Made by a program: the position numbers and the translations under genes. DNA of 64,000 nucleotides from Arenicola marina (lineage: Eukaryota > Annelida > Polychaeta > Arenicolidae), in contig OZ025248.1 in the NCBI GenBank assembly GCA_964019135.1, positions 72,794,119 to 72,858,118 on the forward strand, in the 5' to 3' direction. The notes beneath the pieces were generated by a model that saw nothing but the letters and a program-made list of their open reading frames with translations, had not been told where the DNA came from and made no database searches. Shown piece after piece: positions 1 through 64,000 of the stretch (position 1 is its first letter; each line of letters starts with the position of its first letter).

Positions 1-428
1 ATATTTATGGTAATAATACGATAAGTGAGCTCATTGGTGTACCATATTTCAAGGTACCAGGTACCGTTATGCGTGACATCGCAGACAACCTATACTCAAG
101 GTAGCACTGTAGGACATCTAGCACTAAAATCGCGAAATCTGCCATTTCACCTTCCAGTTGGTCCAGGTTCGACTTGCCGGTCCTTTTTCACCAACAACCT
201 CACAGAGGCACCGTCTCTCACCAAGGCATGACCCCGTGTCTGTAGATTACTTCTCGTGAATTGCCGTGGGACATCCTGATCCCTTGACTGTACAGTATAT
301 TTCTTGTATCTATCTGCCCGAACCCCATATGACCACTTTAGTTCTCGTATCGACAGCATCTGGATCTCTGGAACTTCCTTTGACCGCAGTCTATATCTCT
401 TGCGGGGATGCAGCCTCTGTCCCGTCGC
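1..428 (-). other. Presumed 3' UTR / downstream flank of the ASB-type gene
   Basis: This stretch lies just downstream of the minus-strand stop codon of the ASB-type gene. I see no splice junctions, no protein similarity and no clear AATAAA on the minus strand, so the poly(A) site may lie outside the window. Open frames here are short and unconvincing. Confidence 0.4.
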
Positions 429-3400
429 CTACCAGTACTCGAGGTCCGAGTCGTTCTCGTCGCTGGAGAGATCCTCGCTGTCTGTGGCTCTCCCCCACGA
501 GCCGTCGATGTCCTCGTCGTAGAAGCCGCGGAACCAGTGCAGCTGCCGGAAGTCGCTGCAGAGTCGCTGACGAAAGAGCTCCAGCTCGAAGTAGCGGAGC
601 GCGTCCTGGGGCAGGTGCAACGTGCGGATCAGTCGCTCCAGTTTCGGCTTCGTCAAGATGTACTTCAGGTGGATGTCGAAGTGCCAAGGGTTGTCAATCT
701 CGCCCGGAAGCGTATCTCTCATCTGATAGCCGTCCGCCCGATGATACGACGATATGACGTCACTTGCGTAATCGGATTCCTCAATATTTGAGTGATTGTC
801 GCAGTCACGTGATTGACGCTGCTCATCGGCGTCGGAGGAATGACCGGAAGTGACCCCGCAGGCAAGTCCCGTAGAGGGCGACGTGGAAATTCGGGCGGAC
901 TTGCGGAGAACGTAGCGTTGGAAGATGTGTCGTACACAGAGCTGTCTGAGGCTGGAGGAAGTGCCTCCGAACATGAGCTTCAGCAGCTGAGGGCCGAGGG
1001 CCTCCAACTCATGGAACTCCGGGAAGTCCTCCTGGATCACATTCAGCAACTCAGTCGTTACGTCGGACGTTTGAGTGAAAACACCTGACAAAAGAAAAAC
1101 ATTTCACATTCACATGGATCATCCCAGTAAATTTTAAAAGATATTTATTGCGTTGTACTATGCATCTTATTGCCACGCAGTATTTTACCTCTTATAGATG
1201 TTCATGTCTAACGATTAACTAATGATTTACCTGAGGACATACCGGTCTGTTGTGCTACACAGAAAGAGGGCTGTATGATACGGACCTGATTACCACTTTG
1301 GATTATACATTTGATGTCAGTGAAATTACCATGATTAGAGGTACCACCGCCATCCCTAGTCAACCAAGGAGGACAATGATGTCGGTTATATATATCACAA
1401 GACGATTGTATCATACACATCGATATAGATTACATAGTTTACTACAATATGCCAAGCTGCACACACACTACATGTTCTTTTATTTTAAGTAAGACTATTA
1501 CATCTCTTATCGCGACTATGGGAGGGGTCAATGAAGAGAGGAGAAAGAGGAGCCAAGGCTTCGGGAGAAACGCCTTACTCCAAGAATGATAGGGGATCTG
1601 CAGCCTGCAGACACATGGAATTGCACCACGCGTAGTCCGTCCTCTTGGGCTGGCCAATCAGGGCACAATCGACAAGCTCGAAAGCTAACGATACGACAAT
1701 GGTATCCTAAAGCTGAGCGCACCTGAGTCTACCATGTGGGCCATGAAGTGGGTGTCCGCGATGTGGTGAGCCCGGTACTTGTCTCGGTGGTCGGAGATCA
1801 TGCGTCGGGAAAACAGAGCCGCAAACAGTGGAGAAACCCGCCTGCAACAGAACAGATTGGCTCAAACAGATCGGTGAGGTGCGCGTTGTTCCAAGTTACC
1901 AGCAACTAATTTAAGCATAATTGTCGTATTGCTCGCGATAGACCTCCGTTCCAATGGTCGATTCCGTCGATGCGAATATTTACAACGAAGATGGGACCAA
2001 ACATTTTTATCATTAAACTGAACACCAAGCACTGATAATCGTTTCCCTCACCGTAGGTGAAAGTGAAATAGTCACCATCGGTCGCATGGTAATAAGTTCT
2101 ATATAGTAGTAACAAGACTACAGTAATAACTTCGTGAAAAAACTGAAAAAAAACTGCATTTAAGCGGACACATGAATTATCAGATAGGTGACATTGAGAT
2201 TTCTCGGTCAGAGAGCGCTGATGACCGATGTACCATTATATAGTTCCAATCCAATAAATAACTTGGTGTTTATTGTTTACATGACACTTACCGTGTTCCG
2301 CCTTTGGGAAGCCACACACGACCTTTCAGAGATGGGTCGCAACCAGAGTTCAACAAGGTTAGACAACTTGTGAGGTCCCCTTTGACCATACAACTGAAGA
2401 GCGGGCACCAGTCATATTTGTTCTGCACATCGAGCTACAAACAGAAACCTCTATGGTCTTATGGAAACACGACGGCGCCTTGTATGTGACATTTTACTTT
2501 ATCCAATATACTCCGGTGGTATTTACATAGTATGCATACACGTAAAATAATGCCATACTGAAAATTAAATTATAATTTGTTTTTAGTGGACCAAAATTTT
2601 ATTTATGAAAGTAATTACCGATACGTCTTTCTGTTGTACGAGGTGCTGAAGGAAGTTCTCCTTCCCATCTAAGATGCAGCATTCATTGTAGGGGTCCGCG
2701 TCAGGATGAACTTCTAAGAAAGTTGACAACCCTACGAGAGAGATATATATATATCTTAGCTTCCTGTATTAAACTCGAATTTTTTACACGCTGTCAGTAG
2801 TAATATGTAATTTTACCATGTTGGTCTAAGGTGTTTTGTCTGTATCACGTTATATAGTAACAGACACACGAACTGACCAGCATACGTGATATAGGAACGG
2901 ACACACGAAATGGCCAGCACACGTGATATAGGAACGGACACACGAAATGACCAGCACACGTGATATAGGAACGGACACACGAAATGACCAGCACACGTGG
3001 TATAGGAACGGACACACGAAATGGCCAGCACACGTGATATAGGAACGGACATACGAAATGACCAGCACACGTGATATAGGAACGGACACACGAAATGACC
3101 AGCACACATGATATAGGAACGGACACACGAAATGACCAGCACACGTGGTATAGGAACGGACATACGAAATGGCCAGCACACGTGATATAGGAACGGACAC
3201 ACGAAATGGCCCGCGCACGTGATATAGGAACGGACACACGAAATGACCAGCACACGTGATATAGGAACGGACACACGAAATGACCAGCACACGTGGTATA
3301 GGAACGGACATACGAAATGGCCAGCACACGTGATATAGGAACGGACACACGAAATGGCCCGCGCACGTGATATAGGAACGGACACACGAAATGACCAGCA

Positions 3401-6400
3401 CTCTTGATATAGGAACGGACACACGAAATGGCCAGCACACGTGATATAGGAACGGACACACGAAATGGCCCGCGCACGTGATATAGGAACGGACACACGA
3501 AATGACCAGCACACGTGATATAGGAACGGACACGCGAAATGACCAGCACTCTTGATATAGGAACGGACACACGAAATGACCAGCACACATGATATAGGAA
3601 CGGACACACGAAATGACCAGCACACGTGATATAGGAACGGACACACGAAATGACCAGCACACGTGATATAGGAACGGACACACGAAATGACCAGCACACG
3701 TGACATAGGAACGGACACGCGAAATGACCAGCACACATGATATAGGAACGGACACACGAAATGACCAGCACACGTGATATAGGAACGGACACACGAAATG
3801 AGCAGCACTCATGATATAGGAACGGAAACACGAAATGACCAGCACACGTGATATAGGAACGGACATACGAAATGGCCAGCACACGTGATATAGGAACGGA
3901 CACACGAAATGACCAGCACACATGATATAGGAACGGACACACGAAATGATAGGCACACATGATATAGGAACGGACATACGAAATGGCCAGCACACGTGAT
4001 ATAGGAACGGACACACGAAATGACCAGCACACATGATATAGGAACGGACACACGAAATGACCAGCACACGTGATATAGGAACGGACACGCGAAATGACCA
4101 GCACTCTTGATATAGGAACGGAAACACGAAATGACCAGCACACGTGATATAGGAACGGACATACGAAATGGCCAGCACACGTGATATAGGAACGGACACA
4201 CGAAATGACCAGCACACGTGATATAGGAACGGACATACGAAATGGCCAGCACACGTGATATAGGAACGGACACACGAAATGGCCAGCACACGTGATCCTT
4301 GAACCCATATATCTGATCCGGATAACTCACCGAAAGGGAAGGGGTCACACAGCGCCCCTAGCGGCGTGTTTCCCTTGTGGTCCACGGCGTTGAGGGCCGC
4401 GCCGTTATCACAGAGAAGCTGCAGCATCCGGGAATCCTGACTGATCACAGCCGTCCGGTGCAGCAACGTCATCCGTAACTCGTCCAGGATGTTCGGGTCG
4501 CCTCCATTCCCTATGGACCGTGGGGGGTATCAGTGTTTGAGGCCACATCTGTGCACAAAAGGGCTAAGTGCAGCTAGCAAAGGAACCCTTATGATACACA
4601 ATGTTAAATGAAAGGACCAAAGCTGCCCCCCCCCCCCCACCCAGCAAACACATAACGTTTTTTAACGTTTTAAAATGGTTCTTACTAAGTTATAACTGTT
4701 TTAGAAACGTTACGAAAACGTTATGTGTTTCTGGGACAGAAACGGATGGGGTTTGGTCAGGCAACCAGTCCTGTGTATGCTACTTCTCCACCACAGTGGC
4801 TTCACCAACGAGTACACATTGGTCACTGCACTTTTGCATAAAACTTGAGCGTGGCGCTTCTATTTAAATTCGTCGCTGAAAATATGCCCAATAACCTAAA
4901 TTTTGTTATGATATCGATGCCATTCTATATGTCGAAAATGATCGAAACTGACGCGCTTGATTACAGATCCAGTTCACCTACGAATTAATTAATTTAGGCA
5001 AGAAAAAGGACGTAAACAATCTAACGTTCTTCGAAACCTACTAACCGAGCATGATGAAGGCGACATCACACAACTGTTCGATGACGTCACCAATATCGGT
5101 CAAGGAGCGGTTGTCTACGCCAATGACTGGCTGGGTCCAAGGATCCCAGCGTTCACGGCGGGACCTGGCACGCAGCAAGAAAATTATTTCTGACCATGTG
5201 CAAAATGGCTCAAAGCCGCCATAAAAAAAAACATGCAAGTATGTCCTACAATATGTCGTCAATGCACTTTATGACTATATTTGTAGTTTTACAAAAATTA
5301 GGTCTCCAAATATTCCCAATGCATACAGATTTACCCGTTATCATCCTGGATTTTGTCACTTATCATAGGGAGCTCATATTTTGCACAGTCATTAACTCCA
5401 CTTGACCGCCATTTGCTTTAATTACCTGAAGATATAAAAGTAACACATATTTTAGGCTTGATATGCGCAGGACATGAACCCACTCCACCTGCTATGTGAC
5501 GCCATTCATGTTGCCTACCATCTTTGCACACAGCGAGTCTTCAGAAAAAGTATCATTCACACAGACACAACATACCCAGAGGAGTCCTTCGACACATGAG
5601 ACGAGTGCGCAGTGATTGTGTTGTAAAACTCAACAATGAGCTCCAAGGCACTTTTTCCAGGTCCTCTGTATTCAGAACCAAAATATGTCTGGAAGATAAT
5701 AATGACGTTATTATCATGTTGGTACATACCAAAGACTCCATTATTAGGTATAGTATCAACGAAAGCACATGTATAACTGCATCAAGGACCGAGAAACGGA
5801 TCGTTAGAAGTATACCAGTACCTGTTACTTCCTTGGCATTTGTGATAAAATTTAATATATATATATATTGGTGTTGAGTAAAAATGAAATATAACATTAC
5901 TATCTAGCATAAATAGATAATACCAGCTTGGTGTAAAGTAAAGCAATAGAAAATGTACAGGTATACATTTGAACTTACAGCTGGTACCCTGAAGTTGACA
6001 GCTGCACCATGTTGGAGTAATAGGAGTGCAATTTTGAGGTGTCTTGGAGCAGGAATGTCTTCATCTTGCTCCGATCCACAAAGGGCAATGTAGAGAGGCG
6101 TTCGTTGGTAGCATCCTAGTTAGGGGGTGGAAGCAACAAAAAAAGACAAGAATGAGACAAATCTGTGCAAAGTAAATTTAAAATTATAAGACTATTGCAT
6201 AATGTAGTTCTACATGCTGGTACTGCAACACAATAAGCTAATGTTAATACATAATGATAGATAAATAAATTTACTGTTCTTTACAAATACCATACATACA
6301 GACGAAATGCATTAACTTATATAGCTAGAACTATACTCATGAATTCAAGTAACAATAATTGTAAAAGTAATAATATTTGTTAAGTTGATATATGTTATCA

Positions 6401-6573
6401 ATTAATATATCAATACATATAAAATAGATAAATTTACCTTCACTTAAATATGATGAATGTGCATTATCTTTGATGAGTCTTTCAGCAACAGACCACTGCT
6501 TTCTTTCTAAGGTCTGAGTCAGTTCTGTTTCATTAATTCCAAATTCCACATGAAAGACGTTATGACCAGCCAT
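429..6573 (-). CDS. Ankyrin-repeat and SOCS-box (ASB-type) protein, 571 aa, 9 coding exons
   Basis: This is probably a substrate receptor of a Cullin-5/Elongin B-C ubiquitin ligase. Coding exons, in gene order, are 6438-6573, 5979-6115, 5576-5688, 5046-5164, 4331-4510, 2619-2731, 2292-2434, 1723-1841 and 429-1084. They total 1716 nt, all junctions are GT-AG and all phases join. The protein starts MAGHNVFHVEF. An acceptor (TTTACAG) ends at 6615, so 6574-6614 is 5' UTR and a non-coding first exon should lie upstream. Ankyrin-like repeats are visible near residues 50-91 (RTPLYIAL, ALLLLQHGAAVNF) and 183-220 (TLLHRTAV, LLCDNGAALNAVDHKGNTPL), and a weaker one near 275-300. The C-terminus has an Elongin-binding BC box (SLRQLCVRHIFQRY, about residues 398-411) and a Cul5-box-like segment (RTLHLPQDALRYF, about 507-519). 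About 95 Ser/Asp-rich residues separate them, far more than in a normal SOCS box of about 40 residues. The tail is acidic. I cannot assign it to a numbered vertebrate ASB. Confidence 0.9.
2852..4296. repeat. 37-bp minisatellite in ASB intron 5, about 39 units
   Basis: The unit reads GTGATATAGGAACGGACACA followed by CGAAATGACCAGCACAC. Copies differ by a few recurrent substitutions (CACGTG/CACATG, GACC/GGCC, CACACG/CATACG). The array almost fills the intron between exons 4331-4510 and 2619-2731. Most units hold the palindrome CACGTG. Because 37 is not a multiple of 3, all three minus-strand frames cycle through the same 37-residue peptide and stay open, giving frames of 331 to 540 codons. These frames come from the repeat and are not independent genes. 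Confidence 0.97.
4601..4660. repeat. Poly(C) tract and surrounding intron
   Basis: A run of 13 C near 4627-4639 sits in the ASB intron between exons 5046-5164 and 4331-4510. Nothing else is recognised in this 535-bp intron. Confidence 0.6.
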
Positions 6574-6842
6574 TCTGGATCAAAGCAGCTTCCAGTGACC
6601 ATAAAGAAGTTAACCTGTAAATGAATTATAAACATTCGTTATAATTTTAACAATCGATGTAATACACTGTTGCATACATATATTGCCTCGGGAACAATTG
6701 TTATACAAGCAGCTTTGAAGAAAATAATATTAAGTAAAGGCATATTTTTTCCTCTGAATAATTAATTTATTAACTAATTTTATTAATTCAGTTTAATTGT
6801 TTAAAAAGTTGATTTGGCAAAAGCATCATAATGTTTGATGAA

Positions 6843-6903
6843 ATATGCACTGTAAATCAGTGGCAGGGTGGGGCAAGGAGCCCAAGCTGATTTACAGCAT
6901 ATG
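6843..6903. repeat. Short inverted repeat (stem-loop)
   Basis: The left arm TGTAAATCAG (6851-6860) is answered by CTGATTTACA (6887-6896), and the flanking ATATGC also pairs with GCATAT. The loop is G-rich. It could be a small foldback element or a relic of one. Confidence 0.5.
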
Positions 6904-6928
6904 TGATATTATTATACATATACAATAT

Positions 6929-7833
6929 ACCGTAAACGGTCTATTTGAAGCCGCAGCTTATATTAGGAAGTTAGAGGTTCCACTTTCCGGGTTTGAGACG
7001 CAAGTCAGGGTGCAGCTTTAAATATGGCCTTTTGCTGATTTAAAGTGAGCGTGGCGAGACAAGCCGGCGGGGTGGGGGGGTGGGGGGGGTAATACGAAAA
7101 TTACCCATGTTGCCGAAATAATGTATTGCATCATAACGTCATACAAGTAGGGAGATAATTAAACTTGAAAGCTGCATCGTAAGATGTTCTTTTCCTAGGC
7201 ATTGTGTTACCGTGGCAATCAAGACTGACACTGAGCTACTTGCGGTTGTGTTATTTATTACTACTGCCACGCGACTCCGCCCACACCTATTGTAGACCAA
7301 TGATCAGAGGCCAGGTTTCAGGTGGTGTAAATTGATATAGCTGGCACCAGTCTCGTACCAAATGCAATAACTTAATTGTGCCAGACAGAAACTTGATACT
7401 GGGTAGGTACAACAGTGATCATCATGAACATGCAGTAACAGCAAGGAGAGCCAGACACTGGTGTGACAATTGATAAGAGCTGCGATCGGAGAGGGAGAGG
7501 TGAATGTTGTTAGTAGTTGTGACTACTTGTAAAAATAATTAATTTACTTGACAAGGGCCAGGAGAGCCAGCCACTGGTGTGACACCTGAGAAAATGTGCG
7601 ATCGAGGAGGGAGAGGGGAATGTTGTTAGTAGTCGCGACTGCTTGTATAAACAAACAATTGGTTTCTTTGGAGGGACTGGATTAAGCAGGGATACAGGGG
7701 AGGGGGGCGGTTGAGAGGTCAAAGTCCAGGTACGGCTTATAATATGTAGTTTTCCGGAAATGGTTCTTGGTGCCTGCCAAGCCGATTAGGGTGCGGCTTC
7801 TAATATGTATGCGGCTTCAAATAGGCAGTTTAT
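6929..7833. mobile_element. Non-autonomous DNA-transposon-like (MITE) element, about 0.9 kb
   Basis: The left end reads ACCGTAAACGGTCTATTTGA and continues into AGCCGCAGCTTATATTAG. The right end, read on the minus strand, is ATAAACTGCCTATTTGAAGC continuing CGCATACATATTAG. The two ends therefore form imperfect terminal inverted repeats of about 35 bp. There is no transposase frame. Inside are a G-rich run (about 7070-7090) and a diverged tandem duplication (about 7444-7557 and 7560-7665, both with GAGAGCCAG.CACTGGTGTGA). A second, truncated copy of the right half lies at 50241-50384. The family was not identified and no target-site duplication is certain. Confidence 0.7.
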
Positions 7834-8115
7834 GTTATAATGGCAGATCCAGAAGGGATGGTGGAAGTAACAATGCCACCCAACCCTTTTTAACCTAGAT
7901 ATATAGCTTTCATACATGCTGATACCCAATACGAGAGAGCCTTGAAGTACAATCCACATAAGACCAGGAATTGGTAGAGGTATCTATGCATTGTATAGCA
8001 TTTTACCCTTATCAATAAAACGTCTACTAATAAAAGTAATGAAATGTAATTCTACAAGTATTGAACTTTTTTTTCGCTACTGGTCTTTGTTCATGTTCGT
8101 AAGTTTATTTTTTAT

Positions 8116-8262
8116 ATTTGCCTAATATTATTAGCCTTAATAATTAGGCCTAATATTATTAGCCTTTATAATTAGGCTTAATATTATTAGCCTATATAAT
8201 TAGGCCTATACTGTAGCCTAGTGTAGCCTAGTGTAGCCTAGCCTATAGTGTAGGCCTAATAT
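8116..8262. repeat. AT-rich short tandem/palindromic repeat
   Basis: Three or four copies of GCCTAATATTATTAGCC with variants, spaced by TAATAATTAG or similar, are followed by repeats of TGTAGCCTAG. The unit is itself nearly palindromic. It looks like simple-sequence expansion. Confidence 0.7.
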
Positions 8263-8675
8263 CAAAATTGGCTACAGCGACAAGTTACTTATCATCCCAT
8301 TGCCAACTGTCTTACAACAGTAACATCTTGTGTTTTAAGGCTACGTCTTATGCAGTTATCGGTTGCATCGTCACAGCCGTAGGCCTAATATCAAAAAAAA
8401 CCTTTCGGTTTCAACGACTAGAAGTGAACAAAGACCAAAGTCAGACCAACGTCCTTACAAAACAAAGTCAAAGATTTCATTCCGTATAAACATGTAAGCT
8501 TAGATCTAATGTAAGAAATACCGTATCTTTAGCACAAGTTCATCAGACCTACGCACTGGGATTTTCTTCGCATTTGCCAATCTTCAGAAAGAGTGACATG
8601 GATGTAAATAGCAATTAAATAGCATTATGCATTACTCATCGGCAACAACCACGGAGCTAAGTCCACAAAACGGCC

Positions 8676-8846
8676 ATGACAGTTACTACATTCACCCGGT
8701 ACGTGGCGCTAGTCGCCCTTGCCGCACCTTCTCACGCTGGTACCCGTGTTAACAATCTGCAGTTGAAGACCACCAGCTCAGAAACACCTAGACTGAAAAG
8801 TGTGACTTCTTTCGCTGTTTACGCTTATGATTCACTGGTGAGCTAG
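8676..8846 (+). CDS. Candidate first coding exon with signal-peptide-like start (uncertain)
   Basis: A 56-codon open frame starts at the ATG at 8676. Residues about 8-20 (RYVALVALAAPSH) resemble a signal peptide with a possible A|G cleavage site. After 54 codons the frame reaches CTG|GTGAGC, a good 5' splice donor at 8838, and then stops at 8844. The local GC content is higher than in the surrounding AT-rich DNA. No downstream exon was found and no family recognised. The same stretch could be the promoter or non-coding first exon of the ASB-type gene on the opposite strand, or chance. Confidence 0.2.
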   Translation: MTVTTFTRYVALVALAAPSHAGTRVNNLQLKTTSSETPRLKSVTSFAVYAYDSLVS

Positions 8847-10500
8847 TTTGACACCACCATATGTATTTAGCTGTGGTAGCCATATCACTATTACTTAATT
8901 ACCTGAGCACTGTCGAGAGATTTTAGCTATGTATTTTTTTTTTTTAGAAAAAATATCTGTTTCGCATGGGTATCCGTTAATACCGTGTGTCTATGGATCC
9001 GCCCCGTCCACCCACTCCCCACCCCCCGCCGTTAGTTACAGTACACACACAGCTTTTAAAGTAAAAAAAAACCCTTGACTTCGCTAATGAATGCTTATTT
9101 GGCGATTGATATATGTGAGCTGATTTGTTCTTTCCATTGTAAAAAGTCACTAAATATTATTCTCCATTTTAAATGAAATATTATTGGTAAGCTATATATG
9201 ATTCCATTAAAATGTTATTTATCCAATGTTTACCTTCCGTGAACAAATTGAAATGCCCCACATTAATTTGTTGTATTCGTCTTTCCTCTGCAGGCATTAT
9301 AATTAAACCCTACGTATATATCTAATAGCTTGATCAAGAAGTAAAATGGAACAAACACTCTCACAGTGGTATAATATGTGATAGCCTACAATGCGATATA
9401 TAACGTGTTGTAGAGTGCCAAGCACAAAATTTGACTTTGTTACATACCTACATTTAATTACGGGGACAAGGTGGATCTTTGTCATCAAAATGTAAACGTT
9501 TGCGCGCTCCATCTTTGCCGCAATGCCAGACAAGATCGGATTCAGATAAGCTGGAAAAGGGAGGGCCGGTTTCGAGTAATGGCCTAGCTTTTTGGTTTTC
9601 ATGTGTTAAATTTTAATATGAATAGGCATTGCCTAAGTTGCGAGCTCACCCAAATTAAAAAATAATAAAGGCCTAGATCTTAAAGCTGCTGTATCAACTG
9701 CAGCAGCCAGCTGTCCTAATCTTATAGGTTTCTAGACAACTAGACCCAAAACCAACACAGGTATAGTTGGTTTGAGGTTGAGTTAGCTTGGGGTCGAGTT
9801 GGCTTGGGGTTGAGTAGGTGATGGGTCGGGCATGTCGTGGGTCGAGTTGACTAGATGCTGTCTTATATCTGCTGTATTAGCTGAAGTAGTTTATATTCTT
9901 AAAACTACCTGTACTGAAATATCTTATTTAAGTTATAGAACTGATATTTTTATCTATTTCTTTTAATTAAAAATAAGATGGATGGCTTAGTTGTTTAACG
10001 ATAATATTTGGGCTTAAAGTCATATATGCAGAGAAATACTAAAATAAGTAGTTGCTTGAGTCTATAATTAATCATATTAGATCTATTTTATGATAATTAA
10101 TATCTTATTCATTTTTTATTCTTTTTTCCTTTTGCTAAAATTATATATAGGTTGATGAGATATTTTTAAATCAAGTTTATAGCTGGTCAGAGATTTATAG
10201 CAATCTATACCTATCTATGTACCAGTTATATATTCATAAAAAAGCTAAATATGCCCCAATATGGCCAACAAAAATTGATGACAACATGTCCATAAATATT
10301 TCTATTTATATTAGAAGGACTTTAATAGATCTATATCATTTCTATTAAAACTATTTTCAGCGGTAACACATGTCAGAAGTACAATGTATGTTTTATCATC
10401 ATCCGTCTTCTTCTATCATCCTAGATCTATACAATTTGCTACCAATGTAATATTGGTATCTCTCACAAAAAATGTTTTTAGACATAAAAAAAGATAAGTA
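8847..10500. other. AT-rich intergenic DNA, no gene seen
   Basis: I see no coding region here, only short unconvincing frames. A loose repeat of GGGTCGAGTTGGCTT-like words occurs around 9766-9850. Confidence 0.5.
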
Positions 10501-10509
10501 AACTGGGCA

Positions 10510-10605
10510 AATGTTACCAAATTTCCAGTGTATAAGTCACACCCAGCAATTTTGAGAAATTATTAGACTTGAGCCATAGATAAGTCGCACCAGTGTATAA
10601 GTAAA
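10510..10605. mobile_element. Fragment of an interspersed repeat (GTGTATAAGTCGCACC type)
   Basis: CAGTGTATAAGTCACACCCA and ATAAGTCGCACCAGTGTATA are two close versions of one terminal-like word. It resembles the GTGTATAAGTCGCAC ends of some invertebrate MITEs. It is too short to classify. Confidence 0.35.
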
Positions 10606-10805
10606 ATGAAGTAAACTGACCATATGTTGCCTATTGCCTATTTACCGGTAGACACTTTTACATGCTAAACCCTGTTTATTATGTATACTTGGTATCTCTA
10701 TTTGAAAGTAATACTGCTTGAGTAGGAGTAGTCCAGACAGTTTTCTGATCCTCAAAATGGTACACATTTGTGTTGCTTATCAATATGAACTACTAAAACC
10801 GTTGT

Positions 10806-10985
10806 TTCAGTAATTGTTGCCTTTTTTATTAACTTTTAATTCAATAATTGTTGTTTTTTTCTATTAAACTTTAAATCCAATAATTGTTTCCTTTTTTATT
10901 AAACTTTTAATTCAATAATTGTTGCCTTTTTTATTAAACTTTGTATTAAATAATTGTTGCCTTTTTTATTAATATTTTAATTATT
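10806..10985. repeat. AT-rich minisatellite, about 46-bp period, 4-5 units
   Basis: CAATAATTGTTGCCTTTTTT followed by ATTAAACTTTTAATT recurs four to five times with small changes. Confidence 0.85.
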
Positions 10986-11501
10986 TGTCAGCAAGGGGAT
11001 GTTGACAATACAAAGTACAACCATTTTTTGTGTGAATATACTCAAAGCTTGACATTTTAAGAGGGGCTGTTTAGTTTCGGGAAAAGGGATTTCATTCAAT
11101 ATTTGTTAAACTGTTGATATCCTAGCTATATTTTTGCCAGTGATATGTTTAAATTTCATGCCCAAATAGACTGGATACGAAAATATTTGTATGTCCTATA
11201 TTGTTTTGTGATGGTTATCTAGATCTATATTTGTTTGGCAGGGAAACCAGTTTTTGACAGTTTTTGACATTTGACATGTAAAATGATTGTATTGGGACAA
11301 TTTTAAACTTAAAATGTTGCTTTAAGGGGAATAAAATATATAATTCTGCATTTGATTAAAAATCGTAATAATGGCATTAATTGAAATAAGTTATATAGAT
11401 TAAAATCATTTAAAAATTAACAAAAATAGCACTGAAAAACAGCTTTTTTTTCAAATCATAGATGAGTGATATGGTTGTGAATAAATCTGAATTATCCTGG
11501 G

Positions 11502-12010
11502 GTGTCAAAAGTAGGCAAAATGTGTCAAAAAAAGGAAATAGTAAGTCATGTGAACGATATATAATAAAATATTCTTAAAATATTTACAGTTTTGGTTTAA
11601 ACTCCTGTTTAATTTTTCTCAATTAAACTCTTCAAATTATATATTTCAGGGGTGGAGGCATTTGAAATATAGGTTTGGAGTCTAGAAACCAGAATTAAAT
11701 TGTTATATTTAAAAAGACAAAAACTGCAGCTGAAATTTTGATGTCCTAGATATATGTGTCAGAATTAGGCAAAAGGTGTCAAATGTTAGGAAATAGTATA
11801 GATCTATGAACAATATATACCGGTAATAAAATATTTACAGTTTTTGTTTAAAATCCTATTTAATCTGTCTCAAATAAACTCTTCAAATTAGAGCTATATA
11901 TATTTCATGGGTGGAGGCATCTAAAATATAGGTTTGGAATCATAATAGAGACCAGAATTAAATTGTTATATTTAAAAAGGCAAAAACTGCAGCTGAAATT
12001 TGATGTCATA
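11502..12010. repeat. Tandem duplication of about 254 bp
   Basis: Two adjacent copies (11502-11755 and 11756-12010) share GTGTCA.AA.TAGGCAAAA, AACTCTTCAAATTA, GGGTGGAGGCAT, GAAACCAGAATTAAATTG in near-identical form (one copy has a small insertion), and AAAAACTGCAGCTGAAATTT. They differ by scattered substitutions and small indels, so the duplication is not recent. Confidence 0.85.
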
Positions 12011-12176
12011 TGGAAAATTTAGTGTTTACCCTACCTACTTTTTAGTTTTACAGTCACAGACAGTGGTGTAAAGCCAAAGGCCCCAATTGGCCCAAAATAA
12101 CTCGGTATAAACATGATTCCAAAAACATCAAAGTAAAATCTGCATTCCAAATAGCAATAGGCCTACTTCTGTCAGG

Positions 12177-12290
12177 GTAGCCTGAAAGTTCAGACGCTAC
12201 AGTCCTGACACTTGTTCTACAAGTGTCAGGACTGTAGCGCAGTCACCAAGAACAAGTGTCAGGACTGTAGCGTCTGAACTTTCAGGCTAC
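12177..12290. mobile_element. Foldback element with perfect 42-bp inverted repeats
   Basis: The left arm 12177-12218 is the exact reverse complement of 12249-12290. Each arm starts GTAGCCTGAAAGTTCAGACG. The spacer is about 30 bp and itself repeats AAGTGTCAGGACTGTAGCG. There is no coding capacity. A diverged relative lies at 12406-12505. Confidence 0.85.
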
Positions 12291-12405
12291 TGTCAGGGTC
12301 ACTGACACTGGTGTTGACCACAGCTATGCTTGTTCTTTCAACCAGTCCAGATTGATTTCATCAGACATTCCTGTCTCCCTGACCATATCCATATGATATC
12401 TATGG

Positions 12406-12505
12406 CTAGCCTGAATGTTCAGACGTTACAGTTTGACAGTCTGATGCTTACTGTTACAGTCACAAGAACAAGTGTCAAGACTGTACTGTCTGAACATTCA
12501 GGCTA
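12406..12505. mobile_element. Second, diverged foldback element of the same family
   Basis: TAGCCTGAATGTTCAGAC (12406-12423) is the reverse complement of 12488-12505. Inside, ACAGT and AAGAACAAGTGTCAAGACTG match the element at 12177. Its arms have diverged more, so it is likely the older copy. Confidence 0.75.
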
Positions 12506-13223
12506 ATCGATGACTATCTGACTTGTTTTAGCTTGGACTAAAACTTTAGTTCAAGATCAAAATTAGCCAAAGCTGTCAAGTTAGATGGTTTTATATCAAA
12601 ATACCAACCTTCAATCTCAACAAAACGTACTGACAAGTAGACGTCAACAAATCAACGACTGAGTCAGTTATTTGTCTAATTTGACCAGGGTTGACAGTGA
12701 CACGACAGTTTGACAGACCGACGCGAAGACGACACTCGACTTGGTCACTTATCTGACTTAAAAAATTGACAACCAGGGGCTGAAATATTTATGAAAACTG
12801 TCATAGCAATCAGTTGAAATGAACAGATGACTTTCAAAAATAATACACATCTCGTCTAAATTTCTTATCACTTAGATCTATGCCAAACAGCAAAAACAAA
12901 CAAAACTTTGAGTCGAGTTTCGAACGCGTTCGCCAGGGTTCGCATTTGCCGGATGTTAGCATCAATGTCCCAACAGAGGGCGTTCCGCTAGTAGCCGGGA
13001 GAAATGGTGAAAAAAAATGTAATCAATGTTTTATAGTTTTCATAATCATAATCCTTCAATATTCAGACAAATAAAGCAATAAAATTATAATTTTAGGCGT
13101 ATATTCTGTTATATAATCTGGAACTTTCTGAAATGGCTCCTATTATCGCCTTCATTCTCGGCCATGACGCGCGGCCGACGTTTTTTGAATCGCATAGTAT
13201 GGCAATGTATGGCAAGCCAAAAA

Positions 13224-13313
<90 letters not shown>

Positions 13314-16300
13314 TTCTCTTCGTATACGTTACCATAATAGCTCGCTAGAGCTCGCTATAAATTTCGGTCCTAAAGGGGTGGGGGGGGGGGGGTCGACCAC
13401 CCCTTGGATCCGCCCCTGCCAGATCTATTCGCATAGGTATGAAAAACAATATTCGAGTATGTAGCTTAAGGTCTGCTACAACGTGCCTTAGTTATCGGGC
13501 CGAAGAACGTAATACAATAGAGTAATAATGTAATTATTGGGCGAACAACGGAATTACCATCCCTCGATTTCATGATTCTACTAACTAAAACAAAAGAATC
13601 CTACTATTATAAAGTCCACGTCTTCAATGATTTTTTTTACTTTTATACCTTCGGGACTACATATGCTTGCACGTAAATAATAACACTAACACTTTCTCCC
13701 CCCCCCCCCCCCCCACCCCCACGTTCCCTAGTCCCTTCCGCGTTCCTCCGTACGGATATAGTGGCCCGATATACACGCACTCGCACGGTGAGAGATGAGG
13801 TGCATGACGAGGTCTATATCAGACAAAGCGAGAGTAAAATCGGTGGTGTATGGTTCGGTGGCTCTGACAGTATTAACACACAAACGTTACACCCGCGCTT
13901 GAGTAAACCATAATAATCACATACCATCACTCCCCCTACAGCCTACAGCTGCCACACTTATGACTCGCATCTCCCTCCTCTTAGCGCCGTCACCTCTGCC
14001 TGACAACCCCCATCCCCACCCTCCCCCCCACCCCACGACCCTCCCCGTCCCTGTGGCGGCGTTCATCGCATCGCGTGAGAATAACATAAACCGTTAAAAT
14101 AAGGTACCACCTAACCCCCCCTCCCTCCCGCCACCCCCCACCCCTAACACCACTTTTCCGATATTTATATAGCCATATGAATATTCATGTCAGATTACAT
14201 AGACATATCGTCGAACTTTAATACCCATTGTTGACATACATTGTAGCTTACTATATACAGTTTAACATTAGAATGCTCACCTGTTTTCTGAATGCCCCAG
14301 ACGGGAGATACTCTGTGTCGTCGTGCCTTGTCCCAGACACAAATATTTCGTTAATTGCAACTATAACCTAGCAGAGTTTACGCAGTACGGGCAGCAGAAA
14401 ATAATTAGGTCGATAATCCTGGACGTATATAGGCCTATATTCAAGGATTGTGCGTGGATTTGAATGGCGTGGACCGGGGGGAGGGGATATTTCCCAATAT
14501 ATATCCATCACAACCCTACTTCAGCACCTGGACAGTTCTCACTCCTCCGCGATACATTGTGCCTATGATGAGGATCACTGTCACGCATTCCCAGTCCCCA
14601 TTGCCCCGTCACCTGCCTCTCATAATAATAGGCATGTTTTTGACCCACCGTGGCCTACCATATGGCAGTGAAGCTGGAAATTCTGTAAACAAGACTCACA
14701 AGTTTTGTCAAATTACAGGTTATTAAATCGAGTCTATTAAAGTGTTGACAGTATTATTTCAATGGGACTCTGCGGTAGGCGAAATGACAAGTGCCTCCCG
14801 AGTACGCGAAGGAGGAAGATTCAATGGCTAGTGAAAGAAGCGGTCGGGACAACAGAATACGTGCTCACGGGCGCATTCCTTAGCCACGCGGCCGACGTAA
14901 AAGCGAGACGGTGAAAATATTCCCTTTTCCATTGATCAGACAAACCACGGAACGATAATGTTAGTTAATTTTTCATCTCCGTGCTATACTTCGATCGTCA
15001 GGATAATTACCCGCTAATAATGAAATGTATTTTGTCAAATATGTTAATAAACGTTATTAAATGACCCTATAGTTAAAGTCTACATTTGACAAGTATATAC
15101 TTTCTGACGTTCTCTCAATACTAATTAAAGTTAATGCGATTTTGCAACATGAAAAACATGGATTATGTAGATAACCATTGATACATTTATCAAAAGATCA
15201 TCACATTGGTACGGGGGCCAAATCCCGTGGTATAGGCTCAAATGATGGAAGGAATCTTACTCGCTTGGCTGCTGCTTGCTTTATCCCGCCCGGGTGTAAT
15301 AATGAAGTTGACCCCTGCCAGTGCCCGTCCAGATCTCAGCCCCGCCGGCGCCGCCCCAATGTTATCGGCTCCCCTGACGCTTTCATGAGGATCTCTCATA
15401 GAAGTGGAACCGAACGGCTTCACCGTATGAACATTATCAACATAATGAAAAGTCTGGGTACCTTGTGTATATGCATGGCACGTGCAGTAGAATTGGTCAT
15501 ACAGCAAAACAGTTTTTTAAAGTTACTGGACGCTTTGTCTCATCTCCGTTAGTGTTTATTTATTATTAAATAGTAGTATTTAAGGAGTGTATGTATAAGT
15601 ATATCTCTCTTCATATTAAGGAAGAAGAAAAACGGTCTCGATATCAGAATCTTGAAAGCCACACTATATATACCCAACGGAGTCGCACCAGACTGGCATA
15701 AACAGATCTTTAACAATATGCGTGTAATTTATTACACATTGTATCTTTGTATTTGTACAATAACGACATAACTGCATGATTTCCATTTAAACGATTTAAA
15801 ATGTTTCTCAACGGGGAAAATGTAGTAGGAGCAATTAACAAGCTTGCATATACATGTACATCCAAAAAATCATTTTGACGGCAAATAAATATCGTTTGGA
15901 AATTGCTAATTAAATATGATGATTATATATCAGATCGAGAATTTTTCTAACAATTAAAAATTAGTTATATGTGCAAACACAGTGCTTGAACCCAGTTACC
16001 TTCTCATGCGAATATTCTGGTAATATAACCTATTATTACCTCAGTAAATGCCATTTCTGCCATTTTATGCAGTTTCATATTTAAAGTAAACATATTACAG
16101 CTACGTACCTATTATATATTGGTATTTTCATGCAGTGAATAAAAAGAATCCCTCAAAATAAAAACTAACCCTCTATAAGGATCTATAACACTGTAGATAG
16201 AACACTTCAACACTCGAAAAACTTTAAAGATTCGGTTGGATTGTTTCAGTAGCCCTGTCACCTACACATGCTTAATTAAGATTTTGTTCGCGAGACAGAG

Positions 16301-18400
16301 TTCGACGTGGTGGGAGGACGCTAGCTATATGGCCGGACCCTGGCCATGTTTTATCTTAATGATGCCGGACGATGTGACATGGGTCAGTACGCTACAGTAG
16401 TTTTTACAGCCCGGTTTGTTTCTCTATCAAACAGGAACAATGGTCCGAGAGAGGATATTACATTTACAACGCTGCTAACTCAAACCCCAGCCGTCAAGGC
16501 AGTATTCACAGAAAAGGAGGCGTGTAATTGCTACTCTAAGTGAAATCGGAGAAATTAGCCTTCTGTCGGCTGCTTGGTCCCGGCAGTGGCCGATAAAGGC
16601 TGATGCCCCAGCCTCCGCCCCGCGCTCACAGCTCACCAGGCAGATCTGGGATCAAACAGGGCCCGCCTCGGCCCTGCAGCCCATCGCACTCCATATTACA
16701 TCCATCGCTCCACACCCAATCACCTTCCCTGCCACCCCGCCACCCCGCCACCTACACCCCCAATTCATACGCATACCCTCTACCCCCCTCCCCCCACCCC
16801 ACCCCACATTGAGTCGTCACGCCTTTCTCCGCCCCCCCCGCCCCACCCCCCCCGACAAACGGTTGCCCGGCTTGGCGTATCGGTGACATGCCGCTCAAAT
16901 TACAGCCCAGCTTACCACTACAAATCGTCCCACGTACTTCAAGCTATCATTAGTTATCATTGGTGAGTGTATAATTAATTCACGGTCGGTGAATTGAATC
17001 AAAAACGGGTGATGCTGACCGGCCGGTATAGCTTCAAGGTTACAGGTCGAGAGGGTTAGCTGTCCATGCACCCACAGATAAATATCAAATGCTGGCGAGT
17101 GTTTATACCTTGTGCAGAACCTATACAAAACTCACTCACACATCAAACCAAGACTGTCGGATGCTCTTTCAGAGTCAGCCCCTACTCTATAATTTTCTTT
17201 CAATCGCCTTCTTCTTAAATCTTGACCGAAGCTCATTCCACGCCTGATGAAGCAACGGAGGCAGAGTAGAAAACCACAACCCTCAGCCCACCTGGACTGC
17301 ACACAGCAACTCTAAACACATCCCCTCATCCTCCCACCAAAGGCGATTACAGAACAGCCACGTGTCATCATGCAAATTAATCCTCGCTATGAAAAGCCTT
17401 AGATCTGCCGCGCTCCGATGGGAATCATTAGGGTATTCGTCGCGCGTGGGGTTCGAAGCATTTGCATAATTGCCACATTGGTTTTTATGGTCGCCGGAAT
17501 ATCGTGAACGGCTTTGAGTGAGTTGGAGCGGACACACACCCGCCGTGTGCCGTGATAATCGGCGCCTGTCGCACATCTTGCTGTTAAAGTCCCCGCGTAT
17601 GTTTGACGTCAAGTAATACTAAGTGCATCATTATGGCATATATGTGGCCAATTTCACAAAGAAACAGATATCAAGTCCACTTATCTTCCTATTACAAGTG
17701 ATGAAATGTGAATAATATTTCGAGATGCAGGAGAATTTTTGTTTCAAAACTGTTGAAAGGAAAAGGTAAGATATTCTAGAGCCTTGCGTTAAAGGACGTT
17801 TTCTTGTCATCGTCGTAGTTTTGTGCAAATATATGCAGAAATTATCTTCTCTTGTAAATCCGTTAAGGAAGAGTAGGTTGCCTACTTTTAATGAATACAC
17901 TGGTAACCAACAGAATCTAATGTTGGAGACTTCACGAAACACAGATATTGTGCAAACCTCTTGGTTTTAACGACTTTAAAGTAGACAGAAACACTGATAT
18001 TGGATGCATCAACACAAGAACTTATTAAAATTAAGTAGCCACAGACCACGTAAACGATTTGGCCAATAAATAAAAACATTTTGCTTCTACATACGATGTA
18101 ACACAAATACCTTTGTTTAACTTGCTTGAACTAGTTGGACATCGATTCGGCTAAACCTTAACATGTTGTCAGTATTTGTAATTTACATACGCTGAGCCAT
18201 CACCATCCATCACTACCACTAAACAGAAGGAAAGGTTAATAACTAAACACCTTACATATATACGAACCTTCAAAATCGAACAGTTTTGTTTTCGCGCGAC
18301 GAACTGAAAGCTCTGTTGTGTGAGCGTCGGTCTTAGCCAAATGCATTTACTCAAACTCATTGCTTAAAATCCCAACGACACGTGTCTGCCAAGGAGACTT
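12506..18400. other. Intergenic DNA upstream of Olig; no confident gene
   Basis: It holds AT-rich stretches, an (ATTT)n microsatellite, G or C homopolymer runs (about 13380-13391 and 13700-13715) and C-rich low-complexity DNA (13960-14150, 16600-16860). Open frames are short and compositionally driven. Regulatory DNA for Olig may lie here but cannot be recognised from sequence alone. Confidence 0.45.
13227..13315. repeat. (ATTT)n microsatellite, about 22 units
   Basis: Nearly perfect tandem ATTT, preceded by a run of A. The open frame that crosses it comes from the simple repeat. Confidence 0.98.
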
Positions 18401-19333
18401 TAATTACGTACAAATAGGCGTTGTTGGAACACGTGGCACATAAGGACCTAAGGAGCGTCTCCAACTATATGGGACCATCCTTCCACACTTCCACACTTGT
18501 GGCCATGCGTTTTTTTGCAGGTAAGCCTATTTTTTCTGTATTTGCTACAATCATATGCAATAGCAATAGAGACATTAAAGGAGGTGTGGCTAAGCATCGC
18601 CGCTTACTTGCCCGACAGGTCGCGACCAGCCAACCCCCTTCCTGTCCCTGACCCTCGCGCCCTATCCCCGCTGGGGCCCAGCGGCATTCCCCAGAAAGCT
18701 ACCGCCCTGTAGGTGAGGGGCACCTTCTGTCAGCACGCTTGGCCAAGTCACTGTTGCCCCTTCATTTATGCCTCTACCCTACCATACCCCCCCCCCCCCC
18801 GCTCCCTCTCACCCCCCCCCCCCCCCCGCTCCCTCCCACACCCCGTCCCCATCACCCTCCTCCACCTAGCTTTTGGTCTCGTCCCGAGCCCCCGGCCGGC
18901 ACCCCTGTGGTCCCTCCCTTTTCCTTGACAATCAGTGTAGGGGAGGGTCATTTGAAAAGAACCACTTGAAGGCAATTTGCTGTCTGTGGCGTGGTCACAC
19001 TTGATGAAAGCCCGCGAGGTGTGGATGGTTCGTTGGTGAGTGACAGCCCCAGTCGACCACTCGTCCCACGGGGAAACCACTCACCGGTCACCAGACTCTT
19101 GACACTGGCTGAGGCACTGGATGGAGCCCACTTGACACTAAAGACGCCAGCTCTTTAGCTGACCCTCGACGCACTTCACGTTCACATTGTCCGCATGGTA
19201 ATACCGCCTCAAGTGTTTTACGCGGACCCTCTCTCAAGTAACTTTCAGGACTTAATCGTGCTTGCAATTGTTGTAATAATTGTCCTTGAGTTGTATGAAA
19301 ATTTTCTAAGACGGAAATTTTTATTTTGAAGAC
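18401..19333 (+). promoter_or_regulatory. Presumed promoter and 5' UTR region of Olig
   Basis: This is the DNA just upstream of the intronless Olig frame. It includes two long poly(C) runs (about 18787-18800 and 18811-18827) and then mixed sequence up to the start codon. No TATA box or initiator can be placed with confidence. It is called by position only. Confidence 0.3.
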
Positions 19334-20398
19334 ATGGCTTCGAGAGGTACCTGTTTAGATACAGACACCGATGATGTAAGCGATATTGAGGTAGATGACG
19401 TCACGTCCAATGGAGATGATGATTCCCCCCAGAGCGGTGGATGTGAAAGTCCCGGGGCGCCACACAGGGAGCGCGGGCGGAAGGCCCTGGATCAGGTTGG
19501 ACGGTCGGGCGGCCGGTGGCTGGATGGAGGCCGCCGGAGAGGAGGAGGAGGGGGAGGCGGCCAACTGTCCCCGGAACTCAACGACTTGGAGCTGCAGGAT
19601 CTGAGGCTGAAGATCAACAATCGCGAGCGGAAGCGGATGCACGACCTGAACTCGGCCCTGGACGCCCTGCGTGACGTCATGCCGTACGCGCACGGACCCT
19701 CCGTCAGAAAGCTCTCTAAGATCGCCACGCTCCTTTTGGCCAAGAACTACATCCTCATGCTATCCAGCAATCTGGCTGAGATGAAGAAGCTGGTACACGA
19801 CTTTTACCAGCACCAGCCGGCAGAGCGCCGACCCGCGGCGCCGGATATGCCCAATCCCGCAGGCGCGCTGCACCCGATGAGCCCACACGGACCCCCCATA
19901 CCGACCCCCGCCCAGACCCACGTGTCGACCGCTGTCCTCCACCCGATGGCCCCCGCCCTGGCCCACCCAGCCGCGCTGTACGCCGCCGCCAGTGGCGGTC
20001 TGCTGTCCCCGCACTCCCTGGCCGTCGGGCCGGTGGTCAGAGATCCGGGACAAATTGTCGTCCAGACATCTAGCCACTCCAGCCACCCCAGCCACCCCAG
20101 CCACTCCTCTAGAGATTCGCCGCGTAGCGGGGTAGCATCCACCGCGGGCAAGCCCACCCGCCAGGGGGCACATCCCGACACCCACCGCGCGTTGCCGTTG
20201 CCTAGCAGCATGGCAATGGACTTCCGGTCGATCCACTCGAGTGGGATTCCTGCGCCGATGCACATGAGTGCCTTCCCCGGCCACGGTTCAGCCCTGTCCG
20301 GCGCGCCCTGCACCTGTATGTACTGCATCCTGCCCGCCCAGATGGTATCTCTGTACGCCAGGACAGCCATCGGCGACTTTTCGGGCAAGGCGTCCTGA
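19334..20398 (+). CDS. Olig: Olig-family bHLH transcription factor, 354 aa, single exon
   Basis: A nuclear class-II bHLH protein that in chordates helps specify neural progenitors and, in vertebrates, oligodendrocytes and motor neurons. The acidic N-terminus (residues about 8-30) is followed by a Gly-rich linker (about 64-76) and the bHLH at about 90-152. The basic region [12 protein letters not shown], the junction [20 protein letters not shown] and the second helix [20 protein letters not shown] fit Olig. The Bhlhe22/23 relatives usually read INARERRRMHDLN and have a different second helix, so they fit less well. The C-terminal half is Pro/His/Ser/Ala-rich. It ends with [12 protein letters not shown], matching the Cys-rich C-terminal motif of OLIG2 and OLIG3. 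The frame has no intron, as in vertebrate Olig genes. The ATG at 19334 is the first in frame and is preceded by TTTTGAAGAC. Which Olig paralogue this is cannot be decided. Confidence 0.95.
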
Positions 20399-21170
20399 CG
20401 AGATTATGGATATCCAACCGCCATCCTTGGATCCATGGACATTAAGCTCTCAGGCCAGTAGTCCAATGGAATGACACTTCCAACCACGCTGCCATGACGC
20501 CTTTATCATGTGACCCACGCCCCGGATGTGACGTATTTTCGTTGTGCTCAAATTGGCGCCATAGCGGTCGTATGTCTTAATTCATCGACGCATTCCGTTG
20601 AAATTTACTCGCTGTAAATTGTTTTTGTTTTTTTCAGCGCGTTCTAATGATACAGTTATTATTTATATGAGGTCCGAACCAGCTGTCAGAAAATACCGTT
20701 CACACGGCGGAAGTTCTGTAGTTGCTTCCCTCTGCGCGATTGTCAAATGGTAATGATGTGAAACTAAGGCTGTCTGGAAGATCTATAGTGTCAGTATATT
20801 ATGAAAGTAATTTTTCGATACATGACGCTTATCGGTCTTTGACTACAATGACTAAGATCCATGAACTTGTAAAATATTATATATAATATCGCAGTGCTTT
20901 ACCTTCGTAACATTTATCTTCTGTGAAGACGATGATATGTATTACATTATCAGAGTATTGCGTTGTTTAGCAATTCAAGTAACGCGTTTGATTTAGAAAC
21001 TGTTTCTTGGCCTTACAATGTGTATTGGCACCATCAATTCTTTCAACCCTGTTCATAGTTAATCACGGTTTGGAATATTTGTATATATATGTAAAGAATT
21101 TTCTTCCTCGCATTGTGTTTTGTTCGATATAGTTTAATGCATAAATAAAGCTGAGATAAATTAATGCAAT
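20399..21170 (+). other. Presumed 3' UTR of Olig
   Basis: Non-coding, AT-rich sequence between the stop codon and a canonical polyadenylation signal, with no other feature recognised. Confidence 0.55.
21144..21149 (+). terminator. Polyadenylation signal AATAAA for Olig
   Basis: AATAAA lies in GCATAAATAAAGCTGAG, about 750 nt after the Olig stop codon. It is the best plus-strand signal in the region. Confidence 0.55.
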
Positions 21171-24100
21171 AGTGTCACTCTCTTCTTTTATGCGCTACGT
21201 CTTGAAAGCGTAATGCGGAATGGTCACGTTCTATTCGTTTGACAGCACAACAGAGAATAAAATAATTGTCATCATGGACAATGGAATGATAATGATATTC
21301 AAGATTTATAGTTATCTAAAATGGGGCGGGGGGATACCTTTTCCGCTCTCCGCGACTGGCATCAAGGAATTCTTGAGATTCGCGATCAGCTGTTGGTAAT
21401 TTTTGGGGATACAATTCCTTGTTCAACGCGACGACCATTTGCCTATTTACCGCGATCCGCTATAGTAGTCTGTAAATTTCTCGATATTCGCGATATCACC
21501 ATTAAGGCGTTTTTTTCGCGCCCAGCTTTAAAATGTATTAATCTTGGAGATTCGATATTGCTCTCCCTAATTCTTGGGGATTCGCGGTTCAGAGGGAGTA
21601 CCCCCCCCCCCCTCCCTCCTGTATTAGCACTGTATCACATGGTAAAACAGATAATATATTAGCAAGAAGTCAAATCAGTTGCTCATATTTATAGCGGCGT
21701 ATACAACCATATTTAAATATGGAAGGGAAGGAGGCTCTGGTGGTGGCTCCGGCCGGGGGGATCCGAAACATTTTGTATTTTGAAGACCCAATCTTTGTTC
21801 CGAAAGAGGTATTTATGGCATATAAATGCAATAACATTGTCTACATTTTGTGCTATCTGTTGCAAATGTTTGAATAAGCCTACGCAGATATATGTGTGGT
21901 TTTCGGTTGTTATTACTAAACAATATACTGAGGAGTCAAGGGTGAATCTTGGATTTAGGGAGGGGGGAAGGGGAAAGGGGGGGGGGGTCCTCGATTATGT
22001 TGACGAATCCATAAACATTACTACGATCAAAGTGGCGAATGATCTTAGAATTCGATGCAGCATCACAAAATGACTGTGTTCTTTTTTGGCTGGGCGATCA
22101 ATTTGGCAAGGCTCCTAAAAATTATTCCACTCTGTACGAATGCCATAGAGGATGACAAAGAAACCAACATTCTTTGCTGTAAGCCTTCCACACAGCCGTT
22201 TGAGCAGCCATGTATATTTAATATACAGTATGCACTCTCTTATTTATCAGTTTGAAGCCAGGTCGAAAATTTCAAAAGAAACTAATGTCATGCTCCGATC
22301 CGAAGGTGACATTTTGTGGCATTCGTAGTTGTACTTATAATTACCTTTAAATGATGTCGCGGAAGATGTGTGCATTAAGTAGTGTTTTTTTTCCAATATT
22401 TTTTTTTCTTCACGTTTGTTGATTTTGTCGTCGTGTGTTTGTGTGTAATATTTTTTCTTCATTTGCATCTGAAATACCGTTTATATAAGTTTACATACCG
22501 AATTGCCTGAACACGGTAGGTTCAGAAGTGCGGAGCTGCAATTGTGATGAAGTGAAGGGCGGTTTGTATGAATGGATGGCGCCTCTTGGCTGGCATTTCG
22601 GGTCATTACCACTGGAGTGCATTTCACGACCAATTACGCATCTTCACGCCGCCAAAGTGTTACCCCCAAGACCTTTTGTCGACGATTAGCATGCTTGCAG
22701 CGACCAGAACCGGGGGCCGCTTGTCTTTGTGGAGCGATGAAAGTGATACATGTATCTTCACGCCTTGCTTTGCTGTTATGAAGCCATCAAAAGCCGCTTT
22801 GGGTCAGACGCCGGGTGATCCGAGCTCCCCCTGGAGGTCACGGTGAGAACCAGACCTCCTTCAGCTGCAGCGGTCTCGGTACCGATGGAGGCAAGCGAAC
22901 CGTCGCAATTCCCTGTCGAGGTGTGATGGAAGACCCCATGCCAAATACGGCATGCGATGCGGACGCGTGTTGTCTATATAAAGGGGGTGGAGATGGCTCC
23001 AAATAATACTTGTCGTGAAAGTGTTGTGCGAGAGTGAACCATGCCCCCACCCCCCTTCCATATCCCACCCCTCTTCCTCCGGCTGCACCCGCCACCCGCC
23101 TCCCGCCTCCCGCCAGCCCCTGCCCGACGCCTCCCTCCCACCGACAAGACGGGGTTCTTTACCCGTCTCCATGGGGTGCGTAATCACACATGGAGCTAAC
23201 AATTGTTCTGACACCTTTCGGTGGAGTCCCAGGGGGTAGGGTGCCGCTCGTGTGGCGTGCGGTGCGAGCGAAGTCCCCCCCCCGCCTCTCCCCCACCAGC
23301 AGCCACACACCTGACCTCCCCTCCACATACCCCCGATTTGACCTACCCTGCCAACACCCTACACCCCCCCCCCCCCACCTGGGAGACCCCGGGTGTCGGG
23401 TGTTGGGACATCCGCGCTGGTCGCCATTGAGCGGGTGCCGTAGCCGGGACAATGCCGTCACGGTGCCTGTCACGGGAGGCCTCCACGGTCACGCAGCGGG
23501 CCTTGCCTCCTGATGGTCGCCCGGCGTAATTAGACCAATTAACATCAGGGTAAAACATCACTTCGAGCTCCATTGTTTTTATTAGCCTGGACTCACGTAC
23601 TCTTACACCCCCCCCCCCCCGTACCCAGTGAGAGGACATGTGAGATATGGGGGGGGGGGGGGGAGATGCTATATACACTCTCCAATTTGCACCTTTGTTA
23701 AACTTCTCGGAGTTGGAGTGATTAATCGGTAAAGTTCCTATGTATCGAGGTAACGAATCACAGGGATTCAGCGAGTAATTGTGTAAGCATACTGGGAGTA
23801 ATCAACCACATATATAATGACCTTCGACCTGGCGCTATACCCAGAATAACAGTGGATGTGCACAATATTAATGACACACCTAGGACAATGACACTTCACA
23901 CTTTCCGTCTGATTATCATGAATTATTTATTCTGCCTATCATGATTTGCATTATGTTCATCAGTATGGCTAACTGCACTACACGATCATGGGGGTGGGCG
24001 GGGGGGTAGTAGCAGACATATAGTTAGGTATACACATATACGCATACACGTATACACAATGATCCTTTTTGCGTCTATTTTCTCTTTCCTCGGCACAGAA

Positions 24101-26840
24101 ACCTACGTTTTCTCACAATGTGACCAACTGAGGCTGAATTTTCTCTCTATCCGAGAGGAAATAATACGCTTTATAGTTTCCTCGCATACTCCCGTGATTC
24201 CCGCGCCGGACGCAATTTTTTCTCCAAAATGCTCTCTCAATGAATACAAAATCGCGTGCTTTTGTCTCACTCCCCATATGCCCTGCATCAGTCTATGGTA
24301 TGGGTGGCACACCCCCACCCCTGCGGTAACGTACAGCTACCCCCGCCCCCCCGGATTGCGTGTTACTTGCTCCCATACGTCCCGTTTCACTTCACTTTCA
24401 CATTAAACTGTGAAACAGTTTATTCAGTGTACGATTCAATTAAAGTTATCTTTTCAAAACGCTATGCAAAAAAGAACAAAAAATACGAGCGTGGTGAAAA
24501 CACCTTTGTTAAAACACCTTTGTACATTGTGTTACATGTGTTAGGCCAAGCGGTAATGAGGACATATTGCTTGTGAGCAGATGACCGAAGGTAGAACGCG
24601 GAAAAGTGTGCGGTATTCGCTGATTATCCGGCATATCTCTCCCACCCATCTTCCTGCCCCCTCTCCTGGCGAAGACGCAATGCCACTGTAACTCCTTCTT
24701 TAAAAAAACCCCAAAAAACCTCAGTTTATTTAAAGCTCTTCCGGTTGTAAGCTTTGTCCCCCCCCCCCTATTCCCCCTTCACCAGTCGTTAGGTTTTGAG
24801 GAGTACCCTCCGCCGTCAGTTCTATACCTCCTCTCCCCCACCCCCCACCGCCCACACACACAAATATATTAATTATGGGTCTATCCACCCCCGTTGGTCC
24901 ACCCCATGCACTTTTATTTCTTGCAGGACTCGTTTTGAACCATGTTATAAATATTTTGAAATTTAACGCACGTGGCTATGAAGTAAATCGATTCATATTC
25001 TCCGACAAGGCACTGATTATTTGTCCGGCAATCATTCGGCGGTCGTACCGTCTCGCCGGGTCCAGTGTCCAGTGTCGATTTTTCAAAATTCTCAGAGTCG
25101 AATGTCGAGTTTTCACGACGTTACATGTCACTTTTCCCAAATCCGTTATAAATGTCAACTTTAAGGATAAAAAGACAAACAAACACGATATCAAGACATA
25201 TATACTACGTTCTGCGAAATCGGTATGTTTGTGAACCAATTTTCTTGAAAAATGATACCTGGGATGAACCAAAAATAAGGAGATGAAAATCATTTATAAT
25301 GTGCTTTAACACTTGGGTGTTATTTTCACTACAGGGCTAAACTGATCGCCTCGCATACGGGATAGGCACCAACAGGCAAAACAGGAGAGCTGACATGATG
25401 GCTTGATCATCCTATCGATTATGAAAAAAGAGCTGCTGAGCCCAATGTATAACACGTTTCCCGACCGCTAATGGAATACGAAAGTGTTATATGAGACCGT
25501 TGCACATGTTATCAATGTCACATGCTAGAGATAATCCAACTCCGGGCTGGGCGCCCAGTGTGTGCATTGTATCGAGGCGACATGTGGCCGTAATCTGTGT
25601 CTATGAGTAATGGAGCTGTGTGATGGAGATTTCAGGTGGAAAGATGTTTGATGGTATATACAATTATGGAACGAGCTACCATACAGGCAGCAGGCGATGT
25701 TAAGATCTTTAGTTCAACGAATGATGCCGAAACACTTAACTATTATTATTATTATATTGCTATTGTGATTGGTACGCGAACGTGATTAGGCGCACTGCCT
25801 TAACAACCTAAGTTTTTGTAAACACAACCGCTAAGCAAAGAGCGAAGGAAGGGCCACTTAATCAGTGCCAGATAAACCATAATCTTATTTTCTCTCATTT
25901 CAATTATTCTGGTTTTCACTTCATTGTCCCCGATGAAATGTTTTGCCCTTGGGAAGATGGCATGTTGAACCATTCCACCTTTTAATTAATTACTGAGGTC
26001 AAATTGGCATGCATTGAGGTCAACTTTGTAAATAGTATCCATCGTATGATATCCCACTTGATTATGGTATTTGAAGCGGCTGCTTTTGAGAAACTCAAAT
26101 ATTTTCATCAGGAATTCACTATAGATATATAGAGAAAGAGCGGCTAAATAGTTGACAAGTATTATACATCTCACATTATACATGATATATATATATAGGT
26201 GGATATACACATCTCCATGGTGTGATGTGTGTCTCCCCATGTCCAACAACAACGGACCCCGCCCACCCAGCCTGAGCACAGCCCAGTGGCGTACGTCGGC
26301 CTGTCATTATAGCAATAAAAGACACCCCCTAACGCGCCCCGCACCTTTCTGCGCGTGTCACTATTGGTAACAAATGGCACGCTGACCAGCGTCCAGTCGA
26401 CACCGCCCTCTCGACCGTCTCGCATACTGCAGGAAGAGTTCTCGATATGAATCTAGTAATAACTTTCACAAATTTAACTATTTTATAGCACTCAGGCTAC
26501 ATAATTAAGTGACAGGTAGGAATTATCGGTGGGCGACAGCAGCTTTTGTAGGATAAATTAATTGGTGTTTTGGGATTTTAAGATGGAATGATAAGTGAAA
26601 TAACCCACAGATTCCGCGAATGTCCGGTCATCGATCATCTGTGGGTCTCAAGTTCATTTACTTTGGGGGGCTTCCAAAACGAACACCCCAGGAATTGAAA
26701 GGCCTTTATATATATCCTAATGATTGATTGATTTCAGAAGCCTAGTAGGACGCTTTGACATGTGTACGTCATAACGCGACAATGACAAATCTCAAGGGTG
26801 GTTGGTTGGTGATTCAGGACGCGTTAACCCCTTTTGGTCA
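21171..26840. other. Intergenic DNA, no confident gene
   Basis: Mostly non-coding. It has several G or C homopolymer runs (about 21601-21612, 21978-21987, 23366-23377, 23610-23620, 23650-23663, 24761-24769) and C-rich low-complexity DNA at 23040-23400. Around 21340-21600 words such as ATTCGCGAT and CTTGGGGATTCGCGG recur, which may be an old interspersed repeat. The longer open frames here are in C-rich DNA and look compositional. Confidence 0.45.
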
Positions 26841-26841
26841 T

Positions 26842-27050
26842 ATCGCGTCAATGAGAGAAGGAAGGGAGAGTGGGGCCATGTCCCCGGGGGTAACCCCCTA
26901 CTCTTTACGAGGAAAGACATGGGATCTTTTTCCTGCGACCATACAGACATGGCCACAGCGGGGATCGAACCACCGACCCACGTGCCGTTAGGCTCTCAGG
27001 TGGCCAGAGCACTCAGTGCGAGCGCTCTAACTCACTGAGCTATCGCGCCG
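26842..27050 (-). mobile_element. tRNA-derived SINE (copy 1)
   Basis: Read on the minus strand it begins GGCGCGATAGCTCAGTGAGT, with a tRNA A box (TAGCTCAGTGAGTTAGAG). It has a B box (GGTTCGATCCC) at about 26960-26971. The tRNA-unrelated body contains a segment whose plus-strand form is CCCTACTCTTTACGAGGAAA. Copies 2 and 4 share this body. Confidence 0.8.
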
Positions 27051-27061
27051 GCCCCCAAAGC

Positions 27062-27251
27062 TCAAGGAAGAGAGGGACCATGTCTCCAGAACCTTCTACC
27101 CTCAACGAAAAAAGATATGGGATGTTTGTTAAACTACACAAATATAGCTATTTGCCTGCGTGGGATTCGAACCAGGCACCGACCGTTTGGGCTGGCCTAG
27201 CAGAGCACACTCCACAATAAACGAACGCGCTACCTACTAGGCTACGGAGTG
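27062..27251 (-). mobile_element. tRNA-derived SINE (copy 2)
   Basis: It begins CACTCCGTAGCCTAGTAGGT on the minus strand, with A box TAGCCTAGTAGG and B box GGTTCGAATCCC. The body carries the same GACCATGTCTCC and AAAGATATGGGAT words (plus-strand form) as copy 1. It is inserted just beside copy 1 in the same orientation. Confidence 0.78.
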
Positions 27252-27289
27252 ACCCCTATCCAATTTAAATGGATTGAACAATTGTGGAT

Positions 27290-27535
27290 CTAGACCTGGA
27301 TGCATTACAAGTTACACTATTATGGAAGCGGGCTTCCATGCCAAAACCGGGAATGGGAGGGTGAATTAAGTTTGGTCAACCTTGAATATGATGATAATCA
27401 GTAAAAAGTTGGGGCTGAGTCTGAGGGATGGGTTTTCACGCCACACATGAGCGAAACCCGGCTAATGGAACCATGGGACCAGCAGATGAGAGGTAGGGAT
27501 TGAACACGCAACTGTTTGGTCCGCACTTGTTATGC
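27290..27535 (-). mobile_element. Degenerate SINE fragment (copy 3)
   Basis: The plus strand holds GGGATTGAACACGCAACTGT, a decayed B box with flanking similarity to copies 2 and 4, and ACCATGGGACC upstream. The A box is not clear. Confidence 0.4.
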
Positions 27536-27539
27536 TAAT

Positions 27540-29265
27540 TTAAATTAAATCACATAAAATAAATTGGTGGTGTAGGGATCACAAGGCTTCTGAAATCACA
27601 TACTGAAAACTGAGGCAATGCCAAGAATCAGGTGCGCGTCGCTTGATTTGACAATTGAGACAACAACTAAGCGAACTAGAGTAAAACCCCGGAGCCATGT
27701 ACCACCCACCAGCATGAAGAAACAGTACAGAATGATCTTGGTCCCCCAAAGACATTTGCGGAACCAATTCTACCCGCGATGAATTATACAAAGCATAGAA
27801 TACCTATAGAAAGTTTCGGAAGTGGGCATGAAAAACTTGTTTATGGTATACTAAACTGGGGTTACAGCTGACGTAGCGTAATGTGAAAAAGGTTGAAGCG
27901 CTTAATTTAAGTGGGACACGTTTTACAAATATAAACCAGCTGGAACTAATTCGTTTGCGACGCTTTTCGAAACGCTATAAAAACGGAGAACAAAAGTGGC
28001 GCTGCCCAGGTTGTCGCGATCCGAGGGACTTGTCGACCTGTTAAAGGTATGGCTCGTACATTGACTTTCACTATAGGACCAGACGACCAGGGTGGGGGAG
28101 GGGGCAGCAGTGAAGTGAGGTGCACGGAAGTAAATCGCCGGTGAAATCAGCCGTGGTAAGAGGGAGGGCGACAAATGTCTGCTCTGATTTCACTCTCCCG
28201 GGAGTTCAACGCCCATCGCCGCCCCTCCCCCCCCCCCCCCCCCACAACGGGCTGGACTGACAACTGTACAGGTAAGCCGCTCATCCGAGTCAGCTTGACC
28301 GATTACATCCCCCCCCCCCCCAAGGCCCCTAAACTCCCCCGCCCAGTGGTAAGCCCGTGTCAGTCAGGCCTCGGTCTGAATGGCGCACAACCCAAGTCCA
28401 TCGGATCTCTCAAGTCGACCTTTGATGAACACGCAGAGGGCCGGGAAGGAGTCCCCCACTTAATCTTACACGCCAAATTTGATCTTTCGGGATGCTGTAA
28501 TGTAGCATGAAGTGGGCAGGGGGGACAAAAGCAAGTGGAACGGACGCTTGACGCCCTCACTGACACACCGACCCTATCACCACCCCCTCGCTAACCCTAA
28601 CCCCACCTTCCATACCATCCCAGGCCCTCTGTCCCTCTGTCGCCAACACCTCGGGCAGTACTGCGCGGGGCCCCGAACAGGGGTGGGTGTGGGTGGCGCC
28701 CCGACCGTGGGGCTTCTCGATCGGGCCCGGTGCCCCCCCCCCCACCGCCCCCTCCCATGTCCAGACTGCCAACACCTGTCGGGGTCGCCTGGGCGTGTGA
28801 TGCCCGCTGGGGGTCCGCCCAGTGCCCTCCCGTCACCAACTGCCGCGCACGTCACGTTTGACCCCAGAGTTGCCCCTTCACATCACCCCCAACCGACCTA
28901 CCCCCCCCCACTGTACACCGAGACACACCCGCCAGCGCCTCCCCCCTCCCACTGTACACTCAGACAACCCCCCCCCCCCCAACCACGTCTGGTTCACCCC
29001 TGAAACCTCGGCCACTTGACGGCCACAATATAAAACCAAAACGTAATTGCAACAGATTTCGTTTAAGACGCTTTTCCACGGTTTAAACTTTGTTCCCACG
29101 AACGTAACCTTAGTAACCGAGTGGTGCAAAACTTGGGGAGGAAATGAAGAAAGGAGAAAAGAAAAAAAACACACTCCAAAAGTGACCAAAAAACAGTTTA
29201 AATTAGACGCAGCATTTTAGTAACCACGAGAAAAAAAGTTCTAAAAATTAAATCCTTAGTTCACT
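27540..29265. other. Intergenic DNA with C-rich low-complexity tract
   Basis: 28190-29010 is strongly C-rich, with poly(C) runs near 28227, 28310, 28735 and 28969. No gene or RNA is recognised. Confidence 0.5.
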
Positions 29266-29269
29266 ATGG

Positions 29270-29506
29270 AGTATGGTAGCGCGGCAAGATGCGGAGACAG
29301 GTTTAGTTCACTATGGTAGCGCGGCAAAATGCGGAGACAGGTTTAGTTCACTATGGTAGCGCGGCAAGATGCGGAGACAGGTTTAGTTCACTATGGTAGC
29401 GCGGCAAGATGCGGAGACAGGTTTAGTTCACTATGGTAGAGCGGCAAGATGCGGAGACAGGTTTAGTTCACTATGGTAGAGCGGCAAGATGCGGAGACAG
29501 GTTTAG
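29270..29506. repeat. 40-bp minisatellite, about 6 units
   Basis: The unit is GTTTAGTTCACTATGGTAGC followed by GCGGCAAGATGCGGAGACAG. Copies are nearly identical (GCGC/GAGC, AAGAT/AAAAT), so the expansion is young. Confidence 0.97.
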
Positions 29507-29958
29507 AGTCTCTCACATCTACAATCGACATGTTAAAATAATTAGTGAGCGTCAATGAGTAACATTAATAATGAAGAACAATACATTTCCGGCTTTCAAG
29601 GGGTACGAGAACAAAAAGACAGATTTTGCAACATTTTATCGTGTTTTATTGCGCCATTCTTGGACAACAACAAGATGAGATGGATTGAGGTAATAGAAAG
29701 TTGGGAGGGGGGGGGGGGGTTGATTCGGCTAACATTATACGTCGAAAAACAGCAACCGCATGTATTTGCAGAATCTCCCGACAGAGGTCACTCGGTGCTC
29801 ACTATTGCGAACGCCCTCAGTCGGGAGATTGGTCCCTGTCCACTATTCATGAATGTTATGATTATTAGCTTTTGCGCAAAACTTATCCTGCACAACTGAA
29901 ATTTTTCAGGCGATCACAATAAAAACGCGACGTACGTATATCTATTTTAGTCATTTAC

Positions 29959-29964
29959 TTTATT
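29959..29964 (-). terminator. Probable polyadenylation signal of IFT88
   Basis: The minus-strand AATAAA lies about 505 nt past the IFT88 stop codon. The interval 29965-30468 would be the 3' UTR and shows nothing else. Confidence 0.45.
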
Positions 29965-30468
29965 TTGAGACAACACAAACAAATGGATAATCATAAATAA
30001 TACATTAATATAACATGTGTATGGACGGATGAAACTCTCGTGAGATTACAATGAGAGAATATCAGCATTACTGCAGTGATAACAAAAGTACCAATTCGCC
30101 TGTTACCAAAGACTGCACAGAATCAATGCTAGAACAATCAAGCTTTACATCGCTTACACAGATATTCTTACAGAACAAAATAATTTAACACCGACATAGT
30201 ACAATACAGCTAAAAGGGTGTTCGATATGGAATCAAGCGAAACTCACATTAATAACGAGACAGGACTTCTGTAAGCTGTACATAATCTTCCCGAATGGCA
30301 TCATAAGTGCGCTTGGCCAATACACATTATCGTTGCTCTTCAGTATCTTAAATATTTTTGGGTCATCAAAACGTATGTAAATTCATGGACATAGTTTACG
30401 TGAAGGCTGCGATGGCCTTCGAGTACTGTAGTGGCACCATTCCGCCCGACCACGTGACCTGAAGCTGC

Positions 30469-33400
30469 TTATTCCGGAAGTAAATCGTCTCCAAGTTCCT
30501 CGTCGTCAAAGGCGTCTTCCGCTTGGTCACGGCGTTTGGCGGCCGTCTTGGGGCGCTCGACTTGGGGTCCCAGAGGGTCGGAATACACGTGGTCTGAGGG
30601 GTAAGACAGAGCCGGGTGAGAGTCAGGGGGTCGGAATACACGTGGTCTGAGGGGTAAGACAGAGCCGTGTGACAGTCAGGGGGTCGGAATACACGTGGTC
30701 TGAGGGGTAAGACAGAGCCGGGTGAGAGTCAGGGGGTCGGAATACACGTGGTCTGAAGGGTAAGACAGAGCCAGGGGAGAGTCAGGGGGTCGCAATACAC
30801 GTGGTCTGAGGGGTAAGACAGAGCCGGGTGAGAGTCAGGGGGTCGGAATACACGTGGTCTGAAGGGTAAGACAGAGCCAGGTGAGAGTCAGGGGGTCGCA
30901 ATACACGCGGTCTGAAGGGTAAGACAGAGCCAGGTGAGAGTCAGGGGGTCGCAATACACGTGGTCTGAGGGGTAAGACAGAGCCGGGTGAGAGTCAGGGG
31001 GTCGGAATAGACTGTGGTCTGAGGGGTAAGACAGGGCCAGGTGAGAGTTAATGGGTCGAAATACACGTGGTCTGAGGGGTAAGACAGAGCCGGGTGAGAG
31101 TCGGGGGGTCGGAATACACGTGGTCTGAGGGGTAAGACAGAGCCGGGTGAGAGTCAGGGGGTCGGAATACACGTGGTCTGAGGGGTAAGACAGAGCCGGG
31201 TGAGAGTCAGGGGGTCGGAATACACGTGGTCTGAGGGGTAAGACAGAGCCAGGTGAGAGTCAGGGGTCGGAATACACGTGGTCTGTGGGGTAAGACAGAG
31301 CCGGGTGAGAGTCAGAGGGTCGGACTACACGTGGTCTGGGGGTAAGACAGAGCCGGGTGAGAGTCAGGCGGTCGGAATACACGTGGTCTGAGGGGTAAGA
31401 CAGAGCCGGGTGAGACTCAGGGGTCGGAATACACGTGGTCTGAGGGGTAAGACAGAGCCGGGTGAGAGTCAGGGGGTCGGAATACACGTGGTCTGGGGGG
31501 TAAGACAGAGCCGGGTGAGAGTCAGGCGGTCGGAATACACGTGGTCTGAGGGGTAAGACAGAGCCGGGTGAGAGTCAGGGGGTCGGGATACACGTGGTCT
31601 GTGGGGTAAGACAGAGCCAGGTGAGAGTCAGGGGGTCGGAATACACGTGGTCTGAGGGGTAAGACAGAGCCGGGTGAGAGTCAGGGGGTCGGAATACACG
31701 TGGTCTGAGGGGTAAGACAGCCGGGTGAGTCAGGGGGTCGGAATACACGTGGTCTGAGGGGTAAGACAGAGCCGAGTGAGAGTCAGGGGGTCGGAATACA
31801 CGTGGTCTGTGGGGTAAGACAGAGCCGGGTGAGGGTCAGGGTGTCGGAATACACGTGGTCTGAGGGGTAAGACAGAGCCGGGTGAGAGTCAGAGGGTCGG
31901 ACTACACGTGGTCTGGGGGTAAGACAGAGCCGGGTGAGAGTCAGGCGGTCGGAATACACGTGGTCTGAGGGGTAAGACAGAGCCGGGTGAGACTCAGGGG
32001 TCGGAATACACGTGGTCTGAGGGGTAAGACAGAGCCGGGTGAGAGTCAGGGGGTCGGAATACACGTGGTCTGGGGGGTAAGACAGAGCCGGGTGAGAGTC
32101 AGGCGGTCGGAATACACGTGGTCTGAGGGGTAAGACAGAGCCGGGTGAGAGTCAGGGGGTCGGGATACACGTGGTCTGTGGGGTAAGACAGAGCCAGGTG
32201 AGAGTCAGGGGGTCGGAATACACGTGGTCTGAGGGGTAAGACAGAGCCGGGTGAGAGTCAGGGGGTCGGAATACACGTGGTCTGAGGGGTAAGACAGAGC
32301 CGGGTGAGAGTCAGGGGGTCGGAATACACGTGGTCTGAGGGGTAAGACAGAGCCGAGTGAGAGTCAGGGGGTCGGAATACACGTGGACTGGGGGGTAAGA
32401 CAGAGCCAGGTGAGAGTCAGCGGGTCGGACTACACGTGGTCTGAGGGGTAAGAAAGAGCCGGCTGAGAGTCAGGGGGTCGGACTACACGTGGTCTGAGGG
32501 GTAAGACAGAGCCGGGTGAGAGTCAGGCGGTCGGAATACACGTGGTCTGAGGGGTAAGACAGAGCCGGGTGAGAGTCAGGGGTCGGAATACACGTGGTCT
32601 GACGGGTAAGACAGAGCCGGGTGAGAGTCAGGGGGTCGGAATACACGTGGACTGGGGGGCAAGACAGAGCCGGGTGAGAGTCAGGGGGTCGGAATACACG
32701 TGGTCTGTGGGGTAAGACAGAGCCGGGTGAGAGTCAGGCGGTCGAAATACACGTGGTCTGAGGGGTAAGACAGAGCCGGGTGAGAGTCAGGGGGTCGGAA
32801 TACACGTGGTCTGAGGGGTAAGACAGAGCCGGGTGAGAGTCAGGGGGTCGGAATACACGTGGTCTGAGGGGTAAGACAGAGCCGGGTGAGAGTCAGGGGG
32901 TCGGAATACACGTGGTCTGTGGGGTAAGACAGAGCCGGGTGAGAGTCAGGCGGTCGGAATACACGTGGTCTGTGGGGTAAGACAGAGCCGGGTGAGAGTC
33001 AGGCGGTCGGAATACACGTGGTCTGAGGGGTAAGACAGAGCCGGGTGAGAGTCAGCGGGTCGTAATACACGTGGTCTGAGGGGTAAGACAGAGCCGGGTG
33101 AGAGTCAGGGGGTCGGAATACACGTGGTCTGGGGGGTAAGACAGAGCCGGGTGAGGGTCAGGGTGTCGGAATACACGTGGACTGGGGGGTAAGACAGAGC
33201 CGGGTGAGAGTCAGGAGGTCGGAATACACGTGGTCTGAGGGGTAAGACGGTTTTAGAGCTATTGGTCAGAAACACGTGAAACGGGGAACCAGCTTAGAAT
33301 GCCGACATAGACATGGTTTCAAGGGTATCGACAGAAGGTATCTGTACACGTGATGAAGATCAATGCTATAAACCCTGAAGACGGCATTATCAGCCAACCA

Positions 33401-36400
33401 GAGCGGGACTTACCGGCCTCCTGCTTCTTGCTGACTTGGTACGGCTGGTCGTCCCCGTCGTTGAAGTTGAGCGTCTTGCCCTTGGCGCCGGGTCTGCGCT
33501 GGGCGCTGTTGGTGCGACTTTCACCGTCTGAAGGGGGAGCAGCCATAGGAACGAGAGTGAGGCACAACACGATGGCACATACAGTCTGTAGGTGTTATGC
33601 ACCATAAAACAGGTGTAGTGTAGCCTTAGCAAGTGTCTAATTGTCATTAACAGTTGTTAGTCAATTAAAATAAATTTATGAAGGATCATGCCATTTAATC
33701 CAGACAACTGGTTAAGTATTTTAATACCTGATAGTACAGCCAGAGAGAGTTATAGTACATGTCTCTTTGGACATTGGTGGAAAGACACTAAAATTCGAAA
33801 AACGGTGTCACTCGATCCTTTCACGGACAAATCTAGTTCCCTACAAAATAGTAATGTAAGTGACTAATAGAATATACACATAATAAAGCGACTTTGAATT
33901 AAATCTGTAGTGCAAATGTTAACAATATTGGACAATGTGCTTACTGGATGCGGAGATGTGTGGCCGACAAGAAGTCAGAGACATACTTAGAGGACAGACT
34001 GACAAAGCAGAATACGCTAACAGCTAACATTTGGAGCACCCATGACGCGGACCACGTACACATACACGTGGTACGTACGGTGGGTAGCAAACACGTCTTT
34101 GAAAAAGACTATTTCTACATTTTCTCACAATTAACCGAGACAGCCATGAATTACAGGTATTCTTTTCTATTCAGCATCGAGGACGCATACTATACATGGT
34201 GCAACAAACCAATATGAAACACGGGTCTCTTGCATAACAAAGAAGCACAGTATAAGGAATACTACGTTGTGAGGTCATGCTGACAATTAACGACTAAATA
34301 CGGATGGAAAAGATTTCCTTCGTACAAAGAATTTTTTTATGTCATATCTAGTTACACAGACTGCGCTACACTACAGGACAAAAGATAGATGTGAGTTCTC
34401 TGGTCTCCAGTTACCTGACATTCTACTCCCAGCACTGTTTATCCTGCTGCTCACTGACCACGACATTCACCACAAAGTGAGCCATTACAAGAAACTCTAG
34501 TATCATTTTCAGCTTTACCAATCTTTATCAATGAATTGTTTAGTCAATCAACTCTCAAAGATCGGCATTATTTTTTAAGTTAGAATCGTTAGTAGGCAAA
34601 TATAATACATGTTACATGCGTGAGACAATATACGTCTAGATATGTTAGAGTGCACCTCAGAGAATATAACAATAAACATAACATAGCTATGGTTAGAATT
34701 CAAATATGCCTTTTGTTCACAAAAAAACTCGTCTCAAATTGTATATCCCACAATTATTACTATAAATAAAGTTAAAATTTTCGAGGACGAAGAGCCCGGG
34801 GCTAGAGCAGGGGGCGGAGGGTGGGGTGGGGGGTTACTGACCACTGCCGGCGCTACCCTCCCGCTCAGGCCGCCGCCGTCCGCTGCCCCGCCTCGTGCCG
34901 CTCGTGGCTCGCTGCAAGAGCAAACACACACTGGAGGTCATATGAGATAGGTTGGAGGGTAAACACAAACTGGAGGTCATATGAGATATGTTGGAGGGTA
35001 AACACACACTGGAGGTCATATGAGATATGTTGGAGGGTAAACGCAAACTGGAGGTCATATGAGATATGTTGGAGGGTAAACACACACTGGAGTCCGGTCA
35101 TATGAGACATATCGGAGGGTAAACACACACCGGAGTCCAGTCATATGAGATATGTTGGAGGGTAAACACACACTGGAGTCCGGTCATATGAGATATGTTG
35201 GAGGGTAAACACACACTGGAGTCATATCATATGAGTTATGTTGAAGGGTAAACACACACTGGAGTCCGGTCATATGAGATATGTTGGAGGGTAAACACAC
35301 ACCGGAGTCCAGTCATATGAGATATGTTGGAGGGTAAACACACACTGGAGTCATATCATATGAGATATGTTGAAGGGTAAACACACACTGGAGTCCGGTC
35401 ATATGAGATATGTTGGGAGGGTAAACACACACCGGAGTCCAGTCATATGAGATATGTTGGAGGGTAAACACACACTGGAGTCCAGTCATATGAGATATGT
35501 TGAAGGGTAAACACACACTGGAGTCCAGTCATATGAGATATGTTGGAGGGTAAACACACACTGGAGTCCGGTCATATGAGATATGTTGGGAGGGTAAACA
35601 CACACTGGAGTCCGGTCATATGAGATATGTTAGAGGGTAAACACACACTGGAGTCAGGTCATATGAGATATGTTGGGAGGGTAAACACACACTGGAGTCC
35701 GGTCATATGAGATATGTTGGAAGGTAAACACACACTGGAGTCCGGTCATATGAGATATGTTGGGAGGGTAAACACACACTGGAGTCAGGTCATATGAGAT
35801 ATGTTGGAGGGTAAACACACACTGAAGTCCGGTTACATGAGATATGCTGGAGGGTAAACACACACTGGAGTCAGGTCACACTTTAAATTATCTTTGGTCA
35901 CGCCTGACTTTTCGCTTTAGACTTTACTTATGTCATTAAGTGTGTCAGTTATTTGTTATTAAAATTTAACTTCTGTAACAAGTTGTGCGTTTCTTGTTTT
36001 TGTTCATGAGGATACAAAGATCAGTCCAACATGTCATCTGAATTGCTTCATGAAAATGCTTGATTGCCTGCAATTTTGTTTTTGTTTTGTTTTTGTACCT
36101 TGCCTGAAGGCCAGCCTATAGTACGAAATAAACTATCTATCTTAATGGCTGCAATAACTGCTACCCACCTCCTCCCGCAGTCGCTGTGTCTTCTCGGCTT
36201 TCTTCAGCTTGGTGGCGTAGTCCTGGGCGTCCTTCAGCCCCAGGTCAGTGCACAGGCGCACAAGGAACTTCAGGCCTGCAGCAGAGCGAGGTTACTATAG
36301 CAATGGACGGCCCGACTGCTTCAGGGTATGGGTGGGAGTGGTTGACAAGACAGCGTTTGTAATTCAGGTAACGTAACATAGAGTGAATTTAAAGCAAAAG

Positions 36401-39400
36401 GATGAGTGCTGTATTGATGGTTATTAAACGATTTCCAGAGCGCGTACGACATCTGGCGGTGAAAATATAAACTACCGTTTTGGGTCGCTTGATTGGAACC
36501 ACACACCGGATGGGAGATTTTTCATTGTAAATGACGAGTTGATCCATGCAAAAAATATATAACAATAATCAAGCTCAATTAAGCTGTAAGGTGCATGCGT
36601 CCCAGGCTAGTTACCCCTCTAACTAGTCCAATACATACACTCAATGTTCTCCGGGAACTTCCTGTGGATGGACTTGTAGGTGTCGAGAGACTGTTGGTAG
36701 TTACCGCTGCGGCGGTGACAACTGGCCACCATGAGCTGCCACTTCACCTGGCTCGGCCTGAAACAGTGGCAATGGAACGGTGTAACGACAAGTACCGGTG
36801 ACAACTGGCCACCATGAGCTGCCACTTCACCTGGCTCGGCCTGAAACAGTGGCAATGGAACGGTGTAACGACAAGTACCGGTGACAACTGGCCACCATGA
36901 GCTGCCACTTCACCTGGCTCGGCCTGAAACAGTGGCAATGGAACGGTGTAACGACAAGTACCGGTGACAACTGGCCACCATGAGCGGCCACTTCACCTGG
37001 CTCGGCCTGAAACAGTGGCAACGGAACGGTGTAACGACAAGTACCGGTGACAACTGGCCACCATGAGCTGCCACTTCACCTGGCTCGGCCTGAAACAGTG
37101 GCAATGGAACGGTGTAACGACAAGTACCTGTGACAACTGGCCACCATCAGCTGCCACTTCACCTGGCTTGGCCTGAAACAGTGGCAATGGAACGGTGTAA
37201 CGACAAGTACCTGTGACAACAGGCCACCATGAGCGGCCACTTCACCTGGCCCGGCCTGAAACAGTGGCAACGGAACGGTGTAACGACAAGTACCGGTGAC
37301 AACTGGCCACCATGAGCTGCCACTTCACCTGGCTCGGCCTGAAACAGTGGCAATGGAACGGTGCAACGACAAGTACCGGTGACAACTGGCCACCATCAGC
37401 TGCCACTTCACCTGGCTCGGCCTGAAACAGTGGCAATGGAACGGTGTAACGACAAGTACCGGTGACAACTGGCCACCATGAGCGGCCACTTCACCTGGCT
37501 CGGCCTGAAACAGTGGCAACGGAACGGTGTAACGACAAGTACCGGTGACAACTGGCCACCATGAGCTGCCACTTCACCTGGCTCGGCCTGAAACAGTGGC
37601 AATGGAACGGTGTAACGACAAGTACCTGTGACAACTGGCCACCATCAGCTGCCACTTCACCTGGCTTGGCCTGAAACAGTGGCAATGGAACGGTGTAACG
37701 ACAAGTACCTGTGACAACAGGCCACCATGAGCGGCCACTTCACCTGGCCCGGCCTGAAACAGTGGCAACGGAACGGTGTAACGACAAGTACCGGTGACAA
37801 CTGGCCACCATGAGCTGCCACTTCACCTGGCTCGGCCTGAAACAGTGGCAATGGAACGGTGCAACGACAAGTACCGGTGACAACTGGCCACCATCAGCTG
37901 CCACTTCACCTGGCTCGGCCTGAAACAGTGGCAATGGAACGGTGTAACGACAAGTACCGGTGACAACTGGCCACCATGAGCTGCCACTTCACCTGGCTCG
38001 GCCTGAAACAGTGGCAACGGAACGGTGTAACGACAAGTACCGGTGACAACTGGCCACCATGAGCGGCCACTTCACCTGGCTCGCCCTGAAACAGTGGCAA
38101 CGGAACGGTGTAACGACAAGTACCGGTGACAACTGGCCACCATGAGCGGCCACTTCACCTGGCTCGGCCTGAAACAGTGGCAATGGAACGGTGTAACGAC
38201 AAGTACCGGTGACAACTGGCCACCATGAGCTGCCACTTCACCTGGCTCGGCCTGAAACAGTGGCAATGGAACGGTGTAACGACAAGTACCGGTGACAACT
38301 GGCCACCATGAGCGGCCACTTCACCTGGCTCGGCCTGAAACAGTGGCAATGGAACGGTGTAACGACAAGTACCGGTGACAACTGGCCACCATGAGCTGCC
38401 ACTTCACCTGGCTCGGCCTGAAACAGTGGCAACGGAACGGTGTAACGACAAGTACCGGTGACAACTGGCCACCATGAGCTGCCACTTCACCTGGCTCGGC
38501 CTGAAACAGTGGCAACGGAACGGTGTAACGACAAGTACCGGTGACAACTGGCCACCATGAGCTGCCACTTCACCTGGCTCGGCCTGAAACAGTGGCAATG
38601 GAACGGTGTAACGACAAGTACCGGTGACAACTGGCCACCATGAGCGGCCACTTCACCTGGCTCGGCCTGAAACAGTGGCAACGGAACGGTGTAACGACAA
38701 GTACCGGTGACAACTGGCCACCATGAGCGGCCACTTCACCTGGCTCGGCCTGAAACAGTGGCAATGGAACGGTGTAACGACAACTACCGGTGACAACTGG
38801 CCACCATGAGCTGCCACTTCACCTGGCTCGGCCTGAAACAGTGGCAATGGAACGGTGTAACGACAAGTACCGGTGACAACTGGCCACCATGAGCGGCCAC
38901 TTCACCTGGCTCGGCCTGAAACAGTGGCAATGGAACGGTGTAACGACAAGTACCGGTGACAACTGGCCACCATGAGCGGCCACTTCACCTGGCTCGGCCT
39001 GAAACAGTGGCAATGGAACGGTGTAACGACAAGTACCGGTGACAACTGGCCACCATCAGCTGCCACTTCACCTGGCTCGGCCTGAAACAGTGGCAATGGA
39101 ACGGTGTAACGACAAGTACCGGTGACAACTGGCCACCATGAGCTGCCACTTCACCTGGCTCGGCCTGAAACAGTGGCAATGGAACGGTGTAACGACAAGT
39201 ACCGGTGACAACTGGCCACCATGAGCTGCCACTTCACCTGGCTCGGCCTGAAACAGTGGCAATGGAACGGTGTAACGACAAGTACCGGTGACAACTGGCC
39301 ACCATGAGCTGCCACTTCACCTGGCTCGGCCTGAAACAGTGGCAATGGAACGGTGTAACGACAAGTACCGGTGACAACTGGCCACCATGAGCGGCCACTT

Positions 39401-42400
39401 CACCTGGCTCGGCCTTTAACAATGGCAATGGAACGGTGTAACGACAAGTACCGGTGACAACTGGCCACCATCAGCTGCCACTTCACCTGGCTCGGCCTGA
39501 AACAGTGGCAATGGAACGGTGTAACGACAAGTACCGGTGACAACTGGCCACCATGAGCGGCCACTTCACCTGGCTCGGCCTTTAACAATGGCAATGGAAC
39601 GGTGTAACGACAAGTACCGGTGACAACTGGCCACCATCAGCTGCCACTTCACCTGGCTCGGCCTGAAACAGTGGCAATGGAACGGTGTAACGACAAGTAC
39701 CGGTGACAACTGGCCACCATGAGCGGCCACTTCACCTGGCTCGGCCTGAAACAGTGGCAACGGAACGGTGTAACGACAAGTACCGGTGACAACTGGCCAC
39801 CATGAGCGGCCACTTCACCTGGCTCGGCCTGAAACAGTGGCAATGGAACGGTGTAACGACAAGTACCGGTGACAACTGGCCACCATGAGCTGCCACTTCA
39901 CCTGGCTCGGCCTGAAACAGTGGCAATGGAACGGTGTAACGACAAGTACCGGTGACAACTGGCCACCATGAGCGGCCACTTCACCTGGCTCGGCCTGAAA
40001 CAGTGGCAACGGAACGGTGTAACGACAAGTACCGGTGACAACTGGCCACCATGAGCGGCCACTTCACCTGGCTCGGCCTGAAACAGTGGCAATGGAACGG
40101 TGTAACGACAAGTACCGGTGACAACTGGCCACCATGAGCGGCCACTTCACCTGGCTCGGCCTGAAACAGTGGCAATGGAACGGTGTAACGACAAGTACCG
40201 GTGACAACTGGCCACCATGAGCTGCCACTTCACCTGGCTCGGCCTGAAACAGTGGCAACGGAACGGTGTAACGACAAGTACCGGTGACAACTGGCCACCA
40301 TGAGCTGCCACTTCACCTGGCTCGGCCTGAAACAGTGGCAACGGAACGGTGTAACGACAAGTACCGGTGACAACTGGCCACCATGAGCTGCCACTTCACC
40401 TGGCTCGGCCTGAAACAGTGGCAATGGAAAGGTGTAACGACAAGTACCGGTGACAACTGGCCACCATGAGCGGCCACTTCACCTGGCTCGGCCTGAAACA
40501 GTGGCAACGGAACGGTGTAACGACAAGTACCGGTGACAACTGGCCACCATGAGCGGCCACTTCACCTGGCTCGGCCTGAAACAGTGGCAATGGAACTGTG
40601 TAACGACAACTACCGGTGACAACTGGCCACCATGAGCTGCCACTTCACCTGGCTCGGCCTGAAACAGTGGCAATGGAACGGTGTAACGACAAGTACCGGT
40701 GACAACTGGCCACCATGAGCGGCCACTTCACCTGGCTCGGCCTGAAACAGTGGCAATGGAACGGTGTAACGACAAGTACCGGTGACAACTGGCCACCATG
40801 AGCGGCCACTTCACCTGGCTCGGCCTGAAACAGTGGCAATGGAACGGTGTAACGACAAGTACCGGTGACAACTGGCCACCATCAGCTGCCACTTCACCTG
40901 GCTCGGCCTGAAACAGTGGCAATGGAACGGTGTAACGACAAGTACCGGTGACAACTGGCCACCATGAGCTGCCACTTCACCTGGCTCGGCCTGAAACAGT
41001 GGCAATGGAACGGTGTAACGACAAGTACCGGTGACAACTGGCCACCATGAGCTGCCACTTCACCTGGCTCGGCCTGAAACAGTAGCAATGGAACGGTGTA
41101 ACGACAAGTACCGGTGACAACTGGCCACCATGAGCTGCCACTTCACCTGGCTCGGCCTGAAACAGTGGCAATGGAACGGTGTAACGACAAGTACCGGTGA
41201 CAACTGGCCACCATGAGCGGCCACTTCACCTGGCTCGGCCTTTAACAATGGCAATGGAACGGTGTAACGACAAGTACCGGTGACAACTGGCCACCATCAG
41301 CTGCCACTTCACCTGGCTCGGCCTGAAACAGTGGCAATGGAACGGTGTAACGACAAGTACCGGTGACAACTGGCCACCATGAGCGGCCACTTCACCTGGC
41401 TCGGCCTGAAACAGTGGCAACGGAACGGTGTAACGACAAGTACCGGTGACAACTGGCCACCATGAGCGGCCACTTCACCTGGCTCGGCCTGAAACAGTGG
41501 CAATGGAACGGTGTAACGACAAGTACCGGTGACAACTGGCCACCATGAGCTGCCACTTCACCTGGCTCGGCCTGAAACAGTGGCAATGGAACTGTGTAAC
41601 GACAAGTACCGGTGACAACTGGCCACCATGAGCGGCCACTTCACCTGGCTCGGCCTGAAACAGTGGCAATGGAACGGTGTAACGACAAGTACCGGTGACA
41701 ACTGGCCACCATGAGCGGCCACTTCACCTGGCTCGGCCTGAAACAGTGGCAATGGAACGGTGTAACGACAAGTACCGGTGACAACTGGCCACCATCAGCT
41801 GCCACTTCACCTGGCTCGGCCTGAAACAGTGGCAATGGAACGGTGTAACGACAAGTACCGGTGACAACTGGCCACCATGAGCTGCCACTTCACCTGGCTC
41901 GGCCTGAAACAGTGGCAATGGAACGGTGTAACGACAAGTACCGGTGACAACTGGCCACCATGAGCGGCCACTTCACCTGGCTCGGCCTGAAACAGTGGCA
42001 ATGGAACGGTGTAACGACAAGTACCGGTGACAACTGGACACCATCAGCTGCCACTTCACCTGGCTCGGCCTGAAACAGTGGCAATGGAACGGTGTAACGA
42101 CAAGTACCGGTGACAACTGGCCACCATGAGCGGTCACTTCACCTGGCTCGGCCTTTAACAATGGCAATGGAACGGTGTAACGACAAGTACCGGTGACAAC
42201 TGGCCACCATGAGCTGCCACTTCACCTGGCTCGGCCTGAAACAGTGGCAACGGAACGGTGTAACGACAAGTACCGGTGACAACTGGCCACCATGAGCGGC
42301 CACTTCACCTGGCTCGGCCTGAAACAGTGGCAATGGAACGGTGTAACGACAAGTACCGGTGACAACTGGCCACCATGAGCTGCCACTTCACCTGGCTCGG

Positions 42401-45400
42401 CCTGAAACAGTGGCAACGGAACGGTGTAACGACAAGTACCGGTGACAACTGGCCACCATCAGCTGCCACTTCACCTGGCTCGGCCTGAAACAGTGGCAAT
42501 GGAACGGTGTAACGACAAATACCGGTGACAACTGGCCACCATGAGCGGCCACTTCACCTGGCTCGGCCTGAAACAGTGGCAATGGAACGGTGTAACGACA
42601 AGTACCGGTGACAACTGGCCACCATCAGCTGCCACTTCACCTGGCTCGGCCTGAAACAGTGGCAATGGAACGGTGTAACGACAAGTACCGGTGACAACTG
42701 GCCACCATGAGCTGCCACTTCACTTGGCTCGGCCTGAAACAGTGGCAATGGAACGGTGTAACGACAAGTACCGGTGACAACTGGCCACCATGAGCTGCCA
42801 CTTCACCTGGCTTGGCCTGAAACAGTGGCAATGGAACGGTGTAACGACAAGTACCGGTGACAACTGGCCACCATGAGCTGCCACTTCACCTGGCTCGGCC
42901 TGAAACAGTGGCAATGGAACGGTGTAACGACAAGTACCGGTGACAACTGGCCACCATGAGCTGCCACTTCACCTGGCTTGGCCTGAAACAGTGGCAATGG
43001 AACGGTGTAACGACAAGTACCGGTGACAACTGGCCACCATGAGCTGCCACTTCACCTGGCTTGGCCTGAAACAGTGGCAATGGAACGGTGTAACGACAAG
43101 TACCGGTGACAACTGGCCACCATGAGCTGCCACTTCACCTGGCTTGGCCTGAAACAGTGGCAATGGAACGGTGTAACGACAAGTACCGGTGACAACTGGC
43201 CACCATGAGCTGCCACTTCACCTGGCTCGGCCTGAAACAGTGGCAATGGAACGGTGTAACGACAAGTACCGGTGACAACTGGCCACCATGAGCTGCCACT
43301 TCACCTGGCTTGGCCTGAAACAGTGGCAATGGAACGGTGTAACGACAAGTACCGGTGACAACTGGCCACCATGAGCGGCCACTTCACCTGGCTCGGCCTT
43401 TAACAATGGCAATGGAACGGTGTAACGACAAGTACCGGTGACAACTGGCCACCATCAGCTGCCACTTCACCTGGCTCGGCCTGAAACAGTGGCAATGGAA
43501 CGGTGTAACGACAAGTACCGGTGACAACTGGCCACCATGAGCGGCCACTTCACCTGGCTCGGCCTGAAACAGTGGCAACGGAACGGTGTAACGACAAGTA
43601 CCGGTGACAACTGGCCACCATGAGCGGCCACTTCACCTGGCTCGGCCTGAAACAGTGGCAATGGAACGGTGTAACGACAAGTACCTGTGACAACTGGCCA
43701 CCATGAGCTGCCACTTCATCTGGCTCGGCCTTTAACAATGGCAATGGAACGGTGTAACGACAAGTACCGGTGACAACTGGCCACCATGAGCTGCCACTTC
43801 GCCTGGCTCGGCCTGAAACAGTGGCAATGGAACGGTGTAACGACAAGTACCGGTGACAACTGGCCACCATGAGCGGCCACTTCACCTGGCTCGGCCTGAA
43901 ACAGTGGCAACGGAACGGTGTAACGACAAGTACCGGTGACAACTGGCCACCATGAGCGGCCACTTCACCTGGCTCGGCCTGAAACAGTGGCAATGGAACG
44001 GTGTAACGACAAGTACCTGTGACAACTGGCCACCATGAGCTGCCACTTCACCTGGCTCGGCCTTTAACAATGGCAATGGAACGGTGTAACGACAAGTACC
44101 GGTGACAACTGGCCACCATGAGCTGCCACTTCACCTGGCTCGGCCTGAAACAGTGGCAATGGAACGGTGTAACGACAAGTACCGGTGACAACTGGCCACC
44201 ATGAGCGGCCACTTCACTTGGCTCGGCCTGAAACAGTGGCAACGGAACGGTGTAACGACAAGTACCGGTGACAACTGGCCACCATGAGCGGCCACTTCAC
44301 CTGGCTCGGCCTGAAACAGTGGCAATGGAACGGTGTAACGACAAGTACCTGTGACAACTGGCCACCATGAGCTGCCACTTCACCTGGCTCGGCCTTTAAC
44401 AATGGCAATGGAACGGTGTAACGACAAGTACCGGTGACAACTGGCCACCATGAGCTGCCACTTCACCTGGCTCGGCCTGAAACAATGGCAATGGAACGGT
44501 GTAACGACAAGTACCGGTGACAACTGGCCACCATGAGCGGCCACTTCACCTGGCTCGGCCTGAAACAGTGGCAATGGAACGGTGTAACGACAAGTACCGG
44601 TGACAACTGGCCACCATGAGCTGCCACTTCACCTGGCTCGGCCTGAAACAGTGGCAACGGAACGGTGTAACGACAAGTACCGGTGACAACTGGCCACCAT
44701 GAGCTGCCACTTCACCTGGCTCGGCCTGAAACAGTGGCAATGGAACGGTGTAACGACAAGTACCGGTGACAACTGGCCACCATGAGCTGCCACTTCACCT
44801 GGCTCGGCCTGAAACAGTGGCAACGGAACGGTGTAACGACAAGTACCGGTGACAACTGGCCACCATGAGCTGCCACTTCACCTGGCTCGGCCTGAAACAG
44901 TGGCAACGGAACGGTGTAACGACAAGTACCGGTGACAACTAACTGGCCACCATGAGCGGCCACTTCACCTGGCCCGGCCTGAAACAGTGGCAACGGAACG
45001 GTGTAACGACAAGTACCGGTGACAACTGGCCACCATGAGCTGCCACTTCACCTGGCTCGGCCTGAAACAGTGGCAATGGAACGGTGTAACGACATTACTA
45101 CACTATGTACAGCGGAATGTAGCGCCTTGGACCCTCGGTCATTATCACGTTTGTCGTAACTCCAGCATTAACCCGTATAATACCACTGCGTGATGTAAAT
45201 CCAGCATTACCCCGTATAATACCCCTGCTAATCGTATCTCCAGCATTACCCCGTATAATATCCCTGATTGTCGTAACTCCAGCATTACCCCGTATAATAC
45301 CCCTGCTTGTTGTAAATCCAACATTACCCCGTATAACACCCCTGCTTGCCGTAACTCCAACATTACCCTGTATAATACCCCTGCTTCCTGTAACTCCAGC

Positions 45401-48400
45401 ATTACCCCGTATAATACCCCTTCTTGCCGTAACTCCAACATTATCCCGTATAATACCCCTGCTTGCCGTAACTCCAGCATTACCCCGTATAATACCCTGA
45501 TTGTCGTAACTCCAGCATTACCCCGTATAATACCCCTGCTTGTCGTAACTCCAACATTACCCCGTATAATATCTCTGATTGTCGTAACTCCAGCATTACC
45601 CCGTATAACACCCCTGCTTGTCGTAACTCCAACATTACCCCGTATAATACCCCTGCTTGCCGTAACTCCAGCATTACCCTGTATAATACCCTGATTGTCG
45701 TAACTCCAGCATTACCCCGTGTAATACCCCTGCTTGTCGTAACTCCAGCATTACCCCGTATAATACCCCTGCTTGTCGTAATTCCAGCATTACCCCGTAT
45801 AATACCCCTGCTTGTCGTAACTTCAGCATTACCCCGTATAATACCCCTGCTTGTCGTAACTCCAGCATTACCCCGTATAATACCCCTGCTTGTCGTAACT
45901 CCAGCATTACCCCGTATAATACCTCTGATTGTCGTAACTCCAGCATTACCCCGTATAATACCCCTGCTTGTCGTAACTCCAGCATTACCCCGTATAATAC
46001 CCCGGCTTGTTGTAAATCCAACATTAACCCCGTATAATAACTCTGATTGTCGTAACTCCAGCATTACCCCGTATAACACCCCTGCTTGTCGTAACTCCAG
46101 CATTACCCCGTATAATACCCCTGCTTGTCGTAACTCCAGCATTACCCCGTATAATACCCCTGCTTGTCGTAACTCCAGCATTACCCCGTATAATACCCCT
46201 GCTTGTTGTAAATCCAACAATACCCCGTATACCTCTGATTGTCGTAACTCCAGCATTACCCCGTATAACACCCCTGCTTGTCGTAACTCCAGCATTACCC
46301 CGTATAATACCCCTGCTTGTCGTAACTCCAGCATTACCCCGTATAATACCCCTGCTTGTCGTAACTCCAGCATTACCCCCTATAATACCCCTGCTTGTTG
46401 TAAATCCAACATTACCCCGTATAATACCTCTGATTGTCGTAACTCCAGCATTACCCCGTATAATACCCCTGCTTGTCGTAACTCCAGCATTATCCCGTAT
46501 AATACCCCTGCCTGTCGTAACTCCAGCATTACCCCGTATAATACCCCTGCTTGTCGTAACTCCAGCATTACCCCGTATAATACCCCTGCTTGTCGTAACT
46601 TCAGCATTACCCCGTATAATACCCCTGCTTGTCGTAAATCCAGCATTACCCCGTATAATACCAGTGCTTGTCTTAACTCCAGCATTACCCCGTATAATAC
46701 CCCTGCTTGTCGTAACTCCAGCATTACCCCGTATAACACCCCTGCTTGTCGTAACTCCAGCATTACCCCGTATAATACCCCTGCTTGTCGTAACTCCAGC
46801 ATTACCCCGTATAATACCCCTGCTTGTCGTAACTCCAGCATTACCCCGTATAATACCCCTGCTTGTCGTAACTCCAGTATTACCCCGTATAATACCCCTG
46901 CTTGTCGTAACTCCAGCATTACCCCGTATAATAACCTTGCTTGTCGTAACTCCAGCATTACCCCGTATAATACCCCTGCTTGTCGTAACTCCAGCATTAC
47001 CCCGTATAATACCCCTGCTTGTCGTAACTCCAGCATTACCCCGTATAATACCCCTGCTTGTCGTAACTCCAGCATTACCCCGTATAATAACCTTGCTTGT
47101 CGTAAATCCAGCTGTATATTAACTCTGTTTCTCGTAAATCCAGCTGTATATTAACTCTGTTTCTCGTAAATCCAGCATTATCCTGTATTGGAAGAATATA
47201 GAATCTTTATCCAGCATATCGTTGCTTTCGGCAAACGATCAATCGGTTTTAAACTGGTTACAGAGTGCCGTGCCACGTAAGATTTTGGATAAGAGATTCT
47301 ACTACATACTGAATACATGTTTATCCATTAATATTATCACAAAGAGCTATGGTTAGGGCTAGAGCTGCCTCGCTTGGCCGCACTCACTGTATGATCGAGG
47401 CCCTCTCGAAGTACTGGATGGCCTTCTCGCAGAACTGCGAGTCGATGTAATAGGCACCGAGCCACTCAATCACAGAGATGTTGGACGGGTTGTAGCGATA
47501 AGACTGCAAGAAACATATTGTCACCACATAATTAAAACGGGGTATACAGATCTACCACTGAGAAATACTCGCTGTATGCCTTTATTATAAAATTACAAAC
47601 AGAGCAATTAATACTAAAACAAACTCAACAAAAAGTGTAAAAGTAAACTACTATATAATAGTATTACCGGTACTGTAATGCATATAATACAAACGTAACT
47701 TAATATGCAGTTCCAAAACTACTATAGTACTACTGTAATGGATATAATACAAATGTAACTTAATATGCAGTTGCAAAATAATAACTTGTACCGTCGCTTA
47801 AAATAAACAGTACGTACATGGTTTAAGCCACATCGATGAGTCCATACATAGTTCAGGCTATGTGAGCCTTGATGAGCGGGTCAAGTACAATAGGGGACAC
47901 TTACGTCATAGTGGTACTGGAATGCCTGTGACTTGTCTCCTTCCGAGTCATACATCTCTCCCAGCTTCTGCAGGATGGCTGCGTCCGACGGCACGATGCC
48001 GATCAGCTGCATGAACCTGTCACACACGTGGTACAGACATCAGACACTTGGTACAGACATCAGCCACGTAGTACAGATATCAGACAAGTGGTACAGACAT
48101 CAGACACTTGGTACAGACATCAGACACGTGGTACAGACATCAGACACGTGGTACAGACATCCCCCACGTGGTATAGACACCAGACACGTTGTACATATAT
48201 CAGACACGTGGTATAGACATCCGACACGTGGTATAGACACCAGACACGTGGCACATATATCAGACACGTGGTATAGACATCAGACACGTGGTATGGACAG
48301 AACGCATTAAACATCCGGTCCACGCGAAACGTGTGATACCGACATTGGAATTTAATATTAAACTGTTGCGTTGTCTACGATCAGTGTGCCAAGGTGTATA

Positions 48401-50535
48401 GTCACAGATTAACCAGGAACACTATATATACATACCACTCGATGGCTTGAGACGTATCCCCGATTTGATCATGTCTGAGCGGTTGCTAAGGACACCTTAT
48501 GGCAACAAACAGCTACACAGTTGGACATCAGGTATACATCTGCCAATTACCTTGTGATTTGTTGGATGGACAGTTACCATTTATGAAGGGCACATTAGCA
48601 TTGGTCTAATCAGGTCGAAGGACAATTACCAACACTCGGATTGACACTACTATCCTGGAAGAAGAACATGGGATGCCTATCCAGCACAACATTGGCAGAG
48701 AGGGGCGCGAACCCACGAACCCAGTCAACTCCGGCACGATGGTTGGAGCTTATTGGAGGCGCAGGCACTGGTTGTCAAGGATACAAGTCGGCCACCTGGT
48801 AGATGACTTGGGGACTGTTGCGGAGAATGGCGTGGAGCTTGTAGAACGAGTCCAGTGCATCCTCAAAACGCTTCAGGCGTTTGTTGGACAAACCTATAAT
48901 AACAAAACCAAACCAGTATTATATACTAAATCTATTTTTTTGGCTGGTAAGAAATAGGTTTGTGCGCATATGCTACATGGAAGGTAACAGTTTTTGAAAG
49001 CGCTAGCAAATTAATATCCGTCAATCTATTTGTTCTGCTTATCGGATATATTCTAGATATAATCTACATACCTATATGAATATATATATATATAATTCAT
49101 ATCTCGATCTTAAAAGCCATCAACATGCGGGAGCACAGCAACATTTTTATTGGTCAATATGCAACAATATCTCCCTTTGTCCCTATTTTTTTTAACGGGA
49201 ACTTTCCGCAATTTGTGTGGCGAAGTACGGCTGAGAACATTCCATATCGCGGCGGAAAGCGTGAGTAACCGTTTCCGCTGCACATGTCGTGCATTTAAAT
49301 GTTGCCAAAGGCATGACAGGACTTCTCAGGCAGCTTTATGGAGACACTTACCCAGGTTGTACAGAACCTTGACACAGGGCTCCCAGGCAGCTTTATCGAG
49401 ACACTTACCCAGGTTGTACAGACCCTTAACACAAGGCTCCCAGGCAGCTTTATCGACACACTTACCCAGGTTGTACAGATCCTCGACACAGGGCTGCCCA
49501 GGCAGTTTTATGGAGACACTTACCCAAGTTGTACAGAACCTCGACGCAGGGCTTCCCAGGCAGCTTTATGGAGACACTTACCCAGGTTGTACAGAACCTC
49601 AGCACATGACTCCTCAGACAGCTTTATCGAGACACTTACCCAGGTTGTACAGACCCTCGACACAGGGCTGCCCAGGCAGTTTTACGGAGACACTTACCCA
49701 GGTTGTACAGACCCTCAACACAGGGCTCCCGGGCAGCTTTATCGAGACAGTTGTACAGACCCTCAACACAGGGCTCCCAGGCAGCTTTATCGAGACACTA
49801 CCCCGGCTGTACAGACCCTCGACACAGGGCTGCCCAGGCAGTTTGTTGGAGACACTTACCCAGGTTGTACAGACCCTCAACACAGGGCTCCCAGGCAGCT
49901 TTATCGAGACACTTACCCCGGCTGTACAGACCCTCGACACAGGGCTGCCCAGGCAGCTTTAAGGAGACACTTACCCAGGTTGTACAGACCCTCGACACAG
50001 GACGAGTCGTTCTGTAGAGCCTCCTTGTAAAACTCTCGCGCCTTCTCATGATCTCCTCTCGCAAATAACACATTGCCTTTGTTCACCAACGCTATAGAGT
50101 GTACGAACAGTCTTTATTACATCATGTTCCCTGAACTCTTGTCAACGAAAATAAATCTGTAATAAATTGGAATAACTACCAGGCCATTGGGCCGGGAACC
50201 CAGCAGAAAGGCATTTGGGGTATTATTTTAATACAACACTACCGTGAACTGCCTATTTACAGCCGCATACATATTAGAAGCCGCACCCCAACTTTGGCCT
50301 CAAAACCGGGTTGGCAGGCGCCCAGAACCATTTCCGGAAAACTACATATTATAAGCCGCACCCGGACCTTGGCCTCTCGACCACCCCCCCCCCCCCCCGG
50401 TACATGTCACAGCTGTGAATAAGAAATTGTCTCGATATCTGAAGAGTTGTGATTGCGGACATTACCTGATGGGTTGTACCGGTCAGCGCTGAGAGCAACT
50501 TCTGCATACTTGTCGGCATTAGAGCCTTCTCCTTC
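30469..50535 (-). CDS. IFT88: IFT88, coding exons 13-23 (C-terminal half, residues about 463-827)
   Basis: Exons in gene order are 50466-50535, 49975-50091, 48785-48893, 48436-48474, 47905-48016, 47388-47503, 36639-36757, 36169-36275, 34842-34911, 33414-33527 and 30469-30593 (stop TAA). Recognisable blocks are ADKYAEVALSADRYNPS, ALVNKGNVLFARGDHEKA, FYKLHAILRNSPQVIYQ, DTSQAIEW, EGDKSQAFQYHYD, VIEWLGAYYIDSQF, PSQVKWQLMVASCHRRSGNY, KFPENIECLKFLVRLCTDLG and the end DPLGPQVERPKTAAKRR...EELGDDLLPE. These are the C-terminal TPRs and the conserved IFT88 tail. Exons 21 and 22 encode a basic, Arg/Gly-rich linker that is less conserved. Exon 16 is only 39 nt; its acceptor (CTCAG|ACATG) was chosen because it alone keeps the frame and the residues DQIGDTSQAIEW. 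All seven large tandem arrays of the gene lie in or at the edges of these introns. Confidence 0.95.
30594..33249. repeat. 53-bp minisatellite carrying the last-exon acceptor of IFT88, about 50 units
   Basis: Read on the minus strand each unit contains TGTCTTACCCCTCAG followed by ACCACGTGTATTCCGAC. This is the authentic 3' splice site of the last exon plus its first 17 bases. The remaining spacer ends CCCTGACTCTCACCCGG. The array begins exactly at the true acceptor and fills most of the last intron. Most units contain CACGTG. Variants are single substitutions and 1-6 bp indels; blocks near 31260-31600 and 31860-32160 are nearly identical, so internal segmental duplication has occurred. Confidence 0.97.
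33600..34800 (-). other. IFT88 intron between exons 21 and 22; nothing recognised
   Basis: AT-rich unique sequence with only short open frames and no repeat or RNA seen. Confidence 0.5.
34917..35877. repeat. 44-bp minisatellite (40-45 bp variants), about 22 units
   Basis: The unit reads GGGTAAACACACACTGGAGT followed by CCGGTCATATGAGATATGTTGGAG. The first four units are 40 bp (GGAGGTCATATG) and later ones 44-45 bp (extra TCCG, or GGGAGG for GGAGG). It starts at the edge of the exon-21 acceptor region but carries no exon sequence. Every unit has a CATATG or close variant. Confidence 0.96.
36713..45092. repeat. 83-bp minisatellite carrying the exon-19 acceptor of IFT88, 101 copies
   Basis: On the minus strand each unit has 38 intronic bases starting GTACTTGTCGTTACACCG and ending CACTGTTTCAG, then 45 exon-19 bases starting GCCGAGCCAGGTGAAGTGG and ending AGTTGTCACCG. 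The authentic acceptor is at 36757/36758. The last repeated acceptor is at 45061, so 100 extra copies lie upstream, with one 4-bp insertion near 44938. Frequent variants are CAGCTC/CCGCTC in the exon part, TTGTTAAAG instead of CTGTTTCAG at the acceptor, and ATGGTG/GATGGTG. Larger blocks of 6 and 22 units are themselves repeated. Confidence 0.98.
45151..47175. repeat. 39-bp minisatellite, about 52 units
   Basis: The unit is GTCGTAACTCCAGCATTACC followed by CCGTATAATACCCCTGCTT. It lies in the same IFT88 intron as the 83-bp array, towards exon 18. As 39 is 13 codons, long frames are open on both strands (13-residue unit MLELRQAGVLYGV on the minus strand). They have no start context or splicing that would support a gene. 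Confidence 0.97.
47510..47900 (-). other. IFT88 intron between exons 17 and 18
   Basis: AT-rich unique sequence. A short direct duplication is visible (CTGTAATG.ATATAATACAAA and AACTTAATATGCAGTT, near 47677 and 47731). Confidence 0.6.
48020..48300. repeat. 20-bp minisatellite, about 14 units
   Basis: The unit is GTACAGACATCAGACACGTG with variants (ACACTTG, CCCCCACGTG, GTATAGACACC). It abuts the acceptor of IFT88 exon 17, whose CACGTGTGTGACAG resembles the minus-strand unit, so the array may have grown from the acceptor flank. Confidence 0.95.
49316..49975. repeat. 58-bp minisatellite carrying the exon-14 donor of IFT88, about 11 extra copies
   Basis: On the minus strand each unit repeats the end of exon 14 (CTGTGTCGAGGGTCTGTACA then ACCTGG), the donor GTAAGTGTCTC and about 16 intronic bases (GATAAAGCTGCCTGGG). 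The true donor is at 49974/49975. Downstream copies of the exon/donor block lie about every 58 bp. Most keep a perfect GTAAGTGTC; one lacks the donor through a small deletion (near 49748) and one has it altered (near 49797). Confidence 0.95.
50241..50384. mobile_element. Truncated copy of the MITE-like element at 6929-7833
   Basis: ACCGTGAACTGCCTATTTAC, GCCGCATACATATTAGAAGC, CCATTTCCGGAAAACTACAT and ATTATAAGCCGCACC match the reverse complement of the right end of that element. The copy ends in a poly(C) run at about 50385-50398. It lies in the intron between IFT88 exons 13 and 14. Confidence 0.8.
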
Positions 50536-51111
50536 CTACAAACATATATCACAAATTATTAGTGAATTTGTGAATTAGTGAATACTGAAAATGGTGCCAA
50601 AGTAAAGTGGACATGTGAAACTAACAAAGTGATCCAATTCATACAAAAAACATGATCCAATGCATAAGATGTGCTTTGTAACAAGGGTTTAGTGCATACA
50701 TGTACCAATAATTTCGGCACGTCGACCAATGGACAACAAGCATTAGCGTACACACAGTGTATACATGTACATATACACATACAAATGTGGAGCAGCAGGG
50801 AAGGAATGGCATATTACGGTTAGTCAAATTGATTGAAACAGGTAAGTGAATCAATTTATCGTGTGACGCCGAATTGTCTGGTAAAATATATATTTCTCTA
50901 CAGTAAATACATTCAAAAGCATATTCACTATAAAAGGGAGAGTGCGGAATACCACATGTTCTACCACTTGACCTTTTCACTATAGACGTGGTACGATGCC
51001 CGTTACCCAGACTAACACATTCTCATAACAATATACACGTAACCGTTAAAATCGGCACTCATGAGCAAGACAATGTTCAACCAGTATTAACCGCTGTACA
51101 GTGGCTGAAAG

Positions 51112-51113
<2 letters not shown>

Positions 51114-51157
<44 letters not shown>
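51114..51157. repeat. (AT)n microsatellite
   Basis: About 21 uninterrupted AT dinucleotides in IFT88 intron 12. Confidence 0.98.
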
Positions 51158-51158
<1 letters not shown>

Positions 51159-51451
51159 TGTAAACGAAGTGTAACAATAATGAAATGTGCCATGTGACGC
51201 ACTTCTCACGGTTTCTCACAGCAAATCTGGTAATATAGGTAGGATATGTAATAATCTGTGATGGAAAATGAAAGAAGAAAATGTGGGGAAGGTACGATGT
51301 ACAGCTGAAAAATTCAAACTACCCGAAAATGAAGGCAGGAGAATATAGTTTTTGTTAACATTAATGTGCCTGGTGCATAATTAAACCATAGTAGTGATGT
51401 CACTCTCTTGTTTGTGTTGTGGATTATTTGCCACAAAGCCGCCTCCAATGA

Positions 51452-54400
51452 GGGCGTCTCGAGTGCTGGAGATCTCTACCATTGTTTAGTGCTGGACGTC
51501 TCTGCCATTCTTTAGTGTTGGACGTCTCTACCACTGTTTAGTGCTGGACGTCTCTGCCATTATTCAGTGTTGGAGGTCTCTACCATTGTTTAGTGCTGGA
51601 CGTCTCTGCTATTGCTTAGTGCTGGACGTCTGCACCATTGTTTAGTGATGGACGTCTCTACCATTGTTTTGGACGTCTCTACCATTGTTTAGTGCTGAGC
51701 GTCTCTTCCATTATTTAGTGCTGGACGTCTCTGCCATTATTTAGTGTTGGACGTCTCTACCATTGTTTAGTGCTGGACGTCGCTGCTATTGTTTAGTGCT
51801 GGACGTCTCTGCCATTATTTAGTGTTGGACGTCTGCACCATTGTTTAGTGCTGGACGTCTGTACCATTGTTTAATGTTGGACGTCTGCACTATTGTTTAG
51901 CGCTGGACGTCTCTACCATTGTTTAGTGCTGGACATCTCTGCTATTGTTTAGTGCTGGACGTCTGTACCATTGTTTAATGTTGGACGTCTGCACCATTGT
52001 TTAGTGCTGGACGTCTCTACCATTGTTTAGTGCTGGACGTCTGTACCATTGTTTAATGTTGGACGTCTGCACCATTGTTTAGTGCTGGACGTCTCTACCA
52101 TTGTTTAGTGCTGGACATCTCTGCTATTGTTTAGTGCTGGACATCTCTGCTATTGTTTAGTGCTGGACGTCTCTGCCATTGTTTACTGCTGGACGTCTCT
52201 ACCATTGTTTAGTGCTGGACATCTCTGCTATTGTTTAGTGCTGGACGTCTGTACCATTGTTTAATGTTGGACGTCGGCACCATTGTTTAGTGCTGGACGT
52301 CTCTACCATTGCTTAGTGCTGGACATCTCTGCTATTGTTTAGTGCTGGACGTCTCTGCTATGGTTTAGTGCTGGACATCTCTACCATTGTTTACTGCTGG
52401 ACGTCTCTACCATTGCTTAGAGCTGGACATCTCTGCTATTGTTTAGTGCTGGACATCTCTGCTATCGTTTAGTGCTGGACGTCTCTGCCATTATTTAGTG
52501 TTGGACGTCTGTACCATTGTTTAGTGCTGGACGTCTGTACCATTGTTTAGTGCTGAACGTCTCTTCCATTGTTTAGCGTTGGACGTCTCTACCATTGTTT
52601 AGTGCTGGACATCTCTGCCATTATTTAGTGCTGGACGTCTCTGCCATTGTTTAGTGCTGAACGTCTTTTCCATTGTTTAGTGCTGGACGTCTCTACCACT
52701 GTTTAGTGCTGGACGTCACCACCATTGTTTAGTGCTGGACGTCCCTGCCATTGTTTAGTGCTGAACGTCTCTGCCATTGTTAAATGCTGGACGTCTCTAC
52801 CATTGTTTAATGCTGGACGTCACCACCATTGTTTAGTGATTGACGTCTGTACCATTGTTTAGTGATGGACGTCTCTACCATTGTTTAGTGCTGAACGTCT
52901 TTTCCATTGCTTAGTGCTGGGCCTCCCTGCTATTGTTTAGTGCTGGACGTCTCCTCCATCATTTAGTGCTGGACGTCTCTGCCATGTTTTACATCTTTCC
53001 CATTGTTTAGTGCTGGACGTCTTTACCATTGTTCAGTGCTGGACATATCTTCCATTGTTCAGTGCTGGACATCTCTTCCGTTGTTTAATGTTGGGCGTCT
53101 CTACCATTGTTTAATGCTGGACGTCTCTACCACTGTTTAGTGCTGGACGTCACCACCATTGTTTAGTGCTGGACGTCTCTACAATTGTTTAGTGCTAGAC
53201 GTCTCTGCCATTGTTTAGTGCTGGACGTCTCTACCATTGTTTAGTGCTGGACATCTCTTCCATTGTTTAGTGCTGGACGTCTCTACCATTGTTTAGTGCT
53301 GGACGTCTCTGCCATTGTTTAGTGCTGGACGTCTGTACCATTGTTTAGTGCTGGACGTCTCTAGCATTGTTTAATGCTGGACGTATCTGCCATTGTTTAG
53401 TGCTGGACGTCTCTACCATTGTTTAGTGCTTGACGTCTCTGCCATTAATTAGTGTTGGACGTCTGCACCATTGTTTAGTGATGGACATCTCTACCATTGT
53501 TTAGTGCTGGACGTCCCTGCCATTGTTTAGTGCTGGACGTCTCTAGCATTGCTTAGTGCTGGACGTCTCTGCCATTGTTTAGTGCTGGACGTCTCCACCA
53601 TTGTTTAGTGCTGGACGTCTCTGCCATTAATTAGTGTTGGACGTTTGCACCATTGTTTAGTGCTGGACGTCTGTACCATTGTTTAGTGATGGACGTCTCT
53701 ACCATTGTTTAGTGCTGGACGTCTCTTCTATTGTTTAGTGCTGGACGTCTGCACCATTGTTTAGTGCTGGACGTCTCTGCCATTGTTTAGTTTTGGACAT
53801 CTCTGCCCTTGTTTAGTGCTGGACATCTCTACCACTGTTTAGTGCTGGACGTCTCTACCATTGTTTAGTGCTGGACGTCTCTACCATTATTTATTGTTGG
53901 ACGTCTCTACCATTGTTTAGTGCTTGACGTCTGTACCATTGTTTAGTGCTGGACATCTCTGCCATTATTTAGTGTTGGACGTCTCTACCATTGTTTAGTG
54001 CTGGACATCTGTGCCATTATTTAGTGCTGGACGTCTCTGCCATTGTTTAATGCTGGACGTCTCTGCCATTGTTTAGTGCTGGACGTCTCTGCCCTTATTT
54101 AGTGCTTGACGTTTCTACCATTGTTTAGTGCTGGACATCTCTGCCATTATTTAGTGCTGGACGTCTCTGCCATGCTGTACATCTCTCCCATTGTTTAGTG
54201 CTGGACGTCTTTACCATTGTTCAGTGCTGGAAATCTCTTCCATTGTTCAGTGCTGGGTATCTCTTCCATTGTTAAATGCTGGACGTCTCTACCATTGTTT
54301 AATGCTGGACGTCTCTGCCATTGTTTAGTGCTGAACGTCTCTTCCATTGTTTAGTGCTGGACGTCTCTACCACTGTTTAGTGCTGGACGTCACCACCATT

Positions 54401-55560
54401 GTTTAGTGCTGGACGTCCCTGCCATTGTTTAGTGTTGGACGTCTCTGCCATTGTTAAATGCTGGACGTCTCTACCATTGTTTAATGCTGGACGTCTCTGC
54501 CATTGTTTAGTGCTGAACGTCTCTTCCATTGCTTAGTGCTGGACGTCTCTACCACTGTTTAGTGCTGGACGTCACCACCACTGTTTAGTGCTGGACGTCA
54601 CCACCATTGTTTAGTGCTGGACGTCACCACCATTGTTTAGTGCTGGACGTCACCACCATTGTTTAGTGATTGACGTCTCTACCATTGTTTAGTGCTGGAC
54701 GTCTCTTCCATTGTTTAGTGCTGGACGTCTCTAGCATTGTTTAGTGCTGGACATCTCTACCATTGTTTAATGTTGGACGTCTCTACCATTGTTTAGTGCT
54801 GGACGTCTCTTCCATTGTTTAGTGCTGGACGTCTCTAGCATTGTTTAGGGCTGGACATCTCTTCCATTGTTTAGTGCTGGACGTCTCTACCACTGTTTAG
54901 TGCTGGACGTCACCACCATTGTTTAGTGCTGGACATCTCTTCCATTGTTTAGTGCTGGACGTCTCTACCATTGTTCAGTGCTGGACATCTCTTCCATTGT
55001 TCAGTGCTGGACATCTCTTCCATGGTTTCATGTTGGACGTCTCTACCATTGTTTAATGCTGGACGTCTCTTCCATTGTTTAGTGCTGGACGTCTCTGCCA
55101 TTGTTTAGTGCTGGACGTCTCTACCATTGTTTAGTGCTGGACGTCTCTACCATTGTTTAGTGCTGGACGTCTCTGCCATTACTTAGTGTTGGACGTCTGC
55201 ACCATTGTTTAGTGCAGGACGTCTGTACCATTGTTTAGTGATGGACGTCTCTACCATTCTTTAGTGCTGGAGGTCTCTGCCATTGTTTAATGCTGGACGT
55301 CTCTGCCATTATTTAGTGCTTGACGTCTCTGCTATTGTTTAGTGCTGGACGTCTCTGCCATTATTTAGTGTTGGACGTCTGCACCATTGTTTAGTGCTGG
55401 ACGTCTGTACCATTGTTTAGTGCTGGACGTCTCTGCCATTGTTTAGTGCTGGACATCTCTGCCATTGTTTAGTGTTGGACGTCTCTACCATTGTTTAGCG
55501 CTGGACATCTCTGCCATTGTTTAGTGTTGGACGTCTCTACCATTGTTTAGTGCTGAACGT
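51452..55560. repeat. 26-bp minisatellite in IFT88 intron 12, about 158 units
   Basis: The unit is GTTTAGTGCTGGACGTCTCT followed by ACCATT. Most copies differ at one to three positions (ACC/GCC/TCC, TGC/TGT, GACGTC/GACATC), and a few are shortened. Most keep the palindrome GACGTC. The array carries no splice site that I can relate to a flanking exon. Confidence 0.97.
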
Positions 55561-57711
55561 TTACTTAATGCATTCTGTGTTTCTCTCGATGTATGGATTT
55601 ATCTGCTGCAAACGAATTTGAAACGTGAAATAAGCATGTTGTCGCTTTTTCTTTGTCACCTTCTTATGGTTTAGCGGTTGCGTCGTGCATTAACGTTTTC
55701 ACGGATAGCGTGTCTATACAAGATATGGACATTGCCACGAACTAGTTATTGTCATAGCATAATGCAAGATATAGTCCCCCTGATACAAATTCAATACAGC
55801 GGTTATTAAGCAGACACATACATTTTCGTGGATGTATCAGAAATACCTTTCAGCATCAGAACAAACCCGAAATCCAAATGCAATGAAATTCACAGAGAAA
55901 GATGTACATGTATGCAGCAAAACTACTGTCCAAAGGTTCATCGCCAGGACTAACAGACGTTTGAAGATAAAATAAAATTAATGGAAGCCATCTGGTTCAG
56001 AAGAATGCACGAAAACGCAACAAGACAAGAGAATGGAGACAGATGGACGGACTAAGCAGAATCAGTTTTCTACGTGAGGGCGGCTGCACAAGAAACAACC
56101 AATCCCACGCCAGTCAAGTCTAGACACAACCTACGTGTACCTCAGACGCCTGCAGACACGTGCCGCAACATGCAATGGATGGAAAGAAACATGGGTCAGC
56201 ATGGCCCTGAGGCTCATTGAATCACTCCTCATGTGGTCTCCTTCCCTCCACGGTGTAGCACGACACATAGAACCCTCCACCATGTTGTCTACACACCCTG
56301 CGGTCATGTACCATGTGCTCTCCCTGGGGTTATATAGACCACATACAATACTGGCTAAATCGAAGCAGGAATTTCCCCATATACACTATTTAACTTTGTG
56401 AAGCCCCCAATAATTGTATGATAACAACCATAACCTAGATAAGCTGCGACTATTGTAAAGTCTTTATTAACCAGGCACCTCTATTTAGCGGTTTCCCCCG
56501 TAATTTATTTAATAAAGATTGCACTTTACTATTCTACCCATGATCAGCACAGCTCAGCCACAGTTAATTGAGTCTCCAAAAGTCAGAACGGAAACTGGTC
56601 TTTCAGTTTGTCAAGATAAGAGTCTACAAAAGACCTGGATAGATCCAATGACATTATTTTGCTTGTTTCTCAAAGGTAAAGTGGCTGTGTTAGCAGCTTT
56701 AACAGATATCCTTTTAAATTCTCCCCCATCCTTCGTATACGTTGAGACCAGATCAGGATTGCCATCTCAAAGAGAGACGACAGAGAACGGAGTGCAACAT
56801 GTTTTCAGAAAACAATGGCATTGTTGAAAAAAACAGTTACCACGTAGTATGTATCTAATGACGTAATCAAGATACACCTACGCATGAATAATCTCATTAG
56901 TGGCCCATCGTCCACATTAGGAACCATGAAAACGATTATTGAGTATTGTTATTATTGAAAGAATAGTATTTTCTCTGCCAATTGATATTACTTCTTTCTG
57001 AATAGGAATTACATGTATTCACCACGTGAACCCCGGAATAAATTTAAGTTTTTAAACGGCCCTGGTATATGTTATCTTTCAGAGCCGAGCAAAAGATGAG
57101 GTACTTCGGCTTTGGGGTTGGCGGTCTCGTTGACAGTAATGAAATGATCCTGTGTCAACGTGGTGTTTCCATTTTTATACTCATCCATGCATGAAATATT
57201 GCCACTTTGAAAATACATTACTTTGAAACTGAATCTCATTATGTACCATGTTAAAAATGTTTAATAAATTGATTACATAATTAATTACCCAACCGCACTA
57301 GGAACGCTTCCCGGTCAGTAAAGATATACAATTATGTTCATCTTCGAACAACGACTATACAACATTGTATAACACGTATTGACATCATAATAGTGAACGT
57401 GACAAACTATAAGAACAATTAAATATGCATGACATGTGACTTAATGTTAGCAGTGGCACGCCATGGCACACAATACATATATACATCTACATATAACACC
57501 ATAAATGCACGTTCTGACCAATTAAACGAGACTCGGAACTGTCCCTTTTCAATAGCGAACATAAAATGGCACTCACTGGTCACATATATTGGACGTTCAA
57601 AATCCCTGAAATGCAGAGGCGGGATATATGCACGCCTTGGGCCGGGGGGGGGGGGGGAGGGAAGGGCAGGGGGTGCTGCACAAGGGAAGGGAGATTCCCT
57701 TGGATACTTAC
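55561..57711 (-). other. Remainder of IFT88 intron 12; nothing recognised
   Basis: Unique sequence between the 26-bp array and exon 12 (57712-57798). A poly(G) run lies at 57645-57656. Open frames here show no family similarity and no matching splice context. Confidence 0.5.
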
Positions 57712-60700
57712 CAGACTGTAGAGGAAAGACAAATTGGTCGCCGCCGTGGCCGCCACTTTCGTGTCTTTCTTCTCAAAAGATTTCAGTGTTTCGATCGCCT
57801 ATTAAACAGAGAAATCAAAAATGGTACACGTTACAATGAAGCGACACAGACGAAACATACTAATTGTAACAGGCCCCTTTTAATGTTTTTTTTCATTTCT
57901 TAAGGCCCGTTGAGCACATGAAATATTATTATGTATGTAACTTTAGAACAGCGAGAGTAAAGTCGCAGAACCAAATAAAGAAAACATTAGAACACCATAA
58001 ATGTGGTGACATGGCCGTATTTAAGGTACAGCAAAAACGCAATTCATGGTCTGGATCGCTGAGCAAACTAGGAGCGCAATTTTATAGTAACACAATGTAC
58101 CTGTTGGAAGTCTTTTTGCCGCAGGTAGCCAATGGCTTTGTCGATCTCCAGATTGTGAGCCAGTTCCATATACTGAGACGACTTGACTTCTTCAATACAC
58201 CTGAACAAATCGCAAATACGTTATACATGTCACAAAAGTATCAGACATCGCAAGCAGAAAGATATATAGATACCTGTAGATATCATATTTGGGAGTATTA
58301 TAATGTTGTCAATTACTTCGAACGAAAATAATTAAAACATATTCAACTGAAGGACCTTACCATAAGAATGCCCACCACTAAGAATTTACAAACTAAGTAA
58401 AAATGTGATTTATTTTAAATATCAGTGCAACATTATTTCCTTACCAGTCGTATCCCGCAGAAAACGTTTTCTCAATGCCGGGTGAGATAATTTTGGCAGC
58501 CATCATAATACAGCGCTCGGCTTCCGCTTTCCTAAATTAATAATAGCAAGACACATCGAACATTAAACAAAAAATATGGTGATATATTTCACGACTTTAA
58601 GCCCCGAGCAACGTTAATCTCAAAGTCAAAGCGTGGGCTTCATGTGAAAATTGGAGTACATAAGGTCGATCACTTTGATTATGATCTTTAACACCAAGTA
58701 CACATTCAAACTTTTCAAACAAAGGTAATTTTCGTCCACAAAGTTTTTTCCCACATTGACTCGCTCGTCTGGTCGCATATGATACTATACGATGAGAAAC
58801 GGTAGATAGTTATAAATCCCGACATTAGGATTCCTAGATAAACACTTTTAAATAGACCATATCGTTAGTACAAAAGGGATCACACAATCAATGCGTGCAT
58901 ATGACGCAACTCCCAAAAAGTTATATCATGTCTCACTTCTCCCGTTCCGATTTTCGCAGAGTGTCGTTTTTGATGACCTCCAGAATAAGGCTATACTGCT
59001 TGTCATCCTGCATAAGAAAACACATGAAATAATGTAGCGATCCTCATGTTGCACACACATTTATATGCATAAATCGTGTACCCAGCAGATAAAACTCCTT
59101 TAAAACTACCCGCTATTTGGAAAGTCATATACATTCATATAAAATTGGAGAAATGTTGACATACGCTGTTGGACAGGTACTTGTCCTCGTCGTCAATCTT
59201 GAGGTCGACGGTCAGAAGCTTCTGGAAGGTTCGCTTCATCTTTTCGCGGTCAGCCATGGCGAAGTGGCACAGGATGAGGTTGAAGCCAGTCACAAAGTTG
59301 GGCTCCTCGGTCATGATGTGTTCAAAGGACGTGATGGCGTCACCGTATTGACCCATTTTCACGAACGTGATCCCTATGTTCTGCATGATGTGGACCCTGC
59401 AACGCAACAAATATAATACATGCATACATAAACCATCCCGTGTTATAACGGATACAACTACATCGGAACATTCATGAGATGATTGCTTCATTGGTGTGAG
59501 TAGGTCACTTTGAACTCTGTACGTCATGTCGCGACGCTGGGAGGGAGAAGGTAGAAAGGAACCATGTATCAGGGAGCAACTCCCTACTCTTTGCAAAGAA
59601 AGAGATGGGCTGTATCCTGCAGACAGAAACACACTTGCACCGGTTGGGTTCAAACCACGCAACGGTCGATTGGCTGATCTGGTAAAGCATATTCGACAAT
59701 AGCCTAACGCGGTGCCACGGGGTACCCCTATTTATATGTTGGAGCATTGGAGATACGCTACAGCGGTACAGATTTGCCGCCGATATAGACTTTGCTGGCT
59801 ATGTAACGAATCATGGCCAGACGAGAGCAACTGAGTCTGAGCTAGTGATCAGGCATCACCCTACTTTACACCCTCCCCGCCCCCGGGGGTCCCCGCCCTG
59901 CCCCGCCACCTTAATATACGGTATGAACATAACATCATTAATATCATAATATGTATTTAACATAAGCGATTACTGCTTACTGTACATGTCGCTAAGAGCT
60001 AATTATGTACCTCATGCTCTTGTGTGTGTTGGGCACTTGATCTAGAGCCATTCTGTAGTACTTTATGGCCTTGGAGTAGTTCTTCTGCTTGAAGTATATG
60101 TTGCCCATATTTACTTTCAGACGACCTGAAAAATCGAAGTTATCGATAAGAATTCACTTGATACATAATTTTTACACCAACATTTTTACACCAACATGTG
60201 TTTTTACACCAACATGTGTTTTTACACCAACATGTGTTGTTACACCAACATCAATATCTCTCATGTTGTTTTATTTTAAACCTTACGTTCTGCCAGATGG
60301 ATTTGTTCAATAAGATTGTGAATAAAAACACTCATTTCCTGACTGCAGATCAGACACATATCAACTCGCATGTAGTAACAGATCCCGTTTTTCAAAATTT
60401 TTGCAAGGACTGCAGGAAGATATTACCAAAGAGTAATATGCTAAACAGCTTCGGTCTGCACATGATGATCACCGTGATGGATAAAATAGAGCTATTAATA
60501 TGGTTAATTTGAGATGACCAGTGAAATCTATAAAGATCATATCGCGGTAATGGGGAAGATCAAACGTAGAGCGTAACCCACTTCTATAATCGAAAAGGGA
60601 ACATGGGACAAACGTAGACATTCGCAGAGCCGGAAGCGAAAATCCGAATTCCGGCACCCTGACAGGTCTAGCAAAGCACTCTCGACAAAGCCGAATGCGC

Positions 60701-63699
60701 TAAAGACCACAACATTAGGATATCACGCTAAGTCATAGAGCCGTGGGTAACATTATGTCACCTGTATATGGGAAATAAACATAATTTGAGCAGTATGTAA
60801 ACAATAACCAATTATTCAAGAAAACGAATGCATTGACGATGCAACAGCGAAAATAACAGCAATGATAAGATGTAATCGTTGGAACATTCGTATCAAAGGA
60901 AAGAGTGAACGAAACCTATTACATCCACGTCCAAACGGCCCCAAGCCGATCTCAGACACCCAGTGTGGCGTGACAGCTGATTAAAGAAGACAAAACATGG
61001 GTGGCAAATAGTCTTCTCATGTTCATATTTTGCCAAAACTTATATACAACTCCCATGTCAAGATTTCAATGAAATGATTTGACAGAAAGTATCTTCGTTT
61101 AACATCTACCGGTATAGGAGAGGGAAAGAATAAAGTAATGGAGTTAAATGTAAGAAATTCAAGATCGACAATGGTACATTTCAACGGTGGGACATCCAAA
61201 GAGACAAAAGTAATAGCAGCAAACAACGGCAAACCGGATATACTCACCAGCGTTGCTGAACATCTTGTTCTTAACAATAACCTGGTAGGTATTCAAGGCC
61301 TCGGAGTACATCTCGTTAGCTGAATACTGACTCGCCAGGTTAAACAGGACCTTTGTGGATGTTAAAAAGTTACTGACCTTAGGGAAATTACATAATAACG
61401 AATTAATGTCTTTAAGAAGCAAGCGGATTGGAAGATGCTTGTTCTACATCAAGAAATGTTATATGATCATATCAATTTCACTTGGCATATGGACTTGTAG
61501 GATACACACTTCAAACAAACAAGCAATTATCGCCGGTGGAGTGCAATACGAAATAGAAACTACGACGCCTCTTCAACCGGTTATATGTATACAACCAAAC
61601 CAAACCAAAGACTAGCTAAACACGCAGGGACGCCAATGTTACATACGGAGTAGGTGAGGTCGAGATTGGCCTGTTCACTGTTGCTGATCTGTTCTCGCTG
61701 TCTGACCAGCATCCGTTCTTTCCGACCGGCTTCTTTGGCTTTCTCTAAGGCCTGAAAGATCAATGTCACACGGCGAGATAAAACATTATCATTATGATAC
61801 ATGACAATTAAAAACATGACAATTAAAAACATGTGTACTACTAATACATGTCACAGCCTACAAACAAATGCTTTGCTCTCTGACTGAAACCCTACTTCAC
61901 AGAGATGACACATAAATGGAAGTCCTCCACAGTCGATCCTGACAGAATGAATATATACATTACATCAACCAATAAAACAGATCAACACAAGAAGAGGAAA
62001 TGCTTCTGGGACCTACCACTTGAAGTTCCCCACGCTCACTGGCAAAACAGCTTTCCTCGATGAGTTCATTCACTTTCTTCTCCAACTGCTTAATTTTCTC
62101 CTCGGGCCTGTAACCAATAAGGGGTTACAGAACTCGATATTTCTTGAACATCCGAAGAAAAATACAATCTTATACATGCCACCATTATCGGCATATCTTC
62201 ATTTGTAACAACATAGGAAATATTCATATCACATATACTCATATCTGTGACCATGCAGGCTTGCAGAGTTTCAGTGGGTCATGCAATAGACTGGTACATG
62301 CACAACATGCCATCCACTTTTGAGTCATCCACTTTCTGGTAAACCAATTAAGCGTATAATGACAATGCCAAAGAATGCAACCATGGATATTTACTAACTC
62401 TACCAGTTGTAATATTTGCTTACCCATAAAACATTTGCTAACTTACGTTTCTTCATTCTTTTGTTCGAGCGGTGGGGCTGGGCCTTTATTCCCTTGATTC
62501 ATGGGATCAAACCCAACACCTGGAAACAGATTTAAACAAAGCATGCATTTATCTACTGAGATGCTGTCATAGATGTTTAATTGCCACGATAATGGATCTC
62601 TGCGTAATGTTCCTATGTACTTGTAATACCTTATAAAACAAGTTGAGATGAGTATGTTAGGTATAAAGACTGAATCTATTTTAAAGTTGCATGTCGAGCT
62701 CTTTCCAGCCAAAACTAATGAGGTCAAAATACATATATAAGAATCAGTCCTTGAATCATTCAAGATTTCTTTTATCTATACTCCACCCATACCAGACTGC
62801 CAAATAGTGTCTCTTAGCCTTGTCTGTGATATCAATTTACCACAAGTTTTCATTTTAGTGGTAAACGTCATCAGTCTGTGTGCTTTGCGATGCTTTGGTA
62901 TAAGTAGCAGTGCCACGACCAAGTTCTGTGGTGTCCCAGGGTAGACACGTTTGCCACACCACAGCCGAAACGGCGATGTTTATCAGGTTTCTAAATTTAT
63001 AGAATGAAACAATCGAGTTTTCTGCAAATTTTGATATAAATTTCGCCTAGGCTTAGTTTTGGCGGGAAAGAACTCCACATGCAACTTTAAGTATATTGCC
63101 CAAATACCTCTATTTCCCGCAGAGGTATAGCCCACAGCTCTCACTGCAGTCATGGGCCTGGCTTGGCCACCCTCTTGGGCCCCAGTGATGGGCCTGGCCC
63201 CCATAGATGAGGGTGGCATCATCCCTCCCTTCATCCCTCTGGCAGCCCCAGTTGTGAGTCTCATTGCAGTTGGAGGTGGCCGCCTCCCATGACTGGTTCT
63301 CACAGCCTGGATAAACTCTGGATCATTCTCAATGTTCTGTAGAAGAAAACATGTATCATAAAATGTATATGTCATGCAATTCATGTCATGTTATTCATTA
63401 CCACATGAAACTTGTGAAACACAAAATATCAAGAACAATTAAAATACATGCGTGAGAAATTTAATTCCACAAAAAGGTCTATATAAATTTACAAGCCATC
63501 AATTTTAATCGCGATCCATATGATAAATTAAATGGGTCATGCACTACTTCATAAAAGACAGTTTATCAACAACAACTGCAGCGTATATTAGAAATCATAG
63601 ACTAACGTCTGTATCCAGAGTGGCATTATAGTCATTGAAGCCAGAGTACATGTCTTCCTCATCTTCGCCAGCCAAGTGAACATGCTCCATCATGTTCAT
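57712..63699 (-). CDS. IFT88: IFT88, coding exons 1-12 (N-terminal half, residues 1 to about 462)
   Basis: IFT88 (polaris) is a tetratricopeptide-repeat subunit of the IFT-B core, needed for anterograde intraflagellar transport and cilium assembly. Exons in gene order are 63607-63699, 63108-63336, 62447-62519, 62017-62107, 61647-61751, 61248-61350, 60011-60125, 59165-59396, 58937-59007, 58445-58531, 58101-58200 and 57712-57798. With exons 13-23 they total 2484 nt, giving 827 aa against about 830 in the human protein. All junctions are GT-AG and phases join throughout. Diagnostic blocks are VHLAGEDEEDMYSGFNDYN, FIQAVRTSHGRRPPPTA, ARPMTAVRAVGYTSAG, ALEKAKEAGRKERMLVRQRE, LFNLASQYSANEMYSEALNT, YQVIVKNKMFSNAG, VNMGNIYFKQKNYSKAIKYY, IMQNIGITFVKMGQYGDAI and EKTFSAGYDWC. 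The start was put at the ATG ending at 63699, the first of three nearby Met codons (MNMMEH). No 5' UTR junction was found, so a further upstream exon may lie beyond the window. Confidence 0.95.
59519..59738 (-). mobile_element. tRNA-derived SINE (copy 4) in an IFT88 intron
   Basis: Minus-strand reading gives a decayed A-box region (CCGCGTTAGGCTATTGTCG) and B box (TGGTTTGAACCC). The body shares ACCATGT, CTCCCTACTCTTTGCAAAGA and AAAGAGATGGG (plus-strand form) with copies 1 and 2. It lies between exons 7 and 8 in the sense orientation of the gene. Confidence 0.72.
60168..60252. repeat. 18-bp short tandem repeat, 4-5 units
   Basis: TTTTTACACCAACATGTG recurs four to five times just upstream (in gene sense) of IFT88 exon 7. 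Confidence 0.9.
60260..61240 (-). other. IFT88 intron between exons 6 and 7; nothing else recognised
   Basis: Unique AT-rich sequence with only short frames. Confidence 0.5.
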
Positions 63700-64000
63700 G
63701 CGATTGAAACCAGCCAGTGTGATCAATGCACAGACCCACAGAGAGCTGAATGTGTCCCTGTATAATGGCGTAACAAAATCATATCTAGGTATAAAGTGAC
63801 AGAACATGAAAAATAGTTTATTTAGCAATGTTCTAAATGATGTATATACTATTTTTCCACCTTTTGCTCAGTGCGCAATCACTAGTCTGATTAGTGTGCA
63901 AACCTAGAGCTTGCAGAGCCACCAGGTTTCGGAGATGGAACTACTCTCAATCTAGATGCGAGTACCTGTGTAACTCCCATGGTAAAATAGGCACTCATGT
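63700..64000 (-). promoter_or_regulatory. 5' flank / 5' UTR of IFT88
   Basis: This is the sequence just upstream of the IFT88 start codon. The reading frame stays open for about 40 codons upstream without similarity to IFT88. No TATA box, X-box-like RFX site or splice acceptor could be placed with confidence. Confidence 0.3.

Follow-up and report, generated by a model that had tools for sequence, protein, structure and literature searches.

In the annelid Arenicola marina, the stretch of DNA that we analysed (the window, 64,000 nt in length, to which all positions refer) carries IFT88 on the minus strand, as identified by its best match, 8bd7_A (E 8.9e-58, 224-residue query). The gene is single-copy, as a 241-residue query gave 6 matches across the whole assembly and 6/6 fell within it; together with its open, homologous exons, this ruled out a pseudogene. 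Exon 18 (47388-47503, minus strand) ends in ..ATACA/GTGAGT (slashes mark splice junctions), with 47388 as its last base and a donor score of 2.8, and is followed by an intron of about 10.6 kb and the authentic exon 19 (36639-36757, minus strand, 119 nt), of which the acceptor scores 3.67 and the donor, AGT/GTATGT, -0.07. These and all further splice scores were calculated for this annelid host with human splice-site frequencies.

Intron 18 contains a tandem array on the minus strand, array A (36713-45094), which crosses the acceptor of exon 19 and for which TRF reported a period of 83 bp, 100.9 copies and 97% matches. The initial annotation had proposed 100 units of 83 bp, and parsing from exon 19 outward yielded exactly 100 units next to the authentic copy, of which 99 are 83 bp long and the other one 87 bp. 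Each unit is composed of the first 45 nt of exon 19, which themselves form the last copy of the repeat, and 38 nt of intron end (..CTGTTTCAG). The proposal that every unit repeats the exon 19 acceptor and 45 exon bases and then meets a GT was likewise confirmed, since the unit donor GT is retained in 100/100 units and a closing AG in 100/100, the last of these being exon 19's own acceptor, while the acceptor of the first unit lies in the flank and also reads CTGTTTCAG. The exon part, with edges CTGTTTCAG/ and CCG/GTACTT, counts 1 + 14 codons + 2 nt, so that the phase arithmetic of the annotation is correct and one unit placed between exons 18 and 19 leads to the in-frame addition of PSQVKWQLMVASCHR. 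Of the units, 98/100 keep the frame and are free of stops; of the remaining two, one has a Trp-to-stop change and one a 4-nt duplication and a stop.

The locus of array A is present once in the assembly, and inspection of its variant map by eye revealed blocks of 4-5 units that recur along the array. Tandem arrays are prone to assembly error, and the copy number could in principle be an artefact of this kind; we consider this extremely unlikely, however, given that the array sits on a 77 Mb contig, that its variant map is ordered and mostly non-periodic, and that many similar arrays are found elsewhere in the genome.

With a score of 3.67, the unit acceptor equals that of authentic exon 19 and exceeds the median of the first 76 exons of the survey described below (2.7). 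The earlier description of the array as a series of 101 equivalent acceptors fits the sequence, except for the 8/100 unit ends at which the acceptor is weakened (TTAAAG). On the donor side, GTACTT scores -1.0, in agreement with its annotation as a weak donor, but the strongest donor-like site of the unit is a different one, CAG/GTGAAG (3.6), which is located ten bases into the exon part and out of frame. In 7 units the donor reads CAG/GTACTT and scores 1.21, against -0.07 for the authentic exon-19 donor. As the unit acceptor matches the authentic one and these 7 donors outscore that of exon 19, occasional inclusion of units is plausible, and the presence of a natural 39-nt exon in IFT88 (48474-48436) indicates that 45 nt is in itself not too short. 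Recursive splicing at the units was rejected as the junction reads CAG/GCC instead of AG/GT, and masking of the unit acceptor by a hairpin, based on one 113-nt fold of -28.2 kcal/mol with no shuffled control, was set aside.

Phase-compatible units with a GT and an AG in every case, an open frame in nearly all and a comparatively good donor in 7 are what would be expected if array A were a reservoir of in-frame cassette exons, from which single or several non-adjacent units would be spliced in to extend IFT88 in 15-residue steps. Several observations make this very unlikely. We searched for coding constraint in the exon part of array A relative to the intron part and found none (12 variant types per 45 nt versus 10 per 38 nt), and the number of synonymous exon variant types (4/12) is compatible with the 23% expected (P=0.30). 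Moreover, 39/99 units carry a Gln-to-Pro change, which puts a proline in a TPR helix, the stronger donor of each unit is out of frame, and the 15 residues added do not correspond to the length of a TPR repeat, which is 34 residues. Splicing of adjacent units to each other would leave introns of 38 nt. Chance alone should give about 19% of units a weak GT in frame, and 3/7 acceptor-side arrays were found to have one.

A further argument comes from array B (30571-33248, minus strand; 53-bp unit, 50.7 copies), another acceptor-side array of IFT88, which extends over the acceptor of the gene's final exon (CCCCTCAG/ACCACGTGTATTCCGACCCYCTG). The authentic coding part of this exon (30469-30593, minus strand) ends in ..HVYSDPLGPQVERPKTAAKRRDQAEDAFDDEELGDDLLPE, followed by a stop, and is presumably the C-terminus of IFT88, given its likeness to the vertebrate C-terminus. 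A search of the array B unit for a usable donor found none, the best GT scoring -2.5, and the persistence of this array at about 50 copies indicates that persistence needs no cassette-ready units. The role of array A as a putative source of variable-length IFT88 isoforms, as the annotation had suggested, is thus not supported, considering the donorless array B, the chance level of in-frame GTs, the equal variability of exon and intron parts, the frequent proline and the 38-nt introns.

The acceptors might also act on their own. A unit acceptor used without its donor leads to a stop at no more than 94 nt in 99/100 units, and decoy exons promote intron detention. Equal acceptors with this property could form a regulatory decoy field, in which 100 acceptors slow or divert the splicing of intron 18 and tune the IFT88 level by intron detention or NMD; a decoy exon and detention of an OGT intron are the subject of a published study (PMC12017769). 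We regard such a function as quite unlikely, because numerous exons in unrelated genes also have boundary arrays, a pattern more in line with a by-product of mutation than with control of one particular gene. An observation that stands apart from this is that the decoy acceptors of array A are transcribed ahead of the authentic one, which runs against a reading in which the units are ignored.

Very probably, array A is a 'mirage', a minisatellite grown over an exon boundary, with units that would be ignored and an authentic exon 19 that would be used. Its units hold coding and intronic sequence over the authentic splice junction, the authentic boundary forms one edge of the array (36757) with the copies on the intron side, AG and GT signals are present in all units, and the 97% matches and 4-5-unit blocks bear the mark of minisatellite turnover. 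Its seed unit probably lay by chance across the junction of intron 18 and exon 19 and expanded into the intron until 100 copies were reached, presumably through slippage or unequal exchange. In normal splicing, the exon 18 donor would be paired with the acceptor of authentic exon 19, whereby array A would be removed as part of the intron. Being short, without a good donor and just 38 nt apart, the 45-nt pseudo-exons are probably skipped, so that exon definition probably favours the 119-nt exon. There is a slim chance that minisatellites of this worm regularly take up splice sites, so that a large share of genes may offer the spliceosome several to tens of near-identical sites, most of which would be skipped, and that in IFT88 a low, copy-number-dependent share of mRNAs contains non-adjacent 45-nt units; the resulting series of IFT88 proteins, growing in 15-residue steps, would represent ongoing exon birth.

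Mirages are an already known kind of repeat, and what differs here is copy number, frequency and the annelid host. In the excerpts available of the reports cited here, amphioxus mirages are minisatellite-like tandem duplications at exon-intron boundaries (BflGb6, BflGb9, Adh3 and others; PMC3087553), described from a handful of genes with few copies (6 and 3 units in the BflGb6 haplotypes; PMC3087553). As in IFT88, their tandem units lie over an exon-intron boundary, at the acceptor in BflGb6 and at the donor in BflGb9, with AG/GT signals in many units that are homogenised by turnover (PMC3087553). The authors conclude, with RT-PCR support, that regular splicing is undisturbed (PMC3087553), and lancelet boundary repeats were likewise reported not to interfere with it (PMC3902484), those of PGBD5 differing from ours in their few, imperfect copies (PMC3902484). 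Unlike these mirages, the arrays presented here reside in an annelid, reach 100 and about 50 copies and occur at about one in six surveyed exons. Internal boundary tandem repeats in human segmentally duplicated genes are also minisatellites that alter gene structure, but average about 4 copies of 30 bp, and splicing is altered in some transcripts (PMC2812944). In potato RdRp, a duplicated boundary similarly provides ready splice signals, but there a new intron was demonstrated (PMC4974935), whereas array A is a 100-copy array observed at the sequence level. One published annelid gene resembles IFT88 in having repeated exon and intron sequence within one gene, which its authors did not see in mRNA; the available excerpt of that report does not describe a tandem unit spanning a splice site.

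Boundary arrays are not confined to acceptors in IFT88. Array C (49327-50001, minus strand; 57/58-bp unit, 11.9 copies by TRF) is a donor-side mirage with 11 donor sites, the authentic one included (..ACAACCTGG/GTAAGTGT), and its seed is the 3' end of the authentic IFT88 exon at 49975-50091 (minus strand) ending in ..SSCVEGLYNLG. Two other minus-strand arrays stop just short of an exon, a 43-bp array (34922-35878) 10 bases before an exon with first base 34911 and a 20-bp array (48020-48293) 3 bases before one with first base 48016. A seed model of chance overlap within IFT88 (two boundary-spanning seeds of six arrays, P=0.023) was not relied on, as it used a hand-made, incomplete boundary list with some entries a few bases off (e.g. 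34917 versus 34911), and did not count array B.

Across the genome, we surveyed 136 exons, listed out of 215 matches and chosen mostly by score, which belong to three families only (PF00063, 50/77 matches listed; PF12780, 50/60; PF08393, 36/78), taking at least 1.9 copies as an array and at least 10 coding nt as boundary-crossing. Arrays cross the donor at about 22 of the 136 exons (21 by script, corrected by eye by dropping L036 as an HMM overrun and adding L056 and L102, of which the true donor lies further out; L055 was likewise excluded as an overrun) and the acceptor at 3/136, with 2 more at 9 nt. At least three copies were present within the stretch read in 13/22 donor-side and 4/5 acceptor-side arrays, the flank of the last 76 loci (L072-L147) being about 165-200 nt, so that long units may be missed there and most arrays are cut. 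Boundary-crossing arrays are therefore common in this genome, at about one in six surveyed exons, which contradicts the idea that IFT88 is unique in carrying them. That acceptor-side arrays occur nowhere else, as the first 76 exons suggested (14 donor, 0 acceptor), was refuted by the 3 (plus 2 with 9 nt) in the next 60.

With up to 100 copies and a presence at about one in six surveyed exons, these arrays make the genome a natural large-scale experiment on how a spliceosome picks the authentic site among near-identical neighbours and allow asking whether they give rise to exons or introns. In genomes of this kind, many of the exons proposed by gene prediction may be false. Acceptor-side arrays are rarer than donor-side ones (3 versus 21, two-sided P=0.0003), which suggests that extra upstream acceptors are costlier than extra downstream donors; that side may thus carry a cost needing some offset in IFT88, which counts against a reading of the units as ignored.

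IFT88 occupies the window from about 63.7 kb down to 30.5 kb on the minus strand and is identified by its concatenated exon peptides, which match an IFT88 protein with a solved structure (8bd7_A, E 8.9e-58). Among the best-scoring candidates, a 241-residue IFT88 query gave six matches in the 867-Mb assembly, all six inside this same gene. In its intron 18, abutting exon 19 (36757-36639), Tandem Repeats Finder (TRF) delimited an 83-bp array (array A) at 36713-45094 with 100.9 copies. Counting outward from exon 19 gives exactly 100 units beyond the authentic copy, of which 99 measure 83 bp and the remaining one 87 bp. In each, 45 nt taken from exon 19 meet GTACTT..., and the 38 nt of intron mostly end in CTGTTTCAG. 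All 100 units carry AG and all 100 carry GT, and 98 of the 100 preserve the frame and lack a stop. The array described in the initial annotation is borne out. A 47-base junction pattern has 51 exact matches genome-wide, every one in array A.

This phase compatibility had suggested potential micro-exons yielding IFT88 isoforms, or a splicing decoy field. The phase match is unremarkable: when units of the survey arrays (98 distinct) were given a random start point and a random frame in 20,000 draws, a GT in frame and without a stop, at a score of -1 or higher, arose in 19.5% of draws, and 3 of 7 acceptor-side arrays (arrays A and B of IFT88, L117, L118, L119, L120 and L139) have one. Nor does the variation show any sign of a unit built as an exon. 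Across the 99 full-length units, 12 variant types fall in the 45-nt exon part versus 10 in the 38-nt intron part; 4 of the 12 are synonymous versus 23% expected under a transition-weighted model (P=0.30 for at least 4). Gln is replaced by Pro within a TPR helix in 39 of 99 units, one unit has a stop codon, and the reading frame is shifted in the 87-bp one. That AG and GT never vary says little, since most columns of the unit do not vary either.

Splice sites were scored with a human matrix, by which the unit acceptor equals the authentic exon-19 acceptor (3.67), apart from eight weakened ones (0.66), and the donor GTACTT, already thought weak, reaches -1.0 (1.21 in seven CAG versions; authentic exon-19 donor -0.07). 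By the same matrix the top donor-like site of the unit, CAG|GTGAAG at +10, scores 3.6 and is out of frame. Used without its own donor, a unit acceptor leads to a stop at 94 nt in 95 units, earlier in four and at 343 nt in one. Neighbouring units would be separated by a 38-nt intron, which we consider too short for normal splicing, and the proposal that any number of units could be spliced in is therefore overstated.

A control in the same gene is provided by array B (30571-33248, 53 bp x 50.7), at the edge of which lies the final exon of IFT88, starting at 30593. The unit of this array copies the acceptor CCCCTCAG together with about 23 bases of that exon. AG ends all 45 intervals parsed by fuzzy match, and the best GT of the unit scores only -2.5 on the human matrix, leaving no usable donor; a field of about 50 acceptors thus persists without being cassette-ready. 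Of four decoy acceptors read through, three meet a stop after 7, 7 and 25 residues, and the last unit stays open as far as the sequence was followed but enters the last exon in a different frame. With array B persisting in this way and no sign of exon design in the variation of array A, the functional reading of array A is mostly not supported.

Array A is instead a very large further case of a known kind, the mirage. According to PMC3087553, amphioxus globin genes, with Adh3 and other loci cited, carry minisatellite-like boundary duplications on either side; the BflGb6 mirage has 6 and 3 units in two haplotypes, RT-PCR suggests that regular splicing is undisturbed, and an intron-gain model is put forward. 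PGBD5 and TnC are further examples in PMC3902484, and human boundary repeats and intron gain through tandem duplication are treated in PMC2812944 and PMC4974935. Among the papers listed for annelid intron minisatellites, mirages and chromosome-level annelid genomes, none came to light that describes exon-boundary arrays in an annelid.

The wider interest of array A lies in how frequent mirages are in the A. marina genome. Among the matches listed, we surveyed 136 of 215 exon loci (myosin head 50/77, dynein AAA_8 50/60, DHC_N2 36/78) for arrays of at least 1.9 copies; a boundary array was counted when it took in 10 or more coding nt. The first 76 exons gave 14 donor-side (excluding L036, an HMM overrun) and no acceptor-side arrays; all 136 gave 21 and 3 by script (two-sided binomial P 0.0003), reading by eye bringing the donor-side count to 22, and two additional acceptor-side arrays have 9 coding nt. 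At least three copies occur in 13/22 donor-side and 4/5 acceptor-side arrays, most of them truncated where the extracted sequence stops. Donor-crossing minisatellites occur at about one in six of the surveyed myosin and dynein exons (L012-L147), some with at least 20 copies (L019, L057, L061). Arrays cover 26% of 60 large survey loci and, over the 136 loci, 19% of the 10 intron bases directly following a donor versus 6% of the 10 directly preceding an acceptor. Boundary arrays are thus routine, and rarer on the acceptor side. IFT88 has the opposite balance, two acceptor-side arrays versus one donor-side, array C (49327-50001), with 11 donor sites including the authentic one. In a dynein gene (L117 and L122), an intron is apparently filled by a 68/70-bp array reaching the next exon's acceptor.

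In array A the unit spans the boundary, growth is toward the intron side and blocks recur; enlargement may have proceeded through unequal exchange or slippage. Exon definition would prefer the 119-nt exon 19, and the units would therefore be spliced out with intron 18. Donor-side arrays may be tolerated more readily, since the authentic donor adjoins the exon and is transcribed ahead of its copies, whereas acceptor-side decoys are transcribed before the authentic acceptor and may be less well tolerated. The skew could also be due to mutational bias.

IFT88 likely contains a minor-spliceosome intron, judged from its U12-like donor GTATCCTTGA after 48785 (region 48436-48785) against the U12 consensus; a 39-nt exon, HDQIGDTSQAIEW (48474-48436), lies 3' of it. 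Two large intronic minisatellites of IFT88, 39 bp x 50 (45151-47112) and 26 bp x 158 (51462-55560), contact no exon found in the analysis, and two further arrays end 3 and 10 bases before an exon. Elsewhere in the window, a 37-bp x 39 array (2846-4296) lies just 3' of an exon resembling, by eye, ankyrin repeats. Mitochondrial gene order agrees with an annelid host. On the mitochondrial contig C762 (15,942 bp, genetic code 5), the named genes, all but cox1 named by eye from open frames, share a single strand and run nad4L-nad4-...-nad1-nad3-nad2-cox1-cox2-...-cox3-nad6-cob-atp6-nad5, the common annelid mitochondrial order.
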